From: Providencia hangzhouensis
GTDB lineage: Bacteria > Pseudomonadota > Gammaproteobacteria > Enterobacterales > Enterobacteriaceae
Assembly (NCBI RefSeq): GCF_029193595.2
Contig: NZ_CP135052.1
Coordinates: 2,604,001 to 2,668,000, forward strand
Length of the DNA stretch: 64,000 bases
Direction of reading: 5' to 3'
Shown: positions 1 through 64,000 of the stretch, one piece after another
How positions within the stretch are numbered: position 1 is the stretch's first letter
Layout: each line of letters starts with the position of its first letter
Notes under the pieces: generated by a model
Seen by the model: only the letters and a program-made list of their open reading frames with translations
Told to the model about the DNA's origin: nothing
Database searches by the model: none
Position numbers and translations under genes: made by a program

Positions 1-405
1 CGTATGAAAGCACGAAGAGAACATATTGTTCCTCTGCCTACACAAGCTATTACGATTCTAAGATCTCTTTATGGTTTTACTGGTAACCGCAAACATTTAT
101 TTCCCGGTCGTGATTCTTGCCATAAACCAATGTCTACTAACTCGCTAAGGCAATTTCTTAAAACGAGAGGTTGGAGTGGTATATATAGCCCTCATGCGAC
201 ACGTACAACAGGCAGCACACGATTAAATGAGTTAGGATATCGACCTGATGCTATCGAAGCACAATTAGCCCATATGGACTCAAATAGCGTTAGACGTTCA
301 TATAATCATGCAACTTATCTTGAAGAGCGCAAAATCATGATGCAAGATTGGGCTGATAAACTTGATATTTGGGTAAAACAGGTCAACCTAGAATCAAAAT
401 CATGA
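1..405 (+). CDS. P4-type tyrosine recombinase (integrase), C-terminal part, cut by window start
   Basis: Site-specific recombinase that integrates or excises a genomic island. The reading frame is open from base 1, so the ATG at 4 is internal and the gene begins outside the window. Visible are the MKARREHIVPL segment typical of P4-family integrases, an HxxR box (PHATR), the LAH box, and the C-terminal SYNHATYLEER stretch that holds the active-site tyrosine, followed by the usual MMQDWADKLD tail. All catalytic elements of the C-terminal half look intact. It lies upstream of the fic and STAND genes, which fits an island integrase followed by cargo. A relative in the same family lies broken at 22685-23155 on the other strand. 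Confidence 0.9.
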   Translation, partial: RMKARREHIVPLPTQAITILRSLYGFTGNRKHLFPGRDSCHKPMSTNSLRQFLKTRGWSGIYSPHATRTTGSTRLNELGYRPDAIEAQLAHMDSNSVRRSYNHATYLEERKIMMQDWADKLDIWVKQVNLESKS

Positions 406-577
406 TGCATGGGTGTGTTAGTATTGATATATAACGATATTTATTAATTTTTCAGCAAAACCTATAATTTAACCTACACTTAATTAATCCGTTGATTTAT
501 AGGTAGTTATTATTTATTTGATGTTTTTAGCATTATAACGTACAAAATTCATACCCACACCACAAGAACACGCTTAT

Positions 578-1195
578 ATGAATAAATACGATGTGTTTAG
601 CAGCGAAGGAAAATTTGCTGACGGATCTGATGAAGAGGTACTGGCTAACAAGCTGGGGCTTTCAAACGTTGATGATATCAATGATGCTGAGCTTGTCCTG
701 TTAGAAAAACTGTATCAAGTCATTTTTGAAGAACAATTTCCCACTGAGCAAATTACCGTATCACTTATTCAGCGTTGGCACCGCCAATGGTTAGGGAATG
801 TTTACGAGTGGGCTGGTCAGTTACGTACGGTGAATATTAGCAAAGGTTGCTTTATGTTTGCCCCTGCGGGTCGAGTTGCAAGGTTACTTGCTCAATTTGA
901 AAAAGAGTTTCTAGCGAAGTACACACCCTGCACCAATATGAGCCGAGAACAAGTCATAGAAGCTATAGCAACAGTACATGTGGAATTAATTCTGATACAT
1001 CCATTTAGGGAAGGAAATGGGCGCTTATCGCGTTTACTCGCAGATGTGATGGCAGTACAAGCTGGTTTCCAGCCACTAGACTATGAAAGTTGGACTCAAC
1101 ACCCTGAGCAGTACATCGCAGCAATCCACGCAGGGTTAAACCTTAACTATGAACCCATGAAATATTGGGTTAACGAAGCCTTGAAAGCGAACTAA
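578..1195 (+). CDS. Fic/DOC family protein (probable AMP transferase)
   Basis: Fic-domain protein of 205 residues that probably transfers a nucleoside monophosphate, usually AMP from ATP, onto a target protein. The full Fic motif HPFREGNGRLSR is at residues 141-152, with the catalytic His and the GNGR anion-binding loop all present. The upstream WLGNVYEWAGQLR segment is also typical of the family. No obvious inhibitory (S/T)xxxE(G/N) helix is seen in its own N-terminus, so inhibition may come from a separate protein; the small convergent ORF at 1192-1356 is a candidate. No good ribosome binding site is visible before the ATG. Bacterial relatives act as toxins, housekeeping AMPylators or secreted effectors. 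The island setting favours a toxin role, but that is inference. Confidence 0.88.
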   Translation: MNKYDVFSSEGKFADGSDEEVLANKLGLSNVDDINDAELVLLEKLYQVIFEEQFPTEQITVSLIQRWHRQWLGNVYEWAGQLRTVNISKGCFMFAPAGRVARLLAQFEKEFLAKYTPCTNMSREQVIEAIATVHVELILIHPFREGNGRLSRLLADVMAVQAGFQPLDYESWTQHPEQYIAAIHAGLNLNYEPMKYWVNEALKAN

Positions 1196-1356
1196 ATCGC
1201 AAGTTTCAAATGTCCAAACTTCTCACGTTTCGCTTTCATTTCTTCTTCAAGGCGACGGGACTCCTGCCCTGTTTCAATCGCCGTAGAGGTTGCTACCGAA
1301 CGAATAAGTTGAGTACGAGTTGGTCTTGTTGCTTGAATTAATTCACTCTTTTTCAT
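1192..1356 (-). CDS. Small convergent ORF, possible Fic antitoxin (54 aa)
   Basis: A 54-codon ORF convergent with fic whose stop codon overlaps the fic stop codon. Its start is ATG at 1356, preceded by AGTGAGACTACC, which contains a plausible Shine-Dalgarno. The protein is highly charged and probably helical in its second half. It contains SRRLEEEM at residues 33-40, reminiscent of the SxxxE inhibitory helix of Fic antitoxins such as VbhA and of SRRLEG in E. coli YhfG. The Gly/Asn that should follow the Glu is Glu here. Known Fic antitoxin genes usually precede the toxin on the same strand, so this arrangement is unusual. It could also be an unrelated small protein. The ORF quality is good; the function is a hypothesis. 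Confidence 0.5.
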   Translation of the reverse strand: MKKSELIQATRPTRTQLIRSVATSTAIETGQESRRLEEEMKAKREKFGHLKLAI

Positions 1357-1885
1357 GGTAGTCTCACTTCAAACTGACAATAGTGTATTTTATCAGCTTT
1401 GTTTTATATGACAATATAGATCACTGTTCTAGTTAAAAATTTTACAGCACAATGTCACTTCATTTCCATCTGCTTTGAGCGAAGAGCGGACATTCATGAT
1501 TGGCAGCCTAGAGATTTACTAGTATGAATATTTGTGAATCATTTGGGAGCAGGTCACCTGAGCTTGGTAGTAAGAGGTTCGGTTACACATTCTTTTTCTA
1601 TGCCACCTTCGATTTCCTGAACTGTCTGGTGCGAAAAAAACAGCCTCCCCCCTTTGCTGAATGGTGGAAATTTGGTCTAGCTCTCTTAAAGCACATAGGT
1701 TTGCAGACGCTTGTTGCATTATCTCCTGATTATGAGTCCGAAACACATCAATATGTAAACTTATAAATCAATCACTTACATCGCTTGCCTGTGTATTTAT
1801 CAATTGAAACCAATGTAACTAAAGCATATTTTATTAATGTCATGACACAAATGTGTCACACTATAAAAGAAATATGAACCATACT
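1357..1885. other. Intergenic stretch, nothing recognised
   Basis: About 530 bases between the small fic-convergent ORF and the end of the STAND gene. Two overlapping opposite ORFs of 75 and 80 codons occupy 1519-1766. Neither has a recognisable domain or a convincing ribosome binding site, and they are mutual shadows. I see no RNA gene, terminator or repeat that I can support. Confidence 0.4.
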
Positions 1886-4800
1886 TTAAGCAGTAATTTT
1901 CCTAGAACGAACCAGATGTTCTCGAAGGTAATAGGCTCGTGCAGAACCCGTTTCTACGAGACCATCTAAGAGAACAAGACAAATCTTATACATTCTACGA
2001 CTCAACATTCCTCGATTTTCTACTTGCAAATATCTTGCTATAGACATTTCTAAATAGAATGCAGTGTTAACCTGCTTTGCTATCAGAGCAGAGTCATTGG
2101 TAAATTTTTCAGCTAGAATTTGAATACCCTTGTCAAAAAACAAATCATAAAAATGATATATCAGCGAAGATAAAGCCATGAAAACATGACTGTTATTTGC
2201 AGATTGCTTAGCAAACCCAAGTAAATGCTCAACACCTTTTTCCATACATTTTCTATCACTTTCATGCCCTTGCCATGAAGTATCTGCATAAAGCTCTCCG
2301 CGTAGCAATTTATTTAAGTCACTCTGTAGGCCTTGATAAGGATCATTAACATCATTTAGAGCGATCTTATGTAATTCAGGCTCTATAACTTTCCATAGTG
2401 ACCATATAGCATCAAAATCATTATCTTTCCCTGCAGCAACGTCAAATGATAATTTCACTGAATAAATAAAACTTGGTGCCCGTAAACACCCAGAAATTAT
2501 TAGCTCTTTATAAGGCATAAAATTGTAATTCTTTGAATAGATAACATGTTCAACAAAAGTATCTTGAATATACTTTTTGATATCATGATTTATATTTTCA
2601 TCATCATTTGACTTATAATTTTTGTATTCAGAGTCAAAAACAAAATTTACAATTTTTTTGATCAGATTAATTTGTTGAAGCTCTGTAGATCCAAGCGGAA
2701 TCATTAACATAGGTAAATGAATAAACCATGATGAATGGCTTTCCAAGGAAATATCATCGACACTAAATTTAAAATCTCCCGCAATTAATTTGAGACGAAA
2801 ATTTACTATCTGAGTTTTTTTATTTTCAAGGGCAACGTTTAATTTCTCTCCTTGTAAATAATAAAGCGCATGACTATCCGTTTCCTCTTTTCTAAACTTA
2901 GCATATTCAACAACTCCACTTAGACAATCAGATGCTAATTTACTGTCAATTGGCCAAAGAAACTCTCTCACACCTTTGGCTGCCGAGGCACAAACATTAA
3001 CATTTGGATGTGTTAAAGCTGTCGCTAAAGCAAGTTTTAAATTATCTATTCGCTCTGCATCTAGAGGTAATGCTAATAACTTTGGCAAAACAAAAGCGCA
3101 TGCACTTGAACCGTAATGATCTGTTAGATCATACTGAGATGAACCTTCTGTAATATCCGCATGCATAAAGACTGCTTCCATAATTATACTTAAGCACCAC
3201 TCTATATTTTCACTACTTAAACTTTCTATATCATCACGAATGCAAACAGCCACCACAGTTGTTATTGTTTCAACTGCCATTTCTGAAAAATCATGAATTT
3301 TTCGATTTTTAAGATCGACTAATAATTGCTTTGCGGCTTCTAATCCCTCCTTATATGAAGCAAAATACTCTGACTTAAATTGTTTTTCTTTAAATAATAT
3401 ACTTGCCCATAAATTCAAACTAATTATTGAACTATGTGCACTATGCTTTTCCGTAACCTGCTTCTGATCTTGTTTTAAATCTTCAGGGAGTTCAGAGGAA
3501 GTTTTAAACACAATTCGATTATTTTCTTCATCATTAATAACATCCCAAGTTCTTGAATCTACTCTATGGACTAAATATCTAATATTTTTTTCATTCCTAC
3601 CAGAAGCTTCAACTTTAAGCTGATCTATGATTTTTAATGCATCTTCTCGCAACTCAGAGTCTAATTGTAGTCTCATTAATAAGTTCTCTAATGACTCTCC
3701 TCTCCAAGGTCTAAGAGCTGCTTCTTTTCTCTCCTCTGCATAGACTTCACTCATTACATCATTTGGAAAATATCCAAACCAATTAAGCGTATTTTTGCCT
3801 CTTTCCTGTATCATTCGAGCCAAATCTAAAGAGTACACATCTGGATTGTATAGGATTGGAAATGCTGCTTTTCCAATCTTAGCTGGAAATCCAACAGCTA
3901 CTGACGATAAAACAGAAGTAGTCATTACAGAGTTACTATTTTTTAATATATGATTATAAATCCACTCAATTTGATTTTCCTCACCACAATTACTAACATA
4001 GCCTATCAACCAATTTTCCAAAGCCATGAGAGCGCACTGTAGTATATTAGGTAAGGTCGATTGTCCTCGATAACCTTTCCATAAGTGAGGAGATGCATAC
4101 TGTTTTATAAGCATTTCATCGTTCAGTTTTAACTCAATTTGTTTGACTGTCACTTCACCTACATATAAATGTTCTGCTGAAGGATTTGCAAATTCAGATT
4201 GAGCATAAGTTTCTGCACTTAGATTGCATAATTCAAGAATAAAATCTAAACCTTTTCTAGGATGATATTTCAATAAATATATAAATGGTCCTTTTAAACC
4301 ACTAGATGGAGAGAAATCTCTTTCTTTATCGAGCCCAAAAGATTCATCTATCTCTATTCTGTTGTATCGTGACCACTCATCACTTTCTTTTTCTTGTAGT
4401 AACCATTCATGCATTGCTAGCTTAATAATAAAATCAGGCCGGTTCTTACATAACATTGGTACATGTATTCCAACTAAAGCTAAACTTGTTAATTGTTCTA
4501 CATAACTCAATCTTCTAGGATTAACTTTAGAAACAAAAACATCTTGTACCATTAACTGATCAAATTCTGCTTCTATTGATGGAGAGACTTTAAGTAAAAC
4601 AGTAATGATTTTTTTTCTACCAATTTTATTTTGGTAATCATCCTTTAAAGGCTCTAATAACCAAAGAGCTATTAAACCAACGATTCTAGATTCTGTCGGA
4701 AGATCATCGTTAATGTTTATAACACCATACCATTCATTAATTAACTCAATAATTTGATTATGGATAGATTTACTTAATTCATTTCTAACCTCGTAGATAA

Positions 4801-7003
4801 AATTAAATAGGGCTCCCCACCCTTTACCGTAAGGTACTAAAAATAACGTCCGGAGTATTCCAGATTTCTTATCTAATGAGAGTGAATCAGTAAAATGAGA
4901 ATTTGGTTTTTGACAAGTAATTCTCAAAATAAAACAAAAACGAATCAATAAAGCACAATCATTATTAAGAAGATTATCTTTCATAGACTGTAAAAATATA
5001 TTTGGAGAATTATGCTGTAAAATTGCCGCAATAGTTTCATCTTTCCAGAAACTTTCAATATTATTATTGGTTAATATATCACCAACAAAATCATAAGTAG
5101 ATTCATCAAATTGCAATCGACGGTATAACCACAATCTAAAAGCTCTACTTATAGCAGGCTCATTACCTATAGCAGATAAAAATTCATCCAAATTATCTAT
5201 GTTATGTTTATATTTATCTTCAATAAATTCCTCTAATGCCCAATCCTCTAGTACATCATGGGGGAGGCTGATAGTTGAATTTTTTGAATCTCGATAAATT
5301 AAGTTATCCTCTTCAAGTTTAGATATTACTACTGGATCAAATTGATCTGCTGCAATACCAAACACCATTTTTTTTGCTCGCTGTGTAGCAATTTCAATAA
5401 ATGTTTTTCTACGTTTTATTGGCATACCAGATTTTCGGTCTTGCTCTTTAGCAATAACTGAAGACCAAACATTCTTTCTAAAATCAATTTCAGTATCACC
5501 TGTTTGAAATTGTGCGCCGTTACTTATCGCACGAACAGCAATATCAATAAAAAATGGTATCCGAAGAATATCTACTAATGCATCATTTGATATTAATGTT
5601 TTAAGCTCAGGAATATGTTCACAAACTAGTTGTACTTGTGCTTCAGAAAAACCTTCAATGTTTACACTGGTAAAATTGATCTGATTCTGTTGCAAAAAGT
5701 TAAAACAAAGCAGTTGAAACGCGTAATCACGTCCTGTCGCAATGATGGTCCATCCTTCCTGTTGACGGATAAACTGAAGTAAATCAATAAATGCTTCTTG
5801 ATGGTCAAGTTCTAAAATTTTTTCAATAGACTCAATAACTAGAATTTTCTTAGGAAGTAAAGAAAAATATCCTTCAATTTGACCTAAGGTTGAACTCATA
5901 CCGATAGATGAGAAAACATCATTAAGATGAGTTCGGTCTAAGTCTTCAGCTCTCAGATAAAAAACTGGTACATCCTTACCTTTGCTTGAAATAAAATCTT
6001 TTACTATGCCTGATTTTCCAGAACCTCTCGATCCTGTTACAAATACGAAATCACTTGTATCAAAAGCTTCTGAAATTTCTAGTAAATAATCATCTCTACT
6101 AACATGAAAGCCTTGGATTTTGTTTGAAATACCATCATAAATGTGACGTCCACGCTCTTGGAGTTTAAGAAAATCCATTTCAAAATTAACTTTACTATTA
6201 ACTTGAAATAAATCTCTAACCTCTTGAGGAATATTTTCAAGCGTTAGTGTTCCTGCATTCTGGTTATATTCCTGAACACACGTAATGACTTTAGATAATA
6301 TAAGTTCCGGTGATTCATTAGAATGACATTGAATAAGTGAACATAATAAGTGGGCAACTACCGAATGTTTAGCATCTAAATCAAAAGAAATTAGATAAAA
6401 AACTCGAAGAAATTCCCAAAACTGTTCGTCAGTTATTGCCAGACCACCATTAGCATGATCTAACTGCTTTCTTAAAGCCTCTAACTTTTTTAGCTTTGCT
6501 GCACTAGTAAATCCTTTAGTATTTGATTTTTTAATAAAGTCTGATGCACTTGATGAATACCTAGCCCATTCTAAGAGTGGAAGCATATTGGCTATATCCA
6601 GCTTAGGAAGTGGTCCTGTGATTAAAACAATCGCATCATTTTTTTTATCAAAAGAATCCTTCTGGAAATCTTCCCATGCACTCTTTATAACATCTGAAAA
6701 AATAGAACTATTTTCATCACTTCCAATCGATCCACTTATTGTTATTTCATGTTTTATTTGAGCATATAATTTACTTTTATTACCCAATTTATCTGATGCG
6801 ACTAAAACAAAATCATCAGTATTCGAACCATCATATTTATTTTGGAATTTTAGTTCTTGAGGCCTCATATTTTGAGACAAACATGGAACACAAGATTGAG
6901 TAAGTAGTGCGATAGCAAATGATGCTTGAACTCTAGTTTCAAAATTTACACCACCTCCACCTGTTGAAAACGGATTGCTTTGCTTTTTTGAGTCCACGCT
7001 CAT
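1886..7003 (-). CDS. Giant STAND NTPase with N-terminal PD-(D/E)XK-like domain; candidate Avs-type antiphage protein
   Basis: A 1705-residue protein. The N-terminal ~130 residues look like a Cap4-type (DUF4297-like) restriction-fold nuclease: acidic positions near D57-D64, then the QIK signature at 82-84 (the QxK form of the PD-(D/E)XK motif). A P-loop NTPase follows, with Walker A GSRGSGKS at 324-331, a Walker B-like ILVIES at 387-392 and a sensor-like IIATGRD at 420-426. The remaining ~1100 residues are helical and without recognised motifs, as in the repeat sensors of STAND proteins. Size and order (nuclease, STAND ATPase, long C-terminal sensor) match Avs antiphage proteins, which are activated by binding a conserved phage protein and then cleave DNA. 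The gene stands alone, downstream of an island integrase and Fic. The subfamily is not assigned. It might also be another STAND class. Confidence 0.75.
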   Translation of the reverse strand: MSVDSKKQSNPFSTGGGGVNFETRVQASFAIALLTQSCVPCLSQNMRPQELKFQNKYDGSNTDDFVLVASDKLGNKSKLYAQIKHEITISGSIGSDENSSIFSDVIKSAWEDFQKDSFDKKNDAIVLITGPLPKLDIANMLPLLEWARYSSSASDFIKKSNTKGFTSAAKLKKLEALRKQLDHANGGLAITDEQFWEFLRVFYLISFDLDAKHSVVAHLLCSLIQCHSNESPELILSKVITCVQEYNQNAGTLTLENIPQEVRDLFQVNSKVNFEMDFLKLQERGRHIYDGISNKIQGFHVSRDDYLLEISEAFDTSDFVFVTGSRGSGKSGIVKDFISSKGKDVPVFYLRAEDLDRTHLNDVFSSIGMSSTLGQIEGYFSLLPKKILVIESIEKILELDHQEAFIDLLQFIRQQEGWTIIATGRDYAFQLLCFNFLQQNQINFTSVNIEGFSEAQVQLVCEHIPELKTLISNDALVDILRIPFFIDIAVRAISNGAQFQTGDTEIDFRKNVWSSVIAKEQDRKSGMPIKRRKTFIEIATQRAKKMVFGIAADQFDPVVISKLEEDNLIYRDSKNSTISLPHDVLEDWALEEFIEDKYKHNIDNLDEFLSAIGNEPAISRAFRLWLYRRLQFDESTYDFVGDILTNNNIESFWKDETIAAILQHNSPNIFLQSMKDNLLNNDCALLIRFCFILRITCQKPNSHFTDSLSLDKKSGILRTLFLVPYGKGWGALFNFIYEVRNELSKSIHNQIIELINEWYGVININDDLPTESRIVGLIALWLLEPLKDDYQNKIGRKKIITVLLKVSPSIEAEFDQLMVQDVFVSKVNPRRLSYVEQLTSLALVGIHVPMLCKNRPDFIIKLAMHEWLLQEKESDEWSRYNRIEIDESFGLDKERDFSPSSGLKGPFIYLLKYHPRKGLDFILELCNLSAETYAQSEFANPSAEHLYVGEVTVKQIELKLNDEMLIKQYASPHLWKGYRGQSTLPNILQCALMALENWLIGYVSNCGEENQIEWIYNHILKNSNSVMTTSVLSSVAVGFPAKIGKAAFPILYNPDVYSLDLARMIQERGKNTLNWFGYFPNDVMSEVYAEERKEAALRPWRGESLENLLMRLQLDSELREDALKIIDQLKVEASGRNEKNIRYLVHRVDSRTWDVINDEENNRIVFKTSSELPEDLKQDQKQVTEKHSAHSSIISLNLWASILFKEKQFKSEYFASYKEGLEAAKQLLVDLKNRKIHDFSEMAVETITTVVAVCIRDDIESLSSENIEWCLSIIMEAVFMHADITEGSSQYDLTDHYGSSACAFVLPKLLALPLDAERIDNLKLALATALTHPNVNVCASAAKGVREFLWPIDSKLASDCLSGVVEYAKFRKEETDSHALYYLQGEKLNVALENKKTQIVNFRLKLIAGDFKFSVDDISLESHSSWFIHLPMLMIPLGSTELQQINLIKKIVNFVFDSEYKNYKSNDDENINHDIKKYIQDTFVEHVIYSKNYNFMPYKELIISGCLRAPSFIYSVKLSFDVAAGKDNDFDAIWSLWKVIEPELHKIALNDVNDPYQGLQSDLNKLLRGELYADTSWQGHESDRKCMEKGVEHLLGFAKQSANNSHVFMALSSLIYHFYDLFFDKGIQILAEKFTNDSALIAKQVNTAFYLEMSIARYLQVENRGMLSRRMYKICLVLLDGLVETGSARAYYLREHLVRSRKITA

Positions 7004-7087
7004 TCTGATCTTCCTTCAATAAATATATAACGCTATAAATTCATGATTATCATAGCTAATTAAGATAATTGAAACATGTTATAAAAG

Positions 7088-7253
7088 TTAAAGGCTTTTT
7101 CTCCTTTTATCATTTTTATAATGATTTTTTTCAAGCTCAATCCATATTTTTGCTTCCATATAAATATCTTCAATAAATAACGGCACTTGAGTGTCTTCCT
7201 GCTCATTATCAAGTAGTAAATGGAATCTAGCTGTAAATTCACCCCAACTCTTA
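7088..7253 (-). pseudogene. 3' remnant of an unknown gene abutting the IS element
   Basis: Reading from the insertion sequence edge toward the stop at 7088, one frame stays open for about 54 codons with a natural composition, beginning KSWGEFTARFHLLL and ending KNDKRRKSL. It has no start codon near the edge. On the other side of the IS the same frame hits a stop three codons beyond the shared TTA target, so the gene was probably already truncated or rearranged. The family is not recognised. It lies just upstream of the STAND NTPase on the same strand and may be the end of a former partner gene. A 60-codon ORF in another frame here is a shadow. Confidence 0.45.
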
Positions 7254-7271
7254 GAACCTATCCCAATAGGG
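7254..7271. repeat. Terminal inverted repeat of the IS5-family element, 3' side of transposase
   Basis: GAACCTATCCCAATAGGG, inverted match to 8105-8122 with two mismatches; TTA lies immediately outside. Confidence 0.88.
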
Positions 7272-8063
7272 TTTTATTCCAGACAATGATACCGCAGGCA
7301 AAATGCAGCATCGCCTCATAATTCTCGACCTTCTTCTCCCAACGAGTCAAGACACGACGGTAGCGATTCACCCAACTGTGTGTTCTCTCTACAACCCAGC
7401 GGTGAGCCTTAAAATCCGTGTTTTTGATGGCTTCTGATTCATCCTTCCTTGACTGGATATGAGGTTCATAGCGACGACTTTTCAGATACGATCCCAACCA
7501 TTCCGCTTCATACCCTTTGTCCATGCATAACCGGAGCCTCTTGCCCGGTCTGCCCGTCTGGAGGGCATCGAGCGTATCCGCAACCAGCTTTATGTCGTGC
7601 GTATTTGCTCCGGCAACAACCAGTGCAAGCGGAAGCCCGTTCCCGTCAGTCATCAGACTGCGCTTTACGCCCCGTTTCCCCCGGTCTGTTGGGTTCCTGC
7701 CTGTTTTTTTGAGCCTGCCAGCGGTGATTTGGTCATACAACACTCCATCGACAGCCACGACCAGTCAATAGCGTCCAACTGTTCGCAAGCAAGCAACCCG
7801 TTTTGCCAGAAGCGTTCAAATACGCCAGCATCCCGCCACTCCTGAAATCGGCGATGAGCAGAGCTTGACGAGCATATACCGGTGGCATTTAGCGCATTCC
7901 ACTGGCAACCCGTCCTGAGTACGAAGAAAATGGCGTTCATTGCAGCGCGATTATCAACCCGCTTGCGGTGCGTACCCAGCGGGTGTTGAGTTCTATGCTC
8001 CGGGATGAGAGGAGCCATTTTCTCCCAGAGTTCATCACTGATTTGCCACTTGTTGCCCACCAT
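7258..8063 (-). CDS. IS5-family transposase in two overlapping frames
   Basis: The DDE transposase is split into an upstream frame (8063-7665) and a downstream frame (7758-7258). The first carries the IS5 N-terminal DUF4096-like part (QISDELWEKMAPLIP, RTGCQWNALN). The second carries NPTDRGKRG, the DKGY motif and the VERTHSWVNRYRR helix with the catalytic Glu. The frames meet at a run of seven A residues read on the minus strand, where a -1 slip would join GSKK to TGRNPTDRGKRG. This is either programmed frameshifting, known in this group, or a one-base deletion. The expected first catalytic Asp (IDG in relatives) reads MEC in the upstream frame, so this copy may be inactive. Confidence 0.85.
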
Positions 8064-8104
8064 GCTTCGCCCTCAGAAATTATCATTATGTATTATCTGA
8101 CAAT

Positions 8105-8122
8105 TCCTTTTGGGATAGGTTC
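8105..8122. repeat. Terminal inverted repeat of the IS5-family element, 5' side of transposase
   Basis: Reverse complement reads GAACCTATCCCAAAAGGA; TTA lies immediately outside at 8123-8125, matching 7251-7253. Confidence 0.88.
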
Positions 8123-8443
8123 TTAATGTTATTTTATTCTCACAGAACTGCGCCGGTTACGTTATCAATGGCACTCGCCATCAGTATAGAAGTAAAAGTT
8201 ACTTTTATAGTATTTATTTTTGAATAAGTCAGCGATGTGCTCATTCACTATTTATAACTGAACTCTGCCTGTGCAGGTCAATCTAAAGCGTGCCACGCAC
8301 ATCTTTTGACCTACCCCCGTTAATCAATACAGAATGTTGTTAGCCGCTTCCGCTTCTGGCACAGAACTGCCACTTAATTAAGCATGATTCTGTGCCACAG
8401 AGAAAGCGCAAACTAATTCCAAGAAATTAATTTTAATTCACTA
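8123..8443. other. Intergenic stretch between IS and polymerase-like gene
   Basis: About 320 bases with no convincing ORF. It includes a GC-richer patch near 8265-8400 (repeated CTGTGCCA/TGGCACAG-like words around 8358 and 8390) that could form secondary structure downstream of the polymerase-like gene. I cannot assign a function. Confidence 0.3.
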
Positions 8444-9946
8444 CTAACAACCATGTTTCAACACAATCTCCAAATACTCGTGTTTCCAATCACCATCAGA
8501 CAGCTCATGCAAACTCACAAATCCATCGTGTTCTAGTGCACAGACACCGTTGTGCGACCTTACATAATCATAGACTGCACGGCTTTCTAGTCCTTGAATC
8601 ATGTGGGCGAGTAGCTTACGTCTCATCACATCACGACGCCACGCCTTCCACTCCTCGTTTTTTGTTTTTCGCTTTGTCGTATTGAATGGCTGCCCAGCCG
8701 CATTCACGACAGAAAGCCCATGCCTATTTTTCTTTCCTATTTTTAGATACTCGTCAATGAGTTGATTTATGCTTTCGCGTAGCTCTGTTGTCTCTAATTT
8801 CCAATGTTCCAGTATTTCTGATACATAATCGTCGGAATAGAGCTTTCGTAGCTTTTTCACCATACTTCCCTTCGCTGACAAACTAACAGAGCCAGCATTA
8901 AATATAGTACCGTAGCGGATAGTTTTAACGAGATTATCATCTACACCTAGCGTATCTTTGATAAAGTCAGTTTCTAGTACAGATAGTGAATCAGTGCTAA
9001 TCCCATATTTCTTGAATTCTTGCTCTAAGATAGCTAACTGGCAGCCTTTAATATCATAATTGTACCCGTTGGCTAAACATGCCCATTTCATCTTGCTGGG
9101 TAAATATTGAAAACCTGTACCTACCTCAAAAGAACGGCTACCCACTTTGGCGGTTTTATACGCTTGTCGATACTCAACGATTAGCGGTGTTTCACTCATC
9201 ACCTTGACACCTACCTCCATCAAATGAGAGATAAAATTAAAATAAAAGCTCTTATTTTTTGCAGTAGGATGGTCATTACAATATTCTTGTAGTTTATCAA
9301 GGTTGATCGGTAATGCTTCGAGTTGTTGATACACACCGATAATACGCTGTCTAAAATTGGCATTTTCGATGGCTCGTTTCGATGTTTTATGCTTAGGAGG
9401 CTTTACATTATAATAGCTTTTTAACATCAATTCATACAGTGTTTCGGGTTTCTTACGCTTATCAAAAATATTCGTCAAATAGGTATAGCGATCGGTGCGT
9501 TTAAGATAATCCTTTCGTTTACCGGGAAATAAGGCTTTAAGGACACTTTTAGATAAAGCAAATTCACGACATTTATGGATCCCAAAGCTATGTGGAATAA
9601 TCTTAATAATATTAGCTTGTTCTAAGCACTCTAAACCGCGCTCTAATCCTAAATCACGACTTTGCTTAAAAATCATAGGGAATTTCTCTTTCCCCAGTTC
9701 AGCGGAAAATGGCACAGAGTACGTCCATTTTTTATTTCCTTTAAACCTCGCTTTTTTCTTCGTATTTTTGCTAACCGTCGCACTACAGATAATATGCTGT
9801 AAGAACAAGCCAATTTCACTGTAATATTGAGGTTTTTGACGTTGATCGACGGTATTATCAAAGGGAACGCTCAGAACAATCGCTTTATAGGCTTCTACTG
9901 TAGCTTCTGTAACAAGAATGTTATCTTTGGTGATATATGCTGTCAT
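8444..9946 (-). CDS. Family A-type polymerase-like replication protein (500 aa)
   Basis: The protein shows in order what look like the palm and fingers motifs of the family A DNA polymerase / single-subunit RNA polymerase superfamily. Motif A is YDIKGCQLAIL at 297-307 with D298. Motif B is KTIRYGTIFNAG at 341-352, with the Lys and the YG pair. An IQGLESRAVYDYV helix at 450-462 resembles the pol I IQGTAAD segment, and motif C is ALEHDGF at 470-476. There is no exonuclease domain visible; the N-terminal ~200 residues are of unknown type. Lying just downstream of a Rep_trans-like initiator on the same strand, it is probably the replicase or primase-like protein of a mobile element. This is motif reading without a search. 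DNA versus RNA synthesis cannot be decided. Confidence 0.6.
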   Translation of the reverse strand: MTAYITKDNILVTEATVEAYKAIVLSVPFDNTVDQRQKPQYYSEIGLFLQHIICSATVSKNTKKKARFKGNKKWTYSVPFSAELGKEKFPMIFKQSRDLGLERGLECLEQANIIKIIPHSFGIHKCREFALSKSVLKALFPGKRKDYLKRTDRYTYLTNIFDKRKKPETLYELMLKSYYNVKPPKHKTSKRAIENANFRQRIIGVYQQLEALPINLDKLQEYCNDHPTAKNKSFYFNFISHLMEVGVKVMSETPLIVEYRQAYKTAKVGSRSFEVGTGFQYLPSKMKWACLANGYNYDIKGCQLAILEQEFKKYGISTDSLSVLETDFIKDTLGVDDNLVKTIRYGTIFNAGSVSLSAKGSMVKKLRKLYSDDYVSEILEHWKLETTELRESINQLIDEYLKIGKKNRHGLSVVNAAGQPFNTTKRKTKNEEWKAWRRDVMRRKLLAHMIQGLESRAVYDYVRSHNGVCALEHDGFVSLHELSDGDWKHEYLEIVLKHGC

Positions 9947-10317
9947 TTCAATTTACCATGTTGTTAATAGTAAATTGAATTACGCAAATGCATTTTTAAT
10001 GGGGTTAATCCCTAACCCCATTTTTTAGTGGGTAATTAGAAAAACCGAGAAAGCGTCAAATACCCGTGCCAGCTACTCAAAGCGATCAGTTAAGACCAAC
10101 AACTCGCGGTCTAGACGAAAATAGCTAATCCCAATATCCCCACACTATAGGCATTATATATATACGTTATTATTCATAGCCATTATGCTTATGATGCTTG
10201 CTAAACTTGATGTTATGCTGGTAACCAGCATTGATATATATATACATATATTATTATGTTGAGTCGCCACACAATACTGCCGCAGCGACCCTACACCATT
10301 ACCCGTGATACAGGCTA
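9947..10317. other. Gap between replication genes, possible origin region
   Basis: About 370 bases between the polymerase-like gene and the initiator gene with no ORF. It contains the hairpin at 9999-10026 and two alternating AT tracts (around 10154-10165 and 10233-10250), separated by short repeated words such as TTATGCT and GCTTGC. Such a structured, AT-rich, gene-free region between replication genes would suit an origin. No defined iteron array or nick site could be picked out, so this remains a suggestion. Confidence 0.3.
9999..10026 (+). terminator. Perfect hairpin followed by T run
   Basis: ATGGGGTTA, loop of five, TAACCCCAT, then a T run. It reads as an intrinsic terminator on the plus strand, yet both neighbouring genes run on the minus strand. 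It may instead stop antisense transcription or be part of an origin. Confidence 0.5.
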
Positions 10318-11385
10318 TTAATAACCGTGTTTAAGAGCCCATTTTTCACGTAAATTCTTCTGCCAAAGAGCATCATTGCCAAGAATGGCAAGGTCGTATT
10401 TCAGTATGTAAAGCTGATCCCACACCTTTTGGTGATCAATCAACTCCACATGATGTTTTTTTAACAAACGATCAAGCTTCTTCACTACTTTTTTCGGGTA
10501 TTTCTCTTTAATGTATGCCCTTATTTCTGGTAATGTCCGCACTTTATAGTCAGAAACTAACACGGCTAGTTCAGATGTCACCTTAGTGTCAATGAAGATC
10601 ACTTTTTCAAGTAAATTAGGCATATTATTCATCTTACGTAATAACAGTTTTTGTTTTTGTGGCTGGTAACGTAATTCAATGCGTAAAAATTTCGGATACT
10701 GTTCTACATCAACCAAAACATTACCGAGTTCATCAACTTCCTCTACAACATCCGATATATCCTTTCCTACATCGCATTTAGGATAGACAGAAGCATAAAT
10801 TTCAGAGTTACGACTGCCCAAATTAATACCAACCCCACCATCTGATGAATTCTTATTGACCTTACCTTTGCTTGCACTCTTTAGGTGGATAAAGTAATCA
10901 TCGATGTTAAGTCCATAAGTATCAAGTGCATAATCTATACGTGTCACCCACGCTGATTTTAAGAGCTGAAATAAATATTCGCCTAATAACGGTTCGCTAC
11001 CTAACCACATAAAGAGAGCATTAAGCTCTTTTTTACGAAAGTGTTGAGGACTGAATTCAAAGCGAAATTCTCCCCTCTTCCCCTTTCCGGTTGGATGAAA
11101 ATTGATTAACAAATACTGGTTACGGTTGCGCTTACTTCGAATGAACACTTCTGAGCGGTAGTACTTGCCCATATCGCCAGTCGAAGAACGACGTTCTACA
11201 GTATATTTAGCTGTACCGTCTATTTTCTCAATTCTTTCATCTATCAACTTCGAAATATTAGACCCGCAGGTAGAGACAATAGATAACTTATCAAATCTCG
11301 CTTTTATTAATTGTCCCATTACATTTCGACCCACTTCGCAGGAATAAGTGAGATCATCAATCCGCTTTGCCGACATACTATTCAT
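10318..11385 (-). CDS. Rep_trans-like replication initiator
   Basis: A 355-residue protein when started at ATG 11385, which has GGGGAAG seven bases upstream; a longer frame to 11439 lacks a site. It contains WVTRIDYALD in the middle and FLRIELRY further on. These match the strand segments of the Rep_trans (RCR initiator, PF02486-like) fold, in which the protein nicks the origin and starts rolling-circle replication of plasmids or excised islands. It is followed on the same strand by the polymerase-like protein and preceded by an AlpA-like regulator. Together they form a compact replication and control block of a mobile element. I did not locate the catalytic tyrosine with certainty. Confidence 0.65.
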   Translation of the reverse strand: MNSMSAKRIDDLTYSCEVGRNVMGQLIKARFDKLSIVSTCGSNISKLIDERIEKIDGTAKYTVERRSSTGDMGKYYRSEVFIRSKRNRNQYLLINFHPTGKGKRGEFRFEFSPQHFRKKELNALFMWLGSEPLLGEYLFQLLKSAWVTRIDYALDTYGLNIDDYFIHLKSASKGKVNKNSSDGGVGINLGSRNSEIYASVYPKCDVGKDISDVVEEVDELGNVLVDVEQYPKFLRIELRYQPQKQKLLLRKMNNMPNLLEKVIFIDTKVTSELAVLVSDYKVRTLPEIRAYIKEKYPKKVVKKLDRLLKKHHVELIDHQKVWDQLYILKYDLAILGNDALWQKNLREKWALKHGY

Positions 11386-11480
11386 AGATACTTCCCCATA
11401 AATATATAAATTATCAATCAGATACTGGTATATGGTCATGCCATATCATCATCATTTGTCCATATAAGACGCTTAAAGAG

Positions 11481-11672
11481 TCATTCATTAATCTTCCTTT
11501 TCTCCAACCAATCATGAAGATCGCTAGCTAACCAACGTGCGGTTCTTCCAGACGGTACGAGTTGACATTGCGCAGGAAATTCCCCTGCTTTCACCCAGCG
11601 ATAAATGGTCGCTTTAGATACCTTACAGCGCTCCACTACATCACTAATCTTGAGTAGTTGATCTTTATGCAT
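11481..11672 (-). CDS. AlpA family phage/island regulator
   Basis: A 63-residue MerR-like helix-turn-helix protein of the AlpA type: LLKISDVVERCKVSKATIYRW is the HTH, followed by the PSGRTARWLASDLHDWL wing and helix. AlpA proteins control excision or replication of P4-like and cryptic prophages such as CP4-57. GAGGGTAT stands directly before the ATG. Immediate downstream neighbours on the same strand are the initiator and the polymerase-like gene, so it probably activates or times that module. Confidence 0.85.
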   Translation of the reverse strand: MHKDQLLKISDVVERCKVSKATIYRWVKAGEFPAQCQLVPSGRTARWLASDLHDWLEKRKINE

Positions 11673-11929
11673 ATACCCTCGTCATCTTTCATGCTTCGAT
11701 GGGAATAGCTTAAACCATGGTTTTTTGAGGGTTCTGACACGCAATTGAAAGGAAAAGGTCAACGTTTATGACGCAACCGATTGCGGATTAAACGATGAGA
11801 AATTTGACTAATGATTTATTCTATGCAGTATAGGGAAAATAATTGAAAATAGTTTACCAGCTCTCTTGCAAGCTAATATCGAGAATTTTTTGATCTAAAA
11901 ATCAGATTTTTATATTAAGGATACTCATA

Positions 11930-12430
11930 ATGCTAATGGATAAAGATATTCTAAACCAAATATACCCTTACATTGGAAGTGATTCACTAAAAAAGCTATT
12001 ATTGATACTAAAAAAAACCAATCCTAAATTTAATAATCGTGATATTAAAAGCGGTGATGCTTTGAGCTTAACACTTAGCTACTGCATAGAGATTGCCTAT
12101 AACGAGTTATTTAATTCATTCGATGATAATAGCCCCTCACCTCTTCCACCGCCCAAGACACCCAAATCGCAACTACTTTATGGAATTTTTCAGTTGGTGA
12201 CATCTTTACGCGCTAAAAACCTAAGTAACAAAAAAATCATCAACTACTTGAATAAAAAGCAGATACCTACGCCAGATCATGTCATGAACAAATATAGCTT
12301 AGCCCTAATTCAACAACATACCCCTAGATGGGGACTGGCTGATTTAACCAGTATCCTTACAGAACAAAACAAAGCTGAAGTGTTACTTTATGAATACCTA
12401 GAAGAATTGAATCATCGGGCACAAAAATAG
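11930..12430 (+). CDS. Hypothetical protein (166 aa)
   Basis: Not recognised. Start ATG 11930 has AAGGA eight bases upstream. The protein is lysine- and asparagine-rich, with a proline-rich linker (SPSPLPPPKTPK) near residues 69-80 separating an N-terminal helical part from a C-terminal part. The second half includes LSNKKIINYLNKKQIPTPD, loosely like the short helix-turn segments of recombinase or invertase accessory domains, but too short to assign. It runs opposite to the alpA module and may be controlled from the shared region 11673-11929, in which I see no other gene. Confidence 0.6.
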   Translation: MLMDKDILNQIYPYIGSDSLKKLLLILKKTNPKFNNRDIKSGDALSLTLSYCIEIAYNELFNSFDDNSPSPLPPPKTPKSQLLYGIFQLVTSLRAKNLSNKKIINYLNKKQIPTPDHVMNKYSLALIQQHTPRWGLADLTSILTEQNKAEVLLYEYLEELNHRAQK

Positions 12431-12499
12431 TCATACAACAATATTGTATCCCTCTACTCACTTTATTGCTTTAAGTGTCTAGATTGAGAGTAAATCAAT

Positions 12500-13021
12500 T
12501 TATGGAGGAGATATCTCCACAAAATAAATAGATTCACTATACAACCGCCGTACCTTGTTACCTCGTAATCCATAACGGGTGCGGCTTACTCGCTCTTGCT
12601 GGTGGCTATCAAAGAAATAGAGATAGTCACTATCCATACGCTCCACCAGCGACCAATGCCACTGATCACCCAGAAGAATAAGCCGACGTGACGTTGTATG
12701 TGCGTCTAAGAACGCCTGACAAGTAGACAGTATTTTTTGTGTGGTAAGTCCATCTTTGTAACGAAATGGCGTGGTGACGTGTAGAGAGGCTTGTGATGGG
12801 TATTTTGAGGTTAGGCGCTTAATCAAGTAATCCATTTCAGGAATATCAATACCTTGGGTTAAACACTTGTACAGTGACCAGTATTCGCTGTATTCACGCA
12901 AAAGATAATTAAATAACGGGCGGGGCTTAATGCGGTCGCCATAGAACCATGTACTCATATTCACCAGACTGTAAATCCCACAGAGGCAATCTAAATCCCC
13001 TTGCTTGGACGGTATCAACAT
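12500..13021 (-). CDS. Papain-fold cysteine peptidase-like protein
   Basis: A 173-residue protein started at ATG 13021 (GAAGG ten bases upstream). It carries Gln-Cys-His-Asp landmarks of a papain-like fold: Q7, then DCLCGIYSLVN with C12/C14 at the start of a helix, H122 in WHWSLVER and D138 in FFDSH. This resembles peptidase C39-like or deubiquitinase-like small enzymes. No signal peptide is present, so it acts in the cytoplasm. It sits 70 bases downstream of the DUF2787 gene on the same strand and is probably cotranscribed with it. Its substrate is unknown; processing of a partner protein, for example in defence or element control, is a guess. Confidence 0.55.
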   Translation of the reverse strand: MLIPSKQGDLDCLCGIYSLVNMSTWFYGDRIKPRPLFNYLLREYSEYWSLYKCLTQGIDIPEMDYLIKRLTSKYPSQASLHVTTPFRYKDGLTTQKILSTCQAFLDAHTTSRRLILLGDQWHWSLVERMDSDYLYFFDSHQQERVSRTRYGLRGNKVRRLYSESIYFVEISPP

Positions 13022-13091
13022 CAACTCAAACCTTCTATTGATTGTACTGTACTTAATGGAATCACCAGCGCTGGTATTATTTTTTACTTAA

Positions 13092-13526
13092 TTAGTGGGT
13101 TTCCCACTGAATACTGACTTCATAACATTTCATTTTGTGGTATTGAATAAAATTGCGTTGCCACAGTTCAAACAGTGCTCCGCCCTCTTCTTCATCAATA
13201 TCCCCCATCATAAAATGATAAACATAACCCTGCGACCAACAAATATCGAGTTCCTTTTCAAGCTCAGGATAATAGCTCCCCATGTATGAAAAATCTGTCA
13301 CATAATCAAACTGCCATTGCTCATGCAGCCGTAACAAGCGTATTTCGACAGGATGGAAACCGCCTGTTTCAGAACTATACAATGGGTCTCGAAAATTTAA
13401 GGTAACCGCCCTAACAGTGGTTAAATCAATCGCTGAGTTAATCACTGAATTATCCAGTTCATGTAATAACAATTGGCTAAATACTTGTGCGATAGGCAAG
13501 CGTAGCCCTGACTGATGAATAGTCAT
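13092..13526 (-). CDS. DUF2787 family protein
   Basis: A 144-residue cytoplasmic protein resembling the DUF2787 family common in Vibrio and enterobacterial mobile elements. Recognisable are the LNFRDPLYSSETGGFHPVEIRL segment in the first half and the DFSYMG…YYPELEKELD segment after it. AAGGCAAC precedes the ATG at good distance. The function of the family is not known to me. The downstream papain-fold gene on the same strand suggests the two work together. The family assignment is from memory of the motif, not from a search. Confidence 0.65.
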   Translation of the reverse strand: MTIHQSGLRLPIAQVFSQLLLHELDNSVINSAIDLTTVRAVTLNFRDPLYSSETGGFHPVEIRLLRLHEQWQFDYVTDFSYMGSYYPELEKELDICWSQGYVYHFMMGDIDEEEGGALFELWQRNFIQYHKMKCYEVSIQWETH

Positions 13527-14167
13527 ATAAAGTTGCCTTTAAATAAAAAAGTAAAAATAAACTGTTAAGCAAAACCCAATCATATTTTGGGTATAGTGCC
13601 ATGCTAATATTTTACCATAACCACTAGCAAAGTAAAGCATTTTATTATTTATAATCAGGTAGTTACGTGTATTTAGCCATCATTGCTATTTGGATGTGCG
13701 TACTGTGATTTTTATTGAAATAAAGACATTATCAACGTTTACATTAGCCCAAAACGTAAAATTTCCGTATATCAGATTTATTGATTCTGAATCACGCCAT
13801 TTACCCAAAGGATCCCTCCCTATCACCTCTTGTCCTCGCGTTATACCCAAATAATTAGACTGCCTCCCTTAAATTTTCACTCACATTAGAATCTCAGCAA
13901 CCCATGACCGATCGTTTTTAACGATCGATAAATCATTATTGATAGGCGTAATTGATTCTAACAATCGTTTTGATCATATTGATAGGTAAAACAGATCATA
14001 TTTTGTAAGCTTGTGTTTGATAGGTTCACACGTTGTAGCCCTTTTTAATTAAAATTTTTGTTATTTTGTTCTACAAAAGGTTATCAAGTGAACCTAATAA
14101 TCGATGTAACCGCCTATTTTAACGGGCGCTTATCCATTTTTTTTCATCAATTAATAAAGATGTCATT
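13527..14167. other. Long leader/promoter region of the autotransporter
   Basis: About 640 gene-free bases. The left half shows nothing definable. The right half (13905-14045) holds the GATC cluster, an inverted repeat and three GATAGG words described separately, then the leader before ATG 14168. Confidence 0.6.
13909..13997. promoter_or_regulatory. Cluster of four GATC sites with inverted repeat upstream of autotransporter
   Basis: GATC occurs at 13910, 13923, 13972 and 13994. The first two lie in a perfect inverted repeat CGATCGTT-TTT-AACGATCG. The word GATAGG follows at 13941, 13981 and about 14019. In E. coli the autotransporter gene agn43 is phase-variable through three Dam GATC sites overlapped by OxyR. 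This cluster lies about 170-260 bases before the ATG of an autotransporter and could work similarly. That is inference. Confidence 0.45.
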
Positions 14168-16426
14168 ATGAAAAAACAATTAAATACAAACTATCGTCTT
14201 GTCTGGAGCGCTGTCCAAAACGCGTTGATTGCCGTCTCTGAACTAACCCATGCAAAAGGTAAGAAAACAGCGGGTATCATCGCACTTTCAGCATTATCAT
14301 CACTGGCTTCAATACCTGCCTTTGCCGATGATAGCCGTTGTGTCAATGGCACAACAGTGACCGATAATTGCACCGTTGAGGCTGGGGAAACAGTGTCAAA
14401 TATGACCGTTAAGGAAAATGGCAATTTACGAGTAAACGGTGAATCAAATAATACCGTTTTAACAGGACAGAAAAATCCAACCGGTTCAGGGGCGTCATTT
14501 GATGATGGAAGTCGGTATGATTCAGCGACAGAATGGGTTTATGGCACGGCGACGGGCACCATCATCAATGCAGGTGGGATCCAAAAGGTCGACGGTGGTA
14601 CAGCCGACCAATCAAAAGTCAATTATCACGGTGTATTAGAAGTTAACAACGGGGGCGCAATCACTAATTCAACAGTAGGCTCTAATGATGCCGTTGATGG
14701 GTTAAAAACCGATGAAGCCTATATTTCTGTTATCGGTAATGGTAGTTCAGCTAAGAACACCCATATTAACAATGGTGGCGTTCTGAGTGCGTCAGAAGGA
14801 GCTATCGTCACGGATACAACCATCAATGCCGGAGGGCGTCTAGAACTTTCAGTGGATAACGACCTCGATAACAACGAGTTTAGGACGAATGCAGGCATAA
14901 CTACAGCTAATGGTGTAACAATTAATAAAGATGGCATACTGGCGCTTGATAAGGATACAAAAGCAACCGATGTGGCCGTCAATGAAGGCGGCACCCTATG
15001 GGCTGAAAATGGCGCTATTCTTGAAAATATAACGACCGTTGGAGGAGAAACTAAAGTTCAAAATGCCACACTCACTGGTAGCAACGTCTTTAATCAGCAA
15101 GGAACATTGACCGTCTCAGGGGATGTATCTGCGGAAATCATTGAGTTGTATGATGCCAATATTCAATTTGAGGGGGCGTCTGTTTCACAAGCCTCTTATC
15201 GCCGTAACACACCAGAGTTCAATGCGGGGCATCTTACCGTGAAAGAACTGAAAGGTGAAGGTGACAATAACAACATTACTCTGCGTATAGATGCCACATC
15301 GGGAGAGCATGACACATTACAAGTGACTGACGCTATTGACGGGCATTTTAATGTCAATATTAACAGTCAAGGTAAAGAAATAAACACATCGGCGTTAGAT
15401 TCAAGTTTCATTGAAGCAAAAGGCAGTGATGCTCATACGTTCTCTGGTGATACTGATATTGGCGCTTACAACTATTCGCTTTACCAAGATGGCGATGACT
15501 GGCGGCTCCAACGCAGCGGCAATTTATCGGCATCTTCGAGCAATGCCATGATGCTCGCAAACGTCACACCAACAATTTGGGCGAGCGAATTATCCGTCTT
15601 ACGCAACCGCCTAGGCGAACTCCACGCAGATTCTGAACAAAATGGTGTGTGGCTGAAATACATAACTGCCCGTAACCGCGTTAATAATAACCAGACAAGC
15701 TACAAACAGGACATGAACGGGTTTGTCCTCGGCGGCGATCGACAGCTTGATGTAACTAATGGAAAACTGTTCCTCGGCAGTCAGTTCGGTTATTCCTACT
15801 CATCTCTTGATGCAGCAAGCAGCGACGGACAAGTCAAAAGTTACAGTTTAGGCCTCTATGCGACATGGTTACACAATAGCGGCTACTACGTCGATGGCGT
15901 ACTCAAAGGAAATCGATTCTTTAGTGAGAATAATGCACGCTTCAATCAAGGTACATCGAAAGCCAATGATGCGACCAATGGAATTGGATTCTCTCTTGAA
16001 GGAGGGAAACATATTAATATCAATACGTACCAAATTGAACCTTATGTTCAACTCGCTGGATTCCAAGGACAAAAAACACACTACACGTTTGATAATGATC
16101 TTCATGTTAATGCGAATGCAACCCGCTCTTTAAAAGCTGAGATAGGTACAACATTGGGTAAAGAATTTACACTACCTAATGGCGGTAATGCAAAACCTTA
16201 TATTCGTCTGGCGGCAAGCCAAGAGTTTATCAAAAATAATGATGTCACTATCAATAATACCGAACGCTTTACCAATGATATGTCTGGCTTAACGGGGAAA
16301 TATGGTATTGGTATGAATACAAACATTGTTAAAGATCTGGACATGTATGGTGAATTTAATTATGCCAAAGGCAACAAGCTTGAAACACCGTACAGTGGCA
16401 CTGTGGGGATAAGATACAGTTTCTAA
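14168..16426 (+). CDS. AIDA/Ag43-like autotransporter adhesin
   Basis: Self-secreted surface adhesin of 752 residues. The N-terminus is an extended signal peptide (ESPR): NYRLVWSAVQNALIAVSE, then a hydrophobic core ending near AFADD. The passenger, roughly residues 55-480, is a beta-helix type with repeated GG-turn units (INAGGIQ, VNNGGAI, INNGGVL, INAGGRL, VNEGGTL). The C-terminal ~270 residues form an autotransporter beta-barrel starting near WASELSVLRNRLGEL and ending in the outer membrane signature GIRYSF with terminal Phe. It is short compared with Ag43 (about 1000). The gene is followed by a hairpin terminator. The GATC cluster upstream suggests methylation-sensitive expression. It probably mediates aggregation or host binding. 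Confidence 0.9.
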   Translation: MKKQLNTNYRLVWSAVQNALIAVSELTHAKGKKTAGIIALSALSSLASIPAFADDSRCVNGTTVTDNCTVEAGETVSNMTVKENGNLRVNGESNNTVLTGQKNPTGSGASFDDGSRYDSATEWVYGTATGTIINAGGIQKVDGGTADQSKVNYHGVLEVNNGGAITNSTVGSNDAVDGLKTDEAYISVIGNGSSAKNTHINNGGVLSASEGAIVTDTTINAGGRLELSVDNDLDNNEFRTNAGITTANGVTINKDGILALDKDTKATDVAVNEGGTLWAENGAILENITTVGGETKVQNATLTGSNVFNQQGTLTVSGDVSAEIIELYDANIQFEGASVSQASYRRNTPEFNAGHLTVKELKGEGDNNNITLRIDATSGEHDTLQVTDAIDGHFNVNINSQGKEINTSALDSSFIEAKGSDAHTFSGDTDIGAYNYSLYQDGDDWRLQRSGNLSASSSNAMMLANVTPTIWASELSVLRNRLGELHADSEQNGVWLKYITARNRVNNNQTSYKQDMNGFVLGGDRQLDVTNGKLFLGSQFGYSYSSLDAASSDGQVKSYSLGLYATWLHNSGYYVDGVLKGNRFFSENNARFNQGTSKANDATNGIGFSLEGGKHININTYQIEPYVQLAGFQGQKTHYTFDNDLHVNANATRSLKAEIGTTLGKEFTLPNGGNAKPYIRLAASQEFIKNNDVTINNTERFTNDMSGLTGKYGIGMNTNIVKDLDMYGEFNYAKGNKLETPYSGTVGIRYSF

Positions 16427-16437
16427 CCTTTTCACTT

Positions 16438-16468
16438 AGCCCTCGACTATCAGTTTGAGGGCTTATTT
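16438..16468 (+). terminator. Rho-independent terminator of autotransporter gene
   Basis: AGCCCTC at 16438-16444 pairs with GAGGGCT at 16457-16463, followed by TATTT, twelve bases after the stop codon. Confidence 0.75.
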
Positions 16469-16657
16469 AAACCACTTCCACCATGCGATATTAAAAATCA
16501 GTCTTTAGATGACTTTTTATCTCAATTGTTCCCTTTGGCGTGATTAAACAACGTTGATGATTTTTTTATGGCGGGGGAATATTGATGTGGAAAGTGAATG
16601 AAATAATAGAAACGTCAAATGGTAAAATGCCAACCTAATAATAGGCTGGCATAGTAA

Positions 16658-16969
16658 TTAACCGTTGAGTAACGTAACAACAAAACTTTTTTTATCATCC
16701 GTGAGCTGCACGGAATAAATTACCGTGACAGAGCCTGCTTCTCCCGTTGCTTCGGCAGCACAGAGATAAACGCCTCGTTGTGTATTTTGACGTTGCGTTC
16801 GCACATTCTCAAGCTGCTCATACATTGCCCAACCGACATGTTGATTGACCACTTGTAACGCTAATGCTTTTGCACCATCACTATTACAATTAACGGTACT
16901 CTCATTGCATCCCGTTAAACCAACCATCGCAGTTAATATGCTTGATTTCATCCATTGGCTAAGTTTCAT
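16658..16969 (-). CDS. Small predicted lipoprotein
   Basis: A 103-residue protein with a lipoprotein signal: short basic start, hydrophobic core and lipobox LTGC, giving a mature protein that starts at C21. The mature part has two further Cys residues (VNCNS, YLCAAE) that could pair, and ends in a beta-rich segment. The gene is 15 bases downstream of a membrane protein gene on the same strand, so the two are probably one transcript. I do not recognise the family. Confidence 0.65.
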   Translation of the reverse strand: MKLSQWMKSSILTAMVGLTGCNESTVNCNSDGAKALALQVVNQHVGWAMYEQLENVRTQRQNTQRGVYLCAAEATGEAGSVTVIYSVQLTDDKKSFVVTLLNG

Positions 16970-16984
16970 TTTTACATTGTCACC

Positions 16985-17326
16985 TTATAGCAGAAAATTC
17001 ACGGTTATTCCTGCTAATATATCGAGTGCAATCACAACCAACGCCACGTAATACCAAGCACGGCGATTCGGTATTTTCACGATAAAGTAAAAACAGCAAA
17101 CATCCCAAATGAGAATCAATGCTTCCACTTTATTCAATGTCACCTTTTTAGTAATAAAAAATTCAACGATATTTAAGAATAAAATCGGTAAAAACCAAAA
17201 TAGCCAAAAGGTTTTAGCTAATCCAAAGCCACCGTTGAGCAAACGCTGTTTAAATAAAGCCGGATCATTTAATCCTTTTACTTCGTTTTCTTCTCGGATT
17301 TTTTGCAATTTATTTTTGATAGACAT
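16985..17326 (-). CDS. Small inner membrane protein
   Basis: A 113-residue protein if started at ATG 17326 (MSIKNKL), which has AAGGAACAG just upstream; the longer frame to 17410 lacks a site. A charged N-terminal ~40 residues are followed by three hydrophobic segments (LAKTFWLFWFLPILFLNIV, ALILIWDVCCFYFIV, YVALVVIALDILAGI). No known family is recognised. It probably forms an operon with the lipoprotein gene downstream, suggesting a joint envelope role. Confidence 0.6.
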   Translation of the reverse strand: MSIKNKLQKIREENEVKGLNDPALFKQRLLNGGFGLAKTFWLFWFLPILFLNIVEFFITKKVTLNKVEALILIWDVCCFYFIVKIPNRRAWYYVALVVIALDILAGITVNFLL

Positions 17327-17425
17327 GACTGTTCCTTCAATTAAATGAATTAAGTTTTTTTTTCCATGATGTTGGCGCCAGAATGGGTGCAATGCCTTAC
17401 CGATAGGCAAGGGTAAATATTTAGG

Positions 17426-17710
17426 CTATTTCAATGACCGTCCATGATTATTAGAGGGTGGCTTGTTGATGTAACGACTCGGCCATATTGTTTCAGGAAC
17501 CGTGCCAATCACATCCGCAATGATCTGTTCAGCTCTTGGGTACGCTCGCTCTAGCGCATTATTTAACGTCCGAGAAGAAAGACCATGCTCACGAGATAAT
17601 TGCGCTAGTGTGACCCCTTTTTTATGCAAAGCCGCCACAATATCCGCACGGTGCCAATCCGCAACGCTTCCTTTTCGGGGCTTTTTTTGAGATGCTACAG
17701 GGTTAGACAT
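17426..17710 (-). CDS. Ner/Nlp-like DNA-binding regulator
   Basis: A 94-residue protein started at ATG 17710, with GGAG eight bases upstream. Residues WHRADIVAALHKKGVTLAQL are followed by SREHGLSSRTLNNALERAYP and the IIADVIGTVPETIWPSRY tail. This is the full signature of the Mu Ner / SfsB (Nlp) family of lambda-repressor-like HTH proteins. In phage Mu, Ner binds between divergent promoters and shuts down early and repressor transcription. Here it is divergent from a Mu-repressor-like gene, matching the Mu arrangement, though no Mu transposition genes are seen nearby. Confidence 0.85.
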   Translation of the reverse strand: MSNPVASQKKPRKGSVADWHRADIVAALHKKGVTLAQLSREHGLSSRTLNNALERAYPRAEQIIADVIGTVPETIWPSRYINKPPSNNHGRSLK

Positions 17711-17847
17711 AGTAATAACTCCACTGTTTAATTCCTCGTCTATTAAAAACCAATTAAAGGGAATTATCAATAGATATCTTTATGATTTTAACATCTTTCT
17801 AGTGCGGTTATTTTATCCTTTTGATATATATGGGATTTATAAAAATC

Positions 17848-18264
17848 ATGACTGATAAAAAACAATTAACTGAAATGGATAATGCGCCCAAGCTCTGGTT
17901 TACCAGTGGGGAGCTAGCTGCTATAGGAAAAGAAAAAGCTGACGATCCAACACGTTACCCTGAATATAAAGAGATGGATATCCCTACCACCGCGAAAGGC
18001 GTTAGAGTCCGTCTAGAGTCAATCACAGCTCTTCATCCCCACTTTCGCAAGAAAAACCCTAATAAGCGCGGCGACCTCTATCATATTGATGCATTTAAGG
18101 TGATCCTAAACACGGATGAAAAAGAGCTCATCAAGCAAAACACACTATCTTCTGAAAGTGCAGATCTTAACCTTTTACTTGAAATCTACAAATCACTGTC
18201 AGTTGAGAAAAGAAAAGCGTTATTAAAAAATGCACTCACAATGAAACAGGAAGAATTAGATTAG
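17848..18264 (+). CDS. Mu-type HTH repressor-like protein
   Basis: Begins at ATG 17848 or an earlier ATG/TTG (17830, 17821); no start has a strong ribosome site. The N-terminal ~75 residues (LWFTSGELAAIG, then IPTTAKGVRVRLE, FRKKNPNKRGDLYHI) look like the winged Mu-type HTH found in Mu c repressor and MuA, with a short insertion. The C-terminal part ends in a helical segment with LLLEIYKSLSVEKRKALL. Divergent from the Ner-like gene, it may be the opposing repressor of a two-promoter switch. Confidence 0.65.
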   Translation: MTDKKQLTEMDNAPKLWFTSGELAAIGKEKADDPTRYPEYKEMDIPTTAKGVRVRLESITALHPHFRKKNPNKRGDLYHIDAFKVILNTDEKELIKQNTLSSESADLNLLLEIYKSLSVEKRKALLKNALTMKQEELD

Positions 18265-18325
18265 TATCTTTTAATACCTTTTGTTATTTTAATAACTGTA
18301 TTTTCGTCACTGACTCAGAGGCACT

Positions 18326-19120
18326 ATGCAGTTATCTCACCACAACACGCTAGACAGCAGCTATGACCCATTGACAGTTAAAGCTATTGATTATGTCATT
18401 CTCATTAACAGAGCCTCACCGAGACGTTTACAGCGCCATTTTCGGATAGGATTTCACCGTGCTGAGCGCATTATTTATCAACTTGAATATTTGGGTGTGG
18501 TTACGCCTTTGAATCAGTATGATTATCGTGAAGTGCAGGGATACCCAACTCACTACCAATCTTTTGATGCATCAGCCTTTGCAGCACCTATTGAGACAGC
18601 ACAGACACCGTTATTCATTGATTCACCACTAGATACGCAATCCCTAGAATACCGTTGCTTAATTCAAGCTATCGTCTGGCAGCGTATTGTGGTCTGGGTC
18701 GAAGAAATCGAGATTGAGGGCGGTACAGCCAATATCTTGAAATCTGTTTCACCGTTTGAATACCTAATTGATACGCACAGCGATGACATTTATCAGGATA
18801 CTCTTCGCAACAACGCCAGTTCTTACCGTTTTCTTGCCACACTTCGTCCTGAAACCCCATTGGATGTACTACGGCAGCATGGGCGCATTAGTTATCAACC
18901 CTGCTGGAAGCTGCCTCGAATAGCACAAGAAGAATGGCAAGGTTTATGGGTGCCAAATGAAGCAGGATGGGAAAGCCTATGTGAGGAAAATATTCATCAG
19001 CCAAGAGGGATTGGCGAGTGGCCTGATTTACCCCATAGAAGCATGAAACCGTTTGTACATGGGCTGCAAGAGGATGGTGGGGATTATTTACGGTATTTGA
19101 TTTATTGGAAGAGTCATTAG
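18326..19120 (+). CDS. Orphan FtsK-gamma winged-helix protein with unknown C-terminal domain
   Basis: A 264-residue protein. Residues about 13-63 match the FtsK gamma domain, the winged helix that reads polar KOPS motifs in the chromosome: DPLTVKAIDYVI, ASPRRLQRHFRIGFHRAERII, LEYLGVVTP. No translocase motor is attached. The remaining ~190 residues are of no recognised family and rich in aromatic residues and tryptophan. AGAGGCACT precedes the ATG. It follows the Mu-like repressor on the same strand after 61 bases. Such orphan gamma domains occur on mobile elements; binding to oriented DNA motifs to influence replication, segregation or integration is plausible but unproven. Confidence 0.7.
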   Translation: MQLSHHNTLDSSYDPLTVKAIDYVILINRASPRRLQRHFRIGFHRAERIIYQLEYLGVVTPLNQYDYREVQGYPTHYQSFDASAFAAPIETAQTPLFIDSPLDTQSLEYRCLIQAIVWQRIVVWVEEIEIEGGTANILKSVSPFEYLIDTHSDDIYQDTLRNNASSYRFLATLRPETPLDVLRQHGRISYQPCWKLPRIAQEEWQGLWVPNEAGWESLCEENIHQPRGIGEWPDLPHRSMKPFVHGLQEDGGDYLRYLIYWKSH

Positions 19121-19301
19121 TTATTATATAAGTGTAATATTTTTACAAATATGGACATACTAGAATATCCAGCCAGTGGGATATCTTAATCGAACAAGAA
19201 TACCGTAAGACTCTTCCCAATGAAAAGAAGATTTTATGTTGTATAATATATAAACATGAAATACCATTAATGTATTAATGATATAAAAGAAAGGAACTGA
19301 A

Positions 19302-20966
19302 ATGGATAATTTATTGGAATCAAATGATATTTATAAAAATTATTCGACCAACGAAGAGAGCAACACTTATAATAATGCATTAGGAACTTATAATACAGAG
19401 GATTTTACTATAAGGTTAGCTTATTTTATTCATGATAAACTAGAAAATTTAGAAACAGGAAATCTTAGTTTTTCAAACATAGATGTAGATACATTACGTG
19501 CATATTCGACTTATTTTCATGAAACAATACATTGGCGACAACATATAGGTTCAACATCAGGGTTCATTTTAAGCCTGATAATGCCCTTTCAGTACACAGC
19601 TATCGAACAATCCCTTAAAATAGTTTTAAAAGAGATCGGTCCAATAAAATCATTAAAGCAATATTATTATAATAATGTGAAGACCAACACCCCAACAGAT
19701 GAATTATTCATTAATTTGAATAATGTTTTCAATAATTTCTATGACATGCTTCATTATAAAAATCTAGTAATAAATCCAAAAATAATAACTCAGGAAATGC
19801 ATGAAGAATTCTATTTAAGTTACGGTCATGCAACAGCGTATACTTATATAAACTTACTAGACCAGCTATCTTATTTTTTCGATGATAAAGATAAATTTAA
19901 AATTAATAATAAGATTGAAAGTTTAAAAAAACTAATATCCAGCCAACAAGGATCCCCTTATGTTGAATTCAATGCATTTAAAGAAAATAATAAAGTAATC
20001 CCTCCTTTAGGGGTAAAGCAAATTTATGAAGGTCAAGCTAGATTTCTTCAGCTTCAATTATTATATTTTTCAAATAAAAACTTATTCAATATAGAATATT
20101 TTAAAGATAAAGATTTGCTATCTGGAATATATGGAGATGCATTTGAGCTTTATCTAAAAATAATTGAGCATGACTTCCCAGAAGATTTCGGTGATTCAAT
20201 CATAGCCATTTTTTTGATTGTATGTGACCTAGCAATTAACCCCTCCACCGCATTTCCATTAGAAATAGAGCATGATGATTCGTTTTTTTTTGATGCTATC
20301 CCTGGTATTAGATTTTATGATTTATGTAATGAAGTAAAAAATCTCATTAATTCAAATGAAAATATAAGTATTAAAGATTATTCGAAAGATGAATATGATA
20401 GAATAACCTCACTACTATGCGAGAATCTATGCTATCCAAAACCTAACTTTTTCCTCAACAAAATAATTAACTGGAAGAATGAGAATAAAAAAATATCTGA
20501 AATAATAGATGAGGAAATTGATTATTCTTTTAAAGATGAATTTTACCAAGTTAGATTTTTATTTTCAAAATTCATTACATTTAGTCAGGATAAGCTAAAT
20601 AGCCCTGAATTTTTTTGTTGGACTGGAGCTTGTAGTGCAGGAAAAAATGTAAATGATGAATATAGAAAATTAACAGAAAAATACAAAGCACCATTTATAA
20701 ATCAAAAAGATTTAGATGTTTATGCTGCATCAATAGACAATATCAATGAGAATAATTTAGAAAAAATGAAAGATAGTTTTACTCTAATGAATATTATCTC
20801 AAATTTAACTCGCCAATGGATAAATAATGACGGTGATTTCAAGATTGATTTCATTAAAGAGATTAATGGTAAATACTCATATGATGAATTGTATCAATCA
20901 TACAGCCTAATATTTAAAAATCACTTTGGTGTTGATTTTGAGCAATTCAAATCCCCTAATGAATAG
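19302..20966 (+). CDS. Unrecognised HExxH metallopeptidase-like protein (554 aa)
   Basis: No known family recognised. The protein carries a zinc-peptidase motif HETIH at residues 73-77 inside STYFHETIHWRQH, and a later YEGQARFLQLQ with E243, which could be the third metal ligand in the EGxAR style. It is hydrophilic, without signal peptide or membrane segments, and very rich in Asn, Lys and Ile. Base composition is more AT-rich than the surroundings, a sign of transfer. AAGGAA precedes the ATG. It ends toward the nuclease-like gene at 21105-22439, with a shared bidirectional terminator between them. A cytoplasmic protease in a defence setting would be consistent, but the role is unknown. Confidence 0.6.
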   Translation: MDNLLESNDIYKNYSTNEESNTYNNALGTYNTEDFTIRLAYFIHDKLENLETGNLSFSNIDVDTLRAYSTYFHETIHWRQHIGSTSGFILSLIMPFQYTAIEQSLKIVLKEIGPIKSLKQYYYNNVKTNTPTDELFINLNNVFNNFYDMLHYKNLVINPKIITQEMHEEFYLSYGHATAYTYINLLDQLSYFFDDKDKFKINNKIESLKKLISSQQGSPYVEFNAFKENNKVIPPLGVKQIYEGQARFLQLQLLYFSNKNLFNIEYFKDKDLLSGIYGDAFELYLKIIEHDFPEDFGDSIIAIFLIVCDLAINPSTAFPLEIEHDDSFFFDAIPGIRFYDLCNEVKNLINSNENISIKDYSKDEYDRITSLLCENLCYPKPNFFLNKIINWKNENKKISEIIDEEIDYSFKDEFYQVRFLFSKFITFSQDKLNSPEFFCWTGACSAGKNVNDEYRKLTEKYKAPFINQKDLDVYAASIDNINENNLEKMKDSFTLMNIISNLTRQWINNDGDFKIDFIKEINGKYSYDELYQSYSLIFKNHFGVDFEQFKSPNE

Positions 20967-21003
20967 CACCAATAAATTCATTTTTCATTACAAAAAATAA
21001 AAA

Positions 21004-21025
21004 AATGACCGTTTAGTCGGTCATT
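21004..21025. terminator. Bidirectional terminator between convergent genes
   Basis: AATGACCG, loop of six, CGGTCATT, with A runs on the left and T/A on the right, located between two converging genes. Confidence 0.7.
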
Positions 21026-21104
21026 AAATAAAACGCTATTTCATATAACGATTTATTTATATTTTTTAAACTTAACCCTAACAATTTAAATTTACAATCG
21101 ATAA

Positions 21105-22439
21105 CTAAATAATATTAGCCTCTTCAGCTGAATCTAGCATCACTTTAATTAATGAAACTGCTCTCTGACCATGAAATAATACCCTTAAAAAAAAACCATC
21201 CATTATTGCAAACTCTGCTTTAGCATTACCAATGAAAATTACTTCTCCTTTATATTTAAAAGGCTTGTTACTTGTATTATCTAGACGTCCCCTTTCTTTT
21301 TTAGTTGCAAATCTTACCTGTAATCCTTCTTTTCTACACTCGTTGATTAGTCCATCAATAGATATCCCCATACAGACATGCTTTCGGCCAAATAAAATAT
21401 CAAATTTATATTTGTCCGGTATGCAACGACTAAATATAGGTAAAGCAAGTGGTATTTTCATACAATCTAATAAACTAACCCTAGGACAATCTGATGAGCC
21501 ACCGCAACCGTCAAACCAAAGATTAAATGCTATATGCCCCCCCTTCCGCATATGCTCGGATGAGTAGATCCCCAAAAATAAACAATTATCTATTACATCA
21601 ATAACGTAACTTTCTTCATCTGATTTTTCTAATGCGCTTTCAAGCCGATCATCCCATGTGGTTATCTCAAAGAATTGTTCTGGTATATATATTTTATCTT
21701 GAGTATCTGGATCTACACCTATACCTGTTGAAAGAACTTTAGAAACATGTGACATTCTACTTGCTTGTCTAAACATTCTTTGAAGCTGCTTCAGAGCGTT
21801 AGTACCTTCTTTTTTAGTGAAGTAAAATAAAGATCTGTCGCAACGTGAGCTAATATAAAAGTTCATGAATTCTCCTATTTTAGAATTCATTTCTCCTTCT
21901 TTAACTTCACATAACCTGATACCTTTCTCAGGCTCAAACATTAATAAATCGCCAACTTGAATGAATGATGTTAGATCTGATATTAATGGTACTAAATCAG
22001 GTTTATCTTTACGCAGCTCTTTCACAGCAAAAACAACAGAATCAAAATTGCAATTATATAGATCAGGCTGCTTTACAGCCTTAAAAAATCTTCTTCCATA
22101 ACATAGTTGTTGACCTAATAACTGCCAAGCAATTGCGTCAGCAATCCCTCGGAGCAAAAGCTCTTGTGGGTAATCAATCTTATCACTACCTTGAATAATG
22201 GAAATAATACAATCTTGTGCTTCGTTCATGCCTTTATTAGCTGAAGCATAGAAATCTTTTTTTAACTGCAAATCATGAATTAAATCATCGACATTTGTGA
22301 TTTTATCCCAAAGCTGACTAGACCCCCTACAAGCTTTATCATACAAATCCTGTATTAACTCCTCATATTCTAACGGAAATATTTGTTGCTTTAATGTTTC
22401 AACTACATCATATTTAGATTTGTATCTTTTCTTACCCAT
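21105..22439 (-). CDS. Unrecognised protein with PD-(D/E)XK nuclease-like motif (444 aa)
   Basis: Started at ATG 22439 (MGKKRYKSK), which has AGGAAGGG immediately upstream; a longer frame to 22469 is less likely. The centre contains QVGDLLMF (D164) and, fourteen residues later, LCEVKEGE (E178, K180). This is the D…ExK spacing and beta-hairpin pattern of restriction-like nucleases. A preceding helix ELLLRGIADAIAWQLL could carry the early acidic residue. No signal peptide is present. The C-terminal ~200 residues are of unknown type. Convergent to the HExxH protein and next to integrase debris, it is a candidate effector of an undescribed defence or element-competition system. Restriction activity is inference from the motif alone. 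Confidence 0.55.
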   Translation of the reverse strand: MGKKRYKSKYDVVETLKQQIFPLEYEELIQDLYDKACRGSSQLWDKITNVDDLIHDLQLKKDFYASANKGMNEAQDCIISIIQGSDKIDYPQELLLRGIADAIAWQLLGQQLCYGRRFFKAVKQPDLYNCNFDSVVFAVKELRKDKPDLVPLISDLTSFIQVGDLLMFEPEKGIRLCEVKEGEMNSKIGEFMNFYISSRCDRSLFYFTKKEGTNALKQLQRMFRQASRMSHVSKVLSTGIGVDPDTQDKIYIPEQFFEITTWDDRLESALEKSDEESYVIDVIDNCLFLGIYSSEHMRKGGHIAFNLWFDGCGGSSDCPRVSLLDCMKIPLALPIFSRCIPDKYKFDILFGRKHVCMGISIDGLINECRKEGLQVRFATKKERGRLDNTSNKPFKYKGEVIFIGNAKAEFAIMDGFFLRVLFHGQRAVSLIKVMLDSAEEANII

Positions 22440-22684
22440 CAAATTTCCCTTCCTATCAATAACCAACAATTATTCCTTTATGTAGGATAAAGGAACAAGG
22501 TGCTTTTAACCATAACCTAAATTAACGTTCTTATTTTCACTGTCTTATTATTATAGTTATATGTTTAGTTGTACGTTTTAAACGTGTCCACTTAATACAG
22601 GTAGGATCAATAGAATTATACTTAGCACTTGTATTTAAATGGGTACTCCGGTAATCCCCCCATATGATCCGCCCACCTCTGCAA

Positions 22685-23155
22685 TCACACCTTGCATTCA
22701 CTCTCATAACCACATAAATCATACGTTCCTTCGATACCACTACGTGAATGCCCAAGTATCGCCTCCCCCACTTCATTAGGGCAACCTAATTTAGCCAACC
22801 CAGTACGTACTGTTCGACGTAAATCATGAGGTGACCAATCAGGGATATCTAGCATCTTGCCTTCTTTGCGTAAACGTCACGCACATTCTGTTAGATATTT
22901 TTGTTGAATCGGCAACTTGGTTACTTGAGATGGGAAAAGATATTTATCGGAGTTCATGCGCATTGATTTCAAGTAGGTGACTGCTTGCTCGGGTAATTGC
23001 ACATATCGTTCAATTCCTGTCTTGGTTTCTTTCAAATGAATAGTTCCTTTTTCAAGATCCACATCATCCCAAGCCATTGCGCACACTTCACCAGTTCGGC
23101 AGCTTGTCCAAAGCGTCAGACGAAAAGCATTGACTGGTAATATCCGTATCAATAG
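22685..23155 (-). pseudogene. Broken tyrosine integrase with in-frame stop
   Basis: Reading on the minus strand, FRLTLWTSCRTGEVCAMAWDDVD (Arg I box) runs to KYLTECA and a TGA at 22877-22879. The same frame then resumes as RLRKEGKMLD and continues with SPHDLRRTVRTGLAKLG (HxxR), AILGHS and GTYDLCGYE to a stop at 22685. So it is an integrase C-terminal half with a single nonsense codon, probably CGA to TGA. The N-terminal half is missing beyond about 23150, where unrelated repeat sequence begins. It marks the right end of the 1-23 kb accessory block. Confidence 0.85.
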
Positions 23156-23160
23156 ATAGC

Positions 23161-23345
23161 AAGCTAATCAAGTTAACTTTACCTATAACGCTCTTTAGCA
23201 TATTATCAAAAAAGGAAAATATAACTTTATGCCACTTTATAATAGTCATTGCGAAGTAAATTTATTGTATGGAATTGTTTAATTTTAACAATAATACGCT
23301 ATTTTATCAGACACCTTGTTCTAAATGAGTACACCGCTGAGTACA
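23161..23345. repeat. Left copy of diverged direct repeat flanking the fimbrial operon
   Basis: Shares long words with 31538-31715: CCTATAACGCTCTTT, GCATATTATC, TAGTCATTGCGAAGTAAATT, TACGCTATTTTAT and GAGTACAAAAT, in the same order and orientation. By eye roughly four bases in five agree over the first ~160. It begins directly where the broken integrase loses homology. Further right, both copies are followed at similar distance by a hairpin with the arms AACAGCATA/TATGCTGTT. Confidence 0.85.
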
Positions 23346-23462
23346 AAATCAATAACACAAAATTAAATCAATAAAAATCAAATAAATACACCCTAAGTTA
23401 GTGCTTAATGTGTAAGCCTATATTTTAGATTTGCACCCAACTAAAAAGTATCATTAATCAAA

Positions 23463-23508
23463 AAAACAGCATAATATTTAATTTATAAATATAATACTAT
23501 GCTGTTTT
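23463..23508. terminator. Long hairpin AAAACAGCATA…TATGCTGTTTT
   Basis: Arms of about 17 bases with small mismatches around a short AT loop, ending in TTTT. It is the counterpart of the hairpin at 31833-31878 at the other repeat. Confidence 0.65.
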
Positions 23509-23512
23509 CCCT

Positions 23513-24359
23513 CCTGTTATATCATAAAAACTCACTATTGGTTCTCCTTCTCTTTCTAAATAAATAGAATCTAGCTTACTTTCATAACAATTTGAATTTA
23601 CAGGCTAACAAAGCCAAGTTAAAAAATATCAGACTAATGACCGCCCTAAGTCATATCTTAAAATAAAACATTATGGTAAAAAACGACACATATCCGTACT
23701 TGTTTACTACTCTGCAGTAACTCTCTTACTAGATATAAAGTAAGCTAGAAGAGCCCGTAACAAAAAATTTAAGCAGATAGAACCCTATAGTGTCTCGGCT
23801 ATGGAGGTATAAATATTTAGATAAGTAAGGCTATTGATGTAATGATAAGAAGCCACACATCATCTCTGCTAGCTACTATAATGATTTAATTGTATTTTTT
23901 TGTAGATTTTTACTCCAAATGAGAGTATTAATTAATCACTTGATTTTACTGTCTTTTTTCTAAAGTCTTTCGTTTTTCAAATTACATAATCACTCCTTAT
24001 GTGTGTGTTTTTGATTGAAATCAAGTTATTTTGTTACAATCTAAGAGGATTTATTAAAATTTGTTAATTTCAGATAAAAATACTTTTTTTTATGTCAAAC
24101 CAAGCCTAATAAACTAACAAGCTAACTTCTAAATTTGATTTTAAAAAAATTGTTAAAAACTTTAAATGTTTATAACTTATTGTTAGATAAGAAAAACAAC
24201 TGAATTGTAAAAAGTGTAAATATAGCCAATTAAATAGACTCTATTCTTTTTCGTGGTTTGATTTAAAAAATACTACTCATTATAATTGTAAGCACTTAAA
24301 GGGAATATATAAGAGCACAACAAATTATAAATTATTAAACTGAGACCTTGTTATTAATT
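23513..24359. other. Long gene-free region upstream of fimbrial operon
   Basis: About 850 very AT-rich bases with no supported ORF. It must contain the promoter for the MrpJ-like gene and fimbrial operon. I looked for a pair of inverted repeats that would indicate a MrpI-type invertible promoter and did not find a convincing one. Confidence 0.5.
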
Positions 24360-24698
24360 ATGAGTAAAGTTAATAGAGTCATATCCAAATATGAAACACA
24401 AGATAATCTATTTTCTATTTACTGTGGATTAGTTATAAGAAAAATACGTAAAGAGAATGGTATTTCTGCTTGTGAACTAGCAAAACAAGTAAATGTTTCA
24501 CAGCAACAAATGTCACGTTATGAACGTGGAATAAATAAAATTAGTATTGATATGTTATTTAATTTAAGCGTAGCACTCGATTGTCCATTTGAAAGAGTCA
24601 TTAAGCTTATTATTGCTGAAGTTCAAAAATCCCCTTCGGATGATGTAATTTCTTTAAAAAATAAGATATCAGCATCTGATACAATTTATTTTTATTAG
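24360..24698 (+). CDS. MrpJ-like XRE family fimbria/motility regulator
   Basis: A 112-residue protein with an XRE helix-turn-helix: IRKIRKENGISACELAKQV, then NVSQQQMSRYERGINKIS. The SQQQMSRYERG recognition segment is the hallmark of MrpJ and its paralogues in Proteus and Providencia, which repress flagellar genes when fimbriae are made. In Proteus mrp, the mrpJ gene is the last of the operon; here the gene comes first, 93 bases before the main pilin. ATG 24360 was chosen over a TTG at 24348; neither has a strong ribosome site. It probably couples fimbrial expression with repression of motility. Confidence 0.8.
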   Translation: MSKVNRVISKYETQDNLFSIYCGLVIRKIRKENGISACELAKQVNVSQQQMSRYERGINKISIDMLFNLSVALDCPFERVIKLIIAEVQKSPSDDVISLKNKISASDTIYFY

Positions 24699-24791
24699 TC
24701 CATTTAAATATATTTTATTTAAATATTTTTTTATTAAAAAAATGCATATAAATATTTATATGTATATCTATACTTATCGTTTGAGGAAAAA

Positions 24792-25325
24792 ATGAAAAAA
24801 ATTATTTTAGCAACTATGATTTCTGGTTTAATGAGTACATCTGCTTTAGCTGTTGATGCAGGGAGTGGAACGGTAACATTTTCTGGTTCTATTATTGAAG
24901 CGCCATGCTCTATTGCTCCTGGTGAAGAGAATCAAGAAGTTCCATTAGGCCAAGTATCTAATGTGACTTTAGATAACGGTGGTGAATCATCAGCACAACC
25001 ATTTCAGATTAAATTAGAAGGCTGTAACCTAAAAGGTGATAATCAAGTTGCGGTAACTTTCAAGGGAACTGAAGCGGGGAAAGATACAGGTTATTTACAG
25101 ATTACAGGTGATGCTACTGGTGCCGCAGTGAAGATCATGAATTCATCGGGTACTCAAATTAAAGTTAACTCTGGCGCAAAACAAAATTATGTTGAAGGGA
25201 ATAACACATTAAAATTCCAAGCATCATTAATTGGACTTCAGTTAGTTGATGCGCAAAGCAAAGTTATTCCAGTAACACCAGGGAAATTCCAAGCAGTTAC
25301 TAATTTTACATTAGCATATAATTAA
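24792..25325 (+). CDS. Major fimbrial subunit (PapA/MrpA-like)
   Basis: A 177-residue pilin exported by Sec and assembled by the chaperone-usher path. It has a signal peptide ending TSALAVDA; a mature N-terminal extension (SGTVTFSGSIIEAPCSI) which serves as donor strand, with the first Cys of the conserved disulfide; and the second Cys in KLEGCNL. The C-terminal beta-zipper strand is KFQAVTNFTLAYN with the penultimate Tyr. AGGAAAAA stands before ATG. As the first structural gene followed by a hairpin, it is expected to be the most abundant product. Confidence 0.92.
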   Translation: MKKIILATMISGLMSTSALAVDAGSGTVTFSGSIIEAPCSIAPGEENQEVPLGQVSNVTLDNGGESSAQPFQIKLEGCNLKGDNQVAVTFKGTEAGKDTGYLQITGDATGAAVKIMNSSGTQIKVNSGAKQNYVEGNNTLKFQASLIGLQLVDAQSKVIPVTPGKFQAVTNFTLAYN

Positions 25326-25349
25326 ATAAATTTTTATAAGATGCTATCT

Positions 25350-25377
25350 CACCACGGGGTTGATAGACCTCGTGGTG
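25350..25377 (+). terminator. Intercistronic hairpin after the major pilin
   Basis: CACCACGGGGT pairs with ACCTCGTGGTG around TGATAG. There is no T run, so it more likely protects the pilin mRNA end or attenuates downstream expression than fully stops transcription. Confidence 0.55.
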
Positions 25378-25397
25378 TATATTTTAATGGTTATAAT

Positions 25398-25928
25398 ATG
25401 ATAACAAAGAAAAAAGAAGTTATTTTATCATTGTGTTTTTTTTTACTATTACCCTTTTTTAAAAATGCTTCTGCAAATAACTCAATGGATCTGATAATAC
25501 AAGGTAGCATTATGGATACGGCATGTAGTATTGATACTGGTTCTTATGAACAATCCATTGACATGGGAATTTTACCACTATCATTAATACAGCAAAAAGG
25601 ACAAGGACAAGCACATGATTTTTTTATTACATTAATTGGTTGCAAACTAACATCTTATACAGGTGAACCATGGAAAACATTTGAAGTTTCATTTGATGGG
25701 CCTGTTAATGGGGATTTTTTTTCAGTATCGGGGTCAGCACAAGGTATAGCACTATTATTAACTGATTCGAAAGGCGTACATATTTACCCAGGAAAAAAAA
25801 CACTACCGAACGATATAAAAGCTGGGAAATATATTTTGAATTATCAGTTAAAAGTTATTTCAGATAAAACACCTTTACGTGCTGGGCAGTATCAAACATC
25901 ACTGCGTTTTAAACTAGATTATTACTAA
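25398..25928 (+). CDS. Minor fimbrial subunit
   Basis: A 176-residue pilin started at ATG 25398 (MITKKKEVILS); an earlier TTG/ATG frame runs through the hairpin and is unlikely. Signal peptide up to NASANN. Pilin disulfide Cys pair in DTACSID and LIGCKL. C-terminal strand GQYQTSLRFKLDYY. It lies between the major pilin and usher, the position of PapH/MrpB-like terminators that anchor the fimbria, which is the most likely role. Confidence 0.85.
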   Translation: MITKKKEVILSLCFFLLLPFFKNASANNSMDLIIQGSIMDTACSIDTGSYEQSIDMGILPLSLIQQKGQGQAHDFFITLIGCKLTSYTGEPWKTFEVSFDGPVNGDFFSVSGSAQGIALLLTDSKGVHIYPGKKTLPNDIKAGKYILNYQLKVISDKTPLRAGQYQTSLRFKLDYY

Positions 25929-25966
25929 ATAATAAATAAATTATTGTTAGATTTTAGGAATGTTTT

Positions 25967-28468
25967 ATGTCTTCGTTACCTATTTATACACCAAAATTAA
26001 AATGGTTAAGTATTCTTATTGGATTAACAATCAGTTGTGTGACTTTAACTATCAATGCAGATAATCATATTGAATTCAATACTGATGTTTTAGATTTAGA
26101 AGACAAAAATAACATTGATTTAAACCAATTCTCTCGTGCGGGTTATATTATGCCCGGAGTTTATAACTTTACGCTAAAAATCAATAACGAACAAATATCT
26201 GACATTAGCATCCCCTATTATTCTGGTGAGTATGATCCTGATAATAGTCAGCCTTGTTTATCTCCAGAAATAGTTAAGCTACTCGGGCTTACTTCTGAGT
26301 CGCAAAAAAAATTAACATGGTGGCATGAAGGGCAATGCCTTAATGAAAACAGCTTGCCAGGATTATTGCTGCGCGGTGATTTAGCTACGTCATCTCTATA
26401 TGTCAGTATTCCACAAGCGTACCTAGAGTACACATCAGAAAACTGGGATCCCCCTTCTCGCTGGGACAATGGAATATCAGCATTACTTATTGATTATAAT
26501 GTGAATGCTAATGCCACTAATTCCTATAATGGAGGAGCAAATTCATCCTCAGTAAATAGTAATGGTGTTGCAGGTATCAATTTAGGTGCTTGGCGGTTTA
26601 GAGCTGATTGGCAAAGCCGCTATAACCATACAACAGGAAGCCAAGGACGTGACCAATCTGATTTCACATGGAACCGTTTTTATGCATACCGAGCTCTATC
26701 TGAATTAAAGGCTAAACTCGTACTGGGTGAAGACTATTTGGTTTCAAATATTTTTGATGGCTTTAGATTTATTGGTGCAAGCTTGCAATCTGAATTAAGC
26801 ATGATGCCACCAAACTTGCGAGGATATGCCCCTGAAATAACAGGGATAGCACAAAGTAATGCTACAGTGACGGTCATGCAACAAGGACGGATACTGTATG
26901 AAACACAAGTTGCGCCGGGTCCCTTTCGTATCCAAAATTTAAGTGATGCCATAACAGGAACTTTAAATGTTGCCATTAAAGAGCAAGATGGTTCAATTCA
27001 AGAGTTTCAAGTTGATACCGCAAATTTGCCATATTTAACAAGACCTGGGCAAGTTCAATATAAATTTGCGCTCGGCCAGCCAACGAATACCGAGCGCCAA
27101 AGTGAAGGGGAAAATTTCATTACAGGTGAATTTTCTTGGGGTATTAGTAATGGTTGGTCTTTAATTGGCGGTAGTTTGAATAGCCAAAATTATAATGCGC
27201 TATCAATGGGATTTGGACGGGATTTACTCGCATTTGGTGCACTTTCATTTGATGTTACTCAGTCTATCGCCCGTTTATCCGGTGAAGGGACATTAAGTGG
27301 GAGCTCATACCGAGTTAACTATTCTAAACGATTTGAAGAGTTCGATAGCCAGATACAATTTGCAGGTTATCGTTTTTCAGAACGAAGTTATATGAGCATG
27401 AGTGATTTCTTAAATACCCAACGAACAGGGCTACGCAATTATGGAAGCAAAGAGCTATACACTATATCTGTAAATAAGAATTTCCAGGATATAGGGTTAT
27501 CATTATATTTAAATTATAACCATCAGACGTATTGGGATAAAAAAGATAATGATTATTACAGTTTAATGCTATCGAAATATATGGATATCGGTCCAATAAA
27601 AAATATGAGTATTAGCTTATCTGCAAATCGTAGTTTTTATAACGGTGTGACCGATGATAGCGCTTATGTATCATTATCTTTCCCACTAAGTAATGGGGCA
27701 AATGTTGGTTATTCGATGAATACAAGCCGCTATGATACGACTAATCGTGTTTCTTATTATGACCGATTGGATGATAGAACAAATTATCAGGTAAGTGCAG
27801 GTGCAAATCGAAAAGGAGGAACCGCAAGTGCTTTTATTTCACATCAAGGGGACAATGCTCGTTGGTCAGCCAATGCGAATCATATAAATAACCAATATAG
27901 TGCTTTTGGCCTTTCCACTTCAGGTGGCTTGACCTTAACAGGAAAAGGTACGGTTGCACATAGAATAAATAATCTCGGGGGAGCACGTATATTAGTTGAT
28001 ACTGATGATGTTCCAAATATTACGATTCGTGGTATTGGTGTTCCTGTTGAATCAAACCGATTTGGGAAAGCAGTTATTTCAGATGTCAGTAGCTACTATC
28101 GAAATAAAGCGCAAATTGATTTAAATAAGCTACCTGATGATATTGATGCCCAACAATCTGTTATTCAAGCAACATTAACTGAAGGTGCTGTTGGATACCG
28201 TTCATTTTCGGTTATTTCAGGTCAGAAAATTATGGCTGTTATCGTACTTACTGATGGTACTCATCCACCATTAGGAGCTCAAGTAACAAATCATAAAAAG
28301 CAAAACGTAGGGATTGTAGGTGATTTAGGTAATACTTATATAAGCGGTGTTCATCCTTCAGAAATAATGAATGTCACATGGGGTAAAAATATGTCATGTG
28401 AAATAATTTTTCCCTCTGAATTAATGAATCAAGAAATTCAAGACAATTTATTACTTCCTTGTAACTAG
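25967..28468 (+). CDS. Outer membrane fimbrial usher (PapC/FimD family)
   Basis: An 833-residue usher, the pore through which subunits are assembled. A signal peptide ends near INADNHIEF. The N-terminal domain has the paired CLSPEIVKLLGL and GQCLN cysteines. The barrel region contains GFRFIGASLQSELSMMPPNLRGYAPEI, the classic usher signature around the plug, and TVMQQGRILYETQVAPGPFRI. The C-terminal domain ends in a Cys pair (SCEI…LPCN). Length is normal for the family. The gene is tightly spaced between the minor pilin and the chaperone. Confidence 0.93.
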   Translation: MSSLPIYTPKLKWLSILIGLTISCVTLTINADNHIEFNTDVLDLEDKNNIDLNQFSRAGYIMPGVYNFTLKINNEQISDISIPYYSGEYDPDNSQPCLSPEIVKLLGLTSESQKKLTWWHEGQCLNENSLPGLLLRGDLATSSLYVSIPQAYLEYTSENWDPPSRWDNGISALLIDYNVNANATNSYNGGANSSSVNSNGVAGINLGAWRFRADWQSRYNHTTGSQGRDQSDFTWNRFYAYRALSELKAKLVLGEDYLVSNIFDGFRFIGASLQSELSMMPPNLRGYAPEITGIAQSNATVTVMQQGRILYETQVAPGPFRIQNLSDAITGTLNVAIKEQDGSIQEFQVDTANLPYLTRPGQVQYKFALGQPTNTERQSEGENFITGEFSWGISNGWSLIGGSLNSQNYNALSMGFGRDLLAFGALSFDVTQSIARLSGEGTLSGSSYRVNYSKRFEEFDSQIQFAGYRFSERSYMSMSDFLNTQRTGLRNYGSKELYTISVNKNFQDIGLSLYLNYNHQTYWDKKDNDYYSLMLSKYMDIGPIKNMSISLSANRSFYNGVTDDSAYVSLSFPLSNGANVGYSMNTSRYDTTNRVSYYDRLDDRTNYQVSAGANRKGGTASAFISHQGDNARWSANANHINNQYSAFGLSTSGGLTLTGKGTVAHRINNLGGARILVDTDDVPNITIRGIGVPVESNRFGKAVISDVSSYYRNKAQIDLNKLPDDIDAQQSVIQATLTEGAVGYRSFSVISGQKIMAVIVLTDGTHPPLGAQVTNHKKQNVGIVGDLGNTYISGVHPSEIMNVTWGKNMSCEIIFPSELMNQEIQDNLLLPCN

Positions 28469-28507
28469 GCAGTAAAAAACAAACAAATAATTATTTAATT
28501 TAAATAG

Positions 28508-29272
28508 ATGAAATTAATGTATAAAGGTAATAACCAAGTGAATATCAAAAAAATATTAACAAATGTTTTTTTAGGGTCATTAGCCCTAAGTGGTTTTTCA
28601 GAGGCTGCAGTATCATTAGATAGAACAAGAGTTATCTTTGATGGAGAGAACAAGTCAATCTCTTTAAATATTAACAATAATAATAAGCAACTTCCTTATC
28701 TTGCTCAAGGTTGGATTGAAAATGAAGAAAGTAAAAAAATAACATCACCATTGATTGTATTACCACCGGTTCAACGATTAGAACCAGGGAAATCTAGCCA
28801 AATGAAAATTGAAGCTTTACCTGATATAAAAAATTTACCTCAGGATAGAGAATCATTATTTTATTTTAATATGCGAGAGATCCCACCGAAGAGTGATAAA
28901 CCAAATACTTTACAGATTGCATTACAAACAAAAATAAAATTATTTTACCGTCCAGAAGCAATTGCACCACAGCAAAACAGTGCACCATGGCAAGAAAAAA
29001 TGCAGCTTGAGAGAAAAGGAAGTGTTGTTTTTGTTAAAAACCCAACACCTTATTATATCACAATAATTAATGCAGGGGCTCATGAAAATACAGATGCAAA
29101 AGAATTTACTCCAATTATGATTTCACCCTTTAGTGAAATCAATATTGGAATGACAAATGAGCAACTAGGTAACACCCCTGTAATTACTTATATTAATGAC
29201 TATGGTGGTCGTCCAAAATTAGCCTTTGATTGTAAAAATACAATCTGCTCTGTTACTAAAAAAGATCATTAA
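28508..29272 (+). CDS. Periplasmic fimbrial chaperone (PapD family)
   Basis: A 254-residue PapD-type chaperone that donates a strand to pilins in the periplasm. The signal peptide is preceded by an oddly long basic leader. A GTG at 28538 with AGGTAA upstream would give a normal short N-region and may be the true start. Family features: AAVSLDRTRVIFDGENKS, the LPPVQRLEPGKSSQMKI edge strand, and the RESLFYFNMREIPP signature. The second domain ends with a Cys pair (FDCKNTICSV). Encoded right after the usher. Confidence 0.92.
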   Translation: MKLMYKGNNQVNIKKILTNVFLGSLALSGFSEAAVSLDRTRVIFDGENKSISLNINNNNKQLPYLAQGWIENEESKKITSPLIVLPPVQRLEPGKSSQMKIEALPDIKNLPQDRESLFYFNMREIPPKSDKPNTLQIALQTKIKLFYRPEAIAPQQNSAPWQEKMQLERKGSVVFVKNPTPYYITIINAGAHENTDAKEFTPIMISPFSEINIGMTNEQLGNTPVITYINDYGGRPKLAFDCKNTICSVTKKDH

Positions 29273-29313
29273 ATAAATAGCAAAGGAATATAAAGCTAAA
29301 TGAGGACATATTT

Positions 29314-29937
29314 ATGAGCTTAAGAATATACCACTGGCTACGTTCAAAACATGTGGTCATTTCACTTTGCTTAGCCACAGTATTGCCGGCAACTGCTGAC
29401 AATAATAATCTGTTTAGGCCTACAGATGGTTGGGAGGTTGATGGCCAGCATGGAGTCATTCATGTTTCAGGTTCTTTAACTGAAAACCCATGCGAATTAG
29501 CCATGAAATCTAGTAACCAATCAATTTCACTAGGAAATATATCATTCAGTGATTTAAATTCTTCTGAGCAAGTGATGCAGCCTATTCCATTCCAAATTGA
29601 GTTGTTAAATTGCCTGCAAGTTCAAAGTGAGCTTCAAAATTTCCAAACTGGAAAAACGGTATGGAGTAGCACACAGCCTGCGGTCAAAGTTAAATTTTTA
29701 GCAGTAAGTGAACCTGAATATTCGAATATTATTCGAGTCAATGGAGCATACGGCTTTGGGTTGCAAGTAGCAAATTCAGCAGGGAAAATATTACCAATAG
29801 GTAAAGAAAGTAACCCAACGTTAATTGCATCAGGCCAAAATAACTTAACTTATTATGTCTCAGCTATCCGAACGTCCGGCCCACTCATACCTGGTGCTTT
29901 TTCTGCATTAATTGCTTTTGAAATGCTATATGATTAA
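29314..29937 (+). CDS. Minor fimbrial subunit / adaptor
   Basis: A 207-residue exported pilin-like protein: signal peptide ending LPATADNN, donor-strand segment GVIHVSGSLTENPCEL with first Cys, second Cys in LLNCLQ, and C-terminal GAFSALIAFEMLYD. GAGGAC precedes the ATG. From its position after the chaperone and before the large tip protein it is probably a fibrillum subunit or adaptor. Confidence 0.85.
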   Translation: MSLRIYHWLRSKHVVISLCLATVLPATADNNNLFRPTDGWEVDGQHGVIHVSGSLTENPCELAMKSSNQSISLGNISFSDLNSSEQVMQPIPFQIELLNCLQVQSELQNFQTGKTVWSSTQPAVKVKFLAVSEPEYSNIIRVNGAYGFGLQVANSAGKILPIGKESNPTLIASGQNNLTYYVSAIRTSGPLIPGAFSALIAFEMLYD

Positions 29938-29987
29938 CGTCATAGCATCGCAATAATAATTTATAAAAATTGATAGGTAATAGCGTA

Positions 29988-30887
29988 ATGCTAAAAAATA
30001 AAAACATTTATCTTATAAAAATATTGATGCTAGCTTTACTATTCATAATTAATAGTAAAGCTAACGCAAGCCCATTAAATCCTAACAGTATATATACAAC
30101 AAGTATAAAGCATCCACTAATTAGTGATGCATACAATGTTATACCAAAAACGTTAGGTCCTTATTTTTTGTATATTCCAGATGAGATCAAAAACAGCACA
30201 AATACTGAGTGTAATATTACAGTTATTGCAACTGGTCGCTCATCGACAGGCTCTATATACGCTATGTCAACACCAGATATTACTCTACTATCTGGGTTTA
30301 GTAGTATATATAATCAAGGTTTAGCTAAATACTATTCAGTCACACGAAACACACCAAAGCACTGTAGTGAGGTGCTACCTGATTTTGGCGTGAAATTTGG
30401 GCAGTTTAATGTTAGTTATATCAATTTCTTCGATTATTCTGCATCTGCAACAGGTTATGCCGATACCTGTTTACAAATAATTGTGAATGACAAAACTGTA
30501 GGAACAACCTGTTCAGTTAATGTCCCTGAAATCCCTGTATTGCCTTCTTGCAATGTATCTATGCCATTAACTATATCTCATGGTAATGTCAATTCAAATA
30601 ATATAAATGGAAATATTGCAAAAATTGACGGAAGTATATCATGCACTGGCGATATGAGCGCCACATTCCAATTTTTACCTGAAAATAAAATTGATTTATT
30701 ACATGGTGTAGAAAGCCAATTAGATGTATGTGTCTCAGGAAAATGTATGTCAAATAATTTAGTTCAAACTGAGATTAAAAAAAATACTAACTTACCATTC
30801 TCCATTAGCTCAACTCTATCTGCATTGGGAAATCCTGAGCCAGGTTCGAGGGTTGGAAATGCTATTCTATCTGTTGTAATTAATTAA
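29988..30887 (+). CDS. Putative two-domain tip adhesin of the fimbria
   Basis: About 299 residues, started at ATG 29988 (AGG ten bases upstream) rather than the TTG at 29970. A signal peptide ends NSKANAS. The first ~165 mature residues form a Cys-containing domain unlike pilins, presumably the receptor-binding lectin domain. After a PEIPVLPSC linker comes a pilin-type domain with paired cysteines (SISCTG, VCVSGKC) and a C-terminal strand GSRVGNAILSVVIN. This architecture is that of a tip adhesin such as PapG or MrpH. The binding domain shows no sequence I recognise, so receptor specificity is unknown. Confidence 0.7.
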   Translation: MLKNKNIYLIKILMLALLFIINSKANASPLNPNSIYTTSIKHPLISDAYNVIPKTLGPYFLYIPDEIKNSTNTECNITVIATGRSSTGSIYAMSTPDITLLSGFSSIYNQGLAKYYSVTRNTPKHCSEVLPDFGVKFGQFNVSYINFFDYSASATGYADTCLQIIVNDKTVGTTCSVNVPEIPVLPSCNVSMPLTISHGNVNSNNINGNIAKIDGSISCTGDMSATFQFLPENKIDLLHGVESQLDVCVSGKCMSNNLVQTEIKKNTNLPFSISSTLSALGNPEPGSRVGNAILSVVIN

Positions 30888-30930
30888 TAAAAATAAATTA
30901 TTTAATTTATTGATTGGAGTATAAATAATT

Positions 30931-31461
30931 ATGATATTCTTAATTCAAATAATAAAAGAAAGATTACTTTTACTATTTGCAATACTCACGAACACACTAA
31001 TTATTTTTTTTAGTGGATTTTGTATTGCAGAAACCTATACATTAACAATTAAGGTAGATGTTATTGAAAGCACTTGTGATGTATATGGTGAAAATGGCCC
31101 TGGACAACCTATTGAGGTCTCATTTGGTGAAATAAATCTAAATAAGTTTACCAGTGAACGCTATACAAAAAATATTGACTATCATTTGGATTGCGGAAAT
31201 AAATCATCCAGTAATCCAAATCTTAAATTAAAGCTTGAAAGCTCTAGTGCTGGCTTTAATACTGATTTAGTTGAAACATCCAACCCTAATTTAGGTCTAA
31301 AAATTCAAGCAGATAATACGCCTTTATTACCTAATGAATATCGTAATTTTACTTACTATGCACAGCCAGTATTAACTGTGTCCCCAGTTTTTCATGAAGG
31401 GAAAGAAATTGAACTAGGTTTATTTACCGCTTCTGGAATATTGAAAGTGGAATATCAGTAA
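30931..31461 (+). CDS. Fimbrial subunit (last gene of the operon)
   Basis: A 176-residue pilin-like protein with a long hydrophobic signal region (RLLLLFAILTNTLIIFFSGFCIA) before ETYTLTIKVDVIESTCDV, which carries the first Cys. The second Cys is in HLDCGN, and the C-terminal strand is GLFTASGILKVEYQ. It resembles MrpG/adaptor subunits that link adhesin and rod. GGAG lies 13 bases before ATG. No terminator follows until the hairpin at 31833. Confidence 0.8.
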   Translation: MIFLIQIIKERLLLLFAILTNTLIIFFSGFCIAETYTLTIKVDVIESTCDVYGENGPGQPIEVSFGEINLNKFTSERYTKNIDYHLDCGNKSSSNPNLKLKLESSSAGFNTDLVETSNPNLGLKIQADNTPLLPNEYRNFTYYAQPVLTVSPVFHEGKEIELGLFTASGILKVEYQ

Positions 31462-31488
31462 TAGTTTGTTTAGCTTTCAAATGATTAT

Positions 31489-31543
31489 GCACGGTCGAAA
31501 TTTTTATCGTGAAGGTAAGGTTTATCTACATCATCCCAAGCCA
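31489..31543 (-). pseudogene. Tiny integrase relic at right repeat
   Basis: On the minus strand this encodes AWDDVDKPYLHDKNFDRA. The first bases match the integrase fragment at 23057-23076 (ATCyACATCATCCCAAGCCA on the plus strand). About 80 bases present in the left copy between this word and the repeat are missing here. Confidence 0.55.
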
Positions 31544-31715
31544 ATCAAGTCAGCTTCACCTATAACGCTCTTTGGCATATTATCCAAAAAAAGGAAATAC
31601 GACTTTATGTCACTTTATAGTAGTCATTGCGAAGTAAATTTTTTGTATAAAATTATTTAACTTTAATAAAAGTACGCTATTTTATTTGATAGATTTAATT
31701 AAATGAATATACTGC
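31538..31715. repeat. Right copy of diverged direct repeat flanking the fimbrial operon
   Basis: Direct counterpart of 23161-23345, same orientation, preceded on the left by an integrase relic and followed by the AACAGCATA hairpin. A 64-codon ORF across it is a by-product. Confidence 0.85.
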
Positions 31716-31832
31716 GAGTACAAAATAAACCATTAAATATAAAAATACTATAAATCAATAAAGCAAAATAACGGTTTAATATATAACACCACAACTTAAT
31801 GTTAGATCGTTCTAAGTACCGTAAGATTATTG

Positions 31833-31878
31833 AAACAGCATAAAGCTTGGGTGGTTGCCTTGATTTTATGCTGTTTTT
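31833..31878. terminator. Hairpin AAACAGCATAAA…TTTTATGCTGTTTTT
   Basis: Twelve-base arms followed by TTTTT on the plus strand. It stands between the fimbrial island and the convergent GMC oxidoreductase gene (stop at 31901) and probably serves both. Confidence 0.7.
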
Positions 31879-31900
31879 CTATTATTACCTTATCGCAAGG

Positions 31901-33514
31901 CTAATTTGCGTTCCTATCTTCTATAATCATCGCTGCTGCGCGTTCTGCAATCATGATCGTTGGGGCATTTGTGTTTCCACTTGGAATTTCAGGCATCACA
32001 GAACAGTCCACGACACGTAAGTTTTCAATACCATGTACACGTAACCGCAAGTCAGTCACTGATGTTGTAGTATCCGTTCCCATACGGCAAGTTCCCACAG
32101 GATGGTAAACCGTTTTACAAAAATTTCGGACAAACTCTTCAAGTTGAGCTTCATCATGGCGCACCGACGCTGGCGGCATTAGAACTTCTTTGCTTAATAC
32201 TTGTAATGAAGGGCAATCCAATACTTCCAGTCCAAATTTAACTGCCCGTTTGCAACCTTCCATATCTTCAGGTGACGCAAGATAATTAGCATGTATCTTT
32301 AGTGGTGCTTGTGGGTCTGCGCTGCGCAATAAAACTTCACCACGGGACTTAGGTTGCAGGTACCCGACCTTTAAAGAAAAGCCGTGGGCGGCGGGTAGAG
32401 GTTCGCCAGGAACATCATCCCAACTATCTAAAATAGGTAAAAAATGAATTTGTACATCAGGACGACCTTGGCTGCAACTGTCTTTAAATGCAGCGCCTTC
32501 TAAAACGTTAGAGGTGAGCAGTCCACTGCGAAATGCTATCCACTCTACCCCGTGTTTAATCGCATTTAGACCTTGGTCTGCGCCGAATAAGCTAATTGGT
32601 TGCTTAGTCGTGACGTTAATTGACATATGTAGGTGGTCATGAAAATTTTGGCCAACAGGCAGATTCACATGAGTATCAATCCCCAACGAAGATAGGTGCT
32701 CCTCTGGCCCGATTCCTGACAGCATCAATAATTTTGCAGAGCCCATCGCACCAGAACAAACCAATACTTCGCAACTAGCGAATGCCTCAACTTCATGGCC
32801 ATTTTTCCCTTGATAAGCAACACCAATAGCGCGGCCATCGCGAATTATAATACGGTTCACTTGAGTGCCAAGCTTTAATGTCAACTTATCATTCTTTTCC
32901 ACTGATTTTAAATAGGTTCTTGATGTACTGGCTCTTTCTCCATTATGCGTTGTCGTCTGGTAAAAGCTTGTTCCTTGCTGGCTTTCTCCATTAAGATCAT
33001 TGAGATAAGGAAGACCATGCTCTTGTGCTGCACGAATAAATGCCATTGATAATGGGTGCCGATATCTATTTTCACTGACAGGAAGTGGGCCTTCTGTTCC
33101 ATGATGTTCCCCTGTCAGGCTTTCATTGTTCTCTGCTTTTTTAAACCATGGCAATACATCCGCATATCCCCAACCTTCACAACCATAGTTTAGAGCCCAA
33201 TTATCATAATCTTGTTTCTGTCCTCGGATATAAATCATTCCATTGACAGAACTACTTCCCCCCAATACTTTCCCTTGGGCAATTTGCATTTTACGGTTAT
33301 TAGCATGAGGCTCTGGCTCAGTTTCATAAGGCCAGCTTTTTTGGGCGATAATTTTAGCTACACCTGCAGGCATACGAATAAACAAATGGTTATCGCTATC
33401 GCCCGCTTCGATAAGTAATACTCTAGATTGCGTTTCTTGGATCAACCGAGCAGCAAGAACACAACCGGCAGAACCCGCACCTACAATAATATAATCATAT
33501 TTTACTGCGCTCAT
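31901..33514 (-). CDS. GMC family oxidoreductase (choline dehydrogenase-like)
   Basis: A 537-residue FAD flavoenzyme that oxidises an alcohol, substrate not determined. An N-terminal Rossmann motif IIVGAGSAGCVLAARL is followed by IEAGD. The GMC signatures are GKVLGGSSSVNGMIYIRG and GAMGSAKLLMLSGIGP. The catalytic region is TVYHPVGTCRMG, ending with NTNAPTIMIAERAA. The family includes choline dehydrogenase (BetA) and AlkJ; no betaine aldehyde dehydrogenase gene is adjacent, so a broader alcohol dehydrogenase role is likely. The LysR gene follows 266 bases further along on the same strand as a separate unit. Confidence 0.92.
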   Translation of the reverse strand: MSAVKYDYIIVGAGSAGCVLAARLIQETQSRVLLIEAGDSDNHLFIRMPAGVAKIIAQKSWPYETEPEPHANNRKMQIAQGKVLGGSSSVNGMIYIRGQKQDYDNWALNYGCEGWGYADVLPWFKKAENNESLTGEHHGTEGPLPVSENRYRHPLSMAFIRAAQEHGLPYLNDLNGESQQGTSFYQTTTHNGERASTSRTYLKSVEKNDKLTLKLGTQVNRIIIRDGRAIGVAYQGKNGHEVEAFASCEVLVCSGAMGSAKLLMLSGIGPEEHLSSLGIDTHVNLPVGQNFHDHLHMSINVTTKQPISLFGADQGLNAIKHGVEWIAFRSGLLTSNVLEGAAFKDSCSQGRPDVQIHFLPILDSWDDVPGEPLPAAHGFSLKVGYLQPKSRGEVLLRSADPQAPLKIHANYLASPEDMEGCKRAVKFGLEVLDCPSLQVLSKEVLMPPASVRHDEAQLEEFVRNFCKTVYHPVGTCRMGTDTTTSVTDLRLRVHGIENLRVVDCSVMPEIPSGNTNAPTIMIAERAAAMIIEDRNAN

Positions 33515-33780
33515 TTGTCACCCCGCCAAATAAAATAAACAATTTATTTTTATTTGCTTAACAATAGCGCCTTTAATTCATTAATGTATGAACAATATTC
33601 CGCATATGTGATTTAAATCAAAAATAATTTCTTATGTAATTATTTTATAATCTCAATAGATTCTGTTTATTAAAGAAAATTTTTAATTAAGATAAATATT
33701 TAAACCTTAGCAATATTCATTAATAAATGAATATTTTTGGGTGGTTTAATGCAAGACTTAGCAATACAGGACTAACTGCC

Positions 33781-34677
33781 TCATCTTGCCCTATTGGCCT
33801 TTAATATAGTTAACGCCAAATCATGCCATGCTTTGGCACGACGGCTTTGGTGGTGGTTTTTTACTGTCGCTAAAGCAATATCGTAAGCCAATATTGGCTC
33901 AATAACTGGAATAACGGATAATCCCACTGAACTGGTATTCTGCCACATACTATCTGGCAGTAGCGTTACCCCTACCCCGGCTCTTACCATGGCAGTTACC
34001 AAATCTAAATGGCTACTGCGTCCGGAAATAGTGGGCTTTTTGCCATAAACACCGCAAGCACTGACAACCAGTTCATTAATTAGAAAATCATCAGAAAAGA
34101 AAATAAAAGGCTCATCGACTATTTCACTAAATTTAACAAATTCACGGATCGCGAGTGGATGTTGTTTGCTGACTAATAGCATTAATCGGTCCGTTGAAAA
34201 GGGGTGTACTTCAAAGCGGTCATCAGCAAAAGGTAACATCACCGCGGCAGTTTCAACTTCACCATTTAACATTGCCTCACGCATTTTTCGGGTACCTAAC
34301 TCAAGAATTTTCAGTTCCACCTGTGGGTAACGTTGGCTAAAAGCCATAATAATGTCAGCAAAATAGGTCGATGCTATCACGGGAGGTAGCCCAACAGGTA
34401 GCACACCAGATATAGGACCCGACCTTTCCTGTAACGCTTTCTTCATACAGCTAAACTGTGAAAGAATTTGCTTCGCATGAGCCAATAAAATGTCCCCTTC
34501 CTCCGTTAATTTAACGCCATCGACTTCCCTAATCAGCAAGGTATAACCAAGCTCATCTTCTAATTTTTTAATACTGCGGCTAATCGCCGGTTGCGTTACA
34601 AATAAACTTTCTGCCGCACGACTAAAACCATTGAGCTGTACGACTTCAACAAAATAACGTAATGAACGAATGTCCAT
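33781..34677 (-). CDS. LysR family transcriptional regulator
   Basis: A 298-residue LysR regulator. The N-terminal winged HTH is FVEVVQLNGFSRAAESLFVTQPAISRSIKKLEDELGYTLL, followed by the linker helix and a periplasmic-binding-protein-like effector domain (LPVGLPPVIASTYFADIIMAF). It is divergent from the thiamine-diphosphate decarboxylase gene with 120 bases between, the usual position for a regulator of that gene. The inducer is unknown; an aromatic or branched-chain 2-oxoacid would be a reasonable guess from the neighbour. Confidence 0.92.
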   Translation of the reverse strand: MDIRSLRYFVEVVQLNGFSRAAESLFVTQPAISRSIKKLEDELGYTLLIREVDGVKLTEEGDILLAHAKQILSQFSCMKKALQERSGPISGVLPVGLPPVIASTYFADIIMAFSQRYPQVELKILELGTRKMREAMLNGEVETAAVMLPFADDRFEVHPFSTDRLMLLVSKQHPLAIREFVKFSEIVDEPFIFFSDDFLINELVVSACGVYGKKPTISGRSSHLDLVTAMVRAGVGVTLLPDSMWQNTSSVGLSVIPVIEPILAYDIALATVKNHHQSRRAKAWHDLALTILKANRAR

Positions 34678-34798
34678 TCCACCCCCTATGATTTTTAGTT
34701 ATAGATAGAATGAGTTTAAGTGATTTCCTTTAAAGCACAATAAACGATAAAAATAATTCAATTTAGAATTATTAGCTAAGCAATTAATGGAGATCAGC

Positions 34799-36451
34799 AT
34801 GATGAATAAGACGGTTATCGAATACGTATTGGACAGACTTTACCAAATCGGTATTCACGATATTTTTGGTGTTGCTGGTGACTACGCATTCCCTATTGAA
34901 GATGCAGTATGTGAAAGTGAAAATATGCGCTGGATTGGCAACTGCAATGAACTTAATGCTTCATATGCTGCAGATGGCTACGCCCGCGTGAAAGGTGCAG
35001 CGGCATTATCGACGACTTTTGGTGTCGGCGAACTTAGTGCTTTAAATGGTATTGCAGGCGCTTATGCCGAACATCTTCCCATTTTTCACCTTGTTGGTAT
35101 GCCAGCAAGTGGGGTTCAAAAAAACCACCGTTTAGTTCACCACACTCTAGGAAATGGTGATTTCGATGTATTTTATCAAATGAGCCAACACTTAAGCTGT
35201 GCTCACGCTATTTTAACGCCTGAAAACTGTATTGCCGAGACAGAGCGCTTAATTACAAGCGCTTTACAAAAATCTCGACCCGTTTATTTAGGTTTCCCTT
35301 CTGACTACGCTGTTATGCCAGTTAAAGCAGATAAAACATCTGAAACTATCACTATAAATAAAAGTCATAGCAGGACATTATCAGCTGCCGTTACAGCTAT
35401 TGTCGAAAAGCTCACATCGAGTACAAAAGCCTGCATTATTCCTGGAATTTTAACAGCACGTTTCGGCTTAACGACTGATGTTGAGGCTATTATTCAGAAA
35501 ACTGGCCTACCCTATGCCACTATGTTTATGGATAAAGGGGTCTTAAGCGAATCTAACTCTCGATATATGGGGATTTATAACGGAAAACTAATGAATCCTG
35601 AAGTGAGAGAATTTGTCGAGAGTTGTGACTGTGTTATGGGGATCGGTGCAGTATTAACGGACTTCAACTCCGGCAGCTTCACGGCAGCTATTGCCCCTGA
35701 AAGCTGTATTAACATTCTTTCTGACCGCGTGAAAGTGGGCTCTGCTATCTATCCAAATGTATTGATGAAAGATGTGTTACATAAATTAAAAGAACTTGTG
35801 CCCTCACTGAACCATGTTGGGATCAAAGCCCAAGATTTAGGATCTCCACAACAAGGTGAAAATGGCCAAATTACTGCCTCATATTTGTACCCTCGCCTAG
35901 AAAAAATGTTCCGTAAGAACGATATTATTATTGCAGAAACGGGAACTGCATCCATGGGGTTAGGTTTTGCTTTATTACCTGAAAATGCACAGTTTCATAA
36001 CCAAACCTTGTGGGGCTCTATCGGTTGGGCCACTCCTGCTGCATTTGGTGCAGCAATAGCTGAGCCACACAAACGGGTGATTTTAGTAACTGGAGAAGGT
36101 TCTCACCAACTCACTGCCCAAGAGATTAGCCAGTTTGCCCGTTTTGGCTTAAAACCCATTATTTTTGTCCTAAATAATGACGGCTATTTAATTGAGCGGC
36201 TTTTGTGTAAAAACCCTGAAGCCTATTACAACGACTTACCCCAGTGGAATTATGCACAGCTTCCCGCGGCATTAGGCTGTAAAGATTGGTATTGTCAGCG
36301 TGTTACCAACTGTATTGAATTAGACAATGCGATTAAACAAGCCGAGCTATCGAACCATGCGGCCTATATCGAAGTGATCATGGATAGATATGCGGCATCT
36401 GAGCTTGCTGAAAAGCTTGGTAAATCAGTAGCATCTTTATATTCATTTTAA
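34799..36451 (+). CDS. Thiamine diphosphate 2-oxoacid decarboxylase (indolepyruvate/phenylpyruvate decarboxylase-like)
   Basis: About 550 residues, started at the ATG pair 34799/34802 because GGAG lies six bases before it; an in-frame ATG at 34787 overlaps that site. Pyruvate decarboxylase family features: IHDIFGVAGDYAFP, the catalytic Glu in GNCNELNASYAADGYAR, the HH pair in RLVHHTLGNGDF, and the ThDP/Mg motif GEGSHQLTAQEIS…NNDGYLIE. Such enzymes turn 2-oxo acids from amino acid breakdown into aldehydes, for example indole-3-acetaldehyde. Substrate preference cannot be read here. Probably regulated by the divergent LysR protein. Confidence 0.88.
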   Translation: MMNKTVIEYVLDRLYQIGIHDIFGVAGDYAFPIEDAVCESENMRWIGNCNELNASYAADGYARVKGAAALSTTFGVGELSALNGIAGAYAEHLPIFHLVGMPASGVQKNHRLVHHTLGNGDFDVFYQMSQHLSCAHAILTPENCIAETERLITSALQKSRPVYLGFPSDYAVMPVKADKTSETITINKSHSRTLSAAVTAIVEKLTSSTKACIIPGILTARFGLTTDVEAIIQKTGLPYATMFMDKGVLSESNSRYMGIYNGKLMNPEVREFVESCDCVMGIGAVLTDFNSGSFTAAIAPESCINILSDRVKVGSAIYPNVLMKDVLHKLKELVPSLNHVGIKAQDLGSPQQGENGQITASYLYPRLEKMFRKNDIIIAETGTASMGLGFALLPENAQFHNQTLWGSIGWATPAAFGAAIAEPHKRVILVTGEGSHQLTAQEISQFARFGLKPIIFVLNNDGYLIERLLCKNPEAYYNDLPQWNYAQLPAALGCKDWYCQRVTNCIELDNAIKQAELSNHAAYIEVIMDRYAASELAEKLGKSVASLYSF

Positions 36452-36489
36452 ATTGACAAATTATGGCAGCCATAGCGCTGCCAATGTAT

Positions 36490-37470
36490 TTATGATTCAA
36501 ATACCAGCCCTACATCGTCCCGTGATTGATGCAATATTTTTGAAACAATTAATGCTAATTCAAGCAATTCATTACATTTAGCATGGCTTTTAGTGCCAAT
36601 TTGCTCACGAAAGAATGCAAACTCATAGACCATATGATTGATTGTTGTATCCCGAGATACGCTGGATATTTCCCCGTCAATGCAAACCTCGACTGACTGG
36701 CAAAGACTTGGAGCCCCCTTGATACAAATATACCCTTTGGTACCTTGAATAATAAAGTAACCAGGGCTCGCCGAATCTTTCGCTCCCACGCACGATGTAA
36801 CTGAACGCCCAAAATGGGCGGTTAATATCCCTGATGTATCAATTCCATTAAACCCTTTATTACAAATATAATGGCTACTATCGGGTGCTCCCATCAAGGC
36901 CGATAACAAATAAATGTTATATAGATTAATATCATAGAGTGCACCGCCTGCTTGCTGTGGGTCAAAAGCGGCATGAATACGGCCTTGTAAATAGTCATTG
37001 TATCGACTTGAATATTGGGAGTAATTACCGTGAATCACTTTGATTTCACCAATTTTATCAATATGTTGTTTGATAAAATGAAATTCAGGAGTATGAATAG
37101 ACGTAATGGCTTCAAACAAAAAAAGCCCTCTAGTCTGTGAAATGGAAATTAACACCTGCAATTGTTGCCAATTTGGTGTAAACGGTTTTTCGCATACCAC
37201 ATGTTTGTCGGCCATCAATGCATCAAAGGTATACTGAAAGTGCAAATGATTTGGCAAACCTATGTATATCACCTCAACATCAGGGTCTTGCAGGAGTTCT
37301 TGATAATCAGTATACAACTTTGCTATACCAAATTGTTGGCAAATAACCTGCCCCTTTTCAATACTTTCCGCCCGAACACACAGTGCAACTAGCTCTATCC
37401 CCTGCACCTGTATTAAAGCATCAAGAGCCGACATGATTATTTTTCCAGAACCAACTAGCGCGAGTTTCAT
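36490..37470 (-). CDS. Gfo/Idh/MocA family oxidoreductase
   Basis: A 326-residue NAD(P)-dependent dehydrogenase. The Rossmann fold starts at LALVGSGKI. The family hallmark CEKPF is in DKHVVCEKPFTPN, with IGLPNHLHF before it and QAGGALYDINLYNIY, the conserved GGAL(Y)D element, in the C-terminal domain. Members act on sugars, inositol or related polyols; the substrate here is unknown. It converges on the decarboxylase gene with only 38 bases between stops. Confidence 0.9.
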   Translation of the reverse strand: MKLALVGSGKIIMSALDALIQVQGIELVALCVRAESIEKGQVICQQFGIAKLYTDYQELLQDPDVEVIYIGLPNHLHFQYTFDALMADKHVVCEKPFTPNWQQLQVLISISQTRGLFLFEAITSIHTPEFHFIKQHIDKIGEIKVIHGNYSQYSSRYNDYLQGRIHAAFDPQQAGGALYDINLYNIYLLSALMGAPDSSHYICNKGFNGIDTSGILTAHFGRSVTSCVGAKDSASPGYFIIQGTKGYICIKGAPSLCQSVEVCIDGEISSVSRDTTINHMVYEFAFFREQIGTKSHAKCNELLELALIVSKILHQSRDDVGLVFES

Positions 37471-37935
37471 CTCTGTTATCCATTAAAGAAAGTGAATTTC
37501 ATTCTGCCATAAGGCTCATTATTTAAGAAATGCCTTCGATGCTTTTTTGATAACCTCTGCCATTTCCGAATTTTCCCCTTAAAAAATCAATAAAAGTGAC
37601 GCATTTTTTCGCTGAAGGTTCTTTTATTTATTGCTGGTGTACGAATCAATTTCACTAGGTGAACCAAATAACCGCCATAAATGACGATTAGCTTCCCATT
37701 TACAATCATTTCTATTCGCGTTGTCATCAAAATTTTCTTATTTTAGATTTCCTATAACCAATTGTTTTATATTAAAAATACTTCACTTTCATTTTTATCA
37801 CTGAAAAATACCTTTTTAAAACCCTAACTCACCTCACAATTTATTAACAACTCTCTTGAATCATTTTTTATTATTCTCCATGCTAATTTTATTAAATAAA
37901 CCAATGGTTTACTGTATGAACCAGTCGAGGTTGAT
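37471..37935. other. Divergent promoter region
   Basis: About 465 bases between the divergent oxidoreductase and iclR-type genes. No ORF is supported. The palindrome at 37897-37911 is the only site I can define. Confidence 0.5.
37897..37911. promoter_or_regulatory. Palindromic operator candidate TAAACCAATGGTTTA
   Basis: A perfect 7-base palindrome around a central A, ending 24 bases before the IclR-type start codon. Position and symmetry suit autoregulation by the IclR protein. Confidence 0.5.
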
Positions 37936-38658
37936 ATGAAAGAAAATATTGTCACTGCCGTTGATGATGCTTTATTGTTATTGATGCTATTAGGTGAAAA
38001 AAACAATCTTGGGTTAAGTGAACTTGCACGCTTATCTGGCATGAATAAATCCAAGGTATACCGCTTATTATGCACACTGGAAAATCGCCATTTCGTACAA
38101 AAAAACGAAAATCCGGTTACTTATCATTTAGGCCATCAATTATTAAGCTTGGGGAATTGCGCTCGCCAACAAATTAACTATATCCAAGTCGCAGAAGTTG
38201 AAGCAGAGCAACTACGTCAACGTTTTGATGAAAATATTCAAATGCGTATACGTGACAACGATGAAATTTTACAAGTTCTTCATAAGCCATCAGGACAATC
38301 ACTTCAAGTGCGCAGTGAAGCTGGTAATCGCCGACCGTTAGGATCTGGGGCTTCAGGCAGAGTGCTATTGGCTTACTCACCTAAAGATGTTCAAGCACAT
38401 TTTATTGAAAAGAACCCCTCTATTGAAAAATCTATTGTAACCATACGCTCACAAGGTTTTGCAATTACCCGGGGTGAATTAACCGCAGGTATTGGTGCGA
38501 TCGCCGCACCTATCTTTTCACAACATGGGGAATGCATTGCTTCACTGAGTATTAGCTTACCTCTAAGCCGTTTTTCTGATGAAAAAGAACAAGATATGAC
38601 TGAACAACTGCTTCTGTCTGCTTTACGTATATCGAGGCAGCTCGGTTACGACTCATAA
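37936..38658 (+). CDS. IclR family transcriptional regulator
   Basis: A 240-residue regulator. N-terminal winged HTH: LGLSELARLSGMNKSKVYRLLCTLE. C-terminal GAF-like ligand domain: RPLGSGASGRVLLAYSP, GELTAGIGAIAAPIFS. It is 25 bases upstream of a transporter gene and a hydrolase gene on the same strand, so it most likely controls that operon and itself. The ligand is probably the transported compound or its hydrolysis product. Confidence 0.92.
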   Translation: MKENIVTAVDDALLLLMLLGEKNNLGLSELARLSGMNKSKVYRLLCTLENRHFVQKNENPVTYHLGHQLLSLGNCARQQINYIQVAEVEAEQLRQRFDENIQMRIRDNDEILQVLHKPSGQSLQVRSEAGNRRPLGSGASGRVLLAYSPKDVQAHFIEKNPSIEKSIVTIRSQGFAITRGELTAGIGAIAAPIFSQHGECIASLSISLPLSRFSDEKEQDMTEQLLLSALRISRQLGYDS

Positions 38659-38683
38659 TTAATACAATAAAAGAGACAACATC

Positions 38684-40099
38684 ATGCAACCAACAAACAG
38701 CACAATACAAAGCCCATCTTCACCACCAGGCTGGCAAATGAACCCGGTTTTAGTAATGTTAACTATAGTTATCATTGCCTTTTTAATGACTTATTTTGTT
38801 AATTCAGGCCAATATGAGCGTGATGGCAAGAAAGTTATTCCTGATTCTTACCAAACTATCACTAAAGACATTACGTTAGAGCAATTATTAGGCACTGAGA
38901 AATCGGAGGAAGGTACTGCCGCTCCTGTCAGTTTGCCTCAACTATTTAAAGCGATCCCCGAAGGAATTGTTAAGCAATCGCCACTTATATATATGGTGCT
39001 ATTCATCGGAGGAATGTTTGGTATTCTCAATAAAACAGGGGCTATAGAATCAGGGCTAGAGCGATTGCTCCATGTTACCCGAGGCAATATCTACTTGTTA
39101 ATCCCTTTCTTAATGATTGTATTTTCCATGGGAAGTACCTTTATGGGGTTGGCCAAAGAGTATCTTTTGGTTATTCCCATGGTTATAGCCTTAGTGAAAC
39201 GCGTTGGGTTGAATGAACTTATTGGGCTTGCCATTGTAGCTATTGCGGTTAAGGTAGGATACCTCGCCTCCATCACCAACCCATATGCACTTTCTATCGC
39301 ACAACCGCTTGTTGGTTTACCCGTGTTTAGTGGTTTAAGTATGCGAATTGCGGCGTACCTTATTTTTATTACACTCGGTATTTTATTCGTTTTCTATAGC
39401 ATTCGTAAAACGACACTCACAAACTATGTGGTTGAAGAACATAATCAAACCACACAATTAACCCATCGCCATAAACTTATGTTAATTGTCTTAGCTATCG
39501 GTGTTGCATTTTTAGTCTATGCCTCTAATCGCTGGCATTGGAAAAATAATGATTTATCTGCTTACTATTTATTCTTAAGTGTCATTTTAACTTGTTGTAG
39601 TGGTTTGACCGCAAGTGCCGCCGCTAATGCATTTGTCAGTGGAATGAAAAAAGTCCTCATCGCAGGGGTGTTAATTGGGTTAGCGACTGCTGTCGAAATT
39701 ATTCTTTCTCAAGGTAAAATTCTTGATACCATTATTCATCAATTAGTTGGGCTTGTCGGTAATCACGGTCCTTATGTTTCATCATATAGCATGTTTATTT
39801 CCCAACTATTATTAGACATTGCTATTCCATCTACTTCTGGGCAAGCCGCTGTCACAATGCCAATTTTAGGCCCCGTTGGTGAAATTTCTGGTGTTTCCCC
39901 TCAAACAACGGTTTTTGCATTTTTAATGGGTAATGGGCTAACCAATATGATCACACCAACATCTAGTGGGTTATTGATCTTTTTAGCTACAGCCGGTGTC
40001 AGTTGGACCACCTGGGCAAAATATATTTTACCGCTTTTTATCATTTTTATGGCAATCAGCATTGGTTTACTGAGCGTCGCCGTTACCATAGGGTATTAG
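38684..40099 (+). CDS. YfcC/DcuC-family membrane transporter
   Basis: A 471-residue inner membrane protein with about a dozen hydrophobic segments. It belongs to the C4-dicarboxylate anaerobic carrier/YfcC family: QSPLIYMVLFIGGMFGILNKTGAIE near the start and the repeat-like TSGQAAVTMPILGPVGE and TNMITPTSSGLL loops with the S/T-rich re-entrant tips. The family carries dicarboxylates, amino acids or peptides. Being four bases upstream of a CocE/NonD hydrolase, it probably imports the ester or peptide that the hydrolase splits. Confidence 0.85.
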   Translation: MQPTNSTIQSPSSPPGWQMNPVLVMLTIVIIAFLMTYFVNSGQYERDGKKVIPDSYQTITKDITLEQLLGTEKSEEGTAAPVSLPQLFKAIPEGIVKQSPLIYMVLFIGGMFGILNKTGAIESGLERLLHVTRGNIYLLIPFLMIVFSMGSTFMGLAKEYLLVIPMVIALVKRVGLNELIGLAIVAIAVKVGYLASITNPYALSIAQPLVGLPVFSGLSMRIAAYLIFITLGILFVFYSIRKTTLTNYVVEEHNQTTQLTHRHKLMLIVLAIGVAFLVYASNRWHWKNNDLSAYYLFLSVILTCCSGLTASAAANAFVSGMKKVLIAGVLIGLATAVEIILSQGKILDTIIHQLVGLVGNHGPYVSSYSMFISQLLLDIAIPSTSGQAAVTMPILGPVGEISGVSPQTTVFAFLMGNGLTNMITPTSSGLLIFLATAGVSWTTWAKYILPLFIIFMAISIGLLSVAVTIGY

Positions 40100-40103
40100 T
40101 AAG

Positions 40104-41924
40104 ATGGATATGAAGAATTACCGAATAGAAATGCGTGATGGAATAATGCTATCAACCGATATTTACTTTCCACAAACTCAATCAACTGCATCTTTTCCCG
40201 TTATTATAGAGCGAACCCCCTATGATAAAACCGCACCTTCTCGTTCGGAAAAAACGGTATCAGGCCAGCAAATAACACGCCAAGAAATGGCGAAATACTT
40301 CAATAAACATGGTTTTATTGTCGTGTATCAGGATTGCCGTGGACGTTATGAGTCCGAAGGAAAGTTCACAAAATATATTAATGAAGCTGAAGATGGTTTT
40401 GATACATTACAATGGATTATGGAACAACCCTGGTGTAATGGCAAAATAGGCTCAATGGGTCTCTCTTATGCCGCTCATACACAATTAGCGATGGCGTGTT
40501 TAAATCCACCAGGTTTACAGACGATGGTGCTGGATTCTGGCGGTTTTGCCAACGCCTACCAATGCGGGATCCGTCAAGGGGGGGCTTTTGAACTCAAACA
40601 AGCCACTTGGGCGTTTAAGCAAGCTAAACTAAGCCCACTCGCCCAACAATCTCCCGAAATTTTAGCCGCACTCGAACAAGAAAATATCCATGAATGGTTT
40701 ACGACAATGCCATGGCATCAAGGACAAACATTGCTTAAACATGTTCCTGAATATGAATCATATTTATTTGAGCAATGGGAAGAAGAGTGTTTTTCCGATT
40801 ATTGGCAGAAAATAGGCATTTATGCCGAAGGCTATTATGACCAAATACCGGATATCCCAGTGTTATTTATGTCTAGCTGGTACGATGCCTATGTCAGTTC
40901 AACATTAGATAACTACTATGCATTTGTTACCAAAAAACAATCACCGCAAAAATTGATCATGGGGCCTTGGCTACATGGTGACCGTAATATCACGCATAGT
41001 GGCGACGCAGAGTTTGGTGATATCGCAGCATTTGACCACAATGTTAGTGAAAGTTGGTTATCTTGCCGTTTAAACTGGTTTGAAACTCACTTAAAGGATA
41101 AGAGCGCCAAAAACCATCGTGACGAAGTAACAATATTCATGATGGGTGGTGGAAGTGGTAAACGCAACCAACAAGGACGTATAGAGCATGGGGGAAAATG
41201 GCTTAGCCACCATCAGTGGCCTTTGCCAAATACTGAGAAAACTGCGTATTATCTGTGGCCAGATAACAAATTACATCATCAGCCCTACACTAAAACAACC
41301 ACAATATCCTATTGTTATGACCCTAAGCACCCAGTGCCTACCATTGGCGGTGCCTTAACCTCAGGTCAGCCTATATTTTGGGGTGGGGCTTTCAATCAAT
41401 GTGAATTACCAAAGTTTTTTGGTAGTAAGCATAATAACTTACCCCTTTCTGCCCGCTGTGATGTATTAGTATTCGAAACCGAAGAATTACAAGCAGATGT
41501 CTGTTTAGCAGGTGAAATTGAAGTGTCGCTTTGGATAAGCAGTGATGCATTAGATACAGATTTCACTGCAAAACTTATTGATGTTTACCCTCCCAGTGCC
41601 GATTACCCTCAAGGCTATGCCATGAATATTACTGATGGCATCATCCGTTGTCGTTTTCGGCATGGTTATGAACGGAAGGAATTATTAACCCCAAATGAAA
41701 TTGTCGAAGTAAAAATTAAGCCGTTTGCCTGTGCAAACCGTTTCGCAAAAGGACATCGTATCCGATTAGATATTTCTAGTAGCAATTTCCCTAAATATGA
41801 CTTCAATACAAATACAGGTAAAACTATCGCGGGTGATAGAACCTGGAAAATAGCTTGTAATAGCCTACATATTTCTAGCGAATACCCGTCAAAAATCATT
41901 TTGCCCGTGCTCAACGAAACTTAA
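40104..41924 (+). CDS. CocE/NonD family hydrolase (X-Pro dipeptidyl-peptidase S15-like)
   Basis: A 606-residue alpha/beta hydrolase without a signal peptide. The first domain has DGIMLSTDIYFP, VIIERTPYDKT and YQDCRGRYESEGKF. The nucleophile elbow is GSMGLSYAAH, with Ser as catalytic residue; MSSWYDAY probably holds the Asp and GPWLHG the His. The C-terminal jelly-roll domain includes EIEVSLWISSDALDTDFTAKL. The family contains cocaine esterase, glutaryl-7-ACA acylase and PepX. A cytoplasmic esterase, amidase or X-Pro peptidase acting on the substrate of the neighbouring transporter is the best reading. Confidence 0.88.
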   Translation: MDMKNYRIEMRDGIMLSTDIYFPQTQSTASFPVIIERTPYDKTAPSRSEKTVSGQQITRQEMAKYFNKHGFIVVYQDCRGRYESEGKFTKYINEAEDGFDTLQWIMEQPWCNGKIGSMGLSYAAHTQLAMACLNPPGLQTMVLDSGGFANAYQCGIRQGGAFELKQATWAFKQAKLSPLAQQSPEILAALEQENIHEWFTTMPWHQGQTLLKHVPEYESYLFEQWEEECFSDYWQKIGIYAEGYYDQIPDIPVLFMSSWYDAYVSSTLDNYYAFVTKKQSPQKLIMGPWLHGDRNITHSGDAEFGDIAAFDHNVSESWLSCRLNWFETHLKDKSAKNHRDEVTIFMMGGGSGKRNQQGRIEHGGKWLSHHQWPLPNTEKTAYYLWPDNKLHHQPYTKTTTISYCYDPKHPVPTIGGALTSGQPIFWGGAFNQCELPKFFGSKHNNLPLSARCDVLVFETEELQADVCLAGEIEVSLWISSDALDTDFTAKLIDVYPPSADYPQGYAMNITDGIIRCRFRHGYERKELLTPNEIVEVKIKPFACANRFAKGHRIRLDISSSNFPKYDFNTNTGKTIAGDRTWKIACNSLHISSEYPSKIILPVLNET

Positions 41925-41950
41925 AAATAATATAATTAACCAATAAATTT

Positions 41951-41984
41951 GCCCGCTTTAACTGCCAACACCACTAAAGCGGGC
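41951..41984. terminator. Bidirectional terminator hairpin
   Basis: GCCCGCTTTA pairs with TAAAGCGGGC between the hydrolase gene and the convergent iron-binding protein gene. Confidence 0.75.
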
Positions 41985-41999
41985 TATATGAGAAGATAA

Positions 42000-43145
42000 T
42001 TATTCCGCTTGAACCCAAAACACACCATCCCCCTCTAGGGCAGTAAAGGTCTGGTGTAAATAATCGCTATCTGCCTGTGGGTCAAGGTCTGCAAACAACT
42101 CTGGGTGGATAAATTTTGCAATCGCTTCCACCGCAATAATGTTAAATGGCGTATCGTAGTATTGCTGGTATAACGCTAATACTTGCTTGTTTTTGTAAGC
42201 AGATAATGAACGAAACTTAGGGCGATCCATTAGCTTACTCAAGCGAGCTAAAGACTTTTGTTTATCCCCCGTATAACCTAACGGCACAGAAGCACTACCT
42301 TTACGGGTACTATCCCAATCAGCTGCGGTCATTAAATAATAATCAGGGTTGCTGTGAATCAATTGTTCTTCACTGATTTCCCCACCCATTCCAATACTAA
42401 ACCATTGTGAACCAAGGTTATTCCCGCCTGCCGTTTCAACAAATTCGCCAAAATTACCATTACCGAACGTTTTACAGCAATAATCTTCCCCTTGGATACC
42501 AGCAGCTCGTTCAATGAATACGCTTGGACGCTGCTCTTTGCTAAGTTTAGCCACTCTTGAACGGATTAAGTCTAACTTTTGTTGATAAAACTGATTAAAT
42601 GCTTGTGCTTGTTGTTCCTCACCGAATACTCGGCCAAGTAATGCCATACTCGGCATGGTATTTTTTAATGGATATTGCCTAAAGTCGATAAAAATAACGG
42701 GTAAACCACTTTTTTCCAATAACGATAAGGTGCCACTTTCAGCAAGCTTACTTTTTAAGCCAATATCAAAAATTAACAAATCAGGTTGAGCGACTAAGGC
42801 TTTTTCAACACTAAAATCTGTCGTATAAGGGTTGGGAAAAACAGGGATTTGACTGAGTTGTGGAAATTTTTTGCTGTACGCAACACTCAAATCAGGCGCT
42901 TTTTTAATTAACGCATCATCCCAAGCAATAATCCCTTTTAATGGGTCTTGCGGATGTAATATATTTAACGCAACTAAAACACGGCTGTCCGCCAGCATCA
43001 CTCGAGATACAGGGGCATTAACCGTCACATCCCTACCCGCAATATCCGTCACAGTGATAGGTGCCGCCAAACTATTAGTTGAAAATAGTAGGCTAACAGC
43101 ACTAAGAATCAGCACGAATGCATTGATAAGTTTTCTCATCATCAT
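42000..43145 (-). CDS. Periplasmic iron/siderophore-binding protein of an ABC transporter
   Basis: A 381-residue binding protein of the TroA/FecB/FhuD fold. The signal peptide ends NSLAAPI. The mature start PITVTDIAGRDVTVNAPVSRVML is the family signature. Further, QPDLLIFDIGL and NPDYYLMTAADW are the two lobes. AAGGCAG precedes the ATG. It is 18 bases downstream of a TonB-dependent receptor gene on the same strand, so the two form an operon under the Fur box at 45318. No permease or ATPase gene is adjacent; those must be elsewhere. Confidence 0.88.
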   Translation of the reverse strand: MMMRKLINAFVLILSAVSLLFSTNSLAAPITVTDIAGRDVTVNAPVSRVMLADSRVLVALNILHPQDPLKGIIAWDDALIKKAPDLSVAYSKKFPQLSQIPVFPNPYTTDFSVEKALVAQPDLLIFDIGLKSKLAESGTLSLLEKSGLPVIFIDFRQYPLKNTMPSMALLGRVFGEEQQAQAFNQFYQQKLDLIRSRVAKLSKEQRPSVFIERAAGIQGEDYCCKTFGNGNFGEFVETAGGNNLGSQWFSIGMGGEISEEQLIHSNPDYYLMTAADWDSTRKGSASVPLGYTGDKQKSLARLSKLMDRPKFRSLSAYKNKQVLALYQQYYDTPFNIIAVEAIAKFIHPELFADLDPQADSDYLHQTFTALEGDGVFWVQAE

Positions 43146-43163
43146 TGTTCTGCCTTATTTTTA

Positions 43164-45287
43164 TTAAAATTTTACGGATGCTTGAACATAGTAAGTTCTT
43201 GGCTGCCCCACATAGATACCATAATTGTTATCCGTAGAACGTGTAAAATAAGTTTGATCAAAAAGATTTTTAATACCAGCAGATAGCGTTAAATCAGACA
43301 AACTTTTTCCAAAATGGTACTCGCCTCGTGCGTCCCACACCATATAACCGGGGATTGTTCCGTATCGGCCATCAGCACTTGGTTTTGTTACATAATGGCT
43401 TGATGTTCCTGGCGATTCTTGAGTAGATTGTGCATAAGTATTTAAGTTCCATATCCAATTACCAGTTTCATAACGGCTACCTGCGGTAAAGACTTGCCTT
43501 GAATAAAACGGTAAATCCTTATGAGCGAAATCCCCTTTTTTACTTACCGCTTTAGTGTAGGTATAAGTACTATACACACTTATACCATCCAATTTATCGC
43601 TCAGCTCAGACAGGTTATACCTTGCCGCCAATTCCACACCTTGATGAGTTGTGGCTCCCAGATTTGTCCAACCCGTTGTATTTTCAACGTAAAGTAGTTG
43701 GTCATCGAAATCGATATAAAATAATGTCGCTTCAAGAGATAGCGCAGTATTATCGTATTTAGTCCCTACTTCATAGTTATGTGCTTTTTCTGCACTTAAC
43801 CCATTTGCGGGTGAATTCCCTACCCCTTTCGTATTCAACTGAAAATACTGCAAACTGCCAAATGACGTACTCGCATTGGCAAATAGTTTCCATTCATCAT
43901 CAATGTGATAGATCACCGCTAGCGCAGGAAGCGGTTCGCTATATCGCTTACTTCTGTTTTGGTTTTTAAAACTGTCATTTAAATGAATATTAATGTTCTC
44001 ATAGCGGATCCCTGGGATCACCGTCCAATTACCAACATCAATGGTGTCATCAAGGTAAATAGCGTGGGCTTCTGTTCCACCTGATGTGTGTTGGTAATAA
44101 TCATTAGTACTCGGCCGCGAACTTTGAGTGCCGGCTTGGTACCAATTTGAACGGTAAGCTTTTTCGTCTGCGGTTTCATTTAAATAACGGTATCCCACCG
44201 TCACTTCATGTGAAATATCATTAAAACGGAATAATTGTGAATAACTCGGTTCAATTGCATACGCGGTATAGTGACGAGGGTAAGAAACTAACCGTCTTTC
44301 ATTCGCTTTATCTTTATGGTCACTTTCTATATAACTCCCCCGATAACTTTTACTAAACCATGTCATTAACTCAAATTGTTTATCATCTTCTTCATGTTTA
44401 TATTTCAATGACATGTCTTGTCGATTTCCTTCAAAACGGTCATAAGGCCGTGTTGATTGGAATGGGTCAGCGTTATATTGCGCTTGAGTTAGCCCACCTG
44501 GCATACCTGACATTGCATGATAATAATGAAAATTAGCCAGTAACTCGTCGTTATCGGTTATGGCATAACGTGTTTTTAAAATCAGGTCATCAATATCTGT
44601 ATTATCATTGCTTTTACGGTAGCCCTGCCCATGTAACCCTGAATACAGCAGTATCGCTCCCGCAGAGTCATCGGCTTTTGAGCCCCCCACGGACGCATCG
44701 ACTAGGGTTTTGAGCCCTCCTGTTTTAGCCCCTTGGGTTTGTAACGAAACACCACCAGAAAAGTCTTTCGGGATAGGTTTTGTCACAAAGTTAATGACGC
44801 CCCCCACATTTTGTGGCCCATAACGTACGGAAGCTCCTCCGCGGATCACATCAATAGATTCAATACTCCCTAGTGATAATGGCGACATCGACAGCTGAGG
44901 TTGGCCATAAGGAGCTGCCGCTAGTGGCATACCATCGAGTAAAATCGTTGAGCGGAGTGAAAGGCGTGAGGTTAACCCACGAACCCCAACATTCAAGGAA
45001 ACATCGCTCCCACCTGTCCCGTTACTTTCTCGTACCTGCACACCGGGTATCCCTTTCAATGCATCAGCAATGGTTTCACTGCCTGATTCTTTAATTTGTT
45101 GTTGCGTTTTTACCGTTCGAGCACCTGGGTGATTAAATACCACCTCACCATCTTCAGTATTTTCAAGCCAATTGCCTGTAACTGTAATCTGATCATTTTT
45201 TGGATTATCAACAGCAAATACATGATAAGGCGCTAATGCCGCTGAAATAGCTAATGATATGAATAGCTTGCTAGTTTTTAAATTCAT
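43164..45287 (-). CDS. TonB-dependent ferric siderophore receptor
   Basis: A 707-residue outer membrane receptor when started at ATG 45287 (MNLKTSKLF); a longer frame to 45347 would run over the Fur box. Signal peptide up to HVFAVDN. TonB box-like DQITVTG. Plug domain: GSETIADALKGIPGVQVRES, LRSTILLDGMPLA and RGGASVRYGPQNVGGVINFVTKPI, in FecA style. The barrel ends with the aromatic signature YYVQASVKF. Upstream lies a strong Fur site. Substrate probably a ferric siderophore or citrate; not resolved. Confidence 0.92.
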   Translation of the reverse strand: MNLKTSKLFISLAISAALAPYHVFAVDNPKNDQITVTGNWLENTEDGEVVFNHPGARTVKTQQQIKESGSETIADALKGIPGVQVRESNGTGGSDVSLNVGVRGLTSRLSLRSTILLDGMPLAAAPYGQPQLSMSPLSLGSIESIDVIRGGASVRYGPQNVGGVINFVTKPIPKDFSGGVSLQTQGAKTGGLKTLVDASVGGSKADDSAGAILLYSGLHGQGYRKSNDNTDIDDLILKTRYAITDNDELLANFHYYHAMSGMPGGLTQAQYNADPFQSTRPYDRFEGNRQDMSLKYKHEEDDKQFELMTWFSKSYRGSYIESDHKDKANERRLVSYPRHYTAYAIEPSYSQLFRFNDISHEVTVGYRYLNETADEKAYRSNWYQAGTQSSRPSTNDYYQHTSGGTEAHAIYLDDTIDVGNWTVIPGIRYENINIHLNDSFKNQNRSKRYSEPLPALAVIYHIDDEWKLFANASTSFGSLQYFQLNTKGVGNSPANGLSAEKAHNYEVGTKYDNTALSLEATLFYIDFDDQLLYVENTTGWTNLGATTHQGVELAARYNLSELSDKLDGISVYSTYTYTKAVSKKGDFAHKDLPFYSRQVFTAGSRYETGNWIWNLNTYAQSTQESPGTSSHYVTKPSADGRYGTIPGYMVWDARGEYHFGKSLSDLTLSAGIKNLFDQTYFTRSTDNNYGIYVGQPRTYYVQASVKF

Positions 45288-45317
45288 AAGGAATAAGCAA
45301 TAAAGGAGATTAAGAGA

Positions 45318-45341
45318 GATAATGATAATTATAATCATTAC
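45318..45341 (-). promoter_or_regulatory. Fur box of iron receptor operon
   Basis: GATAATGATAATTATAATCATTAC, very close to the Fur consensus GATAATGATAATCATTATC, about 30 bases before the receptor start codon. Confidence 0.85.
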
Positions 45342-45434
45342 AAACAATCAACTTAATTTACTATTTATTTTGAAATTATTCTGTTTTAATTCCTTATTAT
45401 ATAAAGGGTTATTGAGAGTGAAGAAAGCTAAAAA

Positions 45435-45459
45435 AACCGAAGGGAGATTCCCCTCGGTT
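45435..45459 (-). terminator. Rho-independent terminator of the DMSO reductase operon
   Basis: On the minus strand AACCGAGGGGAATCTCCCTT-type stem closes as AACCGA…TCGGTT and is followed by a run of seven T. A second hairpin AGAGGCAAA…TTTGCCTCT lies at 45487-45510, directly after dmsC. Confidence 0.85.
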
Positions 45460-45486
45460 CATATTATTGGTAAACATTATATAATT

Positions 45487-45510
45487 AGAGGCAAATATCA
45501 TTTTGCCTCT
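45487..45510 (-). terminator. Hairpin directly after dmsC
   Basis: AGAGGCAAA/TTTGCCTCT, nine perfect pairs, loop of six, eight bases after the dmsC stop; it lacks a T run and may act as RNA end protection before the true terminator. Confidence 0.55.
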
Positions 45511-45517
45511 AAAGGCA

Positions 45518-46372
45518 TTAACCACCCAGCGAGAAAAATACCACTCGGCCAACCCCCTCACCAACAAAAATACAGAGTGTTGCCAGTGACATAACAAATG
45601 TTGCATTTACATTGCGCCCATTTTTTTGGCACAGTAAACGGCCAACAAACAAGATTCCTAATGCAATAAGTATAACTCTAACAATGCTTAAGTTCACTAA
45701 ACCCTCAGGTAGTTCACGCGGCGTCATTCCCATATAAATAGGCTCCCCGATATTTCCGAGTAGAGATAATGTGCCCAGCAGCATAAGTAAGATCCCAATA
45801 ACACCAATACCAAGTGTAATTTTAACCACTCGCTTTAATTGCTCTTCTTTATCATTGCGACGTAAAGAACCTACCAGTAATAATGCCGCTATCACGCCAC
45901 CAACCAGTAATACCGCCCCAAAGAAACTGGCGTAGGTAAATAAGCCATTCCAGAGATTAAACAAGGTGTTAGCATACAATGCTGACATTGCGTACATATA
46001 GATAATACCTGCTAACGCACTAAGCAACAGTAGCAACGCGTTCGCTTTTTGTTTCAGCAATAGCAGCGCGACACTGAAAAATAATAGCGCCATATAAATT
46101 GCAGTCGCCCACACTTCGCGACTCATCCATGAGGTCGATACATGCAACATGGTATAAAACATGTGTAGCGGGTTACCCATATGAAATAATGAACCCAATA
46201 ACCCAACACAACCCAGAACAAAACTAGCTAGAATAGGCAGTTTAATAAACTGGACGCTTTGTAGGTTATTTCCGCCTTCAAGCACACGAAAATAGCATAC
46301 TAATGAAACTAACAAGCACCCCACAGAAGCTTGCATAAATAAGGTGAAAATCACCAACGGAAATTCATGCAT
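45518..46372 (-). CDS. dmsC: DMSO reductase membrane anchor subunit
   Basis: A 284-residue inner membrane protein with eight predicted hydrophobic segments; it anchors DmsAB and takes electrons from menaquinol. It starts MHEFPLVIFTLFMQASVGCLL, typical of DmsC, with SWMSREVWATAIYMALLF in the middle. Last gene of the five-gene operon, 11 bases after dmsB. Confidence 0.92.
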   Translation of the reverse strand: MHEFPLVIFTLFMQASVGCLLVSLVCYFRVLEGGNNLQSVQFIKLPILASFVLGCVGLLGSLFHMGNPLHMFYTMLHVSTSWMSREVWATAIYMALLFFSVALLLLKQKANALLLLLSALAGIIYMYAMSALYANTLFNLWNGLFTYASFFGAVLLVGGVIAALLLVGSLRRNDKEEQLKRVVKITLGIGVIGILLMLLGTLSLLGNIGEPIYMGMTPRELPEGLVNLSIVRVILIALGILFVGRLLCQKNGRNVNATFVMSLATLCIFVGEGVGRVVFFSLGG

Positions 46373-46383
46373 GATAATTCTCC

Positions 46384-46926
46384 TTATCCTTTTGTACCGA
46401 CAACTAGGTTCGGTTTGGTAATACTTGAGCTAGGTAGCCCGGCAATATCTGCATTCGAGCCATATTTTTTACGTAATTCGCTAATTAGACCGAACTCAAT
46501 CGCACGCATAGGGCAAGAATCAACACACATTGGATTTCCTCCTTTTTCACGGAGATCAAGACAAGTGTCGCACTTAGTCATCATTCCAATACTGGCATCA
46601 AACTGAGGTGCTTCATATGGACAAGCCCACGTACAATAGCGGCAACCCACACATTTATCATGGTCGACTAAGACAACGCCATCTTCCTCTCGTTTGTGCA
46701 TTGCGGTGGTAGGACAATGACTTACACATTGCGGATCATCACAATGGTTACAGGCAATAGACAAGTGCCAAGTCCGAGGACGTGGATACTCCCCCACTTC
46801 AATATCATACACACGGCGAAAGTTGCGCCCGACTTCAAGGTCATTTTTGTCTTTACATGCAACAACACAGGTCTTACAACCAATGCAAGTGGCAACATTA
46901 ATATAAAATCCGACTTGTTTATCCAT
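46384..46926 (-). CDS. dmsB: DMSO reductase iron-sulfur subunit
   Basis: A 180-residue ferredoxin-like electron transfer subunit carrying four [4Fe-4S] clusters. Four Cys groups are visible: ATCIGCKTCVVAC (C14, C17, C20, C24), CNHCDDPQCVSHCP, CVGCRYCTWACP and CDTC…CVDSCP. It passes electrons from DmsC to DmsA. No signal peptide is needed because it travels with DmsA. It sits 13 bases downstream of dmsA. Length is slightly below the E. coli protein (about 205). Confidence 0.94.
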   Translation of the reverse strand: MDKQVGFYINVATCIGCKTCVVACKDKNDLEVGRNFRRVYDIEVGEYPRPRTWHLSIACNHCDDPQCVSHCPTTAMHKREEDGVVLVDHDKCVGCRYCTWACPYEAPQFDASIGMMTKCDTCLDLREKGGNPMCVDSCPMRAIEFGLISELRKKYGSNADIAGLPSSSITKPNLVVGTKG

Positions 46927-46939
46927 TTCTTATTGCCCC

Positions 46940-49522
46940 CTAAAATATAATACGCTGTGGAATTGCTGCATCTGGAACTAACTGGTCACCATGCCATTTT
47001 TCGATATTACATAGCATCGTGTTCCACCCTGATGTACCAAGCCCTGTAGGGACTTGAATGGTTAGCGTATTGTCGGCCCCCGCCATATCTATCCCTGTTT
47101 TTTCGTCAACATTGGTCCAACTGCCATGGGGTAATGCGACCACGCCCGGCTTCATCGTTTGTGTCACCAATGCAGGACGAACAATCTTCCCTTGTGGGCT
47201 CGTTATCAACACAGTTTCACCGTGTTTAATACCTAAACGTTTCGCATCAGACGCATTGATATAAATTGGGCTTGGCCACTGCTCACGTAACCAAGGCACA
47301 TTATCAAGCGTGCTGTGAGAGCGGCGTAAATAGTGTGGATTATAGATTTGGAATGGGTAATCCCCTTTCTCCTTCTTCGAGAAATCGCTAAAGCTAGCCT
47401 CGTAACCACTTGCAGACGGAATATACTCAGGAATTGGTGGTAATTTAGTCCAGCCACACTCATCGGCTTTTTCGACTAATGTTTGGCAGTAAATTTCAAA
47501 TTTGCCACTTGGTGTTGGTCGTGGATTGGCCTGTGGGTCGCGAATGAAATCTTCATAGGCAATATAGCCATAGTTATCACCAGCCGTCCGTTTTACTTGG
47601 TATTTCCCAACAGTAAGAAATTCATTGAGGGTAATTCGCCCCTGTTGTGGCTTGCCTGTTACTTGCCATTCATCAATGTCCGCTTGAGTGATTGTGATTA
47701 ATGGTTCTGTTGTCTTACCATCTTCACCAATGATTGTTGCGCCATTGAGTTTATTGAAAAATTGTTGTTTTTCCGAAACAGGAAAAACTTCATCGACATT
47801 AATACCTAGACGCTTACCTATTTCTTTGGCGATCCATTGGTCACTTCTCGCTTCATAAAGTGGTGGCGTTACATTCACCGCAGCTATCATAACTTCACGG
47901 TTACTTGGATTTAATATGGTTCCTTCACGCTCCCATTCAGTCGTCACCGGTAAGACAATATCCGAATATTTGGCGCAAGTATGCGGAACATACGCTGCGG
48001 TCACAACCAATTCCACATCTTTACGGTAGGCCTCAACGCTTTGCGAAATATTGGCTCGTGTTTGTAACGTGGCATTGAATGGATGAATGATCATTTGGAT
48101 ATTTGCATCGACATCTCCCACACCACGTTGGCGGAATTTTTTCTCTAATAATGCACGGTTAAGCTCATTGTGATTGATTTTTAAACTGACTGGGTTTGGT
48201 ACTGAAGGTAGCCCACTTGCTCCCGCCATAACGAGCCGCGTGCCATTATTTCCAGCAGCGAAATGGCAACTAACTCCTGTCATCCGGCCAGGCCTTCCCA
48301 TATGGCCAGTCATAAAGCCTAAGGTTGAGAATGCTTGCACCCACCCTTCACCATTATGAATTCGAGCAGGTGCCCAACCTGTAAGCAATGCGACTCGGTT
48401 AGTGCCACCGATTTCACGTGCCAAAGTGCGAATATCACTCACTGACAGCCCACAAATATTAGAGGCCCACTCAGGTGTTTTTGGCTCTCCCGTATAGGTG
48501 CCTAATAGATAATCTTTGAAGTTCCCCTTCGGGTCTGCGCCTGCGGGCATATTACTTTCATCAAAACCAACTGTGCAACGGCGTAAAAAATTCCAATCAA
48601 TCAACGGACTGTCAGGGCTATCCATTTCTAATAGTGCGTACATAATACCCAGTGCTAATGCATGGTCAGTACCCGGATTGATGGGGTACCAATCTGCATC
48701 CATTAACTCTGCCGTCGTCGTATAACTTGGGTCAATGCTAATGAAGCGAGCCCCAGCTTTTTTTGCCTGATAATAATTATAGGTTGGGCTACCCGGGCTA
48801 CTCCACGCTGGGTTTGCCCCCCACATCACGATCAACTGGGAGTTACGCATATCAAAACGGTCATTGGTACCAAAGGTATAAAATCCTTCAAGTAATCCTA
48901 AATGGGCTGGTGTTTCAAACCATGCTCCCCACGAGGTTGTTCCCCAATCCCCAACAAAACCCCCCGCTTTGGCGTAAACGTTTTGGATATCAACACCGTT
49001 ACCACCCGTGATCCAAATAGACTCGTTACCATATTTTTCTTTAATACGTTTCGACTCTGATGCCACAATATCTAATGCTTCATCCCAACTGATGCGCACC
49101 CATTGGTCCCGTCCTCGTAAGCTTTTGTCCCCACCACCCGGGGCCCAGCCTTTACGCTTCATGGGGTATTTCAGACGATCCGCCCCAAAAACTTGTTTAC
49201 GTTGTGAACGACCACGTAAACAACCTCGCTGTTGTGGGAAATCAGGAGAATCTGCAACCACATCATCTGTTTTTTGTCTAACAACGACACCATCGACCAC
49301 CAATGCTTTATTAACACAGCGGCCACCACAGTTATGCCAACAGGCTACGGGTTTCCATTTCCCTTGAGTCACTGCATCAGTAGCTTGTGCAACCGCTTTT
49401 TCTTCCTCTGGTGTTGCCGCATATAATTGCTTACTCAGCGGTAACGTAGCCATTACTGATGCCGCTGATGTCCAAGCTATAAATGAACGGCGACTTAAGG
49501 CTATTTTCTGTCTTTCTGACAT
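46940..49522 (-). CDS. dmsA: DMSO reductase catalytic molybdenum subunit
   Basis: An 860-residue molybdopterin oxidoreductase that reduces dimethyl sulfoxide or related S-/N-oxides during anaerobic respiration. It has a Tat signal SRRSFIAWTSAASVMA at the N-terminus. A [4Fe-4S] site is formed by C61, C65 and C69 (CWHNCGGRC) and C101. Molybdopterin domain landmarks include WDEALDIVASE, TSWGAWFETP and the C-terminal VLPHGSWTN. GAGGTAAGAG precedes the ATG. The chaperone gene dmsD lies directly upstream in the same operon. DmsA, YnfE and TorZ-like paralogues are similar, so the exact substrate could differ. Confidence 0.94.
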   Translation of the reverse strand: MSERQKIALSRRSFIAWTSAASVMATLPLSKQLYAATPEEEKAVAQATDAVTQGKWKPVACWHNCGGRCVNKALVVDGVVVRQKTDDVVADSPDFPQQRGCLRGRSQRKQVFGADRLKYPMKRKGWAPGGGDKSLRGRDQWVRISWDEALDIVASESKRIKEKYGNESIWITGGNGVDIQNVYAKAGGFVGDWGTTSWGAWFETPAHLGLLEGFYTFGTNDRFDMRNSQLIVMWGANPAWSSPGSPTYNYYQAKKAGARFISIDPSYTTTAELMDADWYPINPGTDHALALGIMYALLEMDSPDSPLIDWNFLRRCTVGFDESNMPAGADPKGNFKDYLLGTYTGEPKTPEWASNICGLSVSDIRTLAREIGGTNRVALLTGWAPARIHNGEGWVQAFSTLGFMTGHMGRPGRMTGVSCHFAAGNNGTRLVMAGASGLPSVPNPVSLKINHNELNRALLEKKFRQRGVGDVDANIQMIIHPFNATLQTRANISQSVEAYRKDVELVVTAAYVPHTCAKYSDIVLPVTTEWEREGTILNPSNREVMIAAVNVTPPLYEARSDQWIAKEIGKRLGINVDEVFPVSEKQQFFNKLNGATIIGEDGKTTEPLITITQADIDEWQVTGKPQQGRITLNEFLTVGKYQVKRTAGDNYGYIAYEDFIRDPQANPRPTPSGKFEIYCQTLVEKADECGWTKLPPIPEYIPSASGYEASFSDFSKKEKGDYPFQIYNPHYLRRSHSTLDNVPWLREQWPSPIYINASDAKRLGIKHGETVLITSPQGKIVRPALVTQTMKPGVVALPHGSWTNVDEKTGIDMAGADNTLTIQVPTGLGTSGWNTMLCNIEKWHGDQLVPDAAIPQRIIF

Positions 49523-49551
49523 TGCTCTTACCTCTTCATTTTGTTTTATTA

Positions 49552-50241
49552 TTATAAATTGACTAATTCATTGATTTTTTTAATATCATTGCGTAAAAAA
49601 AGTTCAAGTAATGAACTTAATTGACGATAAAATACGGTTTCTGCATGGTTATACATTGAACGGCAAAATGGCGTAATAAAAGCCAATAAATGGGTATTCA
49701 GGAATGTCGCAGACCCGAGTAATAATGCGTTTACTTTAGTCCAATCAACGTTTTCAGTTTCGCTATCAATAACTTCAGTAATACGCAGACTTAAATGCCA
49801 CATAAAATCTAACTCATAACCAATATGGTCAGCGGCTTCCATATCACCTTCTGGCAAGTGAACGCCATACTGTTCATAAAAAGACTTCACTGCTAAGGTA
49901 CTTTCTTGAAATAACAATTTGTCACGAGAAACATACGTTGATTCCCATGGCGCTGCCGGCGGGGCTTCTGGGCCAATAAATAAGCGAGTAAAATCCCAAT
50001 GCAAATTTTCGAAATCTTCGGTATTGGCTTGTATCCGCCTATTGTTTAAGTCTTTATGCATCTCATTTATCGCATTTTTCATTGCAGGTAATGCTTCATC
50101 ACAGGGGAATAACAACAACCCTGAATCACTTAAATAACTTAATAATTCTGGCGTCGGCTCTTCCATAAACAAGCGCCGTAATACGTCATAAGCAAATTGA
50201 CGCGCATAAAGAAAATCTAAAATTTGGTCATCATTGGTCAT
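49552..50241 (-). CDS. dmsD: Tat proofreading chaperone of DMSO reductase (TorD/DmsD family)
   Basis: A 229-residue all-helical chaperone that binds the DmsA signal peptide until the cofactor is inserted. Typical family segments: FLYARQFAYDVLRRLFMEEPTPELL, TRLFIGPEAPPAAPWESTYVS and the DHIGYELDFMWHL helix. It is located between the radical SAM gene and dmsA, with 10 and 29 base gaps. In E. coli dmsD is elsewhere (with ynf), so having it in the dms operon before dmsA is the arrangement of Pasteurellaceae and other genera. Confidence 0.88.
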   Translation of the reverse strand: MTNDDQILDFLYARQFAYDVLRRLFMEEPTPELLSYLSDSGLLLFPCDEALPAMKNAINEMHKDLNNRRIQANTEDFENLHWDFTRLFIGPEAPPAAPWESTYVSRDKLLFQESTLAVKSFYEQYGVHLPEGDMEAADHIGYELDFMWHLSLRITEVIDSETENVDWTKVNALLLGSATFLNTHLLAFITPFCRSMYNHAETVFYRQLSSLLELFLRNDIKKINELVNL

Positions 50242-50251
50242 AAATGTTTCC

Positions 50252-51595
50252 CTACAGGTCAGTCAATAAAAATTCAGTGGGTGTGGTGAGTTCAACTCGC
50301 ACTTCTTTAATTAAAGGATTGCCCTGTTCATCGGGCTCAATAATGTGGGAAGTCAATGCAATAGGTAGTTTGGCTAGCGGGGTTAATAAGCAAATTGCTT
50401 CAGGATTAAACTGCAAAAATCCATGCAACAATTCTTGATGATAAGAAACGCCTGCGTTTTTCAATAAAACCGCCACTTTTTCACAATCGTCACCAAAAAC
50501 TTTGGCGCTTTTAAAAAAATAATCCCGAGAGGAAAAAATATAATGCTTTCCTATTATTTGTTCATTGTGCTCAAAAAAAGCATTGCTTTGGTACACTTGC
50601 CCAGTATGCTTATTTTCTAAAGAGCAGTAGTGCACTCCAATAGATAACTGATTTTCTAGTGCAAATTTAAGAACACGGAGGCAGGCTAGTTCACTCTGTG
50701 CGACAGCTAATCCACCTGCATACCAATAGTTGTAATACACCTCATAAGGTGGGTTTTTAAGCATGAACCCGCGAGTTTGATAAGCCTCGCTATTTGTTAG
50801 TGGAAAGCAAAACTCTAATAAATTGATACCATCAATACCAATATCATCAAGCTGAGTAAGTAATTGATACATCTGCGGTTCTGTACCGGGGATCACGGGC
50901 ATTTCCACCATTACAGCAGGAAAAATTTCGCGAGCTAAAGTAATGCGATGTAAAACTTTAGTAATTCGTTCTTTAGGATCATCAATTTTGATACTAAAGC
51001 GGATTTCTTGTAGACCAGCTTTAGCTAGAGCTAATGCCGTATTACGGTCTAATGGATCACCTGCTGTATATAAACGGCTATGAGCCAGAGGTAATTTCTG
51101 TTGGACTGCTTGGAAAAACGCAATGCTTTCTTGGCGAAAAAGTAGAGGTTCCCCTCCTGTTAGTGCGATATGGGTAAGTGGATAACCTTGTTTTGCTATC
51201 GCATCAACTTCACTAATAGCATCGCGCATTTCCTCTTGAAATTCATGATAGTTTTCTTGATTTGGATTAAAACAAAAGTAACAATCGCGGTGGCATTTTA
51301 AGGATAAAAATGTCGTGTGACTCCCTTCCCCTGTACGGCATTGTACACAAGCACTTGATAGCCAATTACAATGTATACTCTTTCCACTATTCGCAAAAAT
51401 TGCGCCTTTACTTTTTATATCTAGTTTGAGTTGTTCAATCTCATGTTGCTGTGCAAAAGGGTCTTCAAAATTAAGTCCATATTCGATAATTGCCTGCTGT
51501 GTTTGCTGTTCAATATCCAAATAGCGAATAGCATAACGCTTAAACTTTTGGTTATTTACTGTAGAGATTGTTCTATCTGTAATAGGATAGATCAT
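50252..51595 (-). CDS. Radical SAM protein, first gene of the DMSO reductase operon
   Basis: A 447-residue radical SAM enzyme. The cluster motif is CHRDCYFC (C101, C105, C108), with the SAM-binding LTGGEPL downstream. An additional Cys group CNWLSSACVQC precedes it at 76-86, and C-terminal Cys residues occur at YCSLENK and DDCEKV. It ends 11 bases before dmsD, so it is transcribed with the reductase genes. The reaction is unknown; a role in maturing or repairing the reductase or its substrate, or in making a thioether or modified cofactor, would fit the context. This is inference from gene order. Confidence 0.8.
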   Translation of the reverse strand: MIYPITDRTISTVNNQKFKRYAIRYLDIEQQTQQAIIEYGLNFEDPFAQQHEIEQLKLDIKSKGAIFANSGKSIHCNWLSSACVQCRTGEGSHTTFLSLKCHRDCYFCFNPNQENYHEFQEEMRDAISEVDAIAKQGYPLTHIALTGGEPLLFRQESIAFFQAVQQKLPLAHSRLYTAGDPLDRNTALALAKAGLQEIRFSIKIDDPKERITKVLHRITLAREIFPAVMVEMPVIPGTEPQMYQLLTQLDDIGIDGINLLEFCFPLTNSEAYQTRGFMLKNPPYEVYYNYWYAGGLAVAQSELACLRVLKFALENQLSIGVHYCSLENKHTGQVYQSNAFFEHNEQIIGKHYIFSSRDYFFKSAKVFGDDCEKVAVLLKNAGVSYHQELLHGFLQFNPEAICLLTPLAKLPIALTSHIIEPDEQGNPLIKEVRVELTTPTEFLLTDL

Positions 51596-52253
51596 AAATT
51601 TACCTTCAATTTATGAGCAAATAGTTCCTATTATTCGTTGAATTTTCAATTGGACTCAGATCGCAAATAATCAATTAATAGACGGGTATGACAATACCTG
51701 TGACAATTAGAAAAATGCTTATAAAGACTCACATCATTACCGATTAAATTGAAAATATTTTTTAAATAGGAAATATTCGCATTATTTTATTTTGATTTAG
51801 TATTAATGGCAGTATAAGTTAGTGGCATTATATGATGTTGCGCAAGATCAAAAAAACTTTCCTTTCATTATTTATATATCAACCAATTAGCTGATACTGC
51901 CAGCATAGCCAAATTATTACTCAGCAACGTTCTCATTATATGAGAATAATCTCATCAAATAAGTCGCTATATAAAAACTAAATAGCCAATTAGACAACAC
52001 TTAAAAATAAAATAAAACTAACCTGTTAACATTAAAATAATCATAATAATATTTCAATTTGTAAAATTAAAATTCAAAAAATGTTCATCTATTCATTTTT
52101 TTATTATTATTTATTTTTATCTTATAAAAATAAATCTCCCCAACAAATAAAGCATAGTGACTATTTATCCTTTTTATCATATTTAATTTATATAATTAAA
52201 ATTAATCGTTAAGCATTTTCAATTTGTCACTATCGTTCTATTAGCTATTATCA
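51596..52253. other. Gene-free upstream region of the DMSO reductase operon
   Basis: About 660 AT-rich bases between the first gene of the dms operon and lrp-like gene. No ORF or RNA gene could be supported. The FNR-like site at 51838-51851 is the only regulatory element I can point to. Confidence 0.5.
51838..51851. promoter_or_regulatory. FNR-like site TTGCGCAAGATCAA
   Basis: Matches TTGATnnnnATCAA at eight of ten defined positions, about 240 bases before the operon start codon. Anaerobic control of DMSO reductase by FNR is established in E. coli; the site here is a candidate. Confidence 0.4.
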
Positions 52254-52733
52254 TCAAAGTGGTAAAGCATAAGTAACCTTAACCGTTTCCATTGGTACCT
52301 CCGTCTTAATACTTTGAATACTACTAATTTGTGTTAAATGATCCGCATGGAAACGACGATATGAAGCTAAGTCTTCCGTCACAATACGGATCAGTGCATC
52401 ACATTCCCCAGCCATTAGATGGCATTCGACGACTTCAGGCATCTGTTTAATGTCTTCAACGAATTGGTTGATGGTTTTAGCATCCTGTGTTTTAAACCAA
52501 ATACGAGCAAATAAAGAAAGGCCAGCTCCAATTTTACTGCCATCCAACACCGCTACATAACGTTTGATAACCCCAGCCTCTTCAAGTAATTTCACGCGAC
52601 GTAGGCAAGGTGACGGGGAAAGCCCCACTTCTTTAGCTAATTCAATATTCTGAATTTTTCCATCTCTTTGTAATACTTGTAAGATATGCCTATCAATGGC
52701 ATCCAGTTTTAGTCTACTTTCCTTCATTGGCAT
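52254..52733 (-). CDS. Lrp/AsnC family transcriptional regulator
   Basis: A 159-residue regulator with N-terminal HTH (LDAIDRHILQVLQRDGK, IELAKEVGLSPSPCLRRVKLLEEAGVI) and a RAM/AsnC ligand-binding domain (MPEVVECHLMAGECDALIRIVTEDL). A second ATG at 52727 is better spaced from GAGG than the first. It is divergent from a LysE-type exporter gene with 155 bases between, so it probably controls amino acid export. Confidence 0.93.
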   Translation of the reverse strand: MPMKESRLKLDAIDRHILQVLQRDGKIQNIELAKEVGLSPSPCLRRVKLLEEAGVIKRYVAVLDGSKIGAGLSLFARIWFKTQDAKTINQFVEDIKQMPEVVECHLMAGECDALIRIVTEDLASYRRFHADHLTQISSIQSIKTEVPMETVKVTYALPL

Positions 52734-52888
52734 TCCACCTCAATTTTATATTAATTAATGATATTAAATACCAATTTTTGTTTGTTTTAAAGCAATAAAA
52801 AAATCCAATATCATTGGATTATCGCTATAATTTTATCGCTACTGGCCAGTTGCGTGAAAATAACAATGAACAATAATGAGGAATTGAA

Positions 52889-53500
52889 ATGGAGTTACAG
52901 AACTTACTCTTATTTAGCGCAACCGTGATCCCTTTAGTCTGCACACCAGGCCCAGACATTCTATTTATTTCCGCACAAGGATTATCAGGAGGAACCTCAG
53001 CGGCCTTGAAAGCGAATTTGGGTATTATATTGGGTTATGTGGCACATGCGATTCTGGCTGCACTTGGTTTAGCGGCGATTGTTGCAGCTTCACCCATGAT
53101 TTTCCACACCATTAAATGGGTTGGGGTCGCTTATGTCACTTACCTTGCTATTCGCATGGTGTTATCTGCAATGAAAGCCGGAGACTTAAGAATTCAAACT
53201 GTGTCAACAAAGGCGGTCGTGGGTAAAGCATTTTTAACTAGCTTTCTTAACCCCAAGGGGTTACTGGTGTATTTTGCTATTTTACCGAATTTCATTAAGC
53301 TAACAGAAAGTGTCGCTGTCCAATCCTTGATACTTTCAGCCACTTTTATACTTTCGTGTGTCTTGATCTACGGCGTAATAGGTGCATTATTTGCATCCAT
53401 GCATAATAAACAAGCTTATAATGATAAAAAACGTCGTATAACCGAAGGTGTTGCAGGTGGAATGCTAACGCTAGCCGCTATCGGTTTAGCAACCAGTTAG
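52889..53500 (+). CDS. LysE/RhtB family amino acid exporter
   Basis: A 203-residue inner membrane exporter with about six hydrophobic segments. The family signature is near the N-terminus: PGPDILFISAQGLSGGTSAALKANLGI, followed by the TSFLNPKGLLVYFAILPNF motif. It probably exports an amino acid or homoserine-type compound under the divergent Lrp-type regulator. Its stop overlaps the end of the convergent HutD/Ves gene by four bases. Confidence 0.92.
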   Translation: MELQNLLLFSATVIPLVCTPGPDILFISAQGLSGGTSAALKANLGIILGYVAHAILAALGLAAIVAASPMIFHTIKWVGVAYVTYLAIRMVLSAMKAGDLRIQTVSTKAVVGKAFLTSFLNPKGLLVYFAILPNFIKLTESVAVQSLILSATFILSCVLIYGVIGALFASMHNKQAYNDKKRRITEGVAGGMLTLAAIGLATS

Positions 53501-54063
53501 CGGGGTAATAACTCAATCCAGATTAACTTGCTATCGGTGCTAAGTGGTTTTATATCTCCTTCACCGATATCAGGTAACCACCACGCTCCTTGTCCTTGCG
53601 CCATATGATGGCAATTTGCCCCTGAAATTTCCCATTCGCCATTGAGCACGTAGACTAACCCCGCTTGGTTGGCGGGTAATCTACAATCTTCAGTGATGAA
53701 ATAGTTTATAGCCACCCACCTATCATCTCGAAAAATAAAATTCATTAACTTAACTGATGGCTCTGAGACTTTTACCGCGCAAAATTGCTGAGCTGAAAAT
53801 TGGGCGTGATCACCTGCGCGCTCTAGGCGATGCTCAAACGCTTTGGTATCGGTTAAAAGAAGCGGCTGGTCATTCAACAATACCACCAGCCTTTCCCCTT
53901 CTGCATAGCGCTTTAAATAGCTATCTTGGTTAATGGTTGCAATGCTTGCGCGTAATGAATAATCCGATGCAACCGGCCAGCAAAACACTTCTTGGCTGGC
54001 CCCCGCACCATCATTCCAATCAAGGATAGGTAATTCCATTATGTCAAAACATTTTATTTTCAC
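53497..54063 (-). CDS. HutD/Ves family protein
   Basis: A 188-residue double cupin-like protein. WNDGAGASQEVFCWPVASDYSLRASIATI near the start is the diagnostic HutD/Ves segment, and VYVLNGEWEISGANCHH is the second half. It starts at GTG 54063, which has GGGAGG four bases upstream. E. coli Ves is cold- and stress-linked; HutD occurs in histidine utilisation clusters, but no hut genes are here. The biochemical role is not established. Confidence 0.85.
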   Translation of the reverse strand: MKIKCFDIMELPILDWNDGAGASQEVFCWPVASDYSLRASIATINQDSYLKRYAEGERLVVLLNDQPLLLTDTKAFEHRLERAGDHAQFSAQQFCAVKVSEPSVKLMNFIFRDDRWVAINYFITEDCRLPANQAGLVYVLNGEWEISGANCHHMAQGQGAWWLPDIGEGDIKPLSTDSKLIWIELLPR

Positions 54064-54158
54064 ATTACCTCCCGTCTGTTGCTGCTAACACATTTAGATT
54101 TATACCTAGATTGGCAAAGTTAATCTTTCAGGGCAATGAATTAACGATGATAATGTGA

Positions 54159-55583
54159 CTAATCACGCCTCTCATTGATTAAAAAGTGACATAAACGACC
54201 TAAAGTTTTCATTGCTTCCTCCACCCTCTCATTCCATGTAAACGATGCATTAAGACGAAATGCATGATTAAACTGGTCACTTGTGGAAAACATGCTCCCC
54301 GGCGCGATACTGATACCTTCTTTTAGTGCGAGTTGATACAACCGAATTGCATTAAACGGCGGTTCAAACTCTAGCCATAAAAAATACCCACCTTTTGGTG
54401 TATTAACTTTTACTGACTGAGGCATGTATTTTGCTATTGCACTCAACATTTGGTGCTGACGCTGTTCCATCGTTAAACGCAGTTTACGAAGGTGGCTGTC
54501 ATATCCCCCTAATGATAAGTACTCCGCAATAGCTAATTGCGTGGGAACGCTGGCAGAAACGGTACTCATCATTTGTAAATGTTGAATTTTTGTCGCGTGT
54601 TGGCCTGCAGCCACCCAACCCACACGATACCCCGGTGCTAAACATTTCGAAAATGAAGAACAATGAAAGAAATTACCTTTAGTATCAAGTGCCTTTGCGG
54701 GTATTGGCTGTTTGCTACCAAAATAAAGTTCCCCATAAACATCGTCCTCAATTAAAGTAATTTGATGCTTATTAAGGATATCGACCAGACGTCTTTTGTT
54801 TGTTTGCGGCATCGTTCCGCCTAATGGATTTTGATAATGCGTCATTAGCCAACAGGCTTTAATTGGATATTTGCTCGCAATATCCTCTAATGCGTCAAGA
54901 TCAATACCAAATAACGGGTCTGTTTTAATGGCAATGGCCTTAAGTTTTAACCGCTCAATTGCCTGAAGTGAACCATAGAATGCAGGAGATTCGATAACGA
55001 CCCAATCCCCGGGCTGAGTCACCGATTGTAAACTCAAGACTAAAGATTCCATTGCCCCTGCTGTAATCACGATTTCATCCGGAGCGACATGGATCCCTTG
55101 GGTTGCATAACGCTGAGCAATGTTACGACGCAGTTGTTCATTACCAGGAGGCAAATTAGCCGGGGTATTAAATTTCGATAAGCGCCTAGCAACAGACGCA
55201 AGAGACTTCGCGAGTTTTGGATCATCCAATAAGGCGGGTTCTGGAAATGCAGAGCCAAATGGGATAATATTCGGGTCCTTACAAGCTTGTAGGACACCAA
55301 AAATAGAGGCATTAATCTCTACATTTTCATTCAAATGTAGCCCTTTACCTCCTTTTGCGGCAGCAAATGCGTTATTGCGGTTTGCCACGTAATACCCTGA
55401 TTGCGGCCGAGCAACGACCCATCCTTGGCTTTCAAGTAACTGATATGCTTGCACAACAGTCATTAAACTTAAACCAGACTGTTTAACACTTTCCCTCAAT
55501 GAAGGTAATCTGTCGCCCACTTGCCAGATATTGTCTTCAATTTGCTGACGAATTTGCGCTGCTAATTGTTCGTATCTCGTCAT
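54159..55583 (-). CDS. MocR-type GntR/aminotransferase regulator
   Basis: A 474-residue regulator: N-terminal GntR winged HTH (DRLPSLRESVKQSGLSLMTVVQAYQLLESQGWV) fused to a class I aminotransferase fold. The PLP lysine lies in HCSSFSKCLAPGYRVGWVA and the conserved MTHYQNPLGGTMP loop is present. Such proteins use PLP or an amino adduct as signal. The upstream region has TTATAGTT repeats that may be its operators. It is divergent from cioAB and could control them or another target. Confidence 0.9.
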   Translation of the reverse strand: MTRYEQLAAQIRQQIEDNIWQVGDRLPSLRESVKQSGLSLMTVVQAYQLLESQGWVVARPQSGYYVANRNNAFAAAKGGKGLHLNENVEINASIFGVLQACKDPNIIPFGSAFPEPALLDDPKLAKSLASVARRLSKFNTPANLPPGNEQLRRNIAQRYATQGIHVAPDEIVITAGAMESLVLSLQSVTQPGDWVVIESPAFYGSLQAIERLKLKAIAIKTDPLFGIDLDALEDIASKYPIKACWLMTHYQNPLGGTMPQTNKRRLVDILNKHQITLIEDDVYGELYFGSKQPIPAKALDTKGNFFHCSSFSKCLAPGYRVGWVAAGQHATKIQHLQMMSTVSASVPTQLAIAEYLSLGGYDSHLRKLRLTMEQRQHQMLSAIAKYMPQSVKVNTPKGGYFLWLEFEPPFNAIRLYQLALKEGISIAPGSMFSTSDQFNHAFRLNASFTWNERVEEAMKTLGRLCHFLINERRD

Positions 55584-55597
55584 AGCCGCCTCAACTG

Positions 55598-55690
55598 TTA
55601 TAGTTAATATCCCAATAATTGTTACTATTATAGTTTATCGTCTCATGTTCTACTTATCCACACATTCACCTGACTTTTTTTTAACTATAA
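55598..55690. promoter_or_regulatory. Repeated TTATAGTT words, MocR operator candidates
   Basis: TTATAGTT at 55598-55605 and 55628-55635 (exactly 30 bases apart, same face of the helix) and the inverted AACTATAA at 55683-55690, between divergent mocR-type and cioA genes. Confidence 0.45.
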
Positions 55691-55830
55691 GCACAAAAAA
55701 TTTTTCGTTGAATTGCGGTTATTTTGCATTCAGGTGTGAGCAATTCCTTTTGCTAGGGATTAGCGCCTCAATTGCTCTCATCAAAACGTTAAATATTGCG
55801 TGCCATTAACATATCCACTCAGGGGTCAAT

Positions 55831-57168
55831 ATGTTTGGACTAACTGCGCTGGAACTTGCCCGTATACAATTTGCTTTTACGGTCTCGTTTCATATTATTT
55901 TTCCAGCCATTACTATTGGGCTAGCAAGTTACCTTGCGGTGCTACAAGGTCTATGGCTTAAAACTCGTGACGAGGACTATATAAAACTGTTCCATTTTTG
56001 GTCGAAAGTTTTTGCGGTTAATTTCGGAATGGGCGTTGTTTCTGGATTGGTGATGGCATACCAATTTGGTACCAACTGGAGTTTCTTTTCAGATTTTGCG
56101 GGTGGAATTACCGGCCCATTGCTCACGTATGAGGTATTAACCGCGTTCTTTCTTGAAGCCGGTTTCCTTGGTGTCATGCTGTTTGGCATGAACCGAGTGG
56201 GTGAAAAACTGCACTTTTTTGCCACCTGCATGGTTGCATTAGGTACCATCATTTCCACTTTCTGGATTTTGGCATCTAACAGTTTTATGCAAACACCGCA
56301 AGGTTTCGAAATCATCGATGGGCGTATCGTTCCTGTTGATTGGCTTGCGGTTATTTTCAACCCATCGTTTCCATACCGTTTATTGCACATGACCACGGCT
56401 GCTTTCCTTGCTGCGGCATTCTTTATTGGTGCTTCTGCGGCATGGCATTTACTCAAAGGCAATAAATCCAGTGCCATGAAAAAAATGTTTTCCATGTCCC
56501 TGTGGTTGATTTTAGTGTTAGCCCCTGTTCAAGCTTTAATCGGTGATGCTCACGGCCTAAACACACTTAAACATCAACCTGTTAAAGTGGCTGCAATGGA
56601 AGGTCACTGGGAAAATAAACCTGGAGAAGCCACTCCGCTTATCTTATTTGGTATACCAAACCAAGAAAAAGAAAAAACAGAATTTGCTATCGAAATCCCT
56701 TATTTAGCAAGCCTGATTTTAACCCACAGTATCGACAAACAAGTGCCTGCGTTAAAAGAATACGCGCCAGAAGATAGGCCTAACGTGTTTATGGTGTTTT
56801 GGTCATTCCGCGTAATGGTCGGGCTCGGCTTATTAATGATCGCGGCTGGAGTCTGGGGTTTATGGCTACGTTATCGTAAAAACCTGTATGAATCCAAAAC
56901 CTTCCTACGCTTTATGTTCGTCATGGCTCCTTCTGGTTTGATTGCCATTTTAGCGGGTTGGTTTACAACAGAAATAGGCCGACAGCCATGGGTTGTTTAT
57001 GGGCTACAACGAACCTCTGATGCAGTCAGTGCACATGGTGAAATGCACATGAGTATCAGTTTAATCGCCTTCTTTGTGGTTTACGGTGGGGTGTTCGGTA
57101 TCGGCTACATGTACATGATGAAATTAATTCGTAAAGGCATCGCGGAGGACGCAGCTCATGGGCATTGA
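55831..57168 (+). CDS. cioA: Cytochrome bd-type (cyanide-insensitive) ubiquinol oxidase subunit I
   Basis: A 445-residue haem-carrying subunit. It has haem ligands in VSFHIIFPAI (H21), RLLHMTTAAF and GEMHMSIS, and the TEIGRQPWVVYG motif. The quinol-binding Q-loop is short, as in CIO-type enzymes, compared with ~520 residues for E. coli CydA. It reduces oxygen to water with low sensitivity to cyanide and sulfide. It overlaps cioB by 11 bases. Confidence 0.92.
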   Translation: MFGLTALELARIQFAFTVSFHIIFPAITIGLASYLAVLQGLWLKTRDEDYIKLFHFWSKVFAVNFGMGVVSGLVMAYQFGTNWSFFSDFAGGITGPLLTYEVLTAFFLEAGFLGVMLFGMNRVGEKLHFFATCMVALGTIISTFWILASNSFMQTPQGFEIIDGRIVPVDWLAVIFNPSFPYRLLHMTTAAFLAAAFFIGASAAWHLLKGNKSSAMKKMFSMSLWLILVLAPVQALIGDAHGLNTLKHQPVKVAAMEGHWENKPGEATPLILFGIPNQEKEKTEFAIEIPYLASLILTHSIDKQVPALKEYAPEDRPNVFMVFWSFRVMVGLGLLMIAAGVWGLWLRYRKNLYESKTFLRFMFVMAPSGLIAILAGWFTTEIGRQPWVVYGLQRTSDAVSAHGEMHMSISLIAFFVVYGGVFGIGYMYMMKLIRKGIAEDAAHGH

Positions 57169-58168
57169 TTTACCTCTCATTTGGTTTGTCATCATCGTAT
57201 TTAGTATGTTGATGTATATTGTTATGGATGGGTTCGATTTAGGCATCGGGATCCTTTACCCTGCGCTAAAAGACAGCCAAGACCGTGATCTGATGATGAA
57301 TAGCGTTGCCCCTGTGTGGGATGGCAATGAAACTTGGTTGGTTTTAGGTGGGGCAGCACTATTTGGTGCTTTTCCTCTCGCTTATGCGATTGTCCTTGAT
57401 GCCCTGTCAATTCCATTAACTTTCATGTTATTGGCCTTGATTTTCCGTGGTGTCGCCTTTGAGTTTCGCTTTAGAGCGGATGAATCACACCGCCGCCATT
57501 GGGATCACGCCTTTATTTGGGGTTCAATTTTTGCCACCTTTGTTCAAGGTGTGGTAGTTGGTGCCTTTATCCAAGGCTTCCATGTGGAAAACCGTGTTTA
57601 CATGGGTGGTTATTTCGATTGGTTCTCACCTTTCCCACTGTTTTGCGGATTTGGCCTCGTGGTCGCTTATGCGCTACTAGCGTGTGGTTGGTTGATCATG
57701 AAAACGGAGGGCCACTTACGTAGCACCATGTATCGTGTCCTACGGCCATTAACATTACTGATGTTAGCGATCATAGCAGTAATCAGCTTCTGGACCCCAA
57801 TGTTAAATGAGGCAATCTTTGAGCGTTGGTTCTCACTGCCGAACCTGTTCTTCTTTTTACCTGTTCCGTTACTGGTATTAGCCTGTACTTGGTTGATCCT
57901 AAAAAACGCTAAGTGCCAACAACATGACAGCGTGCCATTCTTAGCGGCTTTAATGTTAATTTTCCTTGGGTTTACTGGTCTAGGTATCAGCATCTGGCCA
58001 ACGCTCATTCCACCTGCAATAAGTTTCCGTGATGCCGCAGGCCCATCCGAAAGTTTAGGCTTTATGTTAGTGGGTGCGTTATTCATTATTCCTGTTATTT
58101 TGGTTTATACCTATTGGAGTTACTATGTCTTCAGAGGAAAAATTACCCCAGAGCAAGGCTACCACTGA
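57158..58168 (+). CDS. cioB: Cytochrome bd-type ubiquinol oxidase subunit II
   Basis: A 336-residue membrane protein with multiple hydrophobic segments, the partner of CioA. Signature segments: IVMDGFDLGIGILYP, WDGNETWLVLGGAALFGAFP, FRGVAFEFRFRAD. It starts inside the end of cioA and its own end overlaps the DUF2474 gene by 44 bases, so translation of all three is coupled. Confidence 0.93.
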   Translation: MGIDLPLIWFVIIVFSMLMYIVMDGFDLGIGILYPALKDSQDRDLMMNSVAPVWDGNETWLVLGGAALFGAFPLAYAIVLDALSIPLTFMLLALIFRGVAFEFRFRADESHRRHWDHAFIWGSIFATFVQGVVVGAFIQGFHVENRVYMGGYFDWFSPFPLFCGFGLVVAYALLACGWLIMKTEGHLRSTMYRVLRPLTLLMLAIIAVISFWTPMLNEAIFERWFSLPNLFFFLPVPLLVLACTWLILKNAKCQQHDSVPFLAALMLIFLGFTGLGISIWPTLIPPAISFRDAAGPSESLGFMLVGALFIIPVILVYTYWSYYVFRGKITPEQGYH

Positions 58169-58304
58169 TAACGTGGCAGCCTCCTCTTGGTGGAAAAAAC
58201 TCGGTTGGATGGCCATTATCTGGTTCGGAAGTGTACTTGCTTTATTTGCATTTTCGTCAGTGTTTAAATTGATGATGACCGCCGCTGGAATGAAAGTGAA
58301 GTAA
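58125..58304 (+). CDS. DUF2474 small subunit of CIO oxidase
   Basis: A 59-residue single-pass membrane protein: charged N-terminus, then WWKKLGWMAIIWFGSVLALFAFSSVFKLMM. This WWK-LGW-IW pattern is DUF2474, which follows cioB in many genomes and is the likely counterpart of CydX. ATG 58125 has GGAG upstream, inside the end of cioB. Confidence 0.88.
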   Translation: MSSEEKLPQSKATTDNVAASSWWKKLGWMAIIWFGSVLALFAFSSVFKLMMTAAGMKVK

Positions 58305-58309
58305 TCAAC

Positions 58310-59152
58310 TTACTGAATGCCGCATAAATTTTTACGCGGCATTTTTAGACTTTTCAGGAAAGGCACTGTCGGGTGTGATGAATTTGACCGCCGCAAAAAA
58401 GACGCCTCGGCTAATTTATCCAAATCATTATACTTCCCATTATACACTTCAACCATATTATCGATATCTACCATGGTAATTTTATTTTCACCCAGTATTT
58501 CACTATTTTTTGTTTCAAGATAGCTTCCAATATTACTCCAATTTAAATCTTGAGCTAAATATTTACCTTTGCTATTCCAGTCAGCTATTTTTGTTTTTAA
58601 GAGGTCGTTATAGTCTTCTTTTTTACATACAATATTTGCCCATGGATCAATATTATAATCTTGCCCATTGATAGCAATTTGACAAAAAACATGATCAAAA
58701 CGTTTATTTTTCACATCTATTAACCGGACAAAATTTGGATTAAGACCAGCATGACATGATAAAACATAACAAATTGCCGCTAATTCACCGCAATTCCCCG
58801 TTTTAGATTGAATGGCTGCGAGTAAAAAAGCTTTTTTATCTTTAATGGCTCTATTTTTGCTTAACTGTTCTAAACAATTTTGATGTTGTTGAACAGTACG
58901 ATTTAACCTGATTTTATTTGCTGATTTATTAGGACTTCCCTTAAAATAAGAACGTGTTTGCAACAGGCAATCATCCGCTTTTTTTAATAATGTGATGTGT
59001 TTCTTATCGCTATCAGCCTTATATAATGAGTTTAATGAAGGTAGTGATGATAAATTTTTAATATTAACAATATGTGATTCAATTCTCGTCTCATTTCTGG
59101 GTGATAATTGTGAAAAACAGATATCCTGTGTTCTTTGTTTATTTATTCTCAT
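58310..59152 (-). CDS. Transglutaminase/papain-fold protein, possible secreted effector
   Basis: A 280-residue protein with no signal peptide. A Cys-His-Asp catalytic set is readable: KTGNCGELAAICYVL (C121), RFDHVFCQI (H154) and YNIDPWAN (D169). The fold type is transglutaminase-like cysteine peptidase or deamidase, as in several type III effectors of plant and animal pathogens. The N-terminal ~60 residues are Ser/Asn-rich and flexible, as in secretion signals. Low GC relative to the neighbouring cio genes hints at acquisition. No chaperone or secretion gene is adjacent. Effector status is inference; an intracellular processing enzyme is also possible. Confidence 0.6.
   Translation of the reverse strand: MRINKQRTQDICFSQLSPRNETRIESHIVNIKNLSSLPSLNSLYKADSDKKHITLLKKADDCLLQTRSYFKGSPNKSANKIRLNRTVQQHQNCLEQLSKNRAIKDKKAFLLAAIQSKTGNCGELAAICYVLSCHAGLNPNFVRLIDVKNKRFDHVFCQIAINGQDYNIDPWANIVCKKEDYNDLLKTKIADWNSKGKYLAQDLNWSNIGSYLETKNSEILGENKITMVDIDNMVEVYNGKYNDLDKLAEASFLRRSNSSHPTVPFLKSLKMPRKNLCGIQ
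58315..58346 (+). terminator. Terminator of the cio operon inside the end of a convergent gene
   Basis: AATGCCGC pairs with GCGGCATT followed by TTT. It overlaps the last codons of the minus-strand gene ending at 58310. Confidence 0.75.
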
Positions 59153-59350
59153 GACGATTGTCTCTTATAATAGTGAATAACTGATACGCAGCATAAATCT
59201 ATCACGCCTATTTGTATTTAAAGAAACGACACAAGACACTGCGATATATTTACCATAAGAACCGCTGATAGCACTAAACTCGCTCAAGTTCGTAGCCATC
59301 ATTTATCAGCTGCAATCAGTGTTTCCCTCTTGCAACCTTTTAATTTATTC

Positions 59351-59371
59351 ATGATAATGATAATAATTACC
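59351..59371 (+). promoter_or_regulatory. Fur box before siderophore-interacting protein gene
   Basis: ATGATAATGATAATAATTAC, matching the GATAAT hexamer array; a second AATTATCATT half-type site lies nearer the start. About 40-60 bases before the GTG start. Confidence 0.78.
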
Positions 59372-59409
59372 AAATAATAAAATTATCATTAACACATAGG
59401 AGAACGTCC

Positions 59410-60249
59410 GTGGCCACTGAACAACCTGTTGAAAAAAACATCTACCGCCCGGCTCCACCACAGCTCATTCAAGTCAAATCCATAACCGATATCAGCCCAT
59501 CTATTCGTAGTATTACTTTCACCGGTGAAAGACTCAATACATACCCAACAGATTGTGAAGGTGGGCACCTGAAAATATTTTTAGCCCCTGATTTAATCAG
59601 CCAGCCCGCACTCCCTATCCTAAGTAAAGAAGGCCGTAGCTGGCCAGAAGACAAACCTCGCCCATTTGTTCGTACCTATACCGTCAGAGCCATCCGTCCA
59701 GAAGTTAGCGAGATAGATATTGAATTTGCTATGCATGATGGCGCAACTGGCCCTGCATATCTATTTGCTCGGGATGCAAAACCAGGAAATTGGATGGGAA
59801 TTACCAACCCAGGTGGCCCAGACCCATTATTACCTGCCAGACAACATTACTTCATGGCTGGTGATTCAAGTTCCCTACCCGCTATCGCCGCATTATTAGA
59901 AAAAATGCCAGCGAATGCCCAAGGCAAAGTTGTACTACGATTAGATAACCCAAAAGACGTAAGAGAACTAAAAAAACCTGAACAAGTTGAGGTGATTTGG
60001 GTTTGTGGTGATATCACCAAAACCGCTGAATTAATTAGCACATTTAAGTCTTGGGACATCCCAAGCAGCGACTGCGCTTTCTGGATTGCGGGTGAAGACC
60101 AAATTATTCGTGATTTGCGTCGTTATATTCGTCGTGAAAAAGGTTTTGGTCGTGATGATATCTATGCGATCCCTTACTGGCGATATGGCTATGATGAGGA
60201 AGGTTACCATCATGAGCGCCATGCTGTAATGGATAATCCTGACGATTAA
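59410..60249 (+). CDS. Siderophore-interacting protein (ViuB/YqjH family ferric reductase)
   Basis: A 279-residue FAD-dependent ferric-siderophore reductase of the cytoplasm. It has the FAD-binding RPFVRTYTVRAIRPE, then DGATGPAYLFARDAKPGNWMGITNPGG, and the C-terminal IWVCGDITKT and AFWIAGEDQIIRDLRRYIRRE, typical of this family. Start codon GTG 59410, with AGGAGAA eight bases upstream. Fur sites upstream indicate iron-repressed expression, together with the receptor operon at 42-45 kb. Confidence 0.92.
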   Translation: MATEQPVEKNIYRPAPPQLIQVKSITDISPSIRSITFTGERLNTYPTDCEGGHLKIFLAPDLISQPALPILSKEGRSWPEDKPRPFVRTYTVRAIRPEVSEIDIEFAMHDGATGPAYLFARDAKPGNWMGITNPGGPDPLLPARQHYFMAGDSSSLPAIAALLEKMPANAQGKVVLRLDNPKDVRELKKPEQVEVIWVCGDITKTAELISTFKSWDIPSSDCAFWIAGEDQIIRDLRRYIRREKGFGRDDIYAIPYWRYGYDEEGYHHERHAVMDNPDD

Positions 60250-60390
60250 CTTCACTTCAAATATTTAGTTCGCTTATTGGTTTATAAATTCTAATAAGTG
60301 AACTTATTTCCTGATCTTGCCTGTCTTCATCAAGTTGTTAGCCATTATATTCCCCAACAATAAACGCCCTAAAATACTTTTCATACCCAT

Positions 60391-60414
60391 TAATGTTATG
60401 TTATAACGTAATTG
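60391..60414 (+). promoter_or_regulatory. Zur box before zinT
   Basis: TAATGTTATGTTATAACGTAATTG, an imperfect palindrome resembling the Zur consensus (TGTTATAnTATAACA type), 44 bases before the zinT start. Confidence 0.75.
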
Positions 60415-60457
60415 TTTTTATGGTCGTTATATTCACTACAAAAATAGGAAAACCACT

Positions 60458-61111
60458 GTGTACAAAATGGCAATTTTAAAAACTAGTCTTTATATTGCAT
60501 TAGCTCTCACTAGCTATACTGCTGCTGCTCATGGCTCACATAGTCACTCCCATCCACAATCAGAGAAAGCGCTACAAGCTTCAAAAGGGATTTTTGAAGA
60601 TACTGACGTCAAAGATAGATCTCTTAGTGACTGGCAAGGCATCTGGGAATCTGTTAATCCATTACTATTAAATGGAAAACTTGATGAGGTTCTAGAAAGT
60701 AAAGCGAAGAAAAATAAAGACAAAACTGTTGAAGAGTATCGTGAATATTATAAAAAAGGTTATGCCACTGATGTTGACAGTATTGGTATTGAAAACGATG
60801 TTATTGAGTTTACTCAAAATGGTACTGTAAGTAGCTGTAAATATGACTATGCCGGTTACAAAATTCTTCATTATACTTCAGGAAAAAAAGGCGTTCGTTA
60901 CTTATTTGAATGCAAAGATGCAAACTCAAAAGCGCCTAAATTTATCCAGTTTAGTGACCATATTATTGAACCACAAGCCTCGGGGCATTTTCACCTATAT
61001 ATGGGAAATGAATCTCAGGAAAAATTATTAAGTCAGCTAGAAAATTGGCCAACTTATTACCCATATACCCTCACAGATGAGCAAATCGTACATGAGATGC
61101 TCTATCACTAA
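60458..61111 (+). CDS. zinT: Periplasmic zinc-binding lipocalin-like protein ZinT
   Basis: A 217-residue periplasmic metal-binding protein that helps ZnuA capture zinc. A signal peptide ends TAAAHGSHSHSHPQ, with a His-rich N-terminus that binds metal. The ZinT/YodA domain shows SLSDWQGIWESVNPLL, IQFSDHIIEPQASGHFHLYMG and DEQIVHEMLYH, which carries further His ligands. Start GTG 60458 has AGGAA eight bases upstream; an ATG at 60467 is the alternative. Zur site upstream. Confidence 0.94.
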   Translation: MYKMAILKTSLYIALALTSYTAAAHGSHSHSHPQSEKALQASKGIFEDTDVKDRSLSDWQGIWESVNPLLLNGKLDEVLESKAKKNKDKTVEEYREYYKKGYATDVDSIGIENDVIEFTQNGTVSSCKYDYAGYKILHYTSGKKGVRYLFECKDANSKAPKFIQFSDHIIEPQASGHFHLYMGNESQEKLLSQLENWPTYYPYTLTDEQIVHEMLYH

Positions 61112-61137
61112 TCGGCTTCCTATATAGGAGTCTAACC

Positions 61138-61166
61138 TATGCCCCGTGGGTAAATCGCGGGGCATA
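61138..61166. terminator. Terminator between zinT and the convergent phoH gene
   Basis: TATGCCCCG pairs with CGGGGCATA, placed between two convergent stops. Confidence 0.75.
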
Positions 61167-61185
61167 TAGTTAATAGCAATGCTAA

Positions 61186-61971
61186 TTAGTGGTTATAAGC
61201 CAATAATGCCTTATGGCATAATTGTGATCTCACACAATCCTCTATAGTAAAATTCACCATTGAAACCATTTCATCACTACTAAAACGTTGTAATGCATCA
61301 GCTAACCCTGAAGACACACCTTCTGGTAAATCACACTGGGTCACATCACCATTGACTATCACCGTCACATTTTCACCAAGCCGAGTTAAAAACATTTTCA
61401 TTTGAGTGACTGTGACATTCTGAGCCTCATCTAATATCACGACGGCATTTTCAAATGTTCGGCCTCGCATATAAGCAAATGGGGCTATTTCCACTTTAGC
61501 AATTTCGGGACGCAAACAATATTGCAAAAAAGATGCGCCGAGCCTTTTCACCAAGACGTCATAGACTGGGCGAAAGTAAGGCGCAAACTTTTCTGACATA
61601 TCCCCCGGTAAAAAACCGAGATCTTCCTCCGCTTGAAGAACGGGCCTTGTCACAATGATCTTATTGATATCTTTATGAATTAACGCATCAGCCGCAAGTG
61701 CAGTACTGATGTAAGTTTTACCACATCCCGCTTCGCCATTCGCAAAAATTAATTGCTTATGTTTAATGGAATTAATATAGAGTTTTTGAGCTTCATTTCT
61801 GGGCAATATAGGGGATTCATCACGCCGTTCTTTTGCCATACCGATAGCTTCAATACCAGTAAATTCAGCAAATGATGCGACGTTATTGATATCAAAACGA
61901 CCTGAGCGATCTTTGCGTGATGAACGTTTCATTTCACGGCGTGCCTTTGTTGCAGCTTTCTGTCTACTCAT
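61186..61971 (-). CDS. PhoH family ATPase
   Basis: A 261-residue PhoH-like protein started at ATG 61971 (MSRQKAATKARRE) rather than 62025, because AAGGG precedes it. Basic N-terminus, then Walker A GEAGCGKT at 79-86, TRPVLQAEEDLGFLPGD, Walker B VVILDEAQN and IVNGDVTQCDLP, the full set of PhoH motifs. E. coli PhoH is phosphate-starvation induced. The role is RNA- or nucleotide-linked and not well defined. Confidence 0.9.
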   Translation of the reverse strand: MSRQKAATKARREMKRSSRKDRSGRFDINNVASFAEFTGIEAIGMAKERRDESPILPRNEAQKLYINSIKHKQLIFANGEAGCGKTYISTALAADALIHKDINKIIVTRPVLQAEEDLGFLPGDMSEKFAPYFRPVYDVLVKRLGASFLQYCLRPEIAKVEIAPFAYMRGRTFENAVVILDEAQNVTVTQMKMFLTRLGENVTVIVNGDVTQCDLPEGVSSGLADALQRFSSDEMVSMVNFTIEDCVRSQLCHKALLAYNH

Positions 61972-62061
61972 AGTATTAACCCTTCCAGGTATCAGTGATG
62001 TCAATTCAAATGACGGACTATTCAAAACAGAGGCGAGCTCCCTTCAAGCTCAAAGTTAATA

Positions 62062-62199
62062 TCAAATATCTATTATGTGGCTGTAACTCCATGCCATAAC
62101 TCGGCTAATAAAAAAACCGGTTACCAATCTCACCATGGAAATCTCATGATGGAGTGGTAACCGGCTTTGTATTCTCGTGTACAAACACTTATTTCCCAT
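62062..62199 (-). CDS. Possible leader ORF or small RNA with strong attenuator-like hairpin
   Basis: A 45-codon frame with a near-perfect ribosome site (CAGGAGAAACTA before ATG 62199). The mRNA hairpin CCGGTTACCA…TGGTAACCGG followed by eight T on the minus strand (62109-62164) lies inside the frame. This looks like a leader peptide overlapping an attenuator, or an independent small RNA ended by that terminator. It stands 90 bases upstream of phoH. I do not recognise the peptide. Confidence 0.35.
   Translation of the reverse strand: MGNKCLYTRIQSRLPLHHEISMVRLVTGFFISRVMAWSYSHIIDI
62109..62164 (-). terminator. Intrinsic terminator/attenuator upstream of phoH
   Basis: TGGTAACCGG/CCGGTTACCA arms at 62155-62164 and 62117-62126, with a nested inner hairpin; run of T on the minus strand. 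Confidence 0.7.
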
Positions 62200-62420
62200 T
62201 AGTTTCTCCTGTAACAGCGATACTTTTAAACTAATGAATCTATGTGACAGTAATATGACGAACTGCAATATTTTTTGTGCCCCAATGAGTCCATGTTTTT
62301 ATTGCAGTTTTCACTGCTTTAAATATAGCGTCATTTTTTTTGATAAAGCAACATTTTTCTAACAAAATTTTGGGCGTTTATTAAAATTTTTCGTTATCAC
62401 ACATAAAAACAAAAAAAGTA

Positions 62421-62456
62421 AAACCACAATAATCAGTTAGTTAACTATTGTGGTTT
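62421..62456 (-). terminator. Terminator of endA
   Basis: AAACCACAATA pairs with TATTGTGGTTT just after the endA stop; on the minus strand TACTTTTTTTG follows. Confidence 0.75.
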
Positions 62457-62466
62457 GAAAGGATAA

Positions 62467-63456
62467 TTAGCGTATTTTACAATTTCCCGCTAACTCAAAA
62501 CCTGCGGCTTTAGCCGATTGTTCGTCAGTGAAGATGACGGCATTTTTATCAGCGATGGTATTGAAGCTAGCGCAATGTGAAAAATGATATTTTTTAGAAT
62601 TACGATTACCTTTAATTTCAACCGCATCTGATACAATAGATTTATCTTCTATTACTTGAGGCTGATTTAAGGGTGAGACTGGTGAAATATTAACTCCCTC
62701 TGCGCTATTTTTATGATTTAAATTCCATTTTTTCTCCCCTGTCACAAATGGGTTATGATGCCCCATTACCTTAGCGATTCGATTATCTCGCTTGATTTCC
62801 CAAGAGGTTGGAGGATATTTATTATCCCAAGCCATCAATAACTGTTGTTGTTGACGTGACATAGACAAGTTATAGCGGTCATACATATAAAAATATACTC
62901 GGGCTACCTGCCCTTTGGCTTCATCTCTTGGCTCAAAGACTTTTTGTTTAAAATCAACTCGGCTACGGCACATTCCGTATGGATACGGTGTATTAGTGGA
63001 TAATTGCCCAAAACTAAAATTGCTTCTATCACCATTCACTTCACCAATAGAAGGCGCTAAATTATGCATATCTGCTTCCATTCGGCCAAAAATAGGGTCA
63101 CTAGACACACAGTTTTTCCGCCCCCCTTTTTGCCAGCATTGCCTTTGATGACCAAACACCCATGCTGGAACAATATGCTCCCATTCAATACGCTCAGCTC
63201 GGTTCTGTTGTTTACGCACTTGGTAGCCACAAGAGGCTAAGTCAACCTTTCCCCCGCTTTTTCCTACCCATTCCCACTGGCAACCACAATATATTGTTCC
63301 CTCTCCTTGATGATTTTGATCTGCATAAACCTGCGTTTTACTTAGCACTTTAGCTTCTGTAAACGAATTTGGTGCGGAAAATGAAAAAGCAGAGAAAAGA
63401 AATAATAGAATCGAAAAAATGAATTGATAATATTTGGACAAGCTAAATTGTTTCAA
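62467..63456 (-). CDS. endA: Endonuclease I with C-terminal Ada-type metal-binding-like domain
   Basis: A 329-residue exported nuclease. Signal peptide up to FSAPNSF. The endonuclease I domain spans about residues 30-250: [23 protein letters not shown] (catalytic His region), [21 protein letters not shown] and the DRNRIAKV-like DNRIAKVMG. It is longer than E. coli EndA (235). The extra ~65 C-terminal residues contain [16 protein letters not shown] and [16 protein letters not shown], resembling the small Cys/His metal-binding domain of Ada. The fused domain may aid DNA binding or protein stability. Periplasmic double-strand DNA degradation is the family role. Confidence 0.88.
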
Positions 63457-63718
63457 AATAACACCACTAATAAGAATATATGCGAAGAATTAATATAAAT
63501 GCATTAGTTTTTCCTCTAACACATTAATGCATAAGAAGAAATATCACATATTCTAATCAAATAGTAGCATAAATGATATCAGAGATGACCCAATTTTATG
63601 GCTCACCATCCATATCGGAATTTATGCAGCTTTAATAGGATATCTAAATCTTATTAGTAAAAAGTAAAGTATGACTTACTCACATAACGAGAATGCCAGT
63701 AAGCCACACCATTAAAAA
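63457..63718. other. Gap between endA and yjjB, nothing recognised
   Basis: About 260 AT-rich bases; holds the endA promoter presumably. No ORF or RNA found. Confidence 0.35.
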
Positions 63719-64000
63719 TTACACGCTTGGTCTTTTGCGATATAACCATAAACCAGGTAAAGAAATACCAATAGACAAGGCTCCAACAATGAAAGAGGCT
63801 TTTAAGAAATTAGTCACTAGAACTTCAACTAATTCAGGGTCATAGCCAAATTGCGATATTTTAACGACTGAAATCATTGCAATATAGGCACTAATACCTG
63901 GAAACATTGGGATCACGGCAGCAACAGTAAACACTTTAGGATGAGCTAACCACCAACGCGACCACTGAATACCGATAATACCGATTAAAATTGCAGCAAG
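63719..64000 (-). CDS. yjjB: YjjB (threonine/serine exporter-type membrane protein), 5' end outside window
   Basis: The frame is open to the right edge. The visible part reads [19 protein letters not shown], then [24 protein letters not shown] and [18 protein letters not shown], nearly the same as the C-terminal half of E. coli YjjB (ThrE-like, DUF3815). It works with YjjP in succinate/threonine export. An inner 71-codon frame starting at 63934 is only its distal part. Confidence 0.92.

Follow-up and report, generated by a model that had tools for sequence, protein, structure and literature searches.

Two long open reading frames (ORFs) lie end to end in the window, by which we mean the whole 64,000-nucleotide stretch of DNA analyzed here, and the question that they raise is whether they encode a protease and a nuclease that work as a pair in phage defence, as the first-pass annotation had proposed, or two unrelated genes that act separately. 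Both ORFs, hereafter protein 1 and protein 2, were found again and each residue named in them was at the position given, namely, HETIH at 73-77 and YEGQAR, which includes E243, at 242-247 in protein 1, and D164, E178, and K180 in protein 2, which was read from its ATG. The two genes converge with their 3' ends facing and a hairpin of -11.1 kcal/mol (z -4.35) lies between them (Table 1). This hairpin had been described as a shared terminator, which is only half right because the T-run next to it is confined to the minus strand and would serve the protein 2 gene alone. That the genes are AT-rich was borne out: among the 34 ORFs of at least 200 aa kept by the ORF script, the protein 1 gene has the lowest GC content (27.2%) and the protein 2 gene the sixth lowest (33.8%), compared to 38.4% in the remainder of the window. 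By the look of their sequences neither protein appears to carry a signal peptide.

Table 1. Features of the slot and cargoes of its sister loci
Feature	Position	Strand	Basis
FtsK-gamma-domain gene, last conserved gene left of the slot	18326-19120	+	PF09397, E 1.1e-13
Protein 1, candidate stand-alone gluzincin-like metallopeptidase, 554 aa (H73, E74, H77, E243)	19302-20966	+	motif, homologues, model
Hairpin followed by T-run, terminator-like for the candidate nuclease gene	21004-21025	-	fold energy and T-run
Protein 2, candidate PD-(D/E)XK-like nuclease, 444 aa (D164, E178, K180)	21105-22439	-	motif, homologues, model
Tyrosine integrase remnant, right edge of the slot	22658-23152	-	PF00589, E 5.3e-12 for the listed ORF 22877-23152
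Sister locus L177, cargo PDC-S51 protein
Sister locus L178, cargo DRT4 reverse transcriptase			E 1.7e-194
Sister locus L179, cargo VgrG and PLD-domain protein (type VI genes)
Sister locus L180, cargo type I restriction M, S, and R genes and PDC-S02
Sister locus L181, restriction-system ORFs with lengths and starts as in L180			ORF likeness only

Searches of Pfam, NCBIfam, PADLOC, and PHROGs gave no credible match for either protein, the weak rows there having E values from 0.008 to 0.2, and the view that they belong to no known family was thus upheld across these four libraries. The single row for protein 1 in PADLOC-DB 2.0.0 was GajB at E 0.008, protein 2 had no match there, and no family of that database matched more than one of the 81 aligned members of the protein 2 family at E 0.1. 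Structure searches with the models of both proteins, those for protein 1 being done without viral models, gave no significant match. Nothing beyond scattered, weak matches came from the PHROG and PDB-sequence scans or from Pfam scans of single members; the best of these (4.6e-4) was a family matching 2 of the 81 members, and the best PDB sequence found with the protein 1 family profile was a designed helix bundle at 0.051. A literature search of titles and abstract openings, mostly outside subscription papers, did not find a description of either family, and no paper was found there for six protein accessions of relatives or of a neighbour.

From 5.8 billion proteins 75 relatives of protein 1 were retrieved, a lower bound because scoring was limited to the 7994 candidates with the most words in common. 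In an alignment of protein 1 with 67 of the 75 matches, from which fragments and some near-duplicates were left out, H73, E74, H77, and E243 are invariant in all 68 rows. Thus, the gluzincin arrangement of an HExxH motif with a downstream glutamate ligand is present without exception, in agreement with the proposal that HETIH and the distant YEGQAR hold the active-site residues. The structure prediction that had been called for was run and is confident for both proteins. In the protein 1 model (pLDDT 90.1) H73 and H77 are on one helix (62-83) and E243 is on another (238-257), with 165 residues between H77 and E243, and the model is almost wholly helical with a few short strands. Ordinary zincins do not look like this, and N140 and N144 are also invariant in the family; protein 1 could therefore be a helical metal enzyme other than a peptidase. 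We consider this unlikely, because in the divergent copies on two Pantoea elements H73, E74, H77, and E243 are all kept whereas H81 is changed in both and D148 in one of the two, and because the sole peptidases among the 50 VIA rows listed for protein 1 are M1 zinc aminopeptidases, whose aligned ranges would fit E243 landing on the third zinc ligand. Protein 1 was nevertheless not assigned to peptidase family M1: the Pfam scan was empty, hhalign against 30 M1 proteins gave a probability of 0.2-0.5%, and the M1 spacing HExxH-x18-E does not agree with the 165 residues found here. A gluzincin-like peptidase is the reading of protein 1 that we carry forward. One relative, in L079, is represented by two ORFs (606-1694 and 2161-3225) that both match the family and is a broken or doubled copy.

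The same search retrieved 175 relatives of protein 2, and 80 of the 120 matches that were listed were aligned with it, again leaving out fragments and some near-duplicates. D164, E178, and K180 are invariant in 81 of 81 rows and are retained in seven relatives at 21-26% identity; in a set of 11 sequences reaching down to 21% identity all 11 have the motif. Hence the conserved D and (D/E)xK of PD-(D/E)XK nucleases are both present, and the nuclease-style site that had been read from D164 and E178xK180 holds up. In the model (pLDDT 92.9) D164 lies ahead of one strand and E178-x-K180 follows the next, and the order of the elements (H132-145, E150-153, E165-169, E173-177, H183-198) fits an alpha-beta-beta-beta-alpha core, for which the fold searches gave no match. 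The protein also has a conserved basic helix (R221, Q225, and R228) and a conserved C-terminal part. Since the motif residues of both families never vary, they behave as active sites do and not as chance motifs. The relative from Mucilaginibacter (L114:589-2604) has 671 aa and a much longer N-terminus than the others; the start of this protein resembles what we take to be a gamma-glutamylcyclotransferase-like domain, and its start codon may be wrong.

Whether the two genes belong together was examined through the occurrence of their families, a check that the first-pass annotation had suggested for unrelated genomes. Family 2 was not seen near any of the 85 other family-1 loci, which comprise the 80 best of 100 genome relatives and five loci on viral contigs; their flanks are unequal, with at least 3 kb on both sides in 57 and at least 9 kb in 42 of the 85. 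In the other direction, family 1 was not seen at the 12 other loci examined for family 2 and its distant relatives; two of these loci (L105 and L114) span only about 4 kb. A distant family-2 relative is present in one of 49 genomes with family 1, on another contig, and family 2 is in none of seven genomes with family 1, five of which are also among the 49. A DNA search of 5426 E. coli genomes gave 17 with family 1 and none with family 2, and one E. coli record from the plasmid collection holds a distant family-2 relative. When the ORFs of 91 loci were clustered, no neighbour cluster was seen in more than six loci and thus no fixed operon partner of family 1. The genome collections contain one genome per species, because of which a rare co-occurrence could be missed. 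It is therefore very improbable that the two genes make up a single protease-nuclease defence system, with the peptidase switching on or controlling the nuclease. They are adjacent in the window, and nuclease-protease pairs are known in other defence systems according to the available part of PMC12799240; the conserved co-occurrence of a two-gene system was, however, not found at the 85 and 12 loci, in the 49 and seven genomes, or in E. coli, the genes point towards each other across a hairpin, and the published pairs, as far as that source describes them, consist of a trypsin-like protease domain with an MBL-fold nuclease upstream. The pair is not supported, and homologues occurring separately with different partners is the very outcome that had been named as its refutation.

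A better guide to these genes is the place that they occupy. A search of 23 other genomes of the genus found the left flank, from about 17000 to 19116, almost complete in five. All five sister loci are 93-95% identical to the window from about 17000 and then diverge at 19110-19116, and blastn found none of 19117-22657 in the stretches fetched from them. On the right, 22658-23131 is 92.4% identical to a stretch inside a 428-aa ORF of L178, and 22659-23131 is 87.5% identical to a stretch inside a 426-aa ORF of L179; in both loci the next protein is presumably MutS. This integrase was not seen in the stretches fetched from the other three sister loci, and no convincing attachment repeats were found at the slot. 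The island had been called integrase-bounded, and this is correct for its right side, where the integrase fragment lies, while its left edge is the point at which the sisters diverge. The sister cargoes sit at the same point, and the two genes of the window are the whole cargo of the slot, which in four of the five sisters matches defence models, L181 being counted by the likeness of its ORFs to those of L180. The best explanation is that the 3.5-kb stretch 19117-22657 is one cargo version of an integrase-associated defence hotspot. In the slot of L178, next to the DRT4 gene, a 456-aa protein (7241-8611, minus strand) has no Pfam or PADLOC match at 1e-5 and is another candidate. Outside the slot, the window has what looks from its sequence like a large autotransporter-like protein on the left (14168-16426) and, to the right of the integrase remnant, an HTH regulator followed by a fimbrial operon whose subunits and usher are likewise judged from the sequence (24348-28468).

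The neighbours of family 1 point the same way. Of 162 eligible flanking proteins the nearest 150 were scanned, and they matched 310 PADLOC models at 1e-6, the best being GajB at 4.3e-216. A comparison set of 149 out of 161 eligible proteins, taken from 32 fixed regions in genomes that carry family 1, matched 20 models, the best at 9.7e-40. The count of 310 overstates the number of proteins because it counts models, many of which are near-duplicates. No single PADLOC model matched more than six of the 150 neighbours. Pfam matches among them include AbiJ_NTD5, type I specificity, DUF3800, and YfbU, the last in four of the 150, and ordinary metabolic genes also adjoin family 1. In plasmid records, of which three of eight with family 1 were opened, a Mesorhizobium plasmid has it near ubiquitin-like and RES/Xre genes. 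On the two Pantoea elements family 1 is flanked on each side by a single hypothetical gene, beyond which come a PAAR gene at one end and a capsid gene at the other. In E. coli it is found on integrative elements, which are conjugation-related in three cases (L106, L107, and L108), and in one strain next to ygbA on an integrase-carrying island. Of the 17 E. coli matches, sixteen span most of the query and the seventeenth is a 547-aa protein; in L106, L107, and L108 (about 9001-10651) the annotated protein has 439 aa and the DNA likeness continues past the end of the ORF. Among 295 genomes of the taxonomic family only the window's own has family 1. Neither family was matched among 50,697 phage records, which argues against a common place on sequenced phages.

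The relatives of protein 2 have other neighbours. At four of the seven loci of distant relatives, the gene lies 16-89 bases behind an AbiH-like or Abi gene, and at three it does not; Pfam confirmed AbiH and Abi_2 at one locus each. Among five loci of closer relatives, one, in Pseudomonas, follows a DUF2971 gene by 31 bases and the other four are IMG/VR viral contigs, of which we take L089 to be Mu-like and L091 to be P2-like from their gene order. The relatives right behind AbiH-like, Abi, or DUF2971 genes are at L100:5577-8041, L110:4640-7041, L101:5566-8032, L111:4671-7143, and L105:555-2844. It is possible that a subfamily of these nucleases has an interchangeable Abi partner. Six of the 12 plasmid records with family 2 were opened. 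Family 2 is present in the window's own genome only among 369 genomes of the class, in one of 398 Pseudomonas genomes, and in none of 37 Aeromonas genomes, a set in which no genome was known to match.

The two genes could also be cargo for another kind of conflict, such as competition between mobile elements, upkeep of a plasmid or element, or type VI-linked antagonism. The VgrG and PLD-domain protein that L179 has at the same slot, the PAAR genes near family 1 on the Pantoea elements, and the conjugation-related elements of E. coli would agree with this. We rate it as rather unlikely, since the two long ORFs in the window's own slot are proteins 1 and 2 and no ORF of the PAAR or VgrG type was seen there, the cargo matches defence models in all sisters except L179, and some family-2 relatives have Abi-type partners. 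The defence setting, which the first-pass annotation had suggested, is thus backed independently by the hotspot and the neighbours, evidence that was not available to it. As a whole, its interpretation stands for the active-site residues and the defence setting and fails for the two proteins as a pair.

Based on these findings, we propose that the window probably carries two independent stand-alone defence genes, one for a candidate gluzincin-like peptidase and one for a candidate PD-(D/E)XK-like nuclease. We regard as shown the genes with their invariant residues, the confident models, the hotspot, the neighbours, and the absence of co-occurrence, and infer for both proteins the binding of metal, the catalysis, the trigger, the substrate, and any action against phages. 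Protein 1 would be a cytosolic metal-dependent peptidase of the gluzincin type in which H73, H77, and E243 hold the zinc and E74 activates the water, the two metal-binding helices being separated by a helical segment of about 165 residues. Most likely it would be kept inactive until triggered by a phage product and would then cut a host or phage protein, by analogy with Lit in its action though unrelated to it. Protein 2 would be a Mg-dependent nuclease of the PD-(D/E)XK type that attacks phage nucleic acid, and each gene most likely acts alone. More tentatively, and with less than even confidence, we suggest that protein 1 represents a new family of zinc peptidases that are triggered by phages and are helical almost throughout, spread from Proteobacteria to Bacteroidota and Bacillota, in which the halves of a gluzincin site are joined by a 165-residue helical insert serving as sensor or lock, and that protein 2 likewise represents a new family, one of PD-(D/E)XK defence nucleases borne by prophages and working alone or with an Abi-type partner. 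To our knowledge, few phage-triggered peptidases are known beyond Lit and the caspase and trypsin systems, and a new helical zincin, if true, would add an effector type. For both families the catalytic-type residues are now defined and a confident model and a genomic setting are at hand, which makes each gene open to direct plating tests. The slot beside the FtsK-gamma gene is a place to seek more unknown defence genes.

The known protein closest in kind to protein 1 is Lit (Peptidase_U49) of prophage e14 in E. coli K-12, likewise a stand-alone HExxH protein on a mobile element. According to the available part of PMC9712102, Lit can be activated by a peptide from the T4 capsid protein and cleaves EF-Tu. 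Lit has 297 residues as against 554 in protein 1, and homology between them was rejected: Pfam was empty, the best BLASTP match (E 0.11) lay off the motif, and hhalign gave 0.3%. A search of the 369 class genomes with the Lit model gave no match but is uninformative, since the 14 controls among them were equally silent. Protein 2 shares with PD-(D/E)XK nucleases an invariant D-x13-E-x-K by neighbouring strands as well as conserved Q and R residues on a helix further along, and differs from them in having no credible Pfam, PDB-sequence, or fold match. The Hachiman, AVAST, Lamassu, and canu pairs likewise place a nuclease and a protease side by side; in the part of PMC12799240 available these are an MBL-fold nuclease and a trypsin-like or caspase-family protease that co-occur, whereas proteins 1 and 2 have other motifs and do not co-occur. 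Finally, the slot resembles the hotspots of phages and their satellites described in the accessible text of PMC9122126, in that about 1-5 kb bordered by conserved genes show a high turnover of defence genes; unlike those hotspots, it sits in a bacterial genome of 4.6 Mb and extends from an FtsK-gamma gene to an integrase remnant.
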